A DNA stretch of 48,375 nt from a virus. Numbering within the stretch: the first letter of the stretch is position 1; every line of letters starts with the position of its first letter. The notes under the pieces are model-generated. The model searched no databases, was not told where the DNA came from, and was given only the letters and a program-made list of their open reading frames with translations. The stretch covers positions 1 to 48,375 of the IMG/VR virus record IMGVR_UViG_3300025940_000002. One strand, given 5' to 3'. Position numbers and translations under genes: made by a program. This document shows, one piece after another, positions 1 to 48,375 of this stretch.

Positions 1-1050
1 GCCCCGCCGGTGGCCTACGCGGCGGTCCGGTGCGCGATGTGGAGCGACGCCGGCCAGGGGATGGCCACGTACACGCTGTGGCCCGTGGTCGCGTTCGATG
101 ACTGGCCCAAGGAGCGGAAGACGTTCGTCAACTTCGCCGAGCTGCGGAAGCTCCGCGGCGGCGGCGCCCCCGAGTCGATCGACCTGGACGGGATGCTGGT
201 CGACGTCGACGGCGAGCCCTGCGTCTTCGGCGAGCACATGGGCCGGATCTACGTGAACGTGACGCGCGGCCCGCTGCGCGCCGCGGTCCCGGTGCCGGCG
301 CCGCGGACGGAGCTGGAGCGCCACCTGCCCGAGCCCGAGCAGCACCCCGTCCCGAAGATCGAGCCCCTGGCCGCGCACAAGAAGGCGGCCGCCGCGCACC
401 ACCTGGACGTGAAGTACGGGCTGAACGCCAACGGCGTCTACACGAAGCCCAAGAAGGTCGTGGTCCCGGTGCCCAAGTCGGTGAACGGCCACGTCACGCT
501 GCAGGTCGCGCAGGGCGGCGACGGCCGCTGGCGCGGGCACGCCGACTACGGCCTGAAGGGGACGGGCGTGGGCGCGTTCGGCTGCGGAGGCCTGCCCGGC
601 GCCGGCCGCGGCAACACGTACGCCACCGAGGACGAGTGCCTGCACGCGCAGGTGGTCGAGGTCCTGAAGAACCTGGACGCGCGGGCCGAGACGCCGCGCG
701 CGAGGAAGCTGGCCGAGGCGGTCCGCGCGAAGTGGCCCGAGGCGCCGAAGCTGACGAACGTCCGGTACATCCGTGACAAGACCCCGAAGCCCAAGGCCGC
801 CGCACCTGGTGCGCGGCCCCTGAGCTACGGCCAGTGGCTGGCCACGTTCCGCAGCGTCTACCAGGTCGAGCAGCCGCGCACCCCCGGCGCCCCCGTGTGG
901 TCGAAGGTCGAGACCGACGGCCGCCTCCTGGAGCTGTTCAAGCAGTACCCCAAGCTCCGGCCGAGCGACGCCGCGCGCGGCTTCGTCGCCGCCGCCGCCG
1001 CCGACGACGACGAGGGCGACGGCGACGGCCGCGAGTGGAGGGGCGCGTGA
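1..1050 (+). CDS. 3' part of a 544-aa unknown phage protein (gene starts at 47692)
   Basis: This is the downstream part of a gene split by the linear cut. Frame 1 is open from base 1, and the same reading frame begins at ATG 47692, runs to 48276 and continues here because 48277-48375 repeats 1-99. Joined, the product is about 544 aa. I do not recognise a family. The middle part (about 430-650 here) has a Gly/His-rich segment (GRWRGHADYGLKGTG), followed by a basic helix-rich part and an Asp/Glu/Ala-rich C-terminus. The stop TGA overlaps the next ATG (TGATG), so it is translationally coupled to the following gene. It is the first and largest gene of its operon, so an early role is inferred. The GTG at 10 is only an internal codon. 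Confidence 0.85.
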   Translation, partial: APPVAYAAVRCAMWSDAGQGMATYTLWPVVAFDDWPKERKTFVNFAELRKLRGGGAPESIDLDGMLVDVDGEPCVFGEHMGRIYVNVTRGPLRAAVPVPAPRTELERHLPEPEQHPVPKIEPLAAHKKAAAAHHLDVKYGLNANGVYTKPKKVVVPVPKSVNGHVTLQVAQGGDGRWRGHADYGLKGTGVGAFGCGGLPGAGRGNTYATEDECLHAQVVEVLKNLDARAETPRARKLAEAVRAKWPEAPKLTNVRYIRDKTPKPKAAAPGARPLSYGQWLATFRSVYQVEQPRTPGAPVWSKVETDGRLLELFKQYPKLRPSDAARGFVAAAAADDDEGDGDGREWRGA

Positions 1051-1559
1051 TGGACCCGATGATGCGCGGGGGCGACGGGCCCAGCCTCTTCGACGCGATC
1101 CCGCCGGCGCCGCCCGACGACATCGTGACGGTCGGCGAGGGCGGCGAGGACGGCGAGGGCGCCCCGCTGTGCCCCTACTGCGGGGCGAAGATGGTGGAGT
1201 ACCGCCACACGCTCAACGTGGGGCTCTGCGTCGGCCTGAAGCGGCTGGGGATGGCCGGCGGCCGCGCCCACCTGAAGGACCTGCGACTGACGTACAGCCA
1301 GCGCTGCAACTTCCAGAAGCTGCGCTATTGGGGGCTGGTCGAGAACGTCCTGGCCAACGACCGGATCCGCTCCGGCGTCTGGGCCCTGACGCCGTTCGGC
1401 GAGAGGTTCCTGACCAACAGCCTGCCCTGCCCCATGATCATCGTCACCTACCGCGCCGTCCCGGTGCGGAGCGAGTGGCCCGCCCGGTACGCGTACGAAA
1501 TCCGCGAGCGCCGCTGGTGGGAGCTTGAGGACTACGTCGACAACCAAGAGCCGCACTGA
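1050..1559 (+). CDS. Zinc-ribbon and winged-helix-like small protein (169 aa)
   Basis: The start ATG overlaps the upstream stop (TGATG), and its own stop overlaps the next ATG in the same way. After an acidic N-terminus comes a CPYC knuckle near residue 44. A segment follows that reads like a winged helix: NFQKLRYWGLVEN, then GVWALTPFGERFL. This layout resembles a common phage family with a Zn knuckle and a wHTH of unknown function. DNA binding is inferred. A second Cys pair to complete the zinc site is not obvious (single Cys near residues 65 and 88), so metal binding is less certain than the winged helix. Its operon partners are the 544-aa protein and the sigma region-4 protein, which suggests a role in controlling transcription. 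Confidence 0.75.
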   Translation: MDPMMRGGDGPSLFDAIPPAPPDDIVTVGEGGEDGEGAPLCPYCGAKMVEYRHTLNVGLCVGLKRLGMAGGRAHLKDLRLTYSQRCNFQKLRYWGLVENVLANDRIRSGVWALTPFGERFLTNSLPCPMIIVTYRAVPVRSEWPARYAYEIRERRWWELEDYVDNQEPH

Positions 1560-1771
1560 TGCCGCGCGACCCCCAGACCCTCGGCGAGTGGCAGCTGGCC
1601 GCCGACGCCGCCAGCTTCATGCTCACCCTGGACGCCGCCCGCCAGTACGGGTTGGTCGAGGGCGGCCCCGAGGTCGACGTCGCACGCGCCTGGCAGATCC
1701 TGGAGGGCGCCCGCCGCCGCGGGATCTTCCCGGCGCCGATCCAGGAACTGTGTCGGAGGATGATCCGATGA
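1559..1771 (+). CDS. Small helical hypothetical protein (70 aa)
   Basis: A 70-aa reading frame beginning at an ATG that overlaps the previous stop (TGATG) and ending in an ATGA overlap with the sigma-like gene. The protein looks all-helical with no Cys, no signal peptide and no membrane segment. I do not recognise it. Tight coupling on both sides and high G/C at third codon positions support it as a real gene. Its constant pairing with the neighbouring sigma region-4 gene could mean the two proteins act together, but that is only inference. Confidence 0.7.
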   Translation: MPRDPQTLGEWQLAADAASFMLTLDAARQYGLVEGGPEVDVARAWQILEGARRRGIFPAPIQELCRRMIR

Positions 1772-2103
1772 AGGCCGTGAGCTGGCTGGGCGTCCACCGC
1801 CACGTCGACCGGCCGCCCGTCGACCAGGCCGGCGACGCCGAGCTGCCGATCGCCGTGTGGCGCCTGATGAACCGGCTGAGCTACCGGGAGCGCGAGGTCC
1901 TGAAGCTGCGCTTCGGCCTGGACGGCGGCGGCAAGCGCACGCTCCAGTCGATCGCCGAGCTGTGGAGCGTCCAGCGCGACCGCGTGCGGTCGATCGAGTC
2001 GAGGGCGACCTTCAAGCTCGCCAGGCTGGGGCGGCCCCTGACCCCGTTCTACTTCCACGACCGCCACGACCCCGAGCGCGTCGGCAGCTGCTACTGGCGG
2101 TAA
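1768..2103 (+). CDS. Stand-alone sigma-70 region 4 protein (111 aa)
   Basis: Residues 35-88 match sigma-70 region 4 closely: LSYREREVLKLRFGLDGG, then RTLQSIAELW, and the recognition helix QRDRVRSIESRATFKLARL. Known sigma factors have region 4 in the same form, where it binds the -35 element and the beta flap. Here there is no region 2 or 3, so the protein cannot open a promoter alone. It may compete for, or appropriate, the polymerase beta flap, or act as a DNA-binding activator. The last 20 residues (YFHDRHDPERVGSCYW) are unfamiliar. The ATG 1768 overlaps the upstream stop (ATGA). A complete FliA-like sigma factor is encoded at 7111, so the phage has two sigma-related genes. Confidence 0.88.
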   Translation: MKAVSWLGVHRHVDRPPVDQAGDAELPIAVWRLMNRLSYREREVLKLRFGLDGGGKRTLQSIAELWSVQRDRVRSIESRATFKLARLGRPLTPFYFHDRHDPERVGSCYWR

Positions 2104-2106
2104 ACG

Positions 2107-2346
2107 ATGCACTACGAAGAAGTGGGGGACGTCATCCCCGGCGACCTGTTCGAGCTGTACGCGGGCCCGGCGTTCGCCGGCGTGAAGGGCCGCGTCGAGC
2201 GCGTGCTGCAGGCGGCCAACGCCGTCGGCAAGAGGGGCCACGTCGTCTACTGGATGGACCTGAGCGGCGGCGCCGACCACGGGAAGGAGTTCCGCAGCCC
2301 CTGGAGCTTCTTTCGCGAACACGCGCGGCGCGTCGGCCGAGGCTGA
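2107..2346 (+). CDS. Small hypothetical protein (79 aa)
   Basis: Last gene of the first operon, 3 nt after the sigma region-4 gene and just upstream of a strong hairpin. The sequence alternates short hydrophobic stretches and Gly/Asp turns (GDLFELYAGPAFAGVKGRVERVL, with YWMDLSGG later), which suggests a small beta-barrel, but I recognise no family. There is no SD close to the ATG, so it is probably translated by coupling with the preceding gene. Confidence 0.65.
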   Translation: MHYEEVGDVIPGDLFELYAGPAFAGVKGRVERVLQAANAVGKRGHVVYWMDLSGGADHGKEFRSPWSFFREHARRVGRG

Positions 2347-2353
2347 ACGCAAA

Positions 2354-2382
2354 GGGCCCGGCCGCCTCATGCGACCGGGCCC
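2354..2382. terminator. Bidirectional terminator hairpin between convergent operons
   Basis: Arms GGGCCCGGCCG (2354-2364) and CGACCGGGCCC (2372-2382) pair at 10 of 11 positions with a 7-nt loop. It sits between the + operon ending at 2346 and the - operon ending at 2444. On the - strand it is followed by TTTGCG, so it fits best as a terminator for the leftward operon, with weaker action rightward. Confidence 0.7.
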
Positions 2383-2443
2383 CGTGCTCGGCATCCTGCC
2401 CATCCCTGCACACAAACCCCAATCCCTCTACGGCGGGGCGTGA

Positions 2444-2638
2444 TCAGTCCTCATCGAGTGGCTCGTCGTGCCAGTAGTTCGCGTCCGTGAAGATGTCCGG
2501 CCGGTACTTCGCCTTGGTCGCTTCCTCGCAGGCGTCGCACACGAAGGCGACGAAGATGTTGCGCGCGTCGACCAGCTGGTGGCGCGGGAGGTTGCTACCG
2601 CAGCTGCAGGTCCGCTCGGTGCGTGGTTGCCAGCTCAC
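2444..2638 (-). CDS. Zinc-ribbon small protein (64 aa)
   Basis: Last gene of the leftward operon. The GTG at 2638 overlaps the stop of the upstream ParB-like gene (GTGA), which defines the start; a longer extension in this frame runs over the ParB-like gene in another frame and is a shadow. A CxC pair near residue 11 and a CxxC pair near residue 34 can form one zinc site. The C-terminus is acidic (HDEPLDED). Function unknown. Confidence 0.7.
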   Translation of the reverse strand: MSWQPRTERTCSCGSNLPRHQLVDARNIFVAFVCDACEEATKAKYRPDIFTDANYWHDEPLDED

Positions 2639-3333
2639 AGCGTCACCGCCTTCCCGGCCGAGTCGAAGACCGGCGCCCCCTTGGCGGCCTCGATCGCCAC
2701 GCACTCGATGCAGAAGAACTCCAGCCGCACGTCCGGCCGCCGCTCCAGGTCCCGGTACGGCGCCTCGCAGAAGGGATCCTCCCACACGGCCGCCCCGCAC
2801 TGGTCGCAAAACGCCGGCCGCACCAGGGCGCCGCCGGGCCCCAGGAGGCTCGGGCGGTTCTTCGTGCGGGCGACGACGACCTTCACCGGGTCGCCGACGC
2901 GGCAGCAGTTGCAGATGCGGCACGCGCGGTCCTCTTCGGGGGTGAGGATGAAGGTCGGCAGCAGGTCCCACCCCAGGTGCCGCGCGTGGGCGATGCGGTG
3001 CCACCCGTCGATGATCCAGAACTTCCCGGCCTCGGGGATCGCGATGACCGGCCGCCGCGGGTCGGTGGTCGGCCAGTACGCGGGGTCGACCTCCACGCCG
3101 CTGTTGGCCAGCGTCTCGCCGTTGGCGCCGTCGATCGGGAAGAACCCGAAGCGCATCGCGTCGGGCGTGACGCCGCGCCGGAGCTGGTCGAGCAGCCCCG
3201 GCGCGGCCATGGCGAAGAGCTGGTTGGCCGCCGTGACGTCCCAGGCGTGGACGGTCGTGCCGCCGGCGTTGGTCGCGTTGTACCACTGGCCCTGCCACAG
3301 GGCGGGCTCGAAGTTGACGGTGTCCAGGATCAT
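2635..3333 (-). CDS. ParB/Srx-fold protein with zinc ribbons (232 aa)
   Basis: Residues about 95-131 (FWIIDGWHRIAHARHLGWDLLPTFIL) match the core of the ParB N-terminal/sulfiredoxin-like fold, in which the G-x-H-R segment binds nucleotide. Many phage members are nucleases or CTP-binding regulators. The C-terminal half adds Cys-rich knuckles (CRICNCC near 140, CDQC near 170 and CIEC near 213), so it may be a metal- and DNA-binding regulator or nuclease. It is coupled at both ends: its ATG overlaps the upstream stop and its stop overlaps the next GTG. The same fold recurs twice in the giant polyvalent protein of this phage. Confidence 0.75.
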   Translation of the reverse strand: MILDTVNFEPALWQGQWYNATNAGGTTVHAWDVTAANQLFAMAAPGLLDQLRRGVTPDAMRFGFFPIDGANGETLANSGVEVDPAYWPTTDPRRPVIAIPEAGKFWIIDGWHRIAHARHLGWDLLPTFILTPEEDRACRICNCCRVGDPVKVVVARTKNRPSLLGPGGALVRPAFCDQCGAAVWEDPFCEAPYRDLERRPDVRLEFFCIECVAIEAAKGAPVFDSAGKAVTL

Positions 3334-3722
3334 CGCGCCGGCCCTCCCCCGCAGTTGAAGCCGGCGCGCTCCAGGTGCTCGGTCGCCAGCTGGATGAAGT
3401 CGGCGCCGCCGGGCTCGCCCATGGCCAGGACGTCGCTCAGGAACTCGCAGACCTCCCGCGGCGTGGCGGCGCTCCGGGCGCGGGCCCGGGCCGCCGCGCG
3501 GACGTCGAGCAGGTGGACCCGCATCTCGTAATCGAAGACCTGGCGGACGTCGCCGTCGGTCGCGCCCTCGCCGCCCAGGCCGGCGAAGCGCTTCCGCTCC
3601 AGCAGCTCCGCGACGCGATTGGGGCGCATCGCGTCGCGCAGGCTCTTCAGGACGAAGGCGTACCAGGCACGCCGAAGCCTCTCCCTCATCGTGGTCGTTC
3701 GCGCGTTCACAGCGTCCTCCAT
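3330..3722 (-). CDS. Helical hypothetical protein (130 aa)
   Basis: ATG start at 3722, overlapping the end of the upstream small gene; the stop overlaps the next gene by 4 nt. The protein is Arg- and Ala-rich and helical, with a basic N-terminus (TTTMRERLRRAWYAFVLKSLRDAM) that could be amphipathic. I see no known domain. Its place in a chain of overlapping genes supports it as real. Confidence 0.65.
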   Translation of the reverse strand: MEDAVNARTTTMRERLRRAWYAFVLKSLRDAMRPNRVAELLERKRFAGLGGEGATDGDVRQVFDYEMRVHLLDVRAAARARARSAATPREVCEFLSDVLAMGEPGGADFIQLATEHLERAGFNCGGGPAR

Positions 3723-3997
3723 TCCCCGGTGGTCGGGTCTTGAAACTGGATCGACGTGCAGCCGGCGTTGGGCGTGCCGTAGTCGTCCAGCGGGTCGAAC
3801 GTGTCCGGCTCGGTGCAGCGGCCGGAGTAGTAAAGCTCGCCGTCGTCGTCGTACATGCGGAAGCGGTGCTTCAGCTCCGGCGCGTCGGGGCCGTAGGTGG
3901 TCCCGTGCGGGCCCATGACGCCGACGGCGTTGGAGTTGGTGCCCGGCTTCGCGTCGGGCTCGGCGATGTGGTCGGTGTCGATGATCCAGGATGCCAC
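3707..3997 (-). CDS. Acidic hypothetical protein (96 aa)
   Basis: The GTG at 3997 is preceded by a strong SD (GGAGG with a run of A's before it), and the upstream gene ends 2 nt before it. The frame continues upstream but overlaps the transglutaminase-like gene in a different frame, so the longer version is rejected. The product is Asp/Thr/Tyr-rich (RFRMYDDDGELYYSGR, then CTEPDTFDPLDDYG) and probably beta-rich. I do not recognise a family. Confidence 0.7.
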   Translation of the reverse strand: MASWIIDTDHIAEPDAKPGTNSNAVGVMGPHGTTYGPDAPELKHRFRMYDDDGELYYSGRCTEPDTFDPLDDYGTPNAGCTSIQFQDPTTGEWRTL

Positions 3998-3999
3998 GA

Positions 4000-4662
4000 T
4001 CAGTACCCTCCTTTTTGAAGTGCCCGCTCCACCCACCGCCGGACGGTGTGGGCGTGCTCGCGGGTCCGGTGCTTTTGCCAGTCCGGCGCGGCCTGCCAGC
4101 CGTCCGCGTCGCTGCGGACGTATTGCACCAGGCAGCCGTTGACGTTTGCCGTGGGGAAGGGCGGGTTCACCAGGTCGCGCCCCTGCGTGGGCACGGCCCA
4201 GGGCTTGAGGATGATCCCGCGGTTGGGGCGGTCCGCCTGGTCGAGCGACAGGTCCACGATCACCTGGTTGTCCACCAGCGCCACCAGGTGGCCGGCGAAC
4301 CGGTCGGGCTTGGGCTCTTTGCCGCGGGCCCGCATCTCGTCGTCGGTCGCGCCCAGGAAGATCGAGTGATACTGACCGCCGAGGTCGAGCCACTGGTTTT
4401 GCAGCTCGGGGCCGGGCCACTTGCCGGTCTCCTTCGCGTAGCTCTTGCAGCGGACCGTCAGCTCCTTCGAGAGGATCAGGGCCTTCACGGGGAGCGCGAC
4501 GGCGTCGAAGCCGAGGGGCCGCAGGACCTGCAGCGCCAGGCGCGTGGCCGCGATGCAGCAGTCCGGCGCCCATTCGCTCTTGAGCACGGGCGAGGCGTAG
4601 GTGATCAGGGCGGCCGCGGCGAACACGGGGCGCGGCAGTCGATCGACGGTTGCGTTACTCAC
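4000..4662 (-). CDS. Transglutaminase-like (Cys-His-Asp) protein (220 aa)
   Basis: I chose the GTG at 4662 because GGAG lies 6 nt upstream; a GTG at 4689 would add nine residues but has no SD. The order of motifs is DCCIAATRLALQVLRPLG, then GHLVALVDNQVIVDLSLDQADRP. This gives a Cys, a His and an Asp in the order of the papain/transglutaminase fold, and resembles an unnamed family I have seen in bacteria and phages. A peptidase, amidase or peptide-crosslinking activity is therefore inferred, not shown. The gene overlaps the end of the DUF6884-like gene by 8 nt. Its location in an accessory operon suggests action on host proteins or on a defence component. Confidence 0.7.
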   Translation of the reverse strand: MSNATVDRLPRPVFAAAALITYASPVLKSEWAPDCCIAATRLALQVLRPLGFDAVALPVKALILSKELTVRCKSYAKETGKWPGPELQNQWLDLGGQYHSIFLGATDDEMRARGKEPKPDRFAGHLVALVDNQVIVDLSLDQADRPNRGIILKPWAVPTQGRDLVNPPFPTANVNGCLVQYVRSDADGWQAAPDWQKHRTREHAHTVRRWVERALQKGGY

Positions 4663-5143
4663 AGACGTCTCCTTTTTGCTGGTGCTCACAGGCCAGCTCG
4701 TAGCGGCACTTGAGCGCGGCCATCTGCTGGCCGATCCCCATGGACTTGAGCGGGCGGTAGTGCGGGAAGCCGGCCAGGCAGTCGGCGTAGAGGTTGCCGG
4801 CGAACACGTCGAAGAACGTGCCGAGGGGGAACTTGGCCCGGAGCTGCGCGGCCACCTTCTCGTTCCAGGTGGTCCGCTCCAGCGGCGTCATGGTCAGCAG
4901 CGTGGCGTCGTAGGGGCGGATCACGTCGTCGGGCGCGAGCAGCCCGTGGCGGGCGCTCAGGATCCACCAGCGCCCGGGGTAGGCGACGTCGCAGTAGGCG
5001 GCCGCGTTCCTGAAGAGCTGCCCGATGTACAGGTCCCGCGCCGGCAGCGCCGCGTCGGGCCGCTTGGCCTTGCAGCAGGCGACCAGGGCGACCCGGTCGC
5101 CGGTGCTGATGGGGCCCTCGCCGATCATGCTTTCGCGTCCCAT
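4655..5143 (-). CDS. DUF6884-like protein (162 aa)
   Basis: First gene of the leftward operon. It carries the pattern VALVACCKAKRP near residue 18, ARDLYIGQLF near 35, WWILSARHGLL near 58 and IRPYDATLL near 74. These match what I know as the DUF6884 family, common in phages and actinobacteria and of unknown biochemical function. The conserved Lys, Arg, His and Asp residues look like an active site. The ATG at 5143 has GGAAGG about 11 nt upstream; ATG 5128 is possible but has a poorer SD. A roughly 230-nt structured leader separates it from the promoter at 5381-5409. Confidence 0.75.
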   Translation of the reverse strand: MGRESMIGEGPISTGDRVALVACCKAKRPDAALPARDLYIGQLFRNAAAYCDVAYPGRWWILSARHGLLAPDDVIRPYDATLLTMTPLERTTWNEKVAAQLRAKFPLGTFFDVFAGNLYADCLAGFPHYRPLKSMGIGQQMAALKCRYELACEHQQKGDVCE

Positions 5144-5262
5144 TTGCCGATTACCTTCCTGTGACCTGCCCCGCCCCCTGGACCCCCGCCTTCAACGCGT
5201 TTTAGCCCTGTTTTTCGAGCGAAATCGGGCCCACGTCTCATAAGGCTGATTATGTTAAACAC

Positions 5263-5306
5263 GCCCCGGTCCGGGGCCGTTCCGCCCCCGCCTTTTGAGC
5301 GGGGGC
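5263..5306 (-). promoter_or_regulatory. Two hairpins in the leader of the leftward operon
   Basis: Within the transcript expected from the promoter at 5381-5409 there are two strong hairpins. One has arms GCCCCCGC (5284-5291) and GCGGGGGC (5299-5306) with a 7-nt loop. The other is GCCCCGG/CCGGGGC at 5263-5277. On the - strand the second is followed by GTGTTTAACATAATC, an unusually AT-rich tract for this genome. This could be an attenuator, an antitermination signal or a leader RNA; the sequence alone does not decide. The rest of 5144-5380 holds no convincing gene. Confidence 0.5.
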
Positions 5307-5380
5307 CCTTGGTTTCTGCCGATAGTCTGGAAGACTCGCGTCCCTGAGTGCAGCCGGGCCGGTTCCTTGGCGGGACCTGG

Positions 5381-5409
5381 ACTATACCACGGTAGTGAAA
5401 CCGCGACAA
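5381..5409 (-). promoter_or_regulatory. Sigma70-type promoter for the leftward operon
   Basis: On the - strand: -35 TTGTCG (5409-5404), a 17-bp spacer, then -10 TATAGT (5386-5381). The extended -10 TGG precedes it, and the 11-mer CCGTGGTATAG is shared exactly with the promoters at 41000 and 47626. It would drive the genes from 5143 to 2444. Confidence 0.8.
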
Positions 5410-5486
5410 AGCTGTGAGCAAGCCACGACAGGCCAAACCCTCGGCGCGCTACAAAGTGAGGCGCGCATCGCGTGCGCGGGCGAAAG

Positions 5487-5514
5487 TTGCCGACGGCACG
5501 CCCCTCGCTACAGT
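5487..5514 (+). promoter_or_regulatory. Candidate promoter for the packaging operon
   Basis: TTGCCG (5487-5492), a 16-bp spacer and TACAGT (5509-5514). The expected transcription start is within a base or two of ATG 5523, so the first message would be nearly leaderless, in keeping with the lack of an SD there. It is divergent to the promoter at 5381. Confidence 0.5.
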
Positions 5515-6166
5515 GCCCGCCGATGACCCCGCCCCTCCAGCTCCTGGCCGCCGTGTCGATCGCCGTGCTGTACCTGCTGGCGCTCAACTTCGCGGCGGAC
5601 CGAAGGCCCAAGCTGGCCCTGGCGCTCGGCGTGCTCGCGGTGGCGGCGACGCTCCTGGTCAAGCCGATCCTGGCAAGCGACGCCCGAACGAGTCCAACGA
5701 CGTCACCGAGCAGCTCATCCTGGAGAGCCTCGCAGACCCCGCCGACCGCCGACTGACGGTCACCGAGCGGTGCGAGAAGCTGCGGATCTCCCGCGGCGCC
5801 TGGTACCGCCGCCGCGCCGACCCCCTCGTAGCCGCCCGCCGTGCCCGCGCCGTGCGTGACCTGTGCTACGAAAGCCTCGGGCCCATCCTGGACGCGCTGG
5901 TCACCTGCGCGGCCATCCCGACGAAGGAGGGGCACCAGGACCGCAAGCTCTACCTGGAGCTGATCGGCGAACACGTCTCGGGCGAGAAGGTCCACCAGGA
6001 AGAGAAGAAGAAGAGCGACGGGCTCAGCGACGGCGAGATCGTGCTGCGCTTCGAGGGCAAGCCCCACCTGCTGCCGCCCGGCGTCCGCCGACGCCTCGGG
6101 CTCGACCCCAACACAGACCCCGCGGCCCTGGCCGTGGCACGGGCTACGCTCGCCAAGGCGGCGTAG
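5513..6166 (+). CDS. Terminase small subunit-like protein (start uncertain)
   Basis: The well-supported part runs from about 5690 to 6166. It has an N-terminal helix-turn-helix (LTVTERCEKLRISRGAWYRRR), a helical middle with GHQDRKLYLELIGEH, then a Lys/Glu-rich stretch and a Pro/Leu-rich tail. This matches small terminase subunits, which bind packaging sites and feed DNA to TerL. The gene lies upstream of terL as is usual. The start is a puzzle: GTG 5513 is the last conventional in-frame start before the conserved region, but 5513-5690 has poor codon use in this frame and overlaps the membrane protein. A non-standard start (CTG 5720), a -1 frameshift from the upstream gene, or a sequence error are alternatives. 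Confidence 0.65.
   Translation: MPADDPAPPAPGRRVDRRAVPAGAQLRGGPKAQAGPGARRARGGGDAPGQADPGKRRPNESNDVTEQLILESLADPADRRLTVTERCEKLRISRGAWYRRRADPLVAARRARAVRDLCYESLGPILDALVTCAAIPTKEGHQDRKLYLELIGEHVSGEKVHQEEKKKSDGLSDGEIVLRFEGKPHLLPPGVRRRLGLDPNTDPAALAVARATLAKAA
5523..5756 (+). CDS. Small two-helix membrane protein (77 aa)
   Basis: The ATG at 5523 opens a frame with two hydrophobic helices (LLAAVSIAVLYLLALNFA and LALALGVLAVAATLLVKPI) separated by a short basic turn. Up to about 5690 nearly every third codon base is G or C, as in the confirmed genes. After that the codon signature passes to the terminase small subunit frame, so the last 20 or so residues (Ser/Thr/Pro-rich) are probably only tolerated. A role in superinfection exclusion or as an accessory lysis protein is possible, but I cannot assign one. 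A missing base at the junction could also hide its true end. Confidence 0.6.
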   Translation: MTPPLQLLAAVSIAVLYLLALNFAADRRPKLALALGVLAVAATLLVKPILASDARTSPTTSPSSSSWRASQTPPTAD

Positions 6167-6183
6167 TACCTCTGGAGGATCCA

Positions 6184-6654
6184 ATGGCCAAGGAACGTGA
6201 ACGGCGGCGGGACAAGCGGGTCGACTACCTCGGGGCGGCGTCGCTGCTGGTCGCCAGCTTCGTGGAGGGCAAGCACGGCGGGATCGGGCTGAAGGACCTG
6301 GTCAAGGCCGACTGCGGCGGCGACGAGCTGCTGGAGGGCGACCTGTTCGAGGCGACCGTCGACCCGTCGAGCTGCACCGAGGTCTCGGCGTCCGGGCTGT
6401 TCAAGCTCCTGAAGGCCGGCAGCCTGACCGAGGCGCAGTTCATCGGGCTGATCACCGTGCGCGTGCCCGACGCCCGGGAGCTGCTGGACGCCAAGACGTT
6501 CCGCCGGCTGGCCCGCACGTACCAGGGCACGCCGCGGCTGACGGTCAAAGCCAAGGCCGGCGCCCAGGTGACCGTCCAGGTGGCGGCCGAGGTGCTCGCG
6601 GCCGGCGTGAAGGCGACCGCGGCGAAGCTGGCCGGCACGAAAAAGGCGGCGTGA
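6184..6654 (+). CDS. Hypothetical protein with basic N-terminus (156 aa)
   Basis: ATG 6184 follows a good SD (TGGAGGATCCA) and lies 17 nt after the terminase small subunit stop. The N-terminus is very basic (MAKERERRRDKRVDYLG), the centre is mixed alpha/beta and the C-terminus is an Ala/Lys-rich helix (VLAAGVKATAAKLAGTKKAA). I do not recognise it. Its place between packaging genes suggests a DNA-binding or packaging accessory role, which is inference. Confidence 0.7.
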   Translation: MAKERERRRDKRVDYLGAASLLVASFVEGKHGGIGLKDLVKADCGGDELLEGDLFEATVDPSSCTEVSASGLFKLLKAGSLTEAQFIGLITVRVPDARELLDAKTFRRLARTYQGTPRLTVKAKAGAQVTVQVAAEVLAAGVKATAAKLAGTKKAA

Positions 6655-6697
6655 TTTTGTGCGCGGCTCGGCGCTGTCTCGGCGCTGCGTCGCTCCT

Positions 6698-6729
6698 GGC
6701 CCTTCCCGGGGCCGACAACGTGGGTTGTA
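6698..6729 (+). promoter_or_regulatory. Twin control element, copy 1 (hairpin plus GGGTTGTA)
   Basis: GGCCCTTCCCGGGGCC (6698-6713) can form a 5-bp stem with a 6-nt loop. It is followed after 8 nt by GGGTTGTA (6722-6729), then 13 nt to the GTG at 6743. The same two blocks with a 9-nt gap and the same 13-nt distance precede ATG 21495. Neither gene has an SD. It may be a promoter for the phage sigma factor or a translation-control element. Confidence 0.6.
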
Positions 6730-6742
6730 GATCGCAGGCGGC

Positions 6743-7114
6743 GTGACGTTCCTACGCAGGCCCGAGGCCCTCAGCGGCGTCGAGCTGAAGCGCGAGACGA
6801 TCGTGGACGTGGGCGACTGCGGCGGCTTCGTGCTGCTGCAGGCCGGCGACTTCATCCTCACCGACGCCCGCGGCGTCGACCACCCGGTCAAGCGCCACGA
6901 CCTGGTCAAGCACTTCACCGCCGGCGACGCCTCGGCAGGCCACGCGCTGGAGGCGAGCTGCTCGCCCCTCCTGGATCCGCTCCGGCCCGGCACGTCGATC
7001 GAGCTGCAGGACCGCGGCCGCCGGGGGCTCTCCCCCGTACTCACCTGCACCCACTGCGGCGCCGACCTTCCCCTCAACCTCCGCTGCGGCTGCGCGAAGG
7101 CGGTGGCGGCGTGA
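6743..7114 (+). CDS. Zinc-knuckle hypothetical protein (123 aa)
   Basis: GTG start at 6743 without an SD but 13 nt after the twin element. The N-terminal 80 residues look beta-rich (VDVGDCGGFVLLQAGDFILTD). The C-terminus ends in a knuckle, CTHCGADLPLNLRCGC, that could bind zinc. The stop overlaps the GTG of the sigma factor gene (GTGA), so the two are coupled, and this protein could be a partner or control protein of the sigma factor. That is inferred from position only. Confidence 0.7.
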   Translation: MTFLRRPEALSGVELKRETIVDVGDCGGFVLLQAGDFILTDARGVDHPVKRHDLVKHFTAGDASAGHALEASCSPLLDPLRPGTSIELQDRGRRGLSPVLTCTHCGADLPLNLRCGCAKAVAA

Positions 7115-7803
7115 GCCTCTCCGACCTGGACCACCTGGCCGCCCCGATCTGGAGCGACTTCCGCGACGACGCCACCAACCAGGCGACGCGGGCGCTGCTG
7201 CTGACCCACTACCAGGTCCTGGCCGATCGCGCGGCGACCACCCGCGCCCGAAAGGCCCGCATCGAGGACGAGCCCTTCGACCGGGACGACCTGGCCCAGG
7301 AGCTGGCGATCAAGCTCGGCGACCTGCTGGACAGCTACGACCCGGCCTTCAACGTGCCCTTCTCGAAGTACGCCTCGCCCCGCCTGGTGGGGCTGGCGAT
7401 CGACCAGGTCCGCAACGTCAAGCAGTCCCGCACCGTCTTCGGCGCCAGGCACGGCCGGCCGCTGCAGCTGGCCGAGGCCGCGGGCCCGCACGACAAGGGC
7501 GACGACTGGATCGAGGACAAGCGCCCCGACCCGTACGCCGCCGCGGCCGCGGACAAGGCCTTCCGCCGGGAGCTGCTGGCCGGCATCACCGAGCGCCGCG
7601 ACCGGTGCTTCGTGCTGCTGCGCTGGTACCGCGGCATGAGCCTGGCGGCGATCGGCCGGCGGTGGGGGCTGAGCGAGAGCCGCATGAGCCAGCTGCAGAG
7701 CCGCCTGGTGCGGGTGCTGATGGTCGCGATGGACCGCCCCGAGCTGGCCGGCGCCCGGCCCGCGTACGTCACCCACTCGAAGAACCGGAGGAAAGCCGCG
7801 TGA
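7111..7803 (+). CDS. FliA/WhiG-like RNA polymerase sigma factor (230 aa)
   Basis: Residues 57-103 match sigma region 2: DRDDLAQELAIKLGDLLDSYDP, then VPFSKYASPRLVGLAIDQVRN, as in FliA/WhiG factors. Residues 160-205 match region 4: RRDRCFVLLRWYRGMSLAAIG, then LSESRMSQLQSRLVRVL. A linker of about 55 residues lies between, and the length of 230 aa is typical for the FliA group. Such factors direct core polymerase to their own promoters, so this protein could switch the host polymerase to late phage genes. The GTG start overlaps the upstream stop, and the next gene overlaps in turn, leading straight into terL. Which promoters it reads is unknown; the twin element is one candidate. Confidence 0.88.
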   Translation: MSLSDLDHLAAPIWSDFRDDATNQATRALLLTHYQVLADRAATTRARKARIEDEPFDRDDLAQELAIKLGDLLDSYDPAFNVPFSKYASPRLVGLAIDQVRNVKQSRTVFGARHGRPLQLAEAAGPHDKGDDWIEDKRPDPYAAAAADKAFRRELLAGITERRDRCFVLLRWYRGMSLAAIGRRWGLSESRMSQLQSRLVRVLMVAMDRPELAGARPAYVTHSKNRRKAA

Positions 7804-8012
7804 CGCACGAAGCCGACGCGCCCGTGTTCATCCTCGTCGTGCGGCCCCGGCCGAGCGCCGACGTCCGGCCCGGCAAGCAGGTCGACCGCCTGGTGCGCGT
7901 GGCCAAGGCCGCCGGCGTGGACGTGGTCGCGCGCGGGGAGCTGCCCGAGGGCGTGCCGTTCAAGGCCGCCGTCGAGGCCGCGCAGGCGCTGGCGATGGAG
8001 GGCGCGGACTGA
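7800..8012 (+). CDS. Small hypothetical protein between sigma factor and terL (70 aa)
   Basis: GTG at 7800 overlaps the sigma stop (GTGA), and its stop overlaps the terL ATG (TGATG). The protein has an alternating beta/alpha pattern (VFILVVRPRPSADVRPGKQV, then LVRVAKAAGVDVVARGELPEG). I do not recognise a family. Its position suggests it is made with the packaging motor. Confidence 0.7.
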   Translation: MTHEADAPVFILVVRPRPSADVRPGKQVDRLVRVAKAAGVDVVARGELPEGVPFKAAVEAAQALAMEGAD

Positions 8013-9757
8013 TGGACCTGGCGACGCTGGACCTGGCCAACCTGAAGCTCTCACCCGAGGAACGCGCCGAGTCCCTGGCCGCCCTGGAGGACGACGAGCG
8101 GGACGAGCTGCTGAAGCTCGACCGCCCCAGCGACTTCTACGAGCCGCACGCCGGCGGCCAGGTCCAGTTCCACCGCAGCCGCTCGATCGTGCGCTGCCTG
8201 TTCCCGGGCAACGGCTTCGGCAAGACGCGCGCCGTCGGCACAGAGGTCAACTGGTGGCTGAGCCACACGCACCCCTACCAGCCGACGCCACGCTGGCCGG
8301 TCATCGCGATCTGGTGCTGCGAGACCTTCAAGCAGTTCAAGATCCTCCGCACCCAGCTGGAGACCGAGTGCTTCGACCGCCCCTTCAAGTTCAACCGCGC
8401 GGACCACATCTACACGATGGACGACGGCGGCCAGATGTTCCTGGTCAGCGGGGACAGCTCCTGGACGCACGTCCAGGGCATTAACCCGGACATCGTCATC
8501 TTCGACGAGCAGCCGCCCGAGGCGTTGTGGAACGAAATGAAGATGCGCCGCCGGGGCGCCCGCAAGACCCGCTACTGCTTCGCGGCGACGGCGACGCAGG
8601 GCATGACGTGGATGCACCGGGACCTCTACGCCCCCTGGCTGAAGCACCACCAGGACCTCGGGCAGGACGAGACCCGCGCGACGCGGGAACAGCTCCACCC
8701 GCGGCTGTGGGTCTGGGCCCGCGGCGGCATCAAGGACAACCCAGGTGCGGACGCCGGCGACGTCGACTGGTACGAGAGCCAGTCGTTCAACTCCGACGCC
8801 GAACGCGCCGTGCGGCTGGGCGGCGGGTTCGCGGACTTCTCCGGCACGCCCGTGTTCGACCTGCAGGCCCTGGAGCGGCAGAAGCCCAACCTGCGCGAGG
8901 GCGAGGACGGCAGCTTCGTGAAGGTCCCCGCGGTAAACGCAGACGACCCCCGCGCCGTCACAGTCACCGAGCGCGACGGACGCACCTGGCGGGCGCTGCT
9001 GGCGTGGAAGGCCGGCGCTCCGCAGGTGGGCGGCCGGGTCACAGTCTTCGCGCACCCCAAGGCCGGCGCGAAGTACGTGATCGGGCACGACAGCGCGTAC
9101 GGCCTGGCCAAGGGCGACTTCGACTACGCCATCGTCCTGGACCGGGAGACCGGCGAGCAGGTGGCCGAGGCCCAAGGTCATTGGGGCGACTCCAGCTGGG
9201 CCGAGGTGCTGTTCGGACTGGCCTGGCATTTCAACCGTGCCTTCCTCCTGGGCGAGCGCCAGGTTGGGCTGATGGTCATGCGGCGGCTCTACGACGAGCT
9301 GCACTACGACTACCAGTATTACCGGCGGGACGACTCGAAGCGCAGCCGCCGCCAGAGCGACGAGCTGGGGCACCACCGCCACACGGGCGACCTGACGATC
9401 CCGATGCTCCGCGGGGCCCTCGGCCGCCGGCAGAACGGCCGCCTGGTCGAGCCCGAGATCGTGCTGCGGAGCCATGAGCTGTGGCGCCAGCTGGTGAAGT
9501 TCCAGTTCAGGCCCAAGCGCGAGGGGGACGAGCTGCACGAATGTCACGACGACGACCTGGAGATGGGCGCCCCCGGCGGCGACCACGACGACGGCGTGCT
9601 CTCCCTCGGCTACGCCAACCGGGCCCTCCGCGAGGTCGGCCGCTTCGAAGAGAGCGAGATCGACTGGCCCGAGGGGTCCGCCGGGCACCTGTTCGGGATC
9701 AAGGAGCGCCTGCACGGCAAGAAGCCGGACGCCGACGCCGACCCGTTCGCGCAATGA
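8012..9757 (+). CDS. terL: Terminase large subunit (581 aa)
   Basis: The packaging motor: an ATPase that pumps DNA through the portal and a nuclease that cuts concatemers. A Walker A-like loop PGNGFGKT is at residues 65-72. Walker B with catalytic Glu (VIFDEQPPEALW) is at about 162-172, followed by the coupling segment CFAATATQGMTW near 188. The C-terminal nuclease domain starts with YVIGHDSAYGLAKGDFDYAIVLD near 355-377, with the first metal-binding Asp at about 360 and further acidic residues toward the end (DDDLEMGAPGGDHDDG). Length is normal. The ATG overlaps the upstream stop. The packaging strategy is not visible from the sequence, but the circular assembly agrees with headful packaging or cohesive ends. 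Confidence 0.95.
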   Translation: MDLATLDLANLKLSPEERAESLAALEDDERDELLKLDRPSDFYEPHAGGQVQFHRSRSIVRCLFPGNGFGKTRAVGTEVNWWLSHTHPYQPTPRWPVIAIWCCETFKQFKILRTQLETECFDRPFKFNRADHIYTMDDGGQMFLVSGDSSWTHVQGINPDIVIFDEQPPEALWNEMKMRRRGARKTRYCFAATATQGMTWMHRDLYAPWLKHHQDLGQDETRATREQLHPRLWVWARGGIKDNPGADAGDVDWYESQSFNSDAERAVRLGGGFADFSGTPVFDLQALERQKPNLREGEDGSFVKVPAVNADDPRAVTVTERDGRTWRALLAWKAGAPQVGGRVTVFAHPKAGAKYVIGHDSAYGLAKGDFDYAIVLDRETGEQVAEAQGHWGDSSWAEVLFGLAWHFNRAFLLGERQVGLMVMRRLYDELHYDYQYYRRDDSKRSRRQSDELGHHRHTGDLTIPMLRGALGRRQNGRLVEPEIVLRSHELWRQLVKFQFRPKREGDELHECHDDDLEMGAPGGDHDDGVLSLGYANRALREVGRFEESEIDWPEGSAGHLFGIKERLHGKKPDADADPFAQ

Positions 9758-9814
9758 GACGATGAGACGAGCACCGTCAAAAGCCCGTTCCCGCGGGCGA
9801 ACCTCCTGGAGCTG

Positions 9815-10030
9815 GTGACTGGATCCGAAGTGAGCCGAAGATCTGCACGGAGGCCCGCGCCGCCGCGGCCCCGACCCCGCTGGCTCGAGTTTTTGTGGCT
9901 GGTCGCGCTGGGCGTGTTCGCCGGCGTGGCCCTGTACGCGTTCGGGTACCTGACGCCGGCCGAGCCGGCGCCGCCGGCGACCTGGCGGCCAGGCCACCGC
10001 TGGTACCACGACGTCCGAGAAGCCGATTGA
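9815..10030 (+). CDS. Single-span membrane protein (71 aa)
   Basis: A short frame between terL and portal with a Pro/Arg-rich N-terminus and one clear transmembrane helix (FLWLVALGVFAGVALYAFGYL). GTG 9815 has GGAG only 3 nt upstream; GTG 9830 is an alternative start. It could be an exclusion or accessory lysis protein; nothing in the sequence decides. A strong hairpin follows 10 nt after the stop. Confidence 0.6.
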   Translation: MTGSEVSRRSARRPAPPRPRPRWLEFLWLVALGVFAGVALYAFGYLTPAEPAPPATWRPGHRWYHDVREAD

Positions 10031-10040
10031 ACAAACGAGA

Positions 10041-10070
10041 GCGGCCGCCCCGTCGCGTTGGGGCGGCCGC
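10041..10070 (+). terminator. Strong hairpin upstream of the portal gene
   Basis: Perfect 11-bp arms GCGGCCGCCCC (10041-10051) and GGGGCGGCCGC (10060-10070) with an 8-nt loop. No T-tract follows (CTCGTCG), so it may be an RNA-processing or stabilising hairpin or a partial terminator between terL and portal. Confidence 0.6.
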
Positions 10071-10125
10071 CTCGTCGTACCACGCTCAAACCCTTGTACG
10101 CCCGACACCCTACCGAGGAACCCCG

Positions 10126-12000
10126 ATGCTGTCGACCGACCCGAAGACCCTCCTGGACGAGATCCGCCGCGCCGAGGACCTGCGCAAGAAGGTCCTGACC
10201 AACACGACCAACCTGGTCCGCCGCTACGTGGGCAACTGGTACCGCACCGACTCGCGCACGAAGCCGCGGCCGGAGAACATGATCTTCAGCTTCGTGGCCA
10301 CCACGGTGGGCAACCTGGTCTACAGCAACCCCTCGACCAAGGTGAAGCCCAAGCGCTCGCAGACCCACGCCGACCTGGCCAAGTTCATGGAGGCGGGGCT
10401 GAACGGCTGGATCGAGGACGTGTGCCTGCGCGACGAGCTGGAGGTCCTGTGCTACGACTTCCTCTTCAGCTTCGCCGTGGCCAAGGTGGGGCTCGAAGAG
10501 CGGCCCGACTCCAACGGCGGGCACCGGTTCGGCGTGTTCGGGCACTTCAACATGGAGGCCCTCATGCCGTTCGGGATCCGCCTGGACCCGGCCAACGTGC
10601 TGATCGACGCCGACGCCACGCACTGGCGGACGGCGCGCTTCCTCGGCCACCAGTTCCAGCGCGACCTGGACGACCTGCAGGCGGACGAGCGCTACGACCC
10701 CGCGGCGGTCGCGCAGCTCACGGCCGACGACGAGCCGGCGATCGGCCGCTCGGCCGCGGAGCGCACCTTCCCCGGCGGCGGGAAGAACAAGGGCAACGAG
10801 CGCCAGCGCGTGACCCTCTACGAGCTGTACTTCCCCGAGACCCGCCAGGTGGGGACGCTGGCCCTGTACGGCACGCAGGGCGGCGAGCAGCAGGCCGGGT
10901 GGATCCGCCCGCTCCAGGACTTCCACGGCCCCGAGGACGGGCCCTACGTCTTCTACGGCTGCTACACGGTGCCGGGGAGCCCGTACCCCCTCTCCCCCAT
11001 CGCGGCCATCGCCGAGCAGGACGCGGAGCTGAACGCGCACGCCGCGGCCGCGGCCAAGGAGGCGGCCAGCGCGAAGAACCTGCTGCTGGTCGACGCCAAC
11101 CAGCCGGAGGTCGCCACCGCCGTCGGGGCGGCGCCGACCAACGGCATCGTCACGGTGAAGGGGCTGAACGGCCAGAACGTGATCCCGGTCGCCCTGGGCG
11201 GCACGACGCAGCAGCGCATCGAGTACCTGAACCTGTTGCTGCAGCGGACCGACCGCATCGCCGGCCAGAGCGAGAACGCCCGCGGCAAGGCGCAAGGGGT
11301 GACCGCCACCGAGGCCAACCTGGCGAATCAGAACAGCGACGCGCGGGAAGAGTTCGTCACGCTGAAGTTCACCGAGGGCGTGTCGGACCTGCTGTACCGC
11401 GTGGGCTGGTACTTCTTCAACGACCCCGCGGTGGTCTCGATGGTGTCGATGCAGGACCCGGCGACCGGCCAGGAGTTCGAGGGCGTCTTCCTGGGCGGCC
11501 AGCAGCCGGGCGAAGAGGGCACGGACTGGCTGCAGTTCAACCTGTCGATCGACCCGATGAGCATGAAGCGCATCGACCCGATGCAGCAGATGCAGCAGGC
11601 CAACACGGCGCTGCAGCTGGCGCTGGGGATCCTGCCGATGATCCCGACCATTCCGTACGCCAACTGGACCGCGATCCTCGACCTGGCCGGCGACGCGGCC
11701 AACCTCCCCGACTTCGCCAAGATGATCCTCAACGGCCAGGGGATGATGATGATCCAGGCCGCGCAGATGGGGATGCCCGTGGCGCCGATGCCTGGGCAGC
11801 CGGGGATGGGCGGCGACCAGGCCTTCCCGAACGCTATGCCGAGCGTCGGCGGCCGTACTCAGTCCATGTTGCCGGGGCCGGGGGGTGCAGGTGGGCCGTC
11901 CGGTCGATCGCCCTCTCCAGGAGCTGGGGGAAGTCCGGGATCGGCTGGCGGTAAAGGGTCGGGCCGACCCAGCGGCTCGTTCGCGCCCGCCGGCGCCTGA
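10126..12000 (+). CDS. Portal protein (624 aa)
   Basis: Forms the dodecameric ring at the capsid vertex through which DNA passes. ATG 10126 has a GAGG SD about 8 nt upstream. The upstream extension of the frame crosses the hairpin and the membrane protein gene and is rejected. Support is the position after terL, the length, the N-terminal helical region (LLDEIRRAEDLRKKVLTNTT), the repeated mixed alpha/beta wing and the C-terminal Met/Gln/Pro/Gly-rich tail (MQQMQQANTALQLALGIL, then MGMPVAPMPGQPGMGG). It resembles P22/Bcep22-type portals more than HK97-type ones. The last 50 residues are Gly/Ser/Pro-rich and overlap, in antisense, a leftward membrane protein gene. Confidence 0.88.
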   Translation: MLSTDPKTLLDEIRRAEDLRKKVLTNTTNLVRRYVGNWYRTDSRTKPRPENMIFSFVATTVGNLVYSNPSTKVKPKRSQTHADLAKFMEAGLNGWIEDVCLRDELEVLCYDFLFSFAVAKVGLEERPDSNGGHRFGVFGHFNMEALMPFGIRLDPANVLIDADATHWRTARFLGHQFQRDLDDLQADERYDPAAVAQLTADDEPAIGRSAAERTFPGGGKNKGNERQRVTLYELYFPETRQVGTLALYGTQGGEQQAGWIRPLQDFHGPEDGPYVFYGCYTVPGSPYPLSPIAAIAEQDAELNAHAAAAAKEAASAKNLLLVDANQPEVATAVGAAPTNGIVTVKGLNGQNVIPVALGGTTQQRIEYLNLLLQRTDRIAGQSENARGKAQGVTATEANLANQNSDAREEFVTLKFTEGVSDLLYRVGWYFFNDPAVVSMVSMQDPATGQEFEGVFLGGQQPGEEGTDWLQFNLSIDPMSMKRIDPMQQMQQANTALQLALGILPMIPTIPYANWTAILDLAGDAANLPDFAKMILNGQGMMMIQAAQMGMPVAPMPGQPGMGGDQAFPNAMPSVGGRTQSMLPGPGGAGGPSGRSPSPGAGGSPGSAGGKGSGRPSGSFAPAGA

Positions 12001-12214
12001 GGGTCACCGCGCCAGCTACCAGACAGCAGCTCGACAGCAGCCCCGAGCAGGCCGCTGTTGAGTAGCTCCCGGTCGCGACGCCGGCGATCGTCGCCGCGGC
12101 CAGCAGGCCGGCGCTCAACAACCAGAGTCGGTGGTACCTCATCGTCGTCGTCCTCCTGGTCTGATTCTCCAGCCAGTCCAGCTCGTCCTCTGACAGCGGC
12201 GTCCAGTGCCTCAC
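11834..12214 (-). CDS. Two-helix membrane protein overlapping the portal 3' end (126 aa)
   Basis: GTG at 12214 opens a frame with strong G/C bias at third codon positions. It has an acidic N-terminus (LSEDELDWLENQ), then hydrophobic helices LWLLSAGLLAAATIAGVATG and a Cys-containing one (AACSGLLSSCCLVAGAVTL), followed by a basic cytoplasmic-looking tail. Its last 167 nt are antisense to the portal gene. It also overlaps the tail of the upstream leftward gene in another frame, where its own codon use is clearly better. A role in membrane exclusion or host interaction is possible but unproven. Confidence 0.65.
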   Translation of the reverse strand: MRHWTPLSEDELDWLENQTRRTTTMRYHRLWLLSAGLLAAATIAGVATGSYSTAACSGLLSSCCLVAGAVTLRRRRARTSRWVGPTLYRQPIPDFPQLLERAIDRTAHLHPPAPATWTEYGRRRSA

Positions 12215-12875
12215 GCTCCAGCTCCTTGGTTACGGCCAGCAGGTCGTCGTACGTGAACGCGGCCGCCGTCGGCGAGGCCACGGTGCCGCCGTCGTACATC
12301 GACGCCGGCGGCAGGCGCTTGCCCCAGCCCGGCGCCGCCTTCTCCTTCGGGCGGCCGTTCGCCTTCTCCCGCGCGATCGCGACCTCGGCGACCTCGGCGG
12401 CGCCGTGCGGGTCGAAGATCCGCGCCTCGCCGAAGTGGAAGGCTTCCTCCAGCTCATGCTCCACGACGTGGCGCATGGCCCGCATCACGCAGCGCACCAG
12501 GACGACGTCGGGCACGACGATCGGCCGCTGCCGGTACTGCAGCCGGTTGCGCTGCTCGACCTCGTGCTGGTCGACCGTGACGTTCGCGTGGAAGGCCAGG
12601 TTGGTCGGCGTGCCGCGGACCCGGTCCGGGACCTGGAACAGCACCGACAGGTGGCAGCACCGCCAGCTCGCGAAGCGGACGTGCTTCCGCTTCTCGTCGT
12701 AGGGCGGGTAGTCGTTGGCCCAATGCGACGTTACGGCCATCGGGATCGGGAAGTTCCGCAGCTGGATCCAGGGCGACAGGTACTCGATCCGCTCGGGCAC
12801 GTAGACCCCGTAGCGCTCGCAGAGCTGCACGAAGTCCTCGGGGTGGCTCGACACTTTGGAGGCCAAATCGTCCAT
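11859..12875 (-). CDS. Hypothetical protein with doubtful C-terminal tail (338 aa)
   Basis: The supported part is residues 1 to about 220 (12875 to about 12215). It contains Trp-, Cys- and His-rich stretches (RFASWRCCHLSVLFQVPDRV, then RCVMRAMRHVVEHELEEAFHFG) and a region that mentions neither signal peptide nor membrane helix. No family is recognised. I use ATG 12875; TTG 12884 would add three residues, and neither has an SD, so coupling to the upstream gene 20 nt away is likely. Beyond 12215 the frame stays open but its codon use collapses, and the membrane protein gene takes over. A TGA at 12213-12211, overlapping that gene's GTG, would be the natural end but is out of frame. Confidence 0.6.
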   Translation of the reverse strand: MDDLASKVSSHPEDFVQLCERYGVYVPERIEYLSPWIQLRNFPIPMAVTSHWANDYPPYDEKRKHVRFASWRCCHLSVLFQVPDRVRGTPTNLAFHANVTVDQHEVEQRNRLQYRQRPIVVPDVVLVRCVMRAMRHVVEHELEEAFHFGEARIFDPHGAAEVAEVAIAREKANGRPKEKAAPGWGKRLPPASMYDGGTVASPTAAAFTYDDLLAVTKELEREALDAAVRGRAGLAGESDQEDDDDEVPPTLVVERRPAGRGDDRRRRDRELLNSGLLGAAVELLSGSWRGDPQAPAGANEPLGRPDPLPPADPGLPPAPGEGDRPDGPPAPPGPGNMD

Positions 12876-12894
12876 CCGTGCCAAGGTAGTGAAG

Positions 12895-13269
12895 TCAACC
12901 CGCGTAGCAACACTCCTTGCCCTTCAACCGGCGCCCCTCGGGCGAGCGCTTGCCGCAGGGGCAGTAGGTGTTGCGCTCGGCGTTGGAGTGGCGGCGGTAC
13001 TTCCCCGGCCGGGCGGCCAGGGCGAAGGCGGCGCCGGCGGCCGCCAGCGTCATGCGGCTGGGGGCCCGCTGCTGGAACGCCAGCGGGTCGAAGATGCTGC
13101 CGGCGGTCTCGGGCGTGCTCTGCTCGGCCGTCGCCAGCTCCACCAGGCCGCGCGGCGGCGGCCCGTCCAGCTCCAGGCCCTCGCCGTTGCAGTTGGGGCA
13201 GCCGTACTTACCCAGCCGGTCCTTCTCGAACTCGGCGCCGCAGAAGTCGCAGGTCGGCAGTGGGGTCAT
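12895..13269 (-). CDS. Zinc-ribbon protein with SEC-C-like tail (124 aa)
   Basis: The ATG at 13269 overlaps the upstream stop (TGATG) and gives CDFC near residue 8 and CPNC near residue 25, a typical zinc ribbon. The C-terminus (NTYCPCGKRSPEGRRLKGKE followed by CC) resembles the SEC-C metal-binding motif known from the SecA tail. Function unknown; nucleic-acid or protein binding is inferred. Confidence 0.7.
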   Translation of the reverse strand: MTPLPTCDFCGAEFEKDRLGKYGCPNCNGEGLELDGPPPRGLVELATAEQSTPETAGSIFDPLAFQQRAPSRMTLAAAGAAFALAARPGKYRRHSNAERNTYCPCGKRSPEGRRLKGKECCYAG

Positions 13270-13580
13270 CACGCGCCTCGCTGGGGTTGGGGTTGGGCCG
13301 GCAGCTCGCGGACCAGCTCGACGTCCCGGATGCACGCCTCGATCGACCGGTCGAAGTCGGCCAGGATCTCCTGCCAGTCTGCCTCGCTGAGGCGGTCGCG
13401 CGAAGTGCGGATTGTGTGAGCAATCAAACGTAACGGGTTGAGCTTGCCCTTCAGCGCGTGACGCAGCAGGTGGGCGTTCTTCTCCGGGTCGGGGGTCGTG
13501 ACGTCGGGGGGATCCGCGTAGTCGGCGAGCCGTGGGAATGAGCGGGGCCCGTCCGTGGGCTTCATGGTGTCGTCGGCCAA
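13269..13580 (-). CDS. Hypothetical protein (103 aa)
   Basis: TTG start at 13580 with a GGAG about 8 nt upstream inside a purine-rich tract, which decides the start. The protein is helical with a conserved-looking segment HALKGKLNPLRLIAHTIRTS and a Pro/Gln-rich end. No family recognised. It is part of the leftward island with overlapping neighbours. Confidence 0.6.
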   Translation of the reverse strand: MADDTMKPTDGPRSFPRLADYADPPDVTTPDPEKNAHLLRHALKGKLNPLRLIAHTIRTSRDRLSEADWQEILADFDRSIEACIRDVELVRELPAQPQPQRGA

Positions 13581-13642
13581 CGCGGCGTCTCCCTCTCCAG
13601 GACAGACGGCGGCCGCCCCCGTGTGGTTTGGTTGGGAGGGCT

Positions 13643-13900
13643 TCAGGCCGCCTTACGCAACACTTCGGGCCCGATGCGGCCGGCGATGATCGCAGAGCCG
13701 CCCGCCGGCGTCGACGCCGCGGGCATGAGCACCGCCAGGCCCTTGTTGATCGCGTCGCGGACCGCCTGCCTGAAGCTCCGGCCGGGGTTCTCCCCGATGT
13801 AGCTCCGCAGTCGATCGACCTGGCCGGCGGTCAGGCCAACCTTCAGCTCGCGCATGGCGTTCGACTGCAGCGCACGCTTCCCCTTGGTGGGCTTGGGCAT
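13643..13900 (-). CDS. Ribbon-helix-helix-like regulator (85 aa)
   Basis: After a basic N-terminus (MPKPTKGKRALQSN) comes a short strand RELKVGL, a helix TAGQVDRLRSYIG, a turn and a second helix SFRQAVRDAINKGLAVLM. This order matches the Arc/MetJ/CopG ribbon-helix-helix fold, whose dimers bind operators with the strand. The ATG has GAGG about 8 nt upstream. It is the first gene of the leftward island and faces the divergent structural operon, a natural spot for a local repressor. Confidence 0.65.
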   Translation of the reverse strand: MPKPTKGKRALQSNAMRELKVGLTAGQVDRLRSYIGENPGRSFRQAVRDAINKGLAVLMPAASTPAGGSAIIAGRIGPEVLRKAA

Positions 13901-14061
13901 CTACGACCTCGGTTGTGGAGAAAGAAACCGCCCGGGTGCGAAGCGCCCCCGTCTCGGAGTCACACCTTCATCGGTTTTACCCTCCCAAATGCTCGATTCA
14001 AAGCCGGCGGTCTGCGGGGCCGTAGATTCCGGCCCGCGCGGCCCGATGTTGGGGGGCACAG
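13901..14061. promoter_or_regulatory. Divergent intergenic control region
   Basis: This 161-bp gap between divergent genes is AT-richer than its surroundings around 13950-14000. On the - strand TTGAAT, 16 bp and TAAAAC could be a promoter for the leftward island. No convincing + promoter is seen. Ribbon-helix-helix protein operators could lie here. Confidence 0.35.
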
Positions 14062-14394
14062 ATGGCCCTGTACCCCTGGAGATGCCCGTGCGGTAACGAG
14101 GACGAGACCTACGCCACGATGCGGAACGCGCCCCAGCTCGGGGAGCTTCGACCGTGTCCTGCGTGTGGGGGTCGGAACACTCTCGCCCGCGTCGTCGCTT
14201 TGCCCGGTGTGAACCGGGAAAAGCAGGCCGCCGATCTCAAGTACCCCTACGTGTCACGGTCGCACTCGGCCGAGGCGCTGGGGATCTCGACGGTCGACAA
14301 GGCCGGCCACCCGGTGGTTCTCAACAAGGCCAGTGAACGAGAGGCGGCCGCCCGCGCGACGGCGTTCTACGGGACGCGCGTCCACCGCGAGTGA
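14062..14394 (+). CDS. FmdB-like zinc-ribbon protein (110 aa)
   Basis: The first residues (MALYPWRCPCGNEDETY) and a second knuckle CPACGG near residue 32 form a zinc ribbon like that of FmdB-type small regulatory proteins. Residues 50-85 (KYPYVSRSHSAEALGI, then GHPVVLNKASEREAAAR) are also seen in phage head regions next to scaffold genes. Its role is unknown. It begins the capsid gene block. Confidence 0.7.
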   Translation: MALYPWRCPCGNEDETYATMRNAPQLGELRPCPACGGRNTLARVVALPGVNREKQAADLKYPYVSRSHSAEALGISTVDKAGHPVVLNKASEREAAARATAFYGTRVHRE

Positions 14395-14466
14395 GCCCCT
14401 CAAACCTGCACGCCGCCGCGGACCAGGGATGGTAACCCGCTGAGGCAAGGAAGAGAGCGAAAGAGC

Positions 14467-15705
14467 ATGGAGGCTCTGGACGGCGCCGTCGGCGCCCTGG
14501 ACGCAGTGTCGGGATCGACCGGGACGACCACGCCCCCGGCCTCTCCCCCTGAGACGGGTAAATCGAGCGCTGCAGCTGCCGGCAACACAGCCCCGCCGGC
14601 GTCGGCTGCACGGGAAGCGTTCGACCGCCTGACCAAGGGTGAGAAGCCGGAGGCGATCAACGCCGAGATCCGGGACCGCGCCAAGGGCACGAAGCCCGCC
14701 GTTACCGCCCAAGGAAAGGGCGCCGCTCAGCCCGCGACGAAGGACGCCCTGCCACAGGGCGAGAAACCCGGCGACACGCGCAACGCGTGGCCGGACTCGC
14801 TGACCGGCAAGGACATCAACGTCCTGAAGCGCGGGAAGATCGACTCCGAGACGTTCGCGGCCCTCCCGGCGACCACGCAGACCCGTCTGTTGACGAACCT
14901 GCGGAACAGCCAGGCCGAGGCGGACCGGACCTTCCAGCAGGCCAAGAAGGGCAAGGCCGGCGGCACGGATGCCGCCGCCCAAGCCGACAGCGATTCCCCG
15001 TCCGACTCCGAGGACGAGGCAACCCTGACCGCCGAGCAGCTCGCGGCCGAGGGCGACGACGCAGCGACGGACGACGAGGGCGAAACGCCCCCGCCGCCGA
15101 AGCAACAGGGCAAGGCCAAGGCCGCCCCCGCGCCGACGTCCGACGTCTCCAGCTTCGTTGACGAGAAGGACCTCGAAACCCTGCGGCTGCTCGGTGGCGA
15201 TGAGCTGGCAGAGACCCACACGCGCTCGATCGGGCGTGTCGTGGACCATTTTCAGGGTCAGCAGCAAGCCCTGTCGGGCGTGCTGAGCTTCCTCCTGGAG
15301 GACCACATCGGCCGGCACTTCGAGAGTGCGGTCGGTGAGCTGAACAAGGCGCCGGGCATGGACGGGCTCAAGCCCGACCACCCCGAGTACGCCAAGAACA
15401 GCGAGGCCCTCAAGGCGAAGGCGCTGATCCTGCACCGTGCCGCCGGCGACCCCAAGACCTACCCCTTCACGGAGGCGGTCAAGGACGCCGCGGCGAGTCT
15501 CTTCCGACCCAACGTACACCAGGCCGCCCAAGCCCGACTTCTCGCCTCACGACGTGCGTCACTGACCGGATCCGCAGAACGCGGCGACAGCCGCCGCGCC
15601 GAGCCCCGCGCGCTGGACCCCAAGTCCCGCGCGAAGGCGATCTTCTCGGCCCTGCAGAACGGACTGACGCCCAACGAGGCGAGGAACTCGATCGACGGCG
15701 CCTGA
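14467..15705 (+). CDS. Capsid scaffolding protein (412 aa)
   Basis: It lies directly upstream of the major capsid gene and is highly charged, Ala/Asp/Glu/Lys-rich and largely disordered or helical, as scaffolds are. It has an acidic middle (SDSEDEATLTAEQLAAEGDD), a Pro-rich linker, a structured part around residues 230-340 and a basic C-terminus (RRAEPRALDPKSRAKAIFSAL) of the kind that binds coat protein in P22. ATG 14467 follows a purine-rich SD region. Its job is to template procapsid assembly and then leave or be degraded. Confidence 0.8.
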   Translation: MEALDGAVGALDAVSGSTGTTTPPASPPETGKSSAAAAGNTAPPASAAREAFDRLTKGEKPEAINAEIRDRAKGTKPAVTAQGKGAAQPATKDALPQGEKPGDTRNAWPDSLTGKDINVLKRGKIDSETFAALPATTQTRLLTNLRNSQAEADRTFQQAKKGKAGGTDAAAQADSDSPSDSEDEATLTAEQLAAEGDDAATDDEGETPPPPKQQGKAKAAPAPTSDVSSFVDEKDLETLRLLGGDELAETHTRSIGRVVDHFQGQQQALSGVLSFLLEDHIGRHFESAVGELNKAPGMDGLKPDHPEYAKNSEALKAKALILHRAAGDPKTYPFTEAVKDAAASLFRPNVHQAAQARLLASRRASLTGSAERGDSRRAEPRALDPKSRAKAIFSALQNGLTPNEARNSIDGA

Positions 15706-15725
15706 TCACCATCAGGAGCTGACCC

Positions 15726-16814
15726 ATGTCCGCAGACGGAACGCCGCTGCCTTCGTTCGCCGATTTCGTCCTGGCGACCAAGGCCCACAAGATCACCCCG
15801 ACGACCGAGATCCTCAACGAGTGCGCGCGCAAGACCTACCTGGTCGCGCGCATGTTGAAGGGCCGGGGCGAGGACGAAGTGGTCCAGGGCGGGTCGAAGA
15901 TCATCGACCAGATCCAGACCAAGAAGATGAACAACGCCGGCTTCTACCGGCCCAACGAAAACCTCCAGCCGCGCGGCGTCGACACGCTCACGCAGATCGA
16001 GAGCCCCTGGCGCTTCCACCAGGGCAACTACGGCTGGTCCGAGCAGCAGGTGAAGCTGCAGGCCAGCGGCGGCAACGCCGCCGACGTCTACACCCGGCTC
16101 AAGACCAGCTGGGAGCAGGCGTGCGACCTGAACATCTGGGACTCGATGGAAGAGGCGCTCTGGGACACCCCGAGCAACTCCGACATGGAGGCCGCCGACG
16201 GCAAGCTGCCGTACTCGATCCCGACGTTCATCACGTCCGACGGCCTGGCCCCCGCCGGCTTCACGACCATCAGCGGCGTGAACCCCTCGACCGAGACGAA
16301 GTACCGCAACCAGACCGGCGCCTTCAGCTGGGCCGGCCGCGCGACCAACGACGCCATGTACGTGGCGTTCGACCAGATGTGGCGCAAGCTCCGCTGGAAG
16401 CGGATCAAGGGCTTCAATTCCAAGGTAGGGAGCCCCGGCACGGACTTCTCGAAGTTCGTGATCGCGACCACGCCCGAGGGCATCAACGGCTACCTCGCGC
16501 TCAACCGGAACAGCAACGACCGGCTGCGCAAGGCGAACGACGCGGGGTACGGGGACGACCCGACCTTCAACTCGATCGACCTGGAGGACTTCGACCGCCT
16601 CGAAGAGACCACCACGGCCGGCGTGCCCCCGTTCTACTGGCTGAACCTGGAGATGCTCTTCCCGGTCTACCACTCCGACACCTTCATGGAAGAGGTCGGG
16701 CCGATCCGCGGCAGCATCAACCAGCCCTTCAGCTGGGCGGTCTACAAAAACACCTACATGAACCTCTTCTGCCGGAGCCGCCGGCGCCAGGGGCTCATCC
16801 AGACCACGGCCTAA
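15726..16814 (+). CDS. Major capsid protein (362 aa)
   Basis: It follows the scaffold gene by 20 nt with a clear SD (AGGAG). The sequence is globular and rich in aromatic residues (SPWRFHQGNYGWSEQQVKL, then WEQACDLNIWDSMEEALWDT, AFDQMWRKLRWKR). Its length and position are those of HK97-fold coat proteins of short-tailed phages. Strong codon bias fits a highly expressed gene. No protease gene is seen nearby, so maturation cleavage is not indicated. Confidence 0.85.
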   Translation: MSADGTPLPSFADFVLATKAHKITPTTEILNECARKTYLVARMLKGRGEDEVVQGGSKIIDQIQTKKMNNAGFYRPNENLQPRGVDTLTQIESPWRFHQGNYGWSEQQVKLQASGGNAADVYTRLKTSWEQACDLNIWDSMEEALWDTPSNSDMEAADGKLPYSIPTFITSDGLAPAGFTTISGVNPSTETKYRNQTGAFSWAGRATNDAMYVAFDQMWRKLRWKRIKGFNSKVGSPGTDFSKFVIATTPEGINGYLALNRNSNDRLRKANDAGYGDDPTFNSIDLEDFDRLEETTTAGVPPFYWLNLEMLFPVYHSDTFMEEVGPIRGSINQPFSWAVYKNTYMNLFCRSRRRQGLIQTTA

Positions 16815-16869
16815 ACGCAGCCTGCCCACGCCGCGCCGTAGCGCGCGGCTGGACGCCTCCACCGCGGCC

Positions 16870-16919
16870 GCCGGCGGGTCCGTAACGACCGCCGGCCGGC
16901 CCGGGGGCACGAAGCCCCC
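16870..16919 (+). terminator. Tandem hairpins after the capsid gene
   Basis: Two stem-loops: GCCGGCGG/CCGCCGGC (16870-16877 with 16889-16896) and GGGGGC/GCCCCC (16903-16908 with 16914-16919, loop ACGAA). There is no T-tract. They could trim or stabilise the capsid message or reduce read-through into the decoration gene. Confidence 0.5.
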
Positions 16920-16951
16920 CAGCAGCAAACCCCAGCACAAGGAAGTGCAAC

Positions 16952-17437
16952 ATGATCCCCGGAGCAATCCAGTTCAACGGCGACACCCTCCAGGCCTCGA
17001 AGGTCGGTTTCATCAACCGGACCGGCGCGGCGCTGGTGAAGGGTGGCGTTTACGCGCTCGACCTGACCAAGGGCGCGACCGAGTCCACCACGGCGCGCGC
17101 CGGCGCGTACAACCTGGTCGCCGTCGCGACCGCGCACCTCGCGGCCGGCATCCTGGTCGTGGCTGAGGCCGCGACTCCCGACGACGAAGAGGGCCAGGGC
17201 GTGATCTTCGGCCCGGCCAAGGTCCTGGTCGAAGGCACCACCGACGTCGCCGCCGGCGACCGCCTCAAGGCGGTCAACGCGCAGAACTACCTGCAGAAGG
17301 CCTCGGCCGCCGTCGGCTCGATCGACGTGGGCGTGGGCGTCGCCCGCGACGCGCAGGCCGCCAACTCGGCGGTCCTGACCGACGTGTTCTTCGACGGCAT
17401 CACCTTCAACAAGGTGATCAACGCCGCCGTCAGCTAA
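16952..17437 (+). CDS. Head decoration-like protein (161 aa)
   Basis: A beta-rich, Ala/Val/Gly-rich protein just after the major capsid gene. It has the pattern of DUF2190-like or decoration proteins: an N-terminal GAIQFNGDTLQASKVGFINR, then GGVYALDLTKG, and later AGDRLKAVNAQNYLQKA with regular strands. Such proteins bind the outside of the mature capsid. ATG 16952 has an AAGGA SD. It is followed by a terminator-like hairpin, so it may be the last gene of a capsid transcript. Confidence 0.7.
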   Translation: MIPGAIQFNGDTLQASKVGFINRTGAALVKGGVYALDLTKGATESTTARAGAYNLVAVATAHLAAGILVVAEAATPDDEEGQGVIFGPAKVLVEGTTDVAAGDRLKAVNAQNYLQKASAAVGSIDVGVGVARDAQAANSAVLTDVFFDGITFNKVINAAVS

Positions 17438-17467
17438 ACGCTGGCGGATCCAGTCTCCATCGCTCGG

Positions 17468-17501
17468 AGGGGCGGCGCGCGGCAACGCCGCCGCCGCCCC
17501 T
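17468..17501 (+). terminator. Rho-independent-like terminator
   Basis: Arms AGGGGCGGCG (17468-17477) and CGCCGCCCCT (17492-17501) pair perfectly, followed by TCATCTTT. Just after it the 7-mer GAACCCT is repeated three times (third copy GAACCCC) from 17510, in the leader of the next gene. Confidence 0.65.
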
Positions 17502-17538
17502 TCATCTTTGAACCCTGAACCCTGAACCCCGGAGCCCC

Positions 17539-18033
17539 GTGAACAAGCGCCAAATGCTCTCGCTGTTCGGCCTCGCCGCCGCGATCCCCTCGGTCGGCGG
17601 CCTGGCTAAGAACGAAAACGTCATCAGCCGCCAGCCCCTGCCCGGGGGCAAGGAGCTGCGTCGCGCCGTGATCGAAGAGGTCGTCACCTTCGCCGCCGAC
17701 GCCTCCAAGGCCCTGACCCAGGCCCTGCCCGCCAACTCCACCGTCATCCAGGTGGACACGAACTACGACGTCGCGGTGGTCCTCTCCACCGCGGTCAAGC
17801 TCGGCGTCGGCACCGCCAGCGACCCCGACGCCTTCCTGCTCTCGTCCGCCACCGTGACGAAGAACACGAAGAACGTGAACCGCCCCGCGGTCGCCACGGG
17901 CTTCCAGGCCGCCTCGGCGGCCCCGCTCGTCACCGCCGTCGACACCAACGGCGCCGCCGCCGGCACCGGCACCAGCGGCTCGGTCCGCGTGCGGATCGTC
18001 TACGAGTACGTCCAGGCCCTGCCCAACGCCTGA
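17539..18033 (+). CDS. Second head-associated beta-rich protein (164 aa)
   Basis: GTG start with GGAG upstream. The N-terminus (NKRQMLSLFGLAAAIPSVGG) is mildly hydrophobic but too polar for a clear signal. The rest is Thr/Ala/Val-rich with strands (TNYDVAVVLSTAVKLGVGTA, then GSVRVRIVYEYVQAL). Its position and composition suggest a minor head or decoration protein. No family is recognised. Confidence 0.6.
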   Translation: MNKRQMLSLFGLAAAIPSVGGLAKNENVISRQPLPGGKELRRAVIEEVVTFAADASKALTQALPANSTVIQVDTNYDVAVVLSTAVKLGVGTASDPDAFLLSSATVTKNTKNVNRPAVATGFQAASAAPLVTAVDTNGAAAGTGTSGSVRVRIVYEYVQALPNA

Positions 18034-18043
18034 ACCCACCCAC

Positions 18044-18074
18044 GGGCCCGCGGCGCGGTGGGCGTCGCGGGCCC
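18044..18074 (+). terminator. Strong hairpin between head and tail genes
   Basis: Arms GGGCCCGCGGCG (18044-18055) and CGTCGCGGGCCC (18063-18074), 12 bp with one G-T pair and a 7-nt loop. A short T-run (CTTTT) occurs about 22 nt later, just before the next SD, so termination is possible but not certain. Confidence 0.55.
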
Positions 18075-18110
18075 CGGTAAGGGTCTCGCTCGAGCTTTTG
18101 GGAGGATCCG

Positions 18111-18851
18111 GTGGCTTACAAACTGACGTTCGCACAGCTCAAGGCCGAATACGAGCACGCCATCAGCGGCACGCCCGACTCGCGGATCTCCAGCGCGCGC
18201 GGGGTGAACGACGCGCTGGAGTACCTCTGGACGCTGCACCGCTGGAGCTGGCGGAAGAAAATCACGACGCTCGACCTGGTCGCCGACCAGGAGTACGTCG
18301 ACCTGCCCGCCGACTTCGGCGAGCTGGTGAACCTCTACGGCGCCGACAGCCTGGCCGGGACCGGCTTCCAGAAGGCCGACCTGGACCGCGTCGCCCTCGC
18401 CCGCACGTTCCCGACCCTGCCCGCGGCCAGCTCGTTCCTGTACGCCATCGCGGCCGCCAGCCAGGCCACCGCGGCGGACGTGCCCGTGCAGCGGCTGGAG
18501 CTGGGGCCCACGCCCTCGGAGTCGCTGAGCGACGCCGTCGTGCTGGTCTACAACTCCCTGCCGCCGGAGCTGAGCGGCGACACCGACGTCCCCGCCGTGC
18601 CCTACGGCTTCTACTCGGTGCTGCGTCGCCTGGTCCGGGCCATCGCGGTCTCGGACACCGTCCAGCAGGCCGGGCACGATTGGGAGCTGTTCAGCCGCCA
18701 GATCCGGGACTACATCGCGGCCGACACCTTCAGCAACACGACCAGCGGCGGCGTGATCGGGTGCCTCGGCAGCCAGGTGGACGACTACGGCCCGGCCGGC
18801 GCGGAGATGACCCTGGCGCCGCACACGTCGATCCTGATGGTGGAGGATTGA
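18111..18851 (+). CDS. Head-tail connector / tail tubular A-like protein (246 aa)
   Basis: The N-terminal helical part (YKLTFAQLKAEYEHAISGT, then RGVNDALEYLWTLHRWSW) is followed by LDLVADQEYVDLPADFGELV near residues 55-76. This is a signature of connector proteins of short-tailed phages (T7 gp11, P22 gp4-like adaptors), which sit under the portal. GTG 18111 has a good SD (GGAGG). The hub gene follows 1 nt after. Confidence 0.75.
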   Translation: MAYKLTFAQLKAEYEHAISGTPDSRISSARGVNDALEYLWTLHRWSWRKKITTLDLVADQEYVDLPADFGELVNLYGADSLAGTGFQKADLDRVALARTFPTLPAASSFLYAIAAASQATAADVPVQRLELGPTPSESLSDAVVLVYNSLPPELSGDTDVPAVPYGFYSVLRRLVRAIAVSDTVQQAGHDWELFSRQIRDYIAADTFSNTTSGGVIGCLGSQVDDYGPAGAEMTLAPHTSILMVED

Positions 18852-18852
18852 A

Positions 18853-21126
18853 ATGGCGGCAGGAGCCAAGCCGGTCGCGTTCGACTTCCCCCTCAAGGGT
18901 CTCGACAGCAACTTCCCCGCGGGCGCCCAGCCGCGGCTGACGTCGCGCGACCTGATGAACGTGTGGCCCTTCGACCCCGGGGAGCGGCGCGCGCGGGGCG
19001 GCCGCCGGCCCGGCCTCACGAAGGTCGACTCCACCCAGCTCGGCGGCGGCGACTTCGTCCAGGGCGTGGTGCAGGCCGTGCTGCCGGCGCGGCGCGTGGT
19101 CGTCACCGGCATCACCTACAACGGCGACACCGTCGACCACAGCCCCGGCGCGGCGCTCGTCAGCACCGTGAACGCCGTCGCCTCGGCGACGTGGCGCGTG
19201 AGCCGGACCGCCGGCGGCACCAACGCCACCGGCATCGGCGCCGCCGTCGACGCCGCCAGCTTCGCCTACCGCAAGGACTCCGCGGCCGCCCTCCCGCTGG
19301 CCACCGCCTACGAGAGCCTGGCCACCCCGGGCGACGTCGCCAGCTGCATCCACAAGACGCAGTTCGCCGGGGACACGCGCGCCGTCTCGATGAAGTTCTA
19401 CAGCGACGACGTCCAGGACTTCGTCTTCAACCTCTACTCGCGGGTTGACAACACCTACGCCTCGGCCGCCAACGTGGTCTTCGCGAAGTGCACGCGCGCG
19501 GGCATCTCCCTCTGCAAGGGCACCGCCCCGACCGTGCTGCGGACCTTCGCCTTCCCGACGTCGATCCCCGTGAAGGCGCGCGTCACCCTCACGCTGACGA
19601 TCGACGGCGACCAGTTCACCGCCAAGGTGCAGGTCACCCCGTACGACTCGGTCCTGGCCAGCTACGCGACCTACCCGACGGTCACCTGGGGGCAGATCTC
19701 CGCGACGAGCGCCGGCACCAACACCGGGTACTACGGCTTCGGCCTGGGCGAGAACAGCAGCGGCGACTTCGCCGGCGTGGCCGGGAACTACCACGGCTAC
19801 ATGCACCTGTCGGACTTCCTGGTCTACGAGGGCGTGGTCAACGAGAACGCGCGGAACCTGTACCTGGCGGTCGCCGCCGGCGGGAACGTGTACCTCAGCC
19901 AGGAGGGCGGCGGGGCGCCGTTCGACCTGGTGGGCGCCGCGGCGGTCTCGCCGGCGCGCCGGGTCTCGATGGCCGTGCTCGCCGGCGTCGTCTACATCGC
20001 CGACGGGATCCACGCCGCGCAGCAGCTCGACCTGAACACCCGCCTGCTCACGACGCAAGTTGCTTCGGTGGGCGCGCTGCCGTCCAAGCCCTCGGGGGTG
20101 GTCACCTGGCGCGGCCGCCTGGTGTACTTCGGCGTCGCCGGCGAGGAACAGAACGCGTTCATGTCGCGGCCCGACGACCCCTCCGACTGGCAGTACGGCC
20201 AGGACGACGTCGGCTCGGCGGTCGCGCTCAACCTCTCCAACGCCGGCGGCATCGGCCAGCCGATCTACGCGCTGATCCCCTACAAGGACGACGTCCTGCT
20301 CTTCGGCTGCGACCACTCGATCTACGCCCTGGCCGGCGACCCCGCGGCCGACGGCGCGGTCACCACCGCCAGCGAGGCGATCGGCATGATGGGGCGGGAC
20401 GCCTGGACCACCGACCCGGCCGGGACGATCTACTTCATGGGGACGACCGGCTTCTACCGGATGAGCCCCGGCGGCGTGCCCGAGAACCTCACCGCCGGCT
20501 CGCTCAACGAGGCCTTCCGCGCGATCGACCGGAGCACCACGTACATCGCGTGCGCGTGGGACGCGTCCAACCACGGCTGCTGGATCTTCCTGGTGCCGAT
20601 CGACGCCGGCGACGACTGCACCGCCTACTGGTACGACGCGCGGACCAAGGGCTTCTTTCCGGCGACCTTCCCCGCGCTCTACGGCCCGACCACCGTGGCC
20701 ACCTTCGACGGCGACGGCGCGCTCGACCGGTACACCATCCTCGGCGGGACCGACGGCTACCTGCGGAAGCTCGACGTCGCGGCCTCCACCGACGACGGCG
20801 TGGCGATCGACAGCTACGTCTTCATCGGGCCCGTGAACCCCTTCGGGCAGTTCGCCGACGCGATGCTGCACAGCTTCCAGGCCTGGCTCTACTCCGGGAG
20901 CGGCGCGGTCACCGGCACGCTGCACGTCGGCGCCAGCCCCGAGGACGCGTACTACGACTCGGCGCCGACCGCCCTGACGACCTGGTCGATCACCGGCACC
21001 GGCAAGCAGGCGCGGCTGCTGACGAGGGCGAGGGGCGCGGCGTTCTACGTGAAGCTGGCGGGATCCGAGGCGTGGGTGATGGAGCGGCTGGGGGCACTGG
21101 CCGAGTACGGCGGCCCTTCGAGGTAA
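18853..21126 (+). CDS. Tail hub protein, propeller-like (757 aa)
   Basis: The N-terminus (PLKGLDSNFPAGAQPRLTSR, then GGRRPGLTKVD) is of the kind that opens phage tail tubular B / P22 gp10-like stabilisation proteins. Residues about 340-620 show repeated short blades (GGNVYLSQEGGG, AGVVYIADGIHAAQQ, YKDDVLLFGCDHSIYALAGD, GTIYFMGTTGFYRMSPGG) typical of beta-propellers. A concanavalin-like insertion may occupy residues 170-330. It would cap the tail tube and hold the fibre. The ATG has GGAGG upstream. Confidence 0.75.
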   Translation: MAAGAKPVAFDFPLKGLDSNFPAGAQPRLTSRDLMNVWPFDPGERRARGGRRPGLTKVDSTQLGGGDFVQGVVQAVLPARRVVVTGITYNGDTVDHSPGAALVSTVNAVASATWRVSRTAGGTNATGIGAAVDAASFAYRKDSAAALPLATAYESLATPGDVASCIHKTQFAGDTRAVSMKFYSDDVQDFVFNLYSRVDNTYASAANVVFAKCTRAGISLCKGTAPTVLRTFAFPTSIPVKARVTLTLTIDGDQFTAKVQVTPYDSVLASYATYPTVTWGQISATSAGTNTGYYGFGLGENSSGDFAGVAGNYHGYMHLSDFLVYEGVVNENARNLYLAVAAGGNVYLSQEGGGAPFDLVGAAAVSPARRVSMAVLAGVVYIADGIHAAQQLDLNTRLLTTQVASVGALPSKPSGVVTWRGRLVYFGVAGEEQNAFMSRPDDPSDWQYGQDDVGSAVALNLSNAGGIGQPIYALIPYKDDVLLFGCDHSIYALAGDPAADGAVTTASEAIGMMGRDAWTTDPAGTIYFMGTTGFYRMSPGGVPENLTAGSLNEAFRAIDRSTTYIACAWDASNHGCWIFLVPIDAGDDCTAYWYDARTKGFFPATFPALYGPTTVATFDGDGALDRYTILGGTDGYLRKLDVAASTDDGVAIDSYVFIGPVNPFGQFADAMLHSFQAWLYSGSGAVTGTLHVGASPEDAYYDSAPTALTTWSITGTGKQARLLTRARGAAFYVKLAGSEAWVMERLGALAEYGGPSR

Positions 21127-21129
21127 GCC

Positions 21130-21429
21130 ATGGCCGTCGACACCAATGCGAACACGGACAGCCGGCAGCGGCGGGCCCTGCAGCGGCTGCTGGCCTCCGG
21201 GCAGATCCACGGCCACGTCGCCGGCGAGACCCCGGCCGGCCTGGTCGACGGCGCGAACGTCACGTACACGCTGGCCCACACGCCCAAGACCGGGTCGCTG
21301 CAGCTGTTCCTGAACGGGGTCCTGCAGCACGCGACGACGGACTACACGATCGCCGGGGCGACCGTGACGTTCCTCACCGCCCCCTTCACCGGCGACCTGG
21401 TGCGGGCTTGGTATGTGCAGGCGGCGTGA
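21130..21429 (+). CDS. Small Ig-like tail protein (99 aa)
   Basis: Residues 35-99 fit a frequent phage beta-sandwich module: VTYTLAHTPKTGSLQLFLNG, then TTDYTIAGATVTFLTAPFTG and a final VRAWYVQAA. In other phages the module appears in tail fibres and tip proteins. Here it is a separate gene between the hub and the fibre, so it may link the two. Confidence 0.7.
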   Translation: MAVDTNANTDSRQRRALQRLLASGQIHGHVAGETPAGLVDGANVTYTLAHTPKTGSLQLFLNGVLQHATTDYTIAGATVTFLTAPFTGDLVRAWYVQAA

Positions 21430-21448
21430 TAGGATCGGGCGACACAAA

Positions 21449-21481
21449 GGCCCTTCCCGGGGCCCCACACTGAGGGTTGTA
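21449..21481 (+). promoter_or_regulatory. Twin control element, copy 2 (hairpin plus GGGTTGTA)
   Basis: GGCCCTTCCCGGGGCC (21449-21464), a 9-nt gap, GGGTTGTA (21474-21481), and 13 nt to ATG 21495. It matches copy 1 at 6698-6729 exactly in both blocks. The fibre gene has no SD, so this element is likely to control its transcription or translation. Confidence 0.6.
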
Positions 21482-21494
21482 AGGCGACGGCTGC

Positions 21495-23423
21495 ATGGGC
21501 GCGATCCGCGTCCAGCAACTGAAGACCGCGGCGGTTTCCGGCGTCGAGGACGGCGGCGCCGGCGCCCTGCGCGTCAAGGTGGACGGCACGTCGATCGAGC
21601 TGGTCGCCGGCGGCCTGCAGGTCAAGGCGAAGGGCATCACCGCCGCCAAGCTCACCACCGCCACGAAGGGCAACCTCTTCGCCGGCAACGGCACCGCCGC
21701 CGGCGTGGGGGAGCTGGCGGTCGGGTCCAACGACCAGGTCCTCATCGCCGACTCCACGCAGACCCTCGGCGTGAAGTGGGGCAGCGCCCCGATCGCCTCC
21801 GACTCGGTCGTCCTGGGGTCGCTCAACGTGTTCACCACGAAGGGCGACATTCTCACCCGGACCAACGCCAACGAGGTCGTCCTGGCGATCGGCGTCGACA
21901 ACCAGGTCCTGATGGCCGACAGCGCGCAGGCCTCGGGCCTGAAGTACGCGAAGGTCGGGGCCCTGAGCCTCTCGCCGGCGGCCAAGGGCGGGATCTTCAT
22001 CGGGTCGGCCGCCTCGGTCGCCACGGAGCTGGCGGTCGGCTCTGACACGTTCGTCCTGACCGCGGACAGCACGCAGACCACCGGCGTGAAGTGGGCCGCG
22101 GGCGGGAGCCTCACCAGCCCGCTGACCACCAAGGGCGACCTGTGGGGCTTCTCGACGGTCAACGCCCGGCTGCCGCGCAGCTCGAACCTCAACGACGTCC
22201 TGGTCACCGACAACAGCCTCACGCTCGGCGTGGGCTACAAGTCCCTGCAAACCGTCTGGGACTACAACTACTCCTTCACCAAGGGCCAGCTCCTGGTCGC
22301 GACCGGATCCACCTGGTCGCCGATGAGCCCGGGCACCGATCAACAGTTCCTGCGCGCCCGCGCCGGCGCGACGTGGGGCACGGAATGGGCGACGCTCCCG
22401 GGGCGCCGCAACAAGATCATCAACGGCCTCTTTCGGATCTGGCAGCGCGGCACCAGCTTCGCCGCCGCCGGCGGCAGCACGTACCAGGCCGATCGGTGGA
22501 CCTACCAAAAGCAGACGCCCACGGTCGTCACCATCAGCAAGGTGAGCTGGACGAGCCCGGGCACCGAGGACACGGGCCCCTCCGGCGACAACGCCAAGAT
22601 CGCGGTCACCACCGCCCGCGCCGTCGCGGTCGCCGCCGGCGACCACATGATCTACGGCCAGCACATCGAGGGCTTCGTCTTCCAGCCCCTGCGCGAGCGG
22701 ACCGTGACGTTCAGCTTCTGGGCCAAGTGCTCGGTCTCGGGCACGTACTACGTGAGCTTCCGCAACTCGGCCGGCGACCGCTGCTACGTCTCGGGCTTCA
22801 GCCTGACCAGCGGCGTCTGGAAGCGCACGACGATCACCCTGCGGCTCGACACCTCGGGCACCTGGCTCTACGACCACCAGGTCGGCTTGCGCGTGTTCTT
22901 CTGCCTGGAAGCGCACTCCAGCTTTCAGACGGCGAGCCTGAACGTGTGGCAGGCGGGCAACCTGCTGGCGGGCACCGGGATCGGCAACAACTTCGCCTCG
23001 ACGGCCGCGGCCACGTTCGAAGTGGCCGACTGCCAGCTGGAGCACGGCAGCGGCCGCACCGAGCTGGAGACCCCGGAGCTGGGCGCCGAGCTGCTCGCGT
23101 GCCAGCGCTACTACCACAAGAGCTGGAACCACGACGTGAACCCCGGCGGCGCCGGCGACGGCGAGATCCGCTACGTGCCGGCGTCGGCCGCCGGCGAGGC
23201 GGGCCCGACGGTCTGGTACCCGACCGACATGCGCGTGCTGCCCACGCTGACGTTCTACAGCCCCGTCGGCTTCGCCACCGGCAACCGCCGCGACTACACG
23301 GCCGGCGCCGACAACGCGATGACCGCGGCCAACACCAGCTCGAAACGGATGCACTGCGGCGGCTCGGGCAACACGGCGGCGAGGTTGTACGGCTACTTCT
23401 ACACCGCGGACGCGGAGCTTTAA
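21495..23423 (+). CDS. Tail fibre / receptor-binding protein (642 aa)
   Basis: The N-terminal half holds four imperfect repeats of about 40-50 residues, each running from TKGDL/TKGNL to QVLxADSxQxxGVKW, at roughly residues 54-97, 113-155, 160-200 and 210-255. Such repeats form the shaft of many phage fibres. At about residue 310 a receptor-binding type domain begins, NKIINGLFRIWQRGTSFAAA, followed by YQADRWTY. This matches a widespread carbohydrate-binding tail fibre tip module. The fibre should decide host range. ATG 21495 is preceded by the twin control element rather than an SD. Confidence 0.85.
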   Translation: MGAIRVQQLKTAAVSGVEDGGAGALRVKVDGTSIELVAGGLQVKAKGITAAKLTTATKGNLFAGNGTAAGVGELAVGSNDQVLIADSTQTLGVKWGSAPIASDSVVLGSLNVFTTKGDILTRTNANEVVLAIGVDNQVLMADSAQASGLKYAKVGALSLSPAAKGGIFIGSAASVATELAVGSDTFVLTADSTQTTGVKWAAGGSLTSPLTTKGDLWGFSTVNARLPRSSNLNDVLVTDNSLTLGVGYKSLQTVWDYNYSFTKGQLLVATGSTWSPMSPGTDQQFLRARAGATWGTEWATLPGRRNKIINGLFRIWQRGTSFAAAGGSTYQADRWTYQKQTPTVVTISKVSWTSPGTEDTGPSGDNAKIAVTTARAVAVAAGDHMIYGQHIEGFVFQPLRERTVTFSFWAKCSVSGTYYVSFRNSAGDRCYVSGFSLTSGVWKRTTITLRLDTSGTWLYDHQVGLRVFFCLEAHSSFQTASLNVWQAGNLLAGTGIGNNFASTAAATFEVADCQLEHGSGRTELETPELGAELLACQRYYHKSWNHDVNPGGAGDGEIRYVPASAAGEAGPTVWYPTDMRVLPTLTFYSPVGFATGNRRDYTAGADNAMTAANTSSKRMHCGGSGNTAARLYGYFYTADAEL

Positions 23424-23425
23424 CG

Positions 23426-23698
23426 ATGGCCGACTACCAGCTGATCAAGGACTTCAGCGGCACGGTCACCGGCGCGTTCCGGCGGGCGGACGCGGCGTCG
23501 ATCCCGCGCGACGTCGACAACCGCGACTGGCAGGCCTTCCTGCTGTGGCGCGACGCGGGCAACACGCCCGACCCGGCCGACGCCGTGCCCGACCCGCGCG
23601 CCCCGAAGCTGACGGTCGCACGCCTCGCCCGCGCGCTGATCGCCGCCGGCGTCATTACCAAGGCCCAGATCCTCGCCGCGCTCGACACCGACCCCTGA
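23426..23698 (+). CDS. Small fibre-associated protein (90 aa)
   Basis: It starts 2 nt after the fibre stop. The N-terminus YQLIKDFSGTVTGAFRRADA and DWQAFLLWRDAGNTPDPAD match short proteins found just after fibre genes in many phages, often called tail fibre assembly-like. The C-terminal helix (LARALIAAGVITKAQILAAL) looks like a small capping or coiled module. A chaperone or fibre-tip role is inferred from position. Confidence 0.65.
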   Translation: MADYQLIKDFSGTVTGAFRRADAASIPRDVDNRDWQAFLLWRDAGNTPDPADAVPDPRAPKLTVARLARALIAAGVITKAQILAALDTDP

Positions 23699-23753
23699 CC
23701 GCGAACGACAAGGACGTCACCCACAACCACCCGGGCCAAGGAGGGCCCACCCG

Positions 23754-24269
23754 ATGTACAACCAGTCCAACCTCGGCTTCAACAGCCTCGCAGACACCTG
23801 GGGATCCGGCGGCGGCCTCGCCACCACGTACGGCGCCACCGGCTCGATGCCGACGACCTACGCCGGCGCCCGCGCGCCCGGCGCCCGCCCCGGCGGCGCG
23901 TCCATGGGCGGCGGCCCCTCCCTCGCCGGCTCGCTCCAGGAGGCGTGGAAGAAAGCCCAGCAGGCCAACCAGGAGCGGTTTCAGAAGATGCTCGACCTGG
24001 CCAGCCAGTTCGGCGCCTCCCAGACCGCGCAGGCGCAAGACATGCACCGCCAGAGCCTCGCCGGGATGAACAACAGCCTGGTCAGCCGCGGCCTCGGCAA
24101 CAGCACCGTCCGCCAGGGCGTGCAGATGACCGCCGACAAGAACCTCGGCCAGCGCCTGGACCAGATCAACGAGCAGAAGACCAACCTGACGATGGGGGTC
24201 TACCAGCAGCACCAGGACCTGTACCCCGACCTGCAGATGTACCTGAACGCCTTCAGCGCCAAGCGCTGA
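23754..24269 (+). CDS. Internal virion protein candidate (171 aa)
   Basis: A clear SD (AAGGAGG) precedes the ATG. The N-terminus is Gly/Ala/Pro-rich and flexible; the remainder is a Gln/Asn-rich helix (EAWKKAQQANQERFQKMLDL, and later KNLGQRLDQINEQKTNL). In short-tailed phages, genes at this position encode proteins ejected with DNA (P22 gp7/gp20/gp16-like). The low-complexity helical make-up agrees, but there is no specific homology. Confidence 0.6.
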   Translation: MYNQSNLGFNSLADTWGSGGGLATTYGATGSMPTTYAGARAPGARPGGASMGGGPSLAGSLQEAWKKAQQANQERFQKMLDLASQFGASQTAQAQDMHRQSLAGMNNSLVSRGLGNSTVRQGVQMTADKNLGQRLDQINEQKTNLTMGVYQQHQDLYPDLQMYLNAFSAKR

Positions 24270-24274
24270 TCGAG

Positions 24275-24314
24275 TTGCGCATTTTGCGCCGATCGACGTG
24301 CGCAAATTGCGCAA
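24275..24314. promoter_or_regulatory. AT-rich 15-bp inverted repeat
   Basis: Arms TTGCGCATTTTGCGC (24275-24289) and GCGCAAATTGCGCAA (24300-24314) match at 14 of 15 positions around a 10-nt loop. Each arm is itself made of two TTGCGC-type half-sites. The composition contrasts with the GC-rich surroundings. It could be a transcription terminator or an operator for a dimeric regulator. Confidence 0.6.
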
Positions 24315-24374
24315 AAGCCGCGCGTTTGATTCCTGACGTATTCACCGACGCCGCCTCAGTTTGGAGCTTCCCCG

Positions 24375-25442
24375 ATGCCCACAGTCATGCGTTTTGACGA
24401 CCCGATGCTGGTGGCCCAGCTCGGCCAGCAGGCCAGCGACTACGCCGTCAACCAGGACCAGCGCCAGCAGGCGATGCAGCTGCAGCAGATGGCCGACCAG
24501 AACGCCCGCGCGCAGCAGGAGCTGCAGCTGAAGCAACGCCAGCAGCAACTGGCCGAGCAGCTCAGCCACCCGCAGATGATCACCGTCCCCGGGATCGAGC
24601 AGCACGGGACGAGCGGGACGACCTACAACCCCTCGCAGCAGATCCCGGTCAACCAGCTCGGGCAGTACGGCCAGCTCGCGCAGGCGATGGAGACCCCCGA
24701 CGGCGCGGGCGGATCCAACTTCAACGCCGCGCGCGGCAGCAACCTGTTCGGCCGCGGCGGCGCCGGCATGGGGTACGTCCACCCGCAGCAGAAGATGATG
24801 ATCGCGCAGGTCGACCAGATGGAGCACGCCGGCCAGCTGCAGCCGGCCGAGGCGGCACGCTGGCGCATGGTCATCCAGACCGGCGGCAACCCGTTCACCG
24901 AGAAGACCGCCTCCGAAGTCATCAGCGAGAAGGGCCGCAGCGACGCCCTCACGGCCTACCAGCAGGCGATGCTGGAGCAGCGCAAGGCCGCCACCGACAC
25001 CAAGGGCGAGCTGGACGAGCGGAAGACGCGGCGGCAGACCATCCTGGACCAGATCAAAGTCAACCAGGACATCCTGAAGAGCGCCGCCGGCGACCCGGAC
25101 CTGCAGAAGGAGACCGCCGCGGAGCTGAAGCGCCTGACGAAGGAGCTGGTGAAGAACGGCCAGGAGGCCGACACCGGCGTCCCCGGCACGTCGAGCACGA
25201 TCCAGGGCCCCCCGGATCCGTCGAAGTCGAGCTCTACCCCGACCCCCGCCGGCGGGAAGGCTCCGCCGCAGGCCGCGGCCGCCAAGAAGGTGCAGATCGA
25301 GGTCACCCGCCTCACCCCCGAGCTGAGCGACAAGCTGGTCCTGGGGTACGGGTCGGCCGCCGCGGCGAAGGAGGCGATCGCCCGCTACGGCAGCGCCCAG
25401 AAGGCACTGCAGGCCCTGATCGACTCCGGGCCGCGGCTGTAA
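24375..25442 (+). CDS. Internal virion / ejection protein candidate (355 aa)
   Basis: ATG with GGAG upstream. Residues 15-70 are a strongly Gln-rich coiled coil (RQQAMQLQQMADQNARAQQE), and further helices occur at 190-270 (KGELDERKTRRQTILDQIKV). A Pro/Ser/Thr-rich linker precedes a small C-terminal helical domain (GYGSAAAAKEAIARYGSAQK). This is how ejection proteins of podoviruses look, and the gene sits between the fibre block and the giant polyvalent gene. No enzyme motif is visible. Confidence 0.6.
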   Translation: MPTVMRFDDPMLVAQLGQQASDYAVNQDQRQQAMQLQQMADQNARAQQELQLKQRQQQLAEQLSHPQMITVPGIEQHGTSGTTYNPSQQIPVNQLGQYGQLAQAMETPDGAGGSNFNAARGSNLFGRGGAGMGYVHPQQKMMIAQVDQMEHAGQLQPAEAARWRMVIQTGGNPFTEKTASEVISEKGRSDALTAYQQAMLEQRKAATDTKGELDERKTRRQTILDQIKVNQDILKSAAGDPDLQKETAAELKRLTKELVKNGQEADTGVPGTSSTIQGPPDPSKSSSTPTPAGGKAPPQAAAAKKVQIEVTRLTPELSDKLVLGYGSAAAAKEAIARYGSAQKALQALIDSGPRL

Positions 25443-25457
25443 GCCCCTCACCCCCGC

Positions 25458-25479
25458 CCTCTCCCCTGCCCTCTCCCCC
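25458..25479 (+). repeat. CT-rich 22-mer, inverted partner of 27473-27494
   Basis: A CCCTCTCCCC-TG-CCCTCTCCCC type 22-mer located 18 nt before the giant gene start. The reverse complement of 27473-27494 matches it at 21 of 22 bases. It resembles CT-rich interspersed repeats seen in some high-GC bacterial genomes. Confidence 0.6.
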
Positions 25480-25497
25480 GAGCGAAGGAGTTCACGG

Positions 25498-28400
25498 ATG
25501 GACCCCCTGGAAGCTGCCGAGCAGCGCCTGATTCAACGCCTGAGCGACCCCCTGGCCACCGACGACCCCGCGGCCGGGATCAACGTCAACGAGACCGGCG
25601 AGACGATCGCCACCGAGGTCCCGACCCCGCCACGCCCCCAGCAGCCGTGGCAGCCGGCCCAGACGCGCGCCAACAACGTCTACGTGGGCCAGGACGAGGC
25701 CGGGCAGCTCACCAACGCCCCCGACCCCCTCCAGCAGGCCGAGGCGAGGCTGAAGCTCCACCAGGGGATGCAGACGCCCGGGACCGAGCTGGCGCCCCTC
25801 CTGCGGAACGCCAGCCGCCTGAAGGCCATCCCCGACATCGACACCCACGGCAACGAGCTGGCCTACCGCGACATGGTCGAGGCGAGCCACCGGGCGGCCG
25901 ACATGACGACCGTCGGCGGCGCGATCGGCGACCTGGGGCACTCGGCCCCGGTCGACCTGACGCATGAGCAGTGGCTGGAGGCCCGGCGCCGCTGGCAGAT
26001 CAACAACCCGACCCAGCCGATGCCGCCCCAGCTGAAGGTGTGGCAGCTCGGACTGCGGCGCCTCGAGCCCGACGGGAAGGCCGTCGAGGACTTCGCCTTC
26101 GACCAGACGCCCTACAACCCGGACCTGGAGAAGAGCCAGTCGATGATCAACCAGGCCCGCGACGTGCGCGACCGCACGGGCGAGGGCGGGACGCCGGAGG
26201 TCCTGAAGGGCACCAAGGAGCACCGCGACGCGGCCGCCCGCTCGGCCGAGGTTCAGCACCTGCGCGCGAAGTACGGCCCCGCGGCCGCCGACGTCCCCGA
26301 CGAGGACCTGATCGCGCACGAAGCCGGCCAGGGCCAGAAGGAGGCCCGGGACCTGACGATCGCCGCGGTCCGCAAGTCGCTGGCCAAGGGCGGCGGCACC
26401 GGCCAGCCGGTCTCCGACGTCGAGGCCATGACGCTGGCGCGGAAGAACCCCGACACGTTCGCCCCCGCCATCGCCGAAGAGCTGCTCCCCCGCCTGGTGG
26501 ACGAGGCGCGGGCCAACGCGACGAAGCGCAAGCTGGAAGGCCAGCTCCCCGGCGACTCGCCGGAGCGGCTGAAGTTCGAGAAGGCGGTCATCAAGGCCGC
26601 CGACGAGGTCGAGCTGGGCAAGAAGGCCTCGCTGCAGCTGGCGCCCGGACTGCCCAACGTCGGCGACTTCCTGCACTACATCGACGCCGCCACCCTCGGC
26701 CTGACCGACGCCATGACGCGCGGCTACGACGACGACACCCACGACCGGTACGTGGCCGCCAAGGAGGGCTACCGGCGCGACCACAAGCTCAACGTGTTCA
26801 TCGCGTCGACGCTGGGCTACTTCACGCCCGGGTCACCCAGCTACTACCTCGGCCGGGGTCTCTCCAAGGCGGTCGGGATCCCGATCCGCAACGCCGTCGC
26901 CGGCGTCGCCGCCGAGAAGTCGCTGGAGGGCGCCTGGAAGGCCGCGCGCCTCGCGCCCGCGGCCGACGCGTTCGCCAAGGCGCCCTGGCTCACCCGCGTC
27001 GGCGCGACGTCGCTGAGCGCCGCCGGAGAGATCCCGTTCTTCATGGCCGCGCAGGCGGCCGTCGAGGGCGAGGGGCAGAAGGCGCTGGACGCGTTCAACG
27101 TGGCCAAGCCCGAGACCCGCGCCGGGATCGCGGGCGCGCTGGTCCTGGGGCCGCTGGTCGCCGAGGGCCCCCGCGCCGTCCGCGTCGCGTGGCGGTCCTA
27201 CACCGTCGAGCGCCAGCTGGCCGAGTCGCTGGGCAAGGGCTGGGAGCAGCACCTGGCCGACCTGGGCATCACGATCACCGACAAGGAGGCGCTGGCCCGG
27301 GTCGCGAAGCTGGAGGAAGGGCTGCGCGCGGGCAAGGACTTCTACCAGGCCGCGCAGGACGCGAAGGTCTCGGTCAAGGACATGAAGGAGGCGGTCGAGC
27401 TGGGCCGCTCGATCAAGGAGGCGAAGGCCGCCAAAGCCAAAGCGGACGCCGAGGCCGCCCCGCCCTCCCAAAGGGGAGAGGCCAGGGGAGAGGGACGGCG
27501 CGCCGCACTGCCGGCGCCTCAGGGATCCGGGGGAACCGACCAGGCCCCCGGGTCCGCTGGGGAACCCCCGGCGGCCCCGCCGCGGCCCGCCCCGTCCGAC
27601 CGCGAGCTGCAGACCCTCACCCCGTACCAACGCGCCTGGTACGACCTGGCCAACCCCAACGGCAACGCCCGCGAGGTCTTCGACCAGGTGCGCGACCTGG
27701 ATCCGGGGGATCCGAAGAGCGGCTTCGAGCCCGGCAAGGAGCTGCTGGGGCCCCGCGACGCGATGCGGGCCCGCACGCGCCACCTGCTGGACCAGTACGC
27801 CCCCAAGCGCGCCGACGGGACGCGCAGCTTCAACCTGCCCGCGGGGAAGGACCTGGCCGAGATCCGCGACGCCCTGAAGGTGCTGAACGACGCCCACGAA
27901 GGGCCGGTCGGCGAGGACGCCGCGCCCCTGGTGAAGGAGGTCGCCCGGTTCAAGAAGATCGCGGAGCGGACCGCGGAGCTGGAGAAGTACGTCGACTCCG
28001 GCAAGCCGATCAACACCCCCGGCAAGCCCGGCCGCGACTACGAGGACCGGGCCCTGCCCGACGCCGGGCCCCTCGGCGAGCCCACCTGGCGGCCGAAGCT
28101 GTCGAGCATGGCGGCCGCGAAGAGCCGCGCGCAGGCGATCGGCATCGACCCCAAGACCCTGGGCAAGACCCAGCAGGTCCCGCTGGCCCACGTCCTGGAC
28201 CGCGGCACCCCGAACGCCGGCCAGGTCGACGCCACGAAGCTCCGGCTGAAGCCCGGCGCGGACAGCCAGGCGGACGCCGTGCCCCCGCTGGTCGTGCGGA
28301 AGATGCGCAACGGCGGCTACGAAGTGCTGAGCGGCCGCGAGAGCTACCACGCCGCCAAGGCGCTGGGACTCAAGCAGGTACCAGTCATCATCGCCGACGG

Positions 28401-31400
28401 CGCGAAGCCGCCGGCGGACGTCCCGAGCGAGAACCGCGAGCAGAAGCCCGTCCCCGCCACCGAGGCGGACCTGGCGAAGCGCAAGCCCAAGGCGCCGGCC
28501 ACGCCGGTCGAGAAGACCGACCCCGCCCCGCTGCGTCCCCCGGGCCCGCGCTGGACGAACAACCCGGGCGCGATCCCGGGCGAGCCCGCGCTGCTGCTGG
28601 ACGTCAAGGACGGCGACCCCGACACGGCCGCCGCGGCGGTGGTCGAGGTCGAGGTCGAGGGCAAGGGGGTGCTGTACGAGGCGCGGGACGCCGACGGCAA
28701 CGTGATCGCGCGTGAGGCGACCGTCGAAGAGGCCGCGGCCGCGGCCGAGAAGGCGGTCAAGCCCAAGACCGACCCGGCCCTGGACCAGGACCTGAAGATC
28801 GCGGGGCTGGATCCCGCGGCCGAGATCCTCAAGGCCGCGCGCCAGCTGGAGACGCTGCGCGAGCGCCGCCGCACCGGCGGGGGCGAAGAGGCCGACGACG
28901 CGACGATCGACAAGCTGGCCGCCGCCATCCAGCGGGACCTGGCCGCCTACGGCGAGAAGTTCGGGGAGGACGCCGCCGACGCCCTCCTGGAGAAGATCCA
29001 GAAGACCGAGAGCGACTGGAGCCTGTTCAACAAGGACAAGGCCCGCGTCACGAAGGAGCTGAGGGAGTCGGGCATCTCCAAGCTGGGGGACACCCGCGCG
29101 AAGGTCATCCCCGCGCCCGGGTCGAGCTACCCGGCCGACTCGTTCACGTTCGAGCTGGAGACGATGGGCCAGCGGGCGACGTCGCCGCTGCGCTTCCCGA
29201 CCATGGAAGAGGCGGCCGACGCCGCCGCCAAGGAGCTGCTGGGCCCCGACCCCGACGAGCTGGAGGCGAAGCGCAAAGCCGCTACACTGCCCCCGGCCGA
29301 TTCAACGGGCCAGGAAGGAGTCACCAGCAATGGCGAAGAAAGCGATGACGTCCAAGGCGACGACCAAGAAGCCGGCGGGCGCGATGCGCAACCGGACGGC
29401 GACGGCAAAGACGTCGACCAAGGGCAAGGGCAACAAGGCGAACAGGGCGTAACCGGCACCGAGCCCGGCGCCGGTACGGACCCCGGCGCCGGGTCTCACA
29501 CTCCCCCCTCCACAACCCACGGCGACCCCAAGAAGGCGGCGAAGCTGCGCGCGCTGGCGGACGCCATGCAGCCGCAGATCGACAACAAGCTGCGTCCCGC
29601 GATCGGCGACCAGCGGCCCACGCCGCGCCGCCAGCGCATCGCCGAGCAGATGCGCCAGGAGGGTCTCTTCCTGGAGAAGGTCCAGCTCCTGATGCGGAAG
29701 CTGGCGGACCTGCACGACGCGAAGGCGGTGCCCGCGTCGCTGCTGAACGTCGACAACCGCGCGCAGGCCGTGCGGGCGCTGCAGGCCCACGGCGGCCTCC
29801 ACGCCGAGACCCAGCAGGCGGCGCGGGACCTGGTCGCCGGCGTCAAGAGCGCCAGCGCGGCCGAGATCGAGCTGAAGCGCCTGACCGCCAAGCTGGTGGG
29901 CGTGAAGATCCCGGGGTTCTTCCCCACGCCGCCGGCGGTCGCCGACCAGGTGGCCCAGATGCTGGCGATCGAGCCGGGCATGTCGGTCCTGGAGCCGTCG
30001 GCCGGCCTCGGCAACCTGGTGGAGGCGGTGCTTCGCGCGCAGCCGGCCGCCGACGTCGTGGCGATCGAGCGCTACGGCGACCTGCGCGCCGTCCTGAAGC
30101 ACAAGGGGTTCAAGCTCGCCGGCGTGGACGACTTCACGCAGCTGGACAAGGCCCACAAGTTCGACCGCATCGCGATGAACCCGCCCTTCGAAAACGGGCA
30201 GGACATCGAGCACACCCTGAAGGCCTGGGAGCACCTGAAGCCCGGCGGCGCCCTGGTCTCGATCCTGAGCGAGGGCGTGTTCTACCGCCAGGACAAGAAG
30301 GCGACGGCGTTCCGGGAGTTCCTGGAGGAACACGGCAACCCCAGCGACGTCTACAAGCTCCCCGCGGGCACCTTCAAGGACAAGCTCACCGGCCACGACA
30401 CCAACACCGCGGCGCGGATCGTGAGGATCTCCAAGTCGATCAAGGCGAAGACCGCCGAGATCGACCTGACGGAGACGGGCGACCACGACAAGCCGATCTG
30501 GACCTGGAGCCCCCACCAGTTCGGCGCCATGGGCTACGAGGCGAGGCGCTCCGGCGCCCTGTGGCGGATCCTGGACCCCGACGAGGCGCTGGTCTGGACC
30601 GTCAGCCACACCGAGGGCGTGCCCGTCGGCAGCTCCAACAAGGCCTTCGAGCTGTTCCGCCAGCACGTCGAGCAGCTGGCGATCGACAAGGGGCTCTACA
30701 AGCCGCCGACCGCCCTGACCCTGGTCTGGAAGGGCGAGGGCGCGAACACGGGCCGCAACGCGACCATCGTCACCGCCGGCGACCCCGTGCCGGCCGTCTA
30801 CGCGATCGTGGACGCCGACGAGCTGCAGCCGAGCCACAACCCGATCACGTTCAAAGCCAACCCGCTGTACCCGACCAACGTCCAGGAGCGCGACTACGCC
30901 AAGGACAAGGAAGAGCAGGCGAAGGTCAACCGCCAGGTGACCGACTTCAACCCGGCGCTGCTGCTGACCGACAACCCCGACCCGACCAACGGCCCGCCGA
31001 TGGTGCTGCGGAGCGGCCTGGTGATGGGCGGCAACAGCCGCACGATGACGATCCAGACCATCTACGGCCTGGGCAAGAGCACCTCGCACGACCCCCGCGC
31101 CAAGAGCTTCCGCCTGCAGACGATCGAGGCGGCCGAGCGCTTCGGGATCTCCACCGACGTCGCCAGCGGCTTCCGCAAGCCCGTCCTGGTGCGCGTCATC
31201 GCCGAGCCCACCAACGACCCGGCGAAGATGCGCGAGCTGGTGCGCGCCCTGCAGAAGGGTCTGACGCAGGAGATGAGCGGCGCGATGGACGCCGCCAGCC
31301 GCGCCCGGATCCTGATGGACAACCCGGACGCGCTGCAGCGGCTGGAGGCCCTGCTGGGCGACGACGACTCGGTCCGCGAGCTGCTCGAACAGCCGATCAA

Positions 31401-34400
31401 GACCGCGCGGATCCGGGACTGGCTGGTGGGCAGCGGCGCGATGAGCCGCCAGGAGGCGGCCCGCTACATCCACAACGAGACCGGGATGTTCAACGCCGAC
31501 GGCAAGGCGCTGATCGAGCGGATCCTGCAGGCCGTGGTCGTGCCCGACGTCGCGATCTTCGACAACCTCCCCTTCCACACCGCCAACAAGGTGACCGGCA
31601 ACCTCTACGGCCTGGTCTTCCCCAAGACCAAGGGCGGGGATTGGGACTACACGATCGCGCTGAACCGGGCGCTGGTGGCGTTCTTCCGCTGGCGCGCGAG
31701 CGGCGCCCCGCTGGAGAGCTGGCTGAAGGGCCAGGACAAGGACGGCCAGGCGCTGATGGCGAAGGACCCGATCGCCGACGACCCCCGCGGCCGCGTGCTG
31801 CTGGAGCGCCTCGCCGGCGACACGTCCACCGTGTGGCGGGCGCGCGTGAAGGCCTTCCTGGAGTTCGCCCGGGACGCCGACCCCAACCAGACGGAGATCT
31901 TCGCCGGGGCGCGGGCCAGCGCGAGCGACGCGTTCCGCGCCGCCTTCATGCTGACCGAGCCCACGGGCCCCGACGGCAAGAGCACGATCCCCGAGAAGAA
32001 AGCCTCCGGCGGCGGGTTGTTCGGCGGCGGCCCGGCGGCCTACTACGAGCAGCTCGATCGACTCCGCGAGCTGCTGAGCTGGCCGGAGAACATGAGCCCG
32101 AAGCTGCGCGGGATCCTGGGGATGCCGCGGCGGGTGGCCGACGCGACCGGGGTCGTGATGATGAGCGGCGAGGCCGGCCCCCTCGGCGGCAAGCCCGTCG
32201 ACGTGGCCAAGCTCCTGGGCGACCCCGAGACGGCCGAGCACCTGACGCGCATCGCGACGTTCCACCTGGAGCAGCACGCCGACGCCGGCGACAAGCTGCA
32301 GGGCCGGTGGGCTACCGGGGTAGCGACGGATTTGCGGTCGATCCTCCGGGACCTGGGGTACACTCCCGACGGCGACACGTTCACGGACCTGCTGGAGAAG
32401 CTCTGGCAGCAGCTGAGCGACGACGCCGACGTGAAGGACGCCCTGGGGGACCTTCCCCCGTTCAACAGGAGGCAGGTAGCCGGTGGACAACGCAAGTCGA
32501 AGGGCTCTGGTGGTCGAGGCTCTGCACCAGCTGGAGGACGAACCGGCGGGGCCCCCGCGGGGGGTGGACAGTCTGGGTCAGGACCTGTGGGAGGTCCTGG
32601 CCTTCCGCCCGACCAGGTCGATGGACCGGGTGCCGATCCCGGAGTGGTTTCCGACGACGGACCCGACGACCTTCCTGCGGACGCTGACGGGGACGATGGA
32701 ACTCCTGGCTGGGTCCCACCCGGGCAGCGGGCTGACTATCTCGCCGCGCTCAACAGCGAACGCGTTGTGCCTTATGCACCGAGGCCTCCGCAGCGGGCTG
32801 GACATCACCACCCCCGAATCCTTGTCGAGTCTAAAGCCCTCGCAGGCGTGAAGCCCGGGGAGCTGGAGGGCTACGAGCCCGACCCGCGCGCCGTCGGCGA
32901 CCTGTCCGACCCCCAGCGCGACCAGGTGGCGGCCGTCGGCTACCGGATCGAGCACGCCGACGCCGGCGCCCTCGTCAGCGACGACGTCGGCGTGGGCAAG
33001 AGCCGGATCATCGGCGGCATCATCGCCGACCAGGTGCTGCGCGGCCTCGGCGGGATCCCCCGCGCCGCCGCCCAGATCCTCGTCCTCACGAAGAACCCCC
33101 AGAACGTGGCGGACCTGACGCACACGTTCCACGAAGAGATGAAGGGCACGTTCCGCCCCCTCCTGGAGGGCGGGCTGACGATCCACGCGCTGGACGACGT
33201 CGGCGGCGCCGTCAGCAACTGGGGCACGACGCCGCCGGCGGGCGCCCCCAAGCCGTTGACGAGCGAAGAGTGGTACGACCGACTCCCCGCGTTCCCCGAG
33301 CTGCCCATGGGGCCCGGCCGGTCGTTCTGGGTCGTCACCCTCAACCACATTCGCCAGGGCCAGCGGCTCAACCTGGACGCGTTCACGAAGCTGGACATGG
33401 CCGGCAAGAAGATCGACGCGCCGCTGCTCGATTGGGTCTACAAGATCGGCTACACGGCCGACACCAAGCCGGACGCGAACGGGCTGACGTGGCTGCTGCC
33501 CCCCAAGGACGCCTGGGGCCCGCCGGCGGCGCCCGCCGGATCCACCGACAAGCCGCGCGTGGTCCTGGCCCACACCTACAACCTGACCCGGCACCTGGCC
33601 GAGCTGCAGCGCTGGGGCCCGACGCTGGTCATCGTTGACGAAGCGCACCTCTACGCCAACATCGCCGGCGACGCGCAGCGGGCCAACTCCCTGGCCGCCC
33701 TGACGTCGTCCGTGCTGTACCCCAAGTCCGGGCCCCACGGGCACCTGGTCTACATGACGGCGACGCCGGCGAGCGACATCAGCGCGCTCCAGTTCATGTA
33801 CGGGCTGGGACTGTGGGCCCCCGAGGACGCCGTCAAGAACCACCTGGCCGGCGACAAGATGGGCTTCGACGCCTGGCTGCACAACGCGACCGGGGTAACG
33901 AAGGCCGGCAGCTGGCGCGAGAGCATCGCGACGCCGATCATCGAGCAGCTCATGCGCGAGCTGAAGATGGACAACGCGTACCACGCGCTGGACTTCTGGC
34001 GCGGCGGGTTCACGTTCGAGATGCGCCAGGCGAAGGTCACCAAGGTCGACACCGACGCCTACGACGTGCTGGCCGACACGCTGCTGAGCGCGATCCGCCT
34101 GTACCAGGAGGCGCGCAAGCTGGTCGGGAAGGCCCCGAGCTGGCCACGCCCCACGCCGGCCAACTTCGAGCGCATCGCCAACGGCGAGGACATCCCGCAC
34201 GACGAGAAGAGCGCCCCCATGCGGCCCGACGGCCAGGCGATCTTTTTCGTGAAGCGCCTCCTGGTGCAGTTCAGGATGCAGGCCGCGATCGAGGCGGCCA
34301 AGGAGGCACTGGCCCGCGGCGAGCAGGTCGTGTTCAAGGTCCTGGGCGTGACGGAGACCGCGCTGACGGGCGACGGGGGCAACCTCGGCGCCGTGTTCGA

Positions 34401-37400
34401 CTCGATCCCGCACTTCCTCCCGCTCCGCAACAAGGCCGGGCAGATCAAGGGCTGGCGGGTGAACGACGGGGTCCGCGGCACCGTCGACAACCTCCGCGCC
34501 CGCGCCGCGCACCTGGGGAAGGGCTACAAGATCCTCTCCCCCCTCAAGCAGATCCTGGACGAGTTCGGGGAGTCCAACGTGGCCGCGATCGTCGGCCCGA
34601 CGGCACCGAAGGACCGCGTCGCTCAGAACGCCGACTTCCAGGCGGGCAAGCGCAAGGTGGCGGTCATCTCCCCCGCCGGCACCACGGGGATCAACCTGCA
34701 GGACCTGGGCACCGGCAAGCGGTTCATGGTCGTGCTGGATCTCGATTGGGACAGCAAGGAGTTCAAGCAGTCGCTGGGCCGGGTCGACCGGGCCAACCAG
34801 ACGACGAGCCCGGGCGCCGTCACGATCTACACCCCGATCGCCGGCGAGCGCAAGTTCCAGGCCACGATCGCCGCCAGGATGAAGGCGCTGGGCGCCATCG
34901 CCAAGGGGCAGACCGACGCCGGGGCCACCGAGGACGCGCTGAACGACTTCGACATGGAGTCGAGCACCTGGCACACCGCGATCAACCGCGTCATGCAGCA
35001 GATGACGTTGGGCGAGCGGGGCATGATGCTCCACGGGGAGAAGTTCGACGCCGAGGGCGAGATCTCCTGGCGCGACTTTCAGAACGACCTGATGATGCTC
35101 CCGGTCGCGACCGGCAACGCCATCTACGACAAGGCCGAGGCGATCTGGAAGGAGCTGGAGGCGCTGGACGAGGCCAACCGCGGCGGCCGCGTCGCGCGCC
35201 GCAACCGCGGCCTGATCCGCGAGACCGCCGACCTGGACGAGAGCCGCCAGTACCCGCTGCAGCTCCACACCGTCGAGTCGGTCACCGGCGAGACCTACGG
35301 GATCCTCTCCGGGAAGATCCTGACCCGCCCGGCCAAGAACACGCCGGCGAAGGTCATCACGGACGCCGTCTACGGCAAGCACGCCACCCAGCTGGAGCGC
35401 AACCAGTTCGTCACCATGCAGCAGGGCGACCGCGTCGTCACCGGCCTGTACGTGCCCCGCTCGAAGCTCCCGATCGTGAAGGCCCTCTTCGGCTACATCC
35501 CGCCGGCGCCCGTGGGCCCCGACGCCAACGGCCCCTTCCCGCCCGGCAACAAGGCCGGCCGCGAGACCGGCCCGATCCTCAACGCCGTCAGCGACGACCT
35601 GCCGCCGGAGGTCCTGGACAAGATGCCCCCGCGCGCGGCGCTGCTCGCGCAGGCCCCGAACCTCCCGCCGGCGACGCTGGCGTTGAAGCACAAGCCGCGC
35701 GGCAAGCTGGTCACGCGCCAGCAGCTCACCGACCACGTCATCAAGCGCATGCGCTTCTCGATCGGCGTGGGCAAGCACCACCTGTTCCGGCCGCTGCGGG
35801 CGCTGGGCTTCTACCAGAGCCCCCACACCCGGATGATCCGCAACCACGCCGCCAACCTGATCGGCACCACCGCGCACGAAGCCGGGCACGCCATTGACGA
35901 CATCCTCACGAACCTGACGCCGGACCCGGCCTACGACGCCGAGCTGCTGCCCCTGGGGCGCCGCACGTCCAAGCCGAGCTACACGAAGGTCATGGTCCGC
36001 CGCGAGGGCGCCGCCGAGTTCTTCCGCACGTACGTCATCGACCCCAAGGCCGCCTACGCCGCGGCCCCGACGTACGCCGCCTGGTGGGAGAAGGAGCTGC
36101 AGACGAAGCAACCGGAGCTGTGGCAGGCGGTGCGCGAGTACCAGGCCCTGGTGCAGCAGTACATCGCGCAGGACCCGGCCGAGCGGCTCGAGGCGCAAAT
36201 CGACTGGAACGGCGGCGGGCCCACCTTCCGGTCGCCGCTGGCCACCGAGACCACCGTCCGCAGCTGGTACCAGAAGTCGATCGACCGCTTCGCGCCCCTC
36301 AACTGGGCGCGGCAGGACCTGAACAAGACCAAGGCGCCGCTGCCGACCAACTTCTCCGGCGACGCGTACGTGCAGGCCCGGCTGAACGCCGGCAACCGCG
36401 CCATGGTCGACGGCTGGGTGCGCTTCGGCGTGCGCGACCGGGACGGCACGGCGCTGGCGCCGGGGCTGCTGCCGATGCTCCACTCGCTGGGGATCCGCGG
36501 CGGCCGCCGGTTCATGGAGCTGGAGATGTACCTGCTGGCGCGCCGCGCCAACTACCTCTACGACCAGGCACTGGCCGGGAAGCGCAAGCTCAAGAACGTG
36601 GTCGACCCCGCCGGCGGCCCCCTCGGCGTCACGCACGACCAGGCGAAGGCGACGATCGCGAAGTACGACTCGCCGGCGTTCCGCTCCGCCGCCAAAGCAG
36701 TCAAAGACTGGAACGAGGCGGTCTTCCGCTGGCTGCAGGGGTCGGGGTTCTTCGAGCCCGGCGCGCTGGCCAAGATCCGCGCCATGAACGAAGAGTACGT
36801 CCCGATGTACCGGGTGCTCGACCACCTGGCCGGGGACGGCGGCGGCGGCAAGAGCCTGGTCGACAAGGGCCCGGCCTTCCACATGATCCGGGGCTCGGGC
36901 CGGATGATAAAGCGGCCGATCGAGACCATGATCCGCAACGTCGCGCGGATCGTGGACCACGTCGAACAGAACCGCGCCGCGGTGCTGATGTTCAACGAGA
37001 TCCGCGGCAAGGACGGCGCCGGCCTCTGGGCCGACCGCGTCGCGCGGCCGATCAAGGGCGTGACGTTCGCGCTGTCGGAGATCAAGAAGAGCCTGATCGC
37101 CGCCGGCGTCGACCCCGACGACCTGAAGCCCGACAAGGTCACCGGCGCCCCGCCGAAGATCGACCTGGACACCCTGGCCACCGTCTTCCGGCCGATCGCC
37201 CACAACCCCCGGGACATGGTCATTGCCCTGCGCGTGGGCGGGAAGATCCTGCTCTGGCAGGTGCACGTCCCGATGCTCTATGAAGCGCTGACGGGCAAGC
37301 CCGACGCCGTACCCACCAACAACGTGATCCTCCGGCTGCTGATGATGATGCAGCAGGCCATGACGATCGGGTTCACCCGGACCGCGGAGTTCGCCACCGG

Positions 37401-38910
37401 CAACATGCAGCGCGACCAGGGCACCGCGTTTCTACAGTCGCGGTACGGCTACAAGCCCTTCTGGGATTTCGTGTCGGGGCTGCTCCACGCCGTCACCGAG
37501 GACTCCACCTACCAACTATGGCTTCAGTCCAAGGGCGGCGCCTCCACCCGCGTCGGCAGCTATAGCGACCCGCTGGAGCACTCGATCGGCAAGCTGAAGA
37601 CGAGCCCGGGCCGCCGCGCGCTGGGGCTGCTCAACGTGCCCCTGCGGATCCTGGACGTGATGGAGTACCTGAGCCAGAACTTCGAGAGCGCCACCCGCAT
37701 CTCGGAGTTCGCCCGGGGCATGGCCAAGGAGGGGTCGGGGGTCGAGGGGCTGAGCCGCTCCGGCCTGGCGTCGCGTGACGTGACGGTCGACTTCAGCCGC
37801 TCCGGGACCTGGGCGCGGGAGATCGGCCAGTGGAAGGCGTTCTTCAACGCGAACGTCCAGGGCAACGACTACTCGCTGCGCCACCTGGTGGGCCGCGGCG
37901 GCACGGCGAAGAGCCGGATCCGCGCCGCCCTCAACTTCATCGCCCGCGGCCTGGCGGGCATCACGGCGCTGTCCCTGATCCTGCACTACCTGGGCCGGGA
38001 CAACCCGCACTACCAGGAGCGGTCGCTGGAGCGCGAGAACTACTGGCTCATCCCGCTGGGCAACCCGCGCACGACGGACTCGTTCCTGCGGATCCGCAAG
38101 CCGCACGAACTGGGCGCCCTGTTCGGCACCCTCGGCGAGAAGATCATGGAGGACCTGATCACCCGCCACCCCGACCAGGTGAAGGACTACGTCGCCAGCC
38201 CCGGGGCGGCGCTGCAGATGGTCGCCTACCTCATCCCCTCGGCGATCCAGCCGATGGTGGAGGTCATGGCCAATTACGACTTCTACCGCCGGCGGCCGAT
38301 CGTCACCCCGGACCTGAAGGACCTGGAGCCCGAGCTGCAGTACAACCGGTACACCAGCGAGACGGCCAAGGCGATCGGCCACGCGCTGGGCGTGTCCCCG
38401 GTCAAGGTCGACCACCTGGTCTACGGCTACTTCGGCACCCTCGGCCGCGACGCGACCACGGACGTGATCGACCCGCTGGTGAACCTGCTGAAGGGGCGCA
38501 AGGCGCCGGCGGTCCCGGACCGCGGCGGCGTCGAGCAGCGGATCCCCGGCCTGCGTCTGTTCTTCTCGAAGGACCTGACGCCCGGCGCCGCCGACAGCGT
38601 CAACGACTTCTACCAGCTGGCCGACCGACTCCGCACCGTGAAGCGTTCGATGAAGAGCTACACGGGCGAGACCCTCGCGCGGTACGCCAAGGAGAACCGG
38701 GACGTCCTGGCGAGGGAGCTGGACATCGAGACCGCCGAGGACGGGATGAAGCTGCTGCGCGACCAGGTGCAGAAGGTCTACGTCGACCCCGACCTGACCG
38801 CGGCAGAGAAGCGGCGGCGGCTGCAGCTGCTGGGCGATAGGATGGTGAACGTGGCCCGCGGAGCCCTGGGGCGGCCGCCCCTGCCGAGCCGGGCCGAGAG
38901 CACCAACTAA
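25498..38910 (+). CDS. Giant polyvalent protein: ParB-like, methylase, SF2 helicase, HEAGH peptidase, LPD38-like (4470 aa)
   Basis: One open frame takes 28% of the genome. Domains in order: hydrophobic segments around 430-570; a ParB-like domain at about 890-968 (YEVLSGRESYHAAKALGLKQ); an N6-adenine methyltransferase at about 1474-1650, with motif I VLEPSAGLGNL at 1497 and catalytic NPPF at 1561-1564; a DdrB/ParB-like domain at about 1785-1960 (VLRSGLVMGGNSRTMTI); a Strawberry-notch-like SF2 helicase with Walker A GVGKS at 2498-2502, DEAH at 2714-2717, TATPASD near 2753 and SLGRVDRANQT near 3092; a zinc peptidase motif HEAGH at 3460-3464; and an LPD38-like end (VDFSRSGTWAREIGQWKAFF) near 4096, followed by a hydrophobic helix. 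Polyvalent proteins of this kind, including DarB of P1, enter the cell with the DNA and block restriction. ATG 25498 has AAGGAG upstream. Two linkers carry nested genes in another frame. Confidence 0.9.
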   Translation: MDPLEAAEQRLIQRLSDPLATDDPAAGINVNETGETIATEVPTPPRPQQPWQPAQTRANNVYVGQDEAGQLTNAPDPLQQAEARLKLHQGMQTPGTELAPLLRNASRLKAIPDIDTHGNELAYRDMVEASHRAADMTTVGGAIGDLGHSAPVDLTHEQWLEARRRWQINNPTQPMPPQLKVWQLGLRRLEPDGKAVEDFAFDQTPYNPDLEKSQSMINQARDVRDRTGEGGTPEVLKGTKEHRDAAARSAEVQHLRAKYGPAAADVPDEDLIAHEAGQGQKEARDLTIAAVRKSLAKGGGTGQPVSDVEAMTLARKNPDTFAPAIAEELLPRLVDEARANATKRKLEGQLPGDSPERLKFEKAVIKAADEVELGKKASLQLAPGLPNVGDFLHYIDAATLGLTDAMTRGYDDDTHDRYVAAKEGYRRDHKLNVFIASTLGYFTPGSPSYYLGRGLSKAVGIPIRNAVAGVAAEKSLEGAWKAARLAPAADAFAKAPWLTRVGATSLSAAGEIPFFMAAQAAVEGEGQKALDAFNVAKPETRAGIAGALVLGPLVAEGPRAVRVAWRSYTVERQLAESLGKGWEQHLADLGITITDKEALARVAKLEEGLRAGKDFYQAAQDAKVSVKDMKEAVELGRSIKEAKAAKAKADAEAAPPSQRGEARGEGRRAALPAPQGSGGTDQAPGSAGEPPAAPPRPAPSDRELQTLTPYQRAWYDLANPNGNAREVFDQVRDLDPGDPKSGFEPGKELLGPRDAMRARTRHLLDQYAPKRADGTRSFNLPAGKDLAEIRDALKVLNDAHEGPVGEDAAPLVKEVARFKKIAERTAELEKYVDSGKPINTPGKPGRDYEDRALPDAGPLGEPTWRPKLSSMAAAKSRAQAIGIDPKTLGKTQQVPLAHVLDRGTPNAGQVDATKLRLKPGADSQADAVPPLVVRKMRNGGYEVLSGRESYHAAKALGLKQVPVIIADGAKPPADVPSENREQKPVPATEADLAKRKPKAPATPVEKTDPAPLRPPGPRWTNNPGAIPGEPALLLDVKDGDPDTAAAAVVEVEVEGKGVLYEARDADGNVIAREATVEEAAAAAEKAVKPKTDPALDQDLKIAGLDPAAEILKAARQLETLRERRRTGGGEEADDATIDKLAAAIQRDLAAYGEKFGEDAADALLEKIQKTESDWSLFNKDKARVTKELRESGISKLGDTRAKVIPAPGSSYPADSFTFELETMGQRATSPLRFPTMEEAADAAAKELLGPDPDELEAKRKAATLPPADSTGQEGVTSNGEESDDVQGDDQEAGGRDAQPDGDGKDVDQGQGQQGEQGVTGTEPGAGTDPGAGSHTPPSTTHGDPKKAAKLRALADAMQPQIDNKLRPAIGDQRPTPRRQRIAEQMRQEGLFLEKVQLLMRKLADLHDAKAVPASLLNVDNRAQAVRALQAHGGLHAETQQAARDLVAGVKSASAAEIELKRLTAKLVGVKIPGFFPTPPAVADQVAQMLAIEPGMSVLEPSAGLGNLVEAVLRAQPAADVVAIERYGDLRAVLKHKGFKLAGVDDFTQLDKAHKFDRIAMNPPFENGQDIEHTLKAWEHLKPGGALVSILSEGVFYRQDKKATAFREFLEEHGNPSDVYKLPAGTFKDKLTGHDTNTAARIVRISKSIKAKTAEIDLTETGDHDKPIWTWSPHQFGAMGYEARRSGALWRILDPDEALVWTVSHTEGVPVGSSNKAFELFRQHVEQLAIDKGLYKPPTALTLVWKGEGANTGRNATIVTAGDPVPAVYAIVDADELQPSHNPITFKANPLYPTNVQERDYAKDKEEQAKVNRQVTDFNPALLLTDNPDPTNGPPMVLRSGLVMGGNSRTMTIQTIYGLGKSTSHDPRAKSFRLQTIEAAERFGISTDVASGFRKPVLVRVIAEPTNDPAKMRELVRALQKGLTQEMSGAMDAASRARILMDNPDALQRLEALLGDDDSVRELLEQPIKTARIRDWLVGSGAMSRQEAARYIHNETGMFNADGKALIERILQAVVVPDVAIFDNLPFHTANKVTGNLYGLVFPKTKGGDWDYTIALNRALVAFFRWRASGAPLESWLKGQDKDGQALMAKDPIADDPRGRVLLERLAGDTSTVWRARVKAFLEFARDADPNQTEIFAGARASASDAFRAAFMLTEPTGPDGKSTIPEKKASGGGLFGGGPAAYYEQLDRLRELLSWPENMSPKLRGILGMPRRVADATGVVMMSGEAGPLGGKPVDVAKLLGDPETAEHLTRIATFHLEQHADAGDKLQGRWATGVATDLRSILRDLGYTPDGDTFTDLLEKLWQQLSDDADVKDALGDLPPFNRRQVAGGQRKSKGSGGRGSAPAGGRTGGAPAGGGQSGSGPVGGPGLPPDQVDGPGADPGVVSDDGPDDLPADADGDDGTPGWVPPGQRADYLAALNSERVVPYAPRPPQRAGHHHPRILVESKALAGVKPGELEGYEPDPRAVGDLSDPQRDQVAAVGYRIEHADAGALVSDDVGVGKSRIIGGIIADQVLRGLGGIPRAAAQILVLTKNPQNVADLTHTFHEEMKGTFRPLLEGGLTIHALDDVGGAVSNWGTTPPAGAPKPLTSEEWYDRLPAFPELPMGPGRSFWVVTLNHIRQGQRLNLDAFTKLDMAGKKIDAPLLDWVYKIGYTADTKPDANGLTWLLPPKDAWGPPAAPAGSTDKPRVVLAHTYNLTRHLAELQRWGPTLVIVDEAHLYANIAGDAQRANSLAALTSSVLYPKSGPHGHLVYMTATPASDISALQFMYGLGLWAPEDAVKNHLAGDKMGFDAWLHNATGVTKAGSWRESIATPIIEQLMRELKMDNAYHALDFWRGGFTFEMRQAKVTKVDTDAYDVLADTLLSAIRLYQEARKLVGKAPSWPRPTPANFERIANGEDIPHDEKSAPMRPDGQAIFFVKRLLVQFRMQAAIEAAKEALARGEQVVFKVLGVTETALTGDGGNLGAVFDSIPHFLPLRNKAGQIKGWRVNDGVRGTVDNLRARAAHLGKGYKILSPLKQILDEFGESNVAAIVGPTAPKDRVAQNADFQAGKRKVAVISPAGTTGINLQDLGTGKRFMVVLDLDWDSKEFKQSLGRVDRANQTTSPGAVTIYTPIAGERKFQATIAARMKALGAIAKGQTDAGATEDALNDFDMESSTWHTAINRVMQQMTLGERGMMLHGEKFDAEGEISWRDFQNDLMMLPVATGNAIYDKAEAIWKELEALDEANRGGRVARRNRGLIRETADLDESRQYPLQLHTVESVTGETYGILSGKILTRPAKNTPAKVITDAVYGKHATQLERNQFVTMQQGDRVVTGLYVPRSKLPIVKALFGYIPPAPVGPDANGPFPPGNKAGRETGPILNAVSDDLPPEVLDKMPPRAALLAQAPNLPPATLALKHKPRGKLVTRQQLTDHVIKRMRFSIGVGKHHLFRPLRALGFYQSPHTRMIRNHAANLIGTTAHEAGHAIDDILTNLTPDPAYDAELLPLGRRTSKPSYTKVMVRREGAAEFFRTYVIDPKAAYAAAPTYAAWWEKELQTKQPELWQAVREYQALVQQYIAQDPAERLEAQIDWNGGGPTFRSPLATETTVRSWYQKSIDRFAPLNWARQDLNKTKAPLPTNFSGDAYVQARLNAGNRAMVDGWVRFGVRDRDGTALAPGLLPMLHSLGIRGGRRFMELEMYLLARRANYLYDQALAGKRKLKNVVDPAGGPLGVTHDQAKATIAKYDSPAFRSAAKAVKDWNEAVFRWLQGSGFFEPGALAKIRAMNEEYVPMYRVLDHLAGDGGGGKSLVDKGPAFHMIRGSGRMIKRPIETMIRNVARIVDHVEQNRAAVLMFNEIRGKDGAGLWADRVARPIKGVTFALSEIKKSLIAAGVDPDDLKPDKVTGAPPKIDLDTLATVFRPIAHNPRDMVIALRVGGKILLWQVHVPMLYEALTGKPDAVPTNNVILRLLMMMQQAMTIGFTRTAEFATGNMQRDQGTAFLQSRYGYKPFWDFVSGLLHAVTEDSTYQLWLQSKGGASTRVGSYSDPLEHSIGKLKTSPGRRALGLLNVPLRILDVMEYLSQNFESATRISEFARGMAKEGSGVEGLSRSGLASRDVTVDFSRSGTWAREIGQWKAFFNANVQGNDYSLRHLVGRGGTAKSRIRAALNFIARGLAGITALSLILHYLGRDNPHYQERSLERENYWLIPLGNPRTTDSFLRIRKPHELGALFGTLGEKIMEDLITRHPDQVKDYVASPGAALQMVAYLIPSAIQPMVEVMANYDFYRRRPIVTPDLKDLEPELQYNRYTSETAKAIGHALGVSPVKVDHLVYGYFGTLGRDATTDVIDPLVNLLKGRKAPAVPDRGGVEQRIPGLRLFFSKDLTPGAADSVNDFYQLADRLRTVKRSMKSYTGETLARYAKENRDVLARELDIETAEDGMKLLRDQVQKVYVDPDLTAAEKRRRLQLLGDRMVNVARGALGRPPLPSRAESTN
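27473..27494 (-). repeat. CT-rich 22-mer inside the giant gene
   Basis: The inverted partner of 25458-25479 (21 of 22). It lies in the Pro/Ala/Gly-rich linker at residues about 650-700 of the giant protein and is translated in frame, suggesting a repeat that landed in a tolerant linker. Confidence 0.6.
29330..29452 (+). CDS. Nested basic small protein inside the giant gene (40 aa)
   Basis: In the +1 frame relative to the giant gene, ATG 29330 follows a strong SD (GGAAGGAG, about 9 nt away) and encodes 40 residues rich in Lys, Thr, Ala and Arg (MAKKAMTSKATTKKPAGAMR...), ending at TAA 29450. By eye, 37 of 39 codons after the ATG end in G or C, against 25 of 41 in the giant frame over the same bases. 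In the giant frame the stretch reads as an acidic Gln/Asp/Gly linker. An 11-bp hairpin follows 11 nt after the stop. The composition recalls DNA-condensing tails and the N-terminus of the protein at 40602. I regard it as a probable real gene. Confidence 0.6.
   Translation: MAKKAMTSKATTKKPAGAMRNRTATAKTSTKGKGNKANRA
29464..29493 (+). terminator. Hairpin following the nested basic gene
   Basis: Perfect 11-bp arms CCCGGCGCCGG (29464-29474) and CCGGCGCCGGG (29483-29493) with an 8-nt loop, followed by TCTCACACTCCCCC. It looks like the intergenic hairpins of this genome yet lies inside the giant reading frame. Confidence 0.5.
32483..32851 (+). CDS. Nested hypothetical protein inside the giant gene (122 aa)
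   Basis: GTG 32483 has a perfect AGGAGG SD 10 nt upstream and opens a +1-frame gene of 122 codons. Third positions are mostly G or C, while the giant frame here shows many codons ending in A or T and encodes a Gly/Ser/Pro/Asp linker (residues about 2328-2450). The nested product looks globular (ALVVEALHQLEDEP, LGQDLWEVLAFRPT, IPEWFPTTDPTTFLRTLTG). Its TGA (32849-32851) overlaps a GTG at 32848 that is in the giant frame just before the helicase domain, exactly like the GTGA junctions between true genes elsewhere in this phage. Function unknown. Confidence 0.6.
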   Translation: MDNASRRALVVEALHQLEDEPAGPPRGVDSLGQDLWEVLAFRPTRSMDRVPIPEWFPTTDPTTFLRTLTGTMELLAGSHPGSGLTISPRSTANALCLMHRGLRSGLDITTPESLSSLKPSQA

Positions 38911-38919
38911 GGAGCCACC

Positions 38920-39327
38920 TTGGCCAAGAGCCCGAACGTGCGCGACGTGATCAACGATGGTGTGACCAACGCCGAGCCCGCCGACCCGCCCCTCGACCCC
39001 GGCGCCCTGGAGTGGGGCCGGCGCCTGTACCGCGAGCTGCAGGAGAAGGACCGGCGGTGCCTGCTGCACCACGTCAAGAACAAGACGCTGGCCATGTACC
39101 TGACGGCGCGCGGGACGACCGCCAACATCGCCTTCAAACGGCTGACTCTTCCTGGAGGGATCGACGCCAAGGCAGCCGATAAAGAAGTCGCGGAGACCTA
39201 CATCAACGTGCCCCCCGACACAGACCCGTTGGACGGGGGAGCGGACCGTGAGTTGCGGCCGCTGCTCGCTGAGTGGGAGAAGGGCCAGGGGCGCCCGTTC
39301 GTTTCCCCTCCGCGCCCAAAGCCATGA
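38920..39327 (+). CDS. Hypothetical protein (135 aa)
   Basis: TTG start at 38920 with GGAG 5 nt upstream, directly after the giant gene. The middle (CLLHHVKNKTLAMYLTARGT, then ANIAFKRLTLPGGIDAKAAD) is mixed and the end is Pro-rich. I do not recognise a family. It is coupled to the holin gene by an ATGA overlap, so it could be part of the lysis cassette, but no muralytic motif is visible. Confidence 0.65.
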   Translation: MAKSPNVRDVINDGVTNAEPADPPLDPGALEWGRRLYRELQEKDRRCLLHHVKNKTLAMYLTARGTTANIAFKRLTLPGGIDAKAADKEVAETYINVPPDTDPLDGGADRELRPLLAEWEKGQGRPFVSPPRPKP

Positions 39328-39824
39328 ACCTGCAGAGCCCCACGGGCCGGTCCCTCGCCTGTTGCACCCTCCTGGCCGCCGTCGCCGGCGCCGCGCACGC
39401 GCTTGCCCGCAAGCTGACACTCCGGGAGACTGCCGTCGCTGCCCTGGTATCGGGCTTGGGCGGCCTCGTCGTCGGTCTCTTGTGCCGCTACGCCTGGGGC
39501 GACAGTCAGCCGGAGCTTACGGCCGCCGTGTGCGGCGTCGCCGGCTGGATGGGCGGCGCGACCGTCCTGGACAGCCTCGGCCGCGTGGCCTGGGGGATCC
39601 TGTCCGAGCGGTACCCGGCGGCGGGCGAGACGCCCGTGGAGCCCACGCATGAAGTTCCTGCCACGACTCCGACTCTTCGCCTTGTTGGCGGGTTTGGCCC
39701 TGACGACGACGGCGGTGGCGACCGGCTGCCAGGGTTGCAGCCAGGAAAAGGCCCAGCAGCAGGCGACGCAGGCCGACGCGACGGCGCAAGCGGCGAAACT
39801 GGACAGCCTCCGGCCGCGGCTTGA
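39324..39824 (+). CDS. LydA-like holin (166 aa)
   Basis: Three hydrophobic helices at about residues 10-28, 36-54 and 60-82, with the pattern LRETAVAALVSGLGGLVVGL and ELTAAVCGVAGWMGGATVLD. This matches the LydA-type holin family known from P1 and many podophages. Holins open the inner membrane at a set time. The gene starts in an ATGA overlap. Its last 58 codons overlap the next gene in another frame and have poor codon use, so the C-terminal tail is probably little constrained. Confidence 0.8.
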   Translation: MNLQSPTGRSLACCTLLAAVAGAAHALARKLTLRETAVAALVSGLGGLVVGLLCRYAWGDSQPELTAAVCGVAGWMGGATVLDSLGRVAWGILSERYPAAGETPVEPTHEVPATTPTLRLVGGFGPDDDGGGDRLPGLQPGKGPAAGDAGRRDGASGETGQPPAAA

Positions 39825-40023
39825 GCAGGTCGCCAGGGAGCACCCCGACCAGGCGGACGCCGTCGCCGACGTCATCGGCAACTGGCCCACACGCCCCGAG
39901 CGCGAGACCTACGACAAGGCCGCGCCCCTCATCGCCCTCTACCAGGCGGACCACCCCGACGATCCCGGCACCGAGCCGGTGATGAAGTCGTGGCGGATCC
40001 GCCTGGACCGTTTCGGCAAGTAG
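39649..40023 (+). CDS. Lipoprotein, candidate spanin-like lysis protein (124 aa)
   Basis: ATG with GGAG about 7 nt upstream. The N-terminus is a lipoprotein signal (basic MKFLPRLR, a hydrophobic core, then TTAVATGC with Cys 27 as the lipid-bearing residue). The mature part is Gln/Ala-rich helix then Pro- and Asp-rich. It begins inside the holin gene in another frame, an arrangement typical of Rz/Rz1-type lysis cassettes. A unimolecular or outer-membrane spanin role is inferred, and would imply a Gram-negative host. No transmembrane helix at the C-terminus is seen. Confidence 0.65.
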   Translation: MKFLPRLRLFALLAGLALTTTAVATGCQGCSQEKAQQQATQADATAQAAKLDSLRPRLEQVAREHPDQADAVADVIGNWPTRPERETYDKAAPLIALYQADHPDDPGTEPVMKSWRIRLDRFGK

Positions 40024-40055
40024 CCCCCAAACCCCCAACCCAAGGAGGCCCTCCC

Positions 40056-40547
40056 GTGGCCAAAGCAAAGAAGGCCGCCGCCGCGGCCGCCGCCGACCCG
40101 TCCGGCCTGATTGACCCCGACTCGATCGAGGCGCCCGACGCGGCCGCCTCGCTCCTGGAGCTGCTGGGCGACTACGGCCCGAAGGCGAAGGTCGCCGCCG
40201 AGCAGGTCTGGAGGCTCACCCTCGCCGACCTGGCCGCCGCCGCGCGGCAGACCGTCGAGACGATCGCCCTGACGCCCGACCAGCTGGACGTGCTGCGGTC
40301 CGCGGCGTACCTGAAGACCCTCGCCGTGTTCGTCGCCGTCGCCCCCGACCAGGAGGACGTCGACACCGCCAAGAAGGCCACCGCGGACGCCAAGAGCATC
40401 ATGGCCGACGTGGTCGCCTGCGAGCTGCTGGCCAAGGTCGACGTGCAGACGATCATCTACCGCTCGCTCCAGGTGGTGCTCGGCCGGGCGATCGACGCCG
40501 CCCTCGGCCTGCTGACCCGCGCGGCGGTCGTGGCCGTGGTGGCGTAG
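40056..40547 (+). CDS. Ala-rich helical protein (163 aa)
   Basis: The GTG at 40056 follows AAGGAGG, which decides the start; the frame extends upstream but without an SD. After a basic N-terminus (MAKAKKAAAAAAADPSG) the chain is almost all helix with amphipathic repeats and a hydrophobic end (GRAIDAALGLLTRAAVVAVV). It could associate with a membrane. No family recognised. It lies after the lysis genes. Confidence 0.65.
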   Translation: MAKAKKAAAAAAADPSGLIDPDSIEAPDAAASLLELLGDYGPKAKVAAEQVWRLTLADLAAAARQTVETIALTPDQLDVLRSAAYLKTLAVFVAVAPDQEDVDTAKKATADAKSIMADVVACELLAKVDVQTIIYRSLQVVLGRAIDAALGLLTRAAVVAVVA

Positions 40548-40574
40548 ACTTCGGCCTCTGTGCCGTGGTAAGGT
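40545..40574 (+). promoter_or_regulatory. Weak promoter candidate upstream of 40602
   Basis: TAGACT, an 18-bp spacer and TAAGGT. The stretch CCGTGGTAAGG resembles the CCGTGGTATAG box of the three strong promoters but has a poor -10. It could give the small gene at 40602 its own transcript. Confidence 0.35.
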
Positions 40575-40601
40575 CCGCGGCGTCACGTAAGGAGGCAAGT
40601 T

Positions 40602-40898
40602 GTGGCAGCGACACGGAAGCCGGCGAAGGCGACTACGAAGCCGAAGCCCAAGGCGACGACCAAGAAGCGGCCCGGCGCGGTCTACCTGATCGGCAGCAGC
40701 AAGACCCCCGTCACCGCGCGGATGGCCCCCGCGATCAAGGCGTACTTCGAGCAGATCCTGGAGGTCTACCGCAGGGAGTTCGGCGTGCCCCCGGGCGACC
40801 TGGGGCCGATGATCGTGTTCTGGGCGCTCCGCGAAGTGCCCCGGTGGTGCCAGAAGGTCGGGATCAAACTGCCGCCCCCGCCCGAGCCCATGGCCTGA
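40602..40898 (+). CDS. Small protein with basic tail (98 aa)
   Basis: GTG start with a strong AAGGAGG SD. The first 28 residues are Lys/Thr/Ala/Pro-rich (MAATRKPAKATTKPKPKATT), like histone H1-type tails, followed by a folded part (PAIKAYFEQILEVYRREFGV, then FWALREVPRWCQKVGIKLPP). It may bind DNA through the tail. The 40-aa nested gene at 29330 has a similar composition. A terminator follows at 40947. Confidence 0.65.
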   Translation: MAATRKPAKATTKPKPKATTKKRPGAVYLIGSSKTPVTARMAPAIKAYFEQILEVYRREFGVPPGDLGPMIVFWALREVPRWCQKVGIKLPPPPEPMA

Positions 40899-40946
40899 TA
40901 GGGGTCCCCCGCCTCTGGCGATGCGGACGGACACCCCCCCTGTGAG

Positions 40947-40973
40947 ACCCCCGGCGCCCTGAACGCCGGGGGT
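40947..40973 (+). terminator. Rho-independent-like terminator ending the late block
   Basis: Perfect 10-bp arms ACCCCCGGCG (40947-40956) and CGCCGGGGGT (40964-40973) with a 7-nt loop and TCTCGTTTA after it. It separates the rightward late genes from the next promoter at 41000. Confidence 0.75.
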
Positions 40974-40999
40974 TCTCGTTTATCCACAAATCCGGTGGG

Positions 41000-41028
41000 T
41001 GGACGGTGCATAAGTACCGTGGTATAGA
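41000..41028 (+). promoter_or_regulatory. Sigma70-type promoter for the early/accessory operon
   Basis: TGGACG (41000-41005), a 17-bp spacer and TATAGA (41023-41028), with extended -10 TGG. The 11-mer CCGTGGTATAG is at 41017-41027. It would drive the genes from 41326 to 47457 with a leader of about 290 nt. Confidence 0.75.
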
Positions 41029-41033
41029 CGCCC

Positions 41034-41188
41034 GCGCCAGGTTGTTCCCAAAGCCCCGAAAAGCGGTGGACATCCTGGCGCTTCCTGGCGCGGGCGCGGC
41101 ACTTTCGCAACAGGCGCCGGGCGGCCCGCGGTGGAGCCTGTCGCGGGCGCGGCCCTTTCGCGACACGTTCGCGCCAGGATGCGCCAGG
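41034..41188. repeat. Iteron-like cluster of GCGCCAGG octamers
   Basis: Five exact copies: GCGCCAGG at 41034-41041, 41171-41178 and 41181-41188, and its reverse complement CCTGGCGC at 41074-41081 and 41084-41091. A longer repeat GCGCCAGGTTGT occurs at 41034 and 41181, and a G/C-rich block with CTTTCGC occurs twice between. Nothing here reads as a gene. An origin or an operator array is possible. Confidence 0.65.
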
Positions 41189-41231
41189 TTGTCCCCGGGG
41201 GGTGGGGTCGGCGTAGGCTGATGCCTATGCC

Positions 41232-41378
41232 ATGGTTAAGACGGTTTCTTCGGAGTTGTTCATACTTCCAACAGGCGTCACTACGGCTACTGCTGTGTTT
41301 GAGAACCTCATTCAGGGAGAGGATCTTGAGACCACCACCCGCCCGCCGCCGCTTCGTTTTCAACGCGCACCTGCTTGA
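41232..41378 (+). other. AT-rich 48-codon open frame in the leader
   Basis: ATG 41232 opens 48 codons (MVKTVSSELFILPTGVTTAT...) and stops at TGA 41376, overlapping the TTG start of the next gene. Unlike all neighbours, its codons often end in A or T and the DNA from 41232 to about 41335 is AT-richer than its surroundings. No SD is present. It may be a control leader or recently acquired DNA. The variant box CCATGGTTAAG overlaps its ATG. Confidence 0.35.
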
Positions 41379-41967
41379 GCAGCTGACCGACGCCAACCTC
41401 CGGGCCAGCTTCCACTCCCACACCTGCCCCGGCTGCGCGGTCTGGAAGCTCAAGAAGCGCACCTTCTGCGGATCCTGCTGGAACAACCTGCCCGAGTACC
41501 TGCAGGGGCCCCTGCTCGCCGACCAGCTCCGCGAGGGCTACGACCTGGCCGTGCTCGGCGCGATGCGGCACCTGGGCCGCCAGCGGTTCATCACGCCCCC
41601 GGTACCGAAGGAGCTGGGGTACGACAACGCCCCGGCCAAGTTCGAGGCGGTGAGCGCGGAGCTGTGCGCGCGGATCGTCGCCGGCAACGTGTGCCCCAAG
41701 TGCGCGGGCGACAAGTTCAGCGGCGCCGTGTTCTGCCGCCCCTGCGACTCCCGCCTCGGCGAGTACATGGCGACGGTCTCCCGCCGCGGCCCCACCCACG
41801 ACGCCACGCTCTTCGGCAGCAACCTGGCGGCGGTCCGCGAGGACCTGGAGGTCGGCAAGCTGCTGCACGGCACGCCCGACCAGGTGGTGCGCTTCCGAAA
41901 GGCGCTGTGCCAGGCCGTGAAGGTGATGAAGGAGAAGTCCCTGCACTTCAGGAGGACGCCCGAGTGA
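41326..41967 (+). CDS. Double zinc-ribbon protein (213 aa)
   Basis: TTG 41326 is chosen because GGGAG lies 6 nt upstream; the frame is open further up but enters the repeat region. Two Cys-rich units occur: CPGC ... CGSC near residues 27-47, and CPKC ... CRPC near 124-143, each followed by a helix. They look like paired zinc ribbons that bind nucleic acid. It is the first gene of the operon, so a regulator or an early host-takeover protein is plausible, but no family is recognised. Confidence 0.7.
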   Translation: MRPPPARRRFVFNAHLLEQLTDANLRASFHSHTCPGCAVWKLKKRTFCGSCWNNLPEYLQGPLLADQLREGYDLAVLGAMRHLGRQRFITPPVPKELGYDNAPAKFEAVSAELCARIVAGNVCPKCAGDKFSGAVFCRPCDSRLGEYMATVSRRGPTHDATLFGSNLAAVREDLEVGKLLHGTPDQVVRFRKALCQAVKVMKEKSLHFRRTPE

Positions 41968-42242
41968 GGCAGACCAACACGACCCACGCCGCGCGCCGCT
42001 GGCCGCGGGAGCTGCGGATCGAGGGCGACGGGCGGATCTGGCGGATCGTGTTCGACCGCTGCGCGTCCGGCCCCGAGCCCCGCCCCGACCTGGGCCGCGG
42101 CTCGCTGATGGAGAGCGCGAAGATCGACCACCTGCGATCGGTCCTGGAGCGCGCCGGCTTCGTCGGCGACGGGCCCACGCAGATCGACCTGGCCAACAAG
42201 ACCGGCGCCGAGCTGTGGCGCCGGAAGGAGAGAGGGAGCTGA
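41964..42242 (+). CDS. Hypothetical protein (92 aa)
   Basis: GTG at 41964 overlaps the previous stop (GTGA) and has AGGAGG 8 nt upstream; its stop overlaps the RusA ATG (TGATG). The sequence is basic at the start (TTHAARRWPRELRIEGDG) with a helical end. No family recognised; coupling with rusA suggests a shared process. Confidence 0.65.
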   Translation: MRQTNTTHAARRWPRELRIEGDGRIWRIVFDRCASGPEPRPDLGRGSLMESAKIDHLRSVLERAGFVGDGPTQIDLANKTGAELWRRKERGS

Positions 42243-43078
42243 TGGGCATCAAGACGTCGAAGGCACTGAGGGAGAGGATCGGGGGCCGCACGTTCGGCCG
42301 GCACTGGCGGCCGCCGCTGGGCACGCCGCTGCCGGGGTTCGTCTGGATGGCGCTGCGGATCGAGCCGCCGACGGTCACCCACCACGCCAAGCACCTGGCG
42401 CCGGTCGGCAAGAAGGGGGGCGGCTGGAGGATGACGCTGGCCGACGACCCGGCCCTGGTCGCCGCCCGGGAGCAGTACCTGCTGTCGATCCCCGAGCGGC
42501 CCGTGCCCCTGGTGCCCCTGCGGCCGCCGATCGTCCTGCACCTGTGGTTCTACTGGCACCGGTCGAGCCCCGACGGCCAGCACTGCCACACGGTCAAACC
42601 CGACGCCTCCAACGCCACCAAGGCCCTGGAAGACGTGCTCTCCCTCCGGGGCTATTGGGACGACGACGCCGAGATCTCCGACCTGGTCGTGCACAAGCGG
42701 TGGACGTCGACCCCCGGCTGCGTCCTGGTGTACGCCCGGACCCTCGCCGGCCCGACCGACCCCGGCAACCGGATCGACCCCACCGAGGACCAGGCCCCCT
42801 ACCTGGTGCATCCCGTCCCCTGGCTCGTCCGCCAGGACCTGCAGGCCCTCGGCCAGGCCTTCGCGGCAGCTCGAGCGATTGAGAAGCTGGGCAACCTTCC
42901 CGGCGAACGTAAGCCAAGCAACCCAAAGCGGGTACAGCCGTGGCAGACACTGGCCAAGGGGTCGCGCCAGGACCGCCCTGGCGGCTCGCCCGCTGCCCCC
43001 AGAGCGACGAAGGGGCCCGGGGGTGGGGGTACGGAGGGGGGGAAGCGCCAGAATCGCTCCGGGAGGGCCAAGCCGTGA
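42242..43078 (+). CDS. rusA: RusA-family Holliday junction resolvase (278 aa)
   Basis: The core matches RusA: a strand LHLWFYWHRSSPDGQHCHT, then VKPDASNATKALEDVL with Asp121, and GYWDDDAEISDLVVHKRW with Asp140-142. These are the acidic residues that bind metal in RusA enzymes. The enzyme cuts four-way junctions, which helps resolve branched phage DNA before packaging. It is longer than E. coli RusA (about 120 aa), with about 80 extra N-terminal residues and a basic, Gly-rich C-terminal tail after residue 220 that may only be tolerated. It is the only classical DNA-metabolism gene recognised outside the giant protein. Confidence 0.85.
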   Translation: MGIKTSKALRERIGGRTFGRHWRPPLGTPLPGFVWMALRIEPPTVTHHAKHLAPVGKKGGGWRMTLADDPALVAAREQYLLSIPERPVPLVPLRPPIVLHLWFYWHRSSPDGQHCHTVKPDASNATKALEDVLSLRGYWDDDAEISDLVVHKRWTSTPGCVLVYARTLAGPTDPGNRIDPTEDQAPYLVHPVPWLVRQDLQALGQAFAAARAIEKLGNLPGERKPSNPKRVQPWQTLAKGSRQDRPGGSPAAPRATKGPGGGGTEGGKRQNRSGRAKP

Positions 43079-43824
43079 CGCCACGCCAGTTTGACAGCGT
43101 CCAGGCCGCCCGGTCGGCCGAGGCGGTGCAAAAGCTCTTTCGGGGGTCGTTTTCGAAGTGGGACGCGCTGGGCTGCGTCCGCCGGGTCCGCCCCCCTCTC
43201 CCGGGGGAGAAGATCCCCCACCTGGTGAGGCCCCGGCCGTCGAGGCTGGAGGTCGGCCCCTGGCCGCACGACGTGTGGCGGCGCGTCGAGCAGCTCGTCC
43301 AGGAGGGGCGGGTGGCGGCGACGTCGTTCACGACGGTCCGGGACCTGCACACCGCCGACGTCTCGCTCGTAGAGATCGAGGCGGCCGGCTACGTCCACCA
43401 GCTGTGCATGAGCAGCCGCGAGACCTGGGGCGTTCGGATGGCTCAGTACACGGGCCCGGCCGGCTACTGGTCGATGCTGCTGTGGCGCCTCCGCGCCGCC
43501 GGGACCCTGACCGTCCACCGGGGGGTCGTGTGCGCGATCGACCGGTCCCTGGGACTGACGGCGCCGGCGCTGTCGCCGATCGCGTGCCCGGACGAGCGCA
43601 CCTTCTTTCGGCTGGCGCGGACGAGGTACCGGGAACCGCACGACCGTCTGGACCGCGGTAAGGACAACGTCAATGATTGGGCGCGGGGACTTCTCCCCGA
43701 GTGGTACCCGCCGGGCGTGAAGGTCTACGCCGACCCCTCCACCGACCCGGCACTCTTCTCCAACGTGAAGGACGTGGACCCCCGCTTCGTCGGCAAGGAC
43801 GCGGACCGATGGCTGAGAACGTGA
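43075..43824 (+). CDS. Hypothetical protein (249 aa)
   Basis: GTG 43075 overlaps the rusA stop and has GGGAGG 8 nt upstream. An ATG at 42940 is also in frame but lies well inside rusA. The protein is mixed alpha/beta and basic, rich in Trp, Arg and Pro (WPHDVWRRVEQLVQEGRVAA, then MSSRETWGVRMAQYTGPAGY). It overlaps the next gene by 16 nt. I do not recognise a domain; the central helix-turn-helix-like stretch may bind DNA, without strong evidence. Confidence 0.65.
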   Translation: MTPRQFDSVQAARSAEAVQKLFRGSFSKWDALGCVRRVRPPLPGEKIPHLVRPRPSRLEVGPWPHDVWRRVEQLVQEGRVAATSFTTVRDLHTADVSLVEIEAAGYVHQLCMSSRETWGVRMAQYTGPAGYWSMLLWRLRAAGTLTVHRGVVCAIDRSLGLTAPALSPIACPDERTFFRLARTRYREPHDRLDRGKDNVNDWARGLLPEWYPPGVKVYADPSTDPALFSNVKDVDPRFVGKDADRWLRT

Positions 43825-44000
43825 AGCCGCCCAAGGGCGGGCGGCTGGCCAGGTACTGGAAGGACGAGGCGGACCGCCTCGCCGAGCGCGTGCTGGAGCT
43901 GACGCGCGACAACCAGCAGCTCCGCTACCAGGTCAACCGCCTGAGTCGCCGCGCGACGTCGCCGGCGTCGCTGGGCGAGATCCTCAAATCGGAAGGCTGA
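43809..44000 (+). CDS. Small coiled-coil protein (63 aa)
   Basis: ATG 43809 lies inside the end of the previous gene. After a basic start (MAENVKPPKGGRLARYWKDE) it forms a single leucine-zipper-like coil (LAERVLELTRDNQQLRYQVN). It may dimerise or pair with the next coiled-coil protein. Function unknown. Confidence 0.65.
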   Translation: MAENVKPPKGGRLARYWKDEADRLAERVLELTRDNQQLRYQVNRLSRRATSPASLGEILKSEG

Positions 44001-44003
44001 ACA

Positions 44004-44411
44004 ATGGCGGCAAGCAACGGCGCGGACGTCGACCGGGCCCTGGTCTCGGAAGCCACCCGCGCCATGGCGCGCGGCCAGGTCCTGACCGACGCGGAGCTGG
44101 GCCGGGAGACGGCGGCCTTCGTCGCGGCGAAGGAGAAGATCATCCTCCGGCTCGCGGAGCTGAACGCCGAGGTCCGCACCGCCGCCGGGCGCCTCGCGCG
44201 GGAGAGGTACGCCCACATCTGCGCCGAGCAGAACCGACTCCGGGCCGACCTGCAGCGGACCGACGCCAGGCTGAGGGAGCTGAAGTCTCTGCGGCGCGAG
44301 GTCGCCGAAGAGTGGCACCAGGAGAAGTCCCGCACCCGCCAGGAGATCACCGACCGGCTCGACAGGGTCGAGGCGCTGCTGAAGGAAGTCCTCCGCAGGA
44401 TGAAAGGCTGA
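44004..44411 (+). CDS. Coiled-coil protein (135 aa)
   Basis: It begins 3 nt after the previous stop. Nearly the whole chain is helical with heptads (AAFVAAKEKIILRLAELNAE, ICAEQNRLRADLQRTDARLR, EITDRLDRVEALLKEVLRRM). It looks like an elongated dimer. It lies directly before the Acb2-like gene, so an anti-defence or host-takeover role is possible but unproven. Confidence 0.65.
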   Translation: MAASNGADVDRALVSEATRAMARGQVLTDAELGRETAAFVAAKEKIILRLAELNAEVRTAAGRLARERYAHICAEQNRLRADLQRTDARLRELKSLRREVAEEWHQEKSRTRQEITDRLDRVEALLKEVLRRMKG

Positions 44412-44414
44412 CCC

Positions 44415-44633
44415 ATGACCCGCAAGACCTACGCCTACCACAAGCCCAGCGAGCTGGGGCTGGAGAAGATCGCCGTGCTGCGCGCGGCGTTCTCGGACCT
44501 GCACGACACGGTCGAGCAGCTCGCGCCGGCGTCGCGCGAGCGCTCCGTGGCCCTGACCGAGCTGGAGACCGCCGCGATGTGGGCGATCAAGGCCGTGGTC
44601 TGCAACGACCCGGCGTCCGAAGTGGCGGGTTGA
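44415..44633 (+). CDS. acb2: Acb2/Tad1-type cyclic-nucleotide sponge (72 aa)
   Basis: The short chain carries the whole signature of the Acb2/Tad1 hairpin family: an aromatic-His start (TYAYHKPSELGLEKI), a long helix (VLRAAFSDLHDTVEQLAP), the loop SRERSVALTELE and the end AAMWAIKAVVCNDP. In family members the order is Y-H-x-P, then P-x-S-R-E, then A-L-T-x-L-E, then M-W-A. Known Acb2 proteins form hexamers that bind cyclic di- and trinucleotides made by CBASS systems, while Tad1 proteins trap Thoeris signals. This gene is therefore likely to protect the phage from a nucleotide-signalling defence. Which ligand it binds is not visible. It sits mid-operon, 3 nt after a coiled-coil gene. Confidence 0.82.
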   Translation: MTRKTYAYHKPSELGLEKIAVLRAAFSDLHDTVEQLAPASRERSVALTELETAAMWAIKAVVCNDPASEVAG

Positions 44634-44665
44634 GTCGGCGGCGGCCGTTCCCTACCGTGGCCCCG

Positions 44666-45796
44666 ATGATCGACTTCAACCGGCCGGGGTCGGCCCTGTG
44701 GTTCGGACAGACCGAGTGGGCGCGGCAGGGGTCGCCCAACGGGTACCTCTGGGACGAGGACGCGGACTTCCCCCGGAAGTTCCTGGCGTACTGCCGCGAG
44801 TGTGCCCTGATCAACCAGTCGATGCGGAGCCAGCTCTGCGTCTGGTGGAACGTCGAGGGCGAGCGCTGGAACGGGGTCAACAACGAGCACCCGCAGCCGG
44901 AGTGGGCGTACGTCGGCAACCCGCGCCACACGCCGCCGTGCCTGACCACCAACCTCCTGCGTGACGGGCTGAACGAGTTCCTCACGCGCGGCGTGCGCGT
45001 GTTCGCGACGGTCCGCAGCTCGGAGATCTGGATCGACCCGTGGGGGCGGCCGCGGCGCCTCTACAACACCAACCACCGCAGCCGCCTGTCGGAGACCTTC
45101 GACTGGATGGAATCGGTGGGCTTCAGCGGCGCCTACTACGACTCCAACGCCGGCCAGGCCGCGCGGCGGAAGTGGTTCCCCAACCGGATCCGCGCCCGGG
45201 CCGCGCTCCTGACGCCGCCGCTGGTGTCGGCCGAGACGGTCTTGCAGGCCATGGCCGACGCCAACCTCGGGCCCGCGCTGAACCCGTGGGGCGGCGGCGG
45301 CTTCGACGTGTTCGGGGAGTTCGGTGACGAGGCCTACGACGTCAACGGGATCGGGATCTGGACCGACGCCCGCCTCGGCGACGTGCGCTTCAAGAACCCG
45401 ACCAACGACCCGGCCGTGCCCGACGGCGTGGCGATGCAGGCCGCCTACCGCAAGCGCCACCCGCTGGCGTGGCGCGTGCTCGCCGGCTGCGACGAAGAGC
45501 ACCGGCTGCCGGAGTACCGCGAGGCGATGCGGACGGGCGGCGCGATCATGCTCTTCCCCGGCCAGGTCCCGATCGACCGACCCGAGTGGGGCAACACCTG
45601 GCGCGTCTACGACTTCTACGCCGAGCTGCACGGCTGGCCGAAGCGCGAGGAACGCCGGCCCGGCGTGGCGGCCGCGGCGATGCCCGGCGGCGGCGACGGC
45701 GACCGGCGGATCCCGGGGATGCCGCTGAAGGACCTGTCCCTCACGCTGCAGCCGCGGGAAGAGAACGACCTGTTCAAACCGGAGGCCATGAAGTGA
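44666..45796 (+). CDS. TIM-barrel-like protein of unknown function (376 aa)
   Basis: ATG 44666; no SD is seen, only ACCGTGG upstream. The chain is rich in Trp, Asp and Asn with alternating strands and helices: VRVFATVRSSEIWIDPWGRP, then TFDWMESVGFSGAYYDSNAG, VLQAMADANLGPALNPWGGG and AYDVNGIGIWTDARLG. This is like a glycoside-hydrolase barrel, with SGAYYDSNAG at the end of a strand as possible active-site residues. No known family is recognised. The next gene is also barrel-like and overlaps it, so both may act on the same carbohydrate. There is no signal peptide. Confidence 0.6.
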   Translation: MIDFNRPGSALWFGQTEWARQGSPNGYLWDEDADFPRKFLAYCRECALINQSMRSQLCVWWNVEGERWNGVNNEHPQPEWAYVGNPRHTPPCLTTNLLRDGLNEFLTRGVRVFATVRSSEIWIDPWGRPRRLYNTNHRSRLSETFDWMESVGFSGAYYDSNAGQAARRKWFPNRIRARAALLTPPLVSAETVLQAMADANLGPALNPWGGGGFDVFGEFGDEAYDVNGIGIWTDARLGDVRFKNPTNDPAVPDGVAMQAAYRKRHPLAWRVLAGCDEEHRLPEYREAMRTGGAIMLFPGQVPIDRPEWGNTWRVYDFYAELHGWPKREERRPGVAAAAMPGGGDGDRRIPGMPLKDLSLTLQPREENDLFKPEAMK

Positions 45797-47457
45797 ACCG
45801 CTCGATCTTCGGCGCCGTGCCCTCGCACGTCTCGCCCGACGCCGGCCAGGCCCATTGCGCGGACCTGGTCAAAAGCGCCTACCCGTTCGGATCCCCCTCC
45901 AAGGCCGGCAGCCGCAAGCCCGAGGACGGCGCGCCCGAGCTGGACCCCTCCGGCTGGCCCAAGGGCGACTTCGGCGCGTTGCTGATCGCGAGCCCGGCGC
46001 CCGTGTGGCCCGGCGTCTACGTGGTCCGCGGCCGCTTCGAGAAGCAACCGACGCTGTCGCTGATGAGCAGCGCGGGCGAAGTGAAGAACGCGACCTTCGA
46101 GGCCTCGCCCTCCGGGACCTTCCAGGCCGAGATCCACGTCCCGAGCCCGAGCAGCCAGCTGTTCGTCCGCTGCCAGGGCGGCGGGCGGTGCTACGACTTC
46201 CAGGTGTGGCGCCCCGGCTACGCGCCGGCGCGTAACGCCAAGGGGCCGACGTGGACGCGGGAGTTCGTCAACTCACTCCTGCCGTTCGGGATCCTCCGCA
46301 CGCTGGGGCTCGCGCGCGTCAACCACCTGGTGGGCGCGACGCTGGCCTCGGTCCCGCGGCCCGAGCAGGCGACGTGGAACGAGACCGGCGTCCCGTGGTC
46401 GGAGATCTTCGAGCTGGCGAAGCTGGCGGACATGGACGTCTGGGTCACCTTCCCCTACGCCGCCCCCGACGAGCTGGTGCACTGGATCGCCAACGAGGCC
46501 AACCACGCGCTGCCGTCGGACGCCTTCGTGTGGTGGGAGCACGGGAACGAGACCGCCTGGAACTGGCGCTTCAAGCAGACCGGCGCCAACCACGCCGACG
46601 CGCAGCAGCTGGTCGCCGACGGCGACCCGTACGGCTACAACGACCCCGAGACCAACGCCGACGTCTGGCGCTGGCTTCACCACGGCCGCCACACGATCCG
46701 CATCGCCAGGATCCTCCAGGAGGTCCTGGGCAACGACCGCGAGCGCGGGATCCTCGGCCTGCAGTACGGGGACATCTTCTACGCGAGCAAGCTGCTGGCG
46801 TGGATGCGCGCCAAGTACGGGGAGCTGGACCAGTACCTGGTGGCGACCGGGATCGCGCCCTACTCCGGCAGCGGCGACCCGGCCTTCCTGAAGCGCACGG
46901 ACCTGGCGCGGGACGACGTGCTCGCCTACATGACGCGCGAGGCGGTCAACTTCCCCGCCTCGGACAAGTGGGGCCGCCACTTCGCGCTGGCCGCTCAGTA
47001 CCGCCTCGGCGTCGCCGCCTACGAGCTGGCCATGGGGTTGGGCGAGGGCGGCGACACGCGACTGCGCGGGCCCGACGGCAAGGTGCTGAAGGACCCGAAC
47101 GGGAAGGACCAGGACCCGACGCGCTACGCCAAGGCCGCCGCGATGATGGAGCCGCAGGCCGGCGTCGCCGCCGGCGTCTACTTCGAGAAGCTCTTCTCCG
47201 GGCACCTGGCCGCCGGCTGCCACATGACCGTCGTGGACTCCTGGAGCCCGAACGGCTGGTACGCCCTGGCGCCGGACGCGCGTCCCGAGCAGCTCGCGGC
47301 CGCCCCGCGGTACGTTGCCGCCCGCGACGTCGCCCGCCGGTACCAGGGGCCGCGGTACCCGGGCCCGCGCCCGCCCGTGGTCAAGCCGCTGGCCAGCTCG
47401 ATCGTCCTGGAGGGGATGAAGAGCCTGGTCGCCGAGCTGCAGGAGCGGGGGCTGTGA
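45793..47457 (+). CDS. Glycoside-hydrolase-like protein (554 aa)
   Basis: GTG 45793 overlaps the upstream stop (GTGA) and has GGAGG 7 nt upstream. Residues about 1-140 are a beta-sandwich. From about 155 a barrel follows: RTLGLARVNHLVGATLASVP, then VPWSEIFELAKLADMDVWVT, and VWWEHGNETAWNWRFKQTG with Glu253 after Gly-Asn. The Asn-Glu pair is the usual acid/base site of clan A glycoside hydrolases. The pattern resembles a family sometimes annotated as cellulose-binding in proteobacteria and planctomycetes. It could be a capsule depolymerase or a virion-associated enzyme. The gene closes the operon and is far from the fibre genes. Confidence 0.65.
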   Translation: MNRSIFGAVPSHVSPDAGQAHCADLVKSAYPFGSPSKAGSRKPEDGAPELDPSGWPKGDFGALLIASPAPVWPGVYVVRGRFEKQPTLSLMSSAGEVKNATFEASPSGTFQAEIHVPSPSSQLFVRCQGGGRCYDFQVWRPGYAPARNAKGPTWTREFVNSLLPFGILRTLGLARVNHLVGATLASVPRPEQATWNETGVPWSEIFELAKLADMDVWVTFPYAAPDELVHWIANEANHALPSDAFVWWEHGNETAWNWRFKQTGANHADAQQLVADGDPYGYNDPETNADVWRWLHHGRHTIRIARILQEVLGNDRERGILGLQYGDIFYASKLLAWMRAKYGELDQYLVATGIAPYSGSGDPAFLKRTDLARDDVLAYMTREAVNFPASDKWGRHFALAAQYRLGVAAYELAMGLGEGGDTRLRGPDGKVLKDPNGKDQDPTRYAKAAAMMEPQAGVAAGVYFEKLFSGHLAAGCHMTVVDSWSPNGWYALAPDARPEQLAAAPRYVAARDVARRYQGPRYPGPRPPVVKPLASSIVLEGMKSLVAELQERGL

Positions 47458-47594
47458 ACCCGGGCCCTGCCGCCACGCCATTGCTTCGGCATTAACCCCG
47501 GATGGGGGGTCGAGCGGAGAACAGGACCCGGGGCCACAACCCAACCCGGGCGTTTGCCCCGACGAAAGCGCGTGACACCGATCGGGGCCCAAAG

Positions 47595-47628
47595 CCGGCC
47601 GCCCGCGTGGGCGGCCGGTTCTCTTTTG
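47595..47628 (+). terminator. Rho-independent terminator
   Basis: Perfect 10-bp arms CCGGCCGCCC (47595-47604) and GGGCGGCCGG (47609-47618), loop GCGT, followed by TTCTCTTTTG. The best terminator in the window. Its T-tract runs directly into the -35 box of the next promoter. The stretch 47458-47590 holds several CCCGGG-type blocks but no gene. Confidence 0.85.
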
Positions 47629-47655
47629 ACCGGTGCTTCTCTGCCGTGGTATAGA
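47626..47655 (+). promoter_or_regulatory. Sigma70-type promoter for the first operon
   Basis: TTGACC (47626-47631), an 18-bp spacer and TATAGA (47650-47655), with extended -10 TGG and the shared 11-mer CCGTGGTATAG at 47644-47654. The leader to ATG 47692 is about 30 nt. It drives the genes that run across the join to 2346. Confidence 0.85.
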
Positions 47656-47691
47656 AGCCCGTCCCACAAACGCCTTTCAGGGAGGCACGCG

Positions 47692-48375
47692 ATGACGACC
47701 AAGACGACGGAGGGAACGAAGTTGAGCAGGGAGGACCTGGCCAGAGTCGACCAGCTGGCGGAAGAGGGGCGGATCCTGGACGCGGAGGCGAGCGAGCTGC
47801 GCAAGAAGGCCAACAAGCTGGCCGGCGACGCGAGCAAGAAGTTCGCCGAGGCCAACCTGATCCTGCGCGGCAAGGCCGAGGTCGAGGGCCCCACGCTGTA
47901 CGACCCGCCGCCGACGCCCGTGTCGCTGCCCGTGTTGGTGCCGGTGCTCGAACATGAGCCCCAACAGGAGCCCCGGGATGAGCCCAAGGGCCCGCCGGTC
48001 GACGCGATGCGGCTGGAGGTCCAGATGCCCGGCGAAGAGCCGCGGTCGGTGGTGATCGTCACGCACGCCCCCGAGGGCGACCCGCGCTTCACGCCCGAGG
48101 GCCGCGGCTGCTCGACGTTCAAGGCGGACGAGCTGGCGATCGACCCGCTGGCGCTGGAGCTGGCCTTCAAGGCGGCGCGGCCGATCTTCCCCGGCCGCAC
48201 GGGCAACGGGCCCGACGACGAGACGCCGGCGGCGTTCCGCCCCGAGCTGGGCTTCGGCGACCTGGTCCGCGCGTTCGCCCCGCCGGTGGCCTACGCGGCG
48301 GTCCGGTGCGCGATGTGGAGCGACGCCGGCCAGGGGATGGCCACGTACACGCTGTGGCCCGTGGTCGCGTTCGAT
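47692..48375 (+). CDS. 5' part of the 544-aa unknown protein (continues at base 1)
   Basis: ATG 47692 has GGGAGG about 10 nt upstream and opens a frame with no stop before the window end. Because 48277-48375 equals 1-99 and is in the same frame, it joins the open frame at base 1 and ends at 1050. The N-terminus (TTKTTEGTKLSREDLARVDQ) leads into a Lys/Glu-rich coiled helix (ASELRKKANKLAGDASKKFA), a Pro-rich linker and a beta-rich part (MRLEVQMPGEEPRSVVIVTH). No family recognised. Being the first gene after a strong promoter, it may be an early protein. Confidence 0.85.
   Translation, partial: MTTKTTEGTKLSREDLARVDQLAEEGRILDAEASELRKKANKLAGDASKKFAEANLILRGKAEVEGPTLYDPPPTPVSLPVLVPVLEHEPQQEPRDEPKGPPVDAMRLEVQMPGEEPRSVVIVTHAPEGDPRFTPEGRGCSTFKADELAIDPLALELAFKAARPIFPGRTGNGPDDETPAAFRPELGFGDLVRAFAPPVAYAAVRCAMWSDAGQGMATYTLWPVVAFD

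Follow-up and report, generated by a model that had tools for sequence, protein, structure and literature searches.

A probable overprinted gene in a domain linker of a giant polyvalent-protein gene of a phage

Introduction

Rz1 of phage λ, which lies inside Rz, is a fully nested, overprinted phage gene. The locus described here resembles Rz1/Rz in that a complete second reading frame, with its own start codon and Shine-Dalgarno (SD) sequence, is contained in a larger one, on the same strand and in another frame. It differs in that the nested protein lacks a signal peptide, a lipobox and a transmembrane stretch and is not a spanin, and in that the gene around it is 13.4 kb long and encodes a polyvalent protein, the site of nesting being a domain linker.

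The host gene is in turn like the genes for the phage-type polyvalent proteins (Iyer et al., 2017; PMC5512222): its product has ddrB-ParB, LPD38, helicase and methyltransferase domains, and the gene adjoins structural genes. The word "overlap" is absent from the text of that survey, and we came across no account of nested genes in polyvalent-protein linkers. Standard gene calling would normally give a single giant open reading frame (ORF) at this locus, and two conserved genes would be overlooked. Positions 32483–32851 of the DNA analyzed here are, as judged from sequence, very probably a real protein-coding gene that is fully nested (overprinted) in the +1 frame of the giant gene. The codon frame and the SD sequence support this, and the decisive support is that a related phage has conserved the gene.

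The giant gene and the nested reading frame

The stretch of DNA that was analyzed (the window) is a virus record of 48,375 bases from IMG/VR (IMGVR_UViG_3300025940_000002), with terminase-like, portal, capsid and tail genes. It also encodes a sigma-70-like factor with regions 2 and 4 (7111–7803). Structural genes lie upstream of the giant gene, a context in which the giant protein may be carried in the virion and injected. By its domain matches the giant protein is a phage-type polyvalent protein, in which several unlike domains, including the phage-specific ddrB-ParB and LPD38, are joined in a single chain. The features of the locus are as follows; L005 and L008 are a related phage and a distant relative, respectively, and GC3 is the G+C content at codon position 3.

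25498–38910, plus strand: giant ORF of 4470 aa without an in-frame stop; matches to ParB-like, DNA methyltransferase, ddrB-ParB, strawberry-notch-type helicase and LPD38 families; HEXXH motif
32467–32472, plus strand: AGGAGG, putative SD for the nested gene, separated by 10 bases from GTG 32483; anti-SD duplex −10.3 kcal/mol
32477–32479, plus strand: TAG shortly before GTG 32483, in the nested (+1) frame; not kept in L005
32482–32700, plus strand: linker of the giant protein, rich in Gly/Pro/Ala/Ser/Asp and presumably disordered, forming most of the overlap; giant-frame GC3 about 0.5 vs. 0.96 elsewhere
32483–32851, plus strand: probable nested gene, +1 frame relative to the giant; 122 codons, GTG start, TGA stop at 32849–32851
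32803–32850, plus strand: giant-frame motif HHHPRILVESKALAGV, kept in L005 and L008
32848–32850, plus strand: GTG proposed earlier as an internal helicase start; judged not to be a start (no SD; GTC in L005)
32989–33003, plus strand: Walker A motif GVGKS of the helicase, a sequence motif in the giant frame
35875–35889, plus strand: HEAGH, giant-frame motif resembling that of metallopeptidases; L005 has HEVGH

The nested ORF is complete, its start and stop both lying within the giant ORF. The AGGAGG, the TAG, the GTG and the 122-codon frame that an earlier, sequence-only reading had listed are all found in the sequence. Three of the features that draw attention to the locus were dropped as evidence, since chance yields them all: the length of the ORF (a +1-frame ORF at least as long turned up in 84 of 200 shuffles of the giant gene's synonymous codons), the bare AGGAGG (26 copies on the plus strand of the window) and the GTGA overlap that closes the ORF. 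An SD as strong as that of the nested gene is found at 1 of the 213 ATG/GTG codons of the giant gene (0.5%).

In the scheme that we propose, ribosomes on the mRNA of the giant gene would use the AGGAGG to initiate independently at GTG 32483, and the predicted product would be a soluble, acidic protein of about 13 kDa that is mostly helical. In the giant frame the same bases would specify a flexible linker that joins the ddrB-ParB part to the helicase and can accommodate the residues imposed on it by the nested frame. The giant chain would still be made at full length because its frame has no stop: any ribosome in that frame has to read through the overlap.

Codon usage in the two frames

The giant-frame GC3 is 0.957 overall and falls to 0.55 over the nested ORF, where the G+C content at the three codon positions of the nested frame is 0.65/0.55/0.84. 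When the same giant residues were recoded with the phage's own codon usage, GC3 was 0.97 and never below 0.91 (2000 trials). In L005 the giant GC3 in the overlap is 0.47 (local values 0.40–0.55), vs. a recoding minimum of 0.77. Among the ORFs of at least 30 codons in the window giant, the giant GC3 is below 0.9 only in two, the gene at 32483–32851 and a second, shorter nested gene described below; in the L005 giant the two lowest values among such ORFs belong to the counterparts of these two.

Codon preference was also scored with a model trained on seven other genes, as log-likelihood per codon in the nested and in the giant frame. Over the ORF the nested frame scores −4.04 and the giant frame −4.72, a difference of +0.68, while the difference in 3,814 other 122-codon windows of the giant averages −1.48 (sd 0.18) with a maximum of −0.66. 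The preference flips to the nested frame at GTG 32483, and in L005 at 8345. The earlier claim that codon use favors the nested frame thus holds, with the qualification that it does not extend over the whole ORF: the advantage ends at about 32810, which leaves out the last 13 or so codons.

The nested frame might merely look coding, with no second gene, if a linker rich in Gly, Pro, Ala and Asp (G or C at codon position 1) were combined with relaxed codon choice. Position 3 of the +1 frame is position 1 of the giant frame, so the G+C rich linker residues by themselves raise the nested GC3. Other linkers do dip mildly (GC3 is 0.75–0.80 at 27418–27597, for example), and the length of the nested ORF is at chance level. 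Composition accounts for the high nested GC3 but not for the fall of the giant GC3 to 0.55, given the 0.97 expected from normal usage. Nor does relaxed choice predict a shifted-frame sequence that is 38–41% conserved, or a conserved start with an SD. We therefore regard an explanation by composition as improbable.

Conservation of the nested gene in a related phage

A scan of IMG/VR with the C-terminal part of the giant protein brought up L005, a 46.8-kb contig (IMGVR_UViG_3300049889_000013). Its giant ORF (2771–14281) is 52–54% identical to that of the window in the matched parts. The match is confined to residues 1–973 and 1751 onward of the window giant, and the methyltransferase stretch (about residues 1436–1650) has no match in L005.

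In tblastn the nested protein matches L005 over residues 1–122 (L005 8343–8690) with an E-value of 1.5e-13, in the same frame and in the same linker; identity between the two nested proteins is 38–41%. The first possible start in the L005 frame after its upstream stop is a GTG at the equivalent residue. It is preceded by a weaker SD (GAGAGG, −7.5), and the ORF, which has 35 extra low-complexity codons, extends to 8816.

The nested-frame alignment scores 143, vs. 36 ± 11 for synonymous shuffles of each giant, and none of 2000 shuffles scored as high. It should be noted that the other frames are also in modest excess in this test (z about 3.5–4.2), because shuffling loses shared ancestry. For this reason the +1-frame conservation was also compared across the aligned giants, with ancestry kept, in all 76 aligned windows of 120 columns. 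Conservation of the +1 frame is highest at the overlap (z 27.4), and in other windows with giant identity below 45% the z is at most 4.3. The ratio of +1-frame to giant-frame conservation is 0.94–1.07 in the overlap windows, vs. 0.37 or less away from the linker. Analysis of codon-frame conservation, a check suggested in the sequence-only reading, thus finds the nested frame conserved beyond what the giant frame forces, in the one relative available for comparison. Together with the codon frame and the SD, this supports that reading's claim of a nested gene.

L005 is the sole relative found with a homologous nested gene when the viral contigs of IMG/VR were searched with the helicase, the giant C-terminus, L005 and L008 among other queries. 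Genome contigs gave no relative with the nested gene, and in phage and plasmid collections all matches were remote ones to the helicase or to LPD38. The similarity of three relatives found through the major capsid (L002–L004) does not reach the giant gene.

The giant frame, for its part, is maintained through the overlap as well. In the first half of the overlap it is position 2 of the nested codons that changes least; in the second half it is position 3 of the giant codons that changes most. At the 3′ end of the overlap the giant frame encodes HHHPRxLVESKALAG; L005 retains this motif and the distant L008 retains part of it, as THHHPSVVVETKALMG, so the giant frame is still coding there. The giant frame being open, with a motif on its helicase side kept through the overlap, the region would be dual coding.

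The proposed helicase start at GTG 32848

The sequence-only reading had gone further and suggested that the nested TGA passes ribosomes to GTG 32848 by coupled restart, so that a separate helicase-peptidase-LPD38 protein of 2020 aa is made. The geometry was described correctly: the TGA does overlap a giant-frame GTG that lies 47 residues before the Walker A motif, and the length of 2020 aa is right. The likeness drawn to junctions at 7111, 7800, 41964, 43075 and 45793 stands only in part. These are five real GTGA overlaps, and the overlap at 32848 is of the same form, but each of the five has an SD (−8.5 to −10.8 kcal/mol) and GTG 32848 has none: its anti-SD duplex of −2.6 kcal/mol is at the 59th percentile of internal ATG/GTG codons. 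The overlap itself is expected from geometry. Every +1-frame TGA necessarily overlaps a giant-frame NTG followed by A, so a start-like codon is expected there about 44% of the time (GTG, ATG or TTG; GTG alone, 20%). In L005 the residue of GTG 32848 is encoded by GTC (valine), the nested ORF ends 41 codons later (8816), and the giant codon overlapped there is CTG. A product from GTG 32848 would, moreover, lose the conserved HHHPRxLVESKALAG motif. On these grounds coupled restart is quite improbable, and we do not retain the separate 2020-aa protein.

A separate helicase piece could instead come from proteolysis. Peptidase domains have been proposed to process polyvalent-protein chains (PMC5512222). 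The HEXXH motif at 35875–35889, conserved as HEAGH/HEVGH, could belong to a processing peptidase of this kind; a Pfam search gave no peptidase match to it.

Frameshifting, sequence error and RNA structure

A programmed +1 frameshift would give a different product from the same bases: the N-terminal half of the giant protein either fused to the nested sequence or ended at TAG 32477, the latter also having been suggested in the sequence-only reading. An SD can stimulate frameshifting, and a CTTCCCCCGTTCAA stretch just upstream is common to both phages. A slip would, however, end at TAG 32477 in the window but enter the nested frame in L005, where the upstream +1-frame stop is instead TGA 8295, 48 bases before the start; no single conserved product would result. 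What is conserved is a GTG with a correctly spaced SD, and we see neither an in-frame stop nor any other codon at which ribosomes would stall. We consider frameshifting very improbable, and a role of the TAG in ending the upstream part is not supported.

Two compensating indels from sequencing or assembly could make one frame look like two, and such errors do occur in single contigs, but an independent contig of another phage has the same arrangement with the same borders, and within the 3′ part of the overlap a conserved motif can still be read in the giant frame; the splitting error that the earlier reading had named as its possible undoing is thereby contradicted and barely conceivable. Synonymous constraint alone could arise at the level of RNA, but the region has no Rfam match and its folding does not surpass that of shuffled sequences (z 0.30 and 1.15), and the signal is frame-specific and comes with a start and an SD, so that the chance of an RNA element rather than a protein is next to nil.

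The predicted nested protein

The product of the probable nested gene has a calculated mass of 13.2 kDa, a pI of 5.5 and no transmembrane segment (maximum 19-residue hydropathy, 0.52). Structure models of low confidence (mean pLDDT 63.5 and 52.5) suggest four or five helices. No relative was found in Pfam, PHROGs or PADLOC, including among known anti-phage-defense families, and a sequence search of the PDB gave nothing better than E 0.3. Foldseek comparison of the model with the PDB and BFVD gave no match below E 2; the model is too weak to interpret. The protein may possibly be a small partner made in fixed proportion to the giant protein, as a packaging or folding helper or as a co-injected effector. 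This is a guess, and somewhat unlikely to prove right.

A second putative nested gene and candidates in other giant genes

The window giant appears to contain another nested gene in a linker:

29330–29452, plus strand: putative nested gene, +1 frame, ATG start; Lys-rich product of 40 aa, pI 12; SD AAGGAG at 29315–29320

The giant GC3 over this stretch is 0.62. Its counterpart in L005 (6189–6317) lies in the matching linker, has an AGGAGG-type SD and encodes 42 aa with a pI of 11.4. The residue match between the two products is weak beyond composition (80 of 2000 shuffles reach it), so the case for this gene rests on position, SD, frame and make-up. The product has no Pfam match. With their 40–42 residues and pI of 11.4–12, the two proteins are like small Lys-rich, histone-tail-like DNA-binding proteins, in resemblance only.

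We offer tentatively, with more doubt than conviction, the view that linkers of giant polyvalent proteins are a general site of +1-frame overprinted genes in more than one phage lineage, possibly in other giants too. If it is true, one such locus would give both a multidomain chain and free small partners that gene finders miss. Should the pattern hold, giant injected phage proteins would conceal small companion proteins in their disordered linkers, and these would make up a testable set of missed phage proteins as well as a clean natural case of dual coding under two strongly different codon regimes.

Two ORFs are leads in this direction. In the distant relative L008 (IMGVR_UViG_3300042876_000370) a +1-frame ORF of 205 codons (9363–9980) lies in the methyltransferase-helicase linker. 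It has a GAGAGG SD and a GC3 dip (0.49 vs. 0.74), and is longer than the ORFs from 199 of 200 shuffles. It is not alignable with the nested gene of the window (the BLOSUM score is at shuffle level and the hhalign probability below 1%), and homology is not claimed. The giant genes of six isolate phages showed no clear nested gene except for one candidate. This is a 98-codon +1-frame ORF (7732–8028) in the LPD38 giant gene of Aeromonas phage phiARM81mr (KT898134), with an anti-SD energy of −11.4 and a local giant GC3 of 0.57 vs. 0.75; the phiARM81mr giant has no relative in the phage collection. In another LPD38 giant (L007) a +1-frame ORF of 48 codons is present at 6342–6488, with an SD of −8.9 and a giant GC3 of 0.55 vs. 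0.76.
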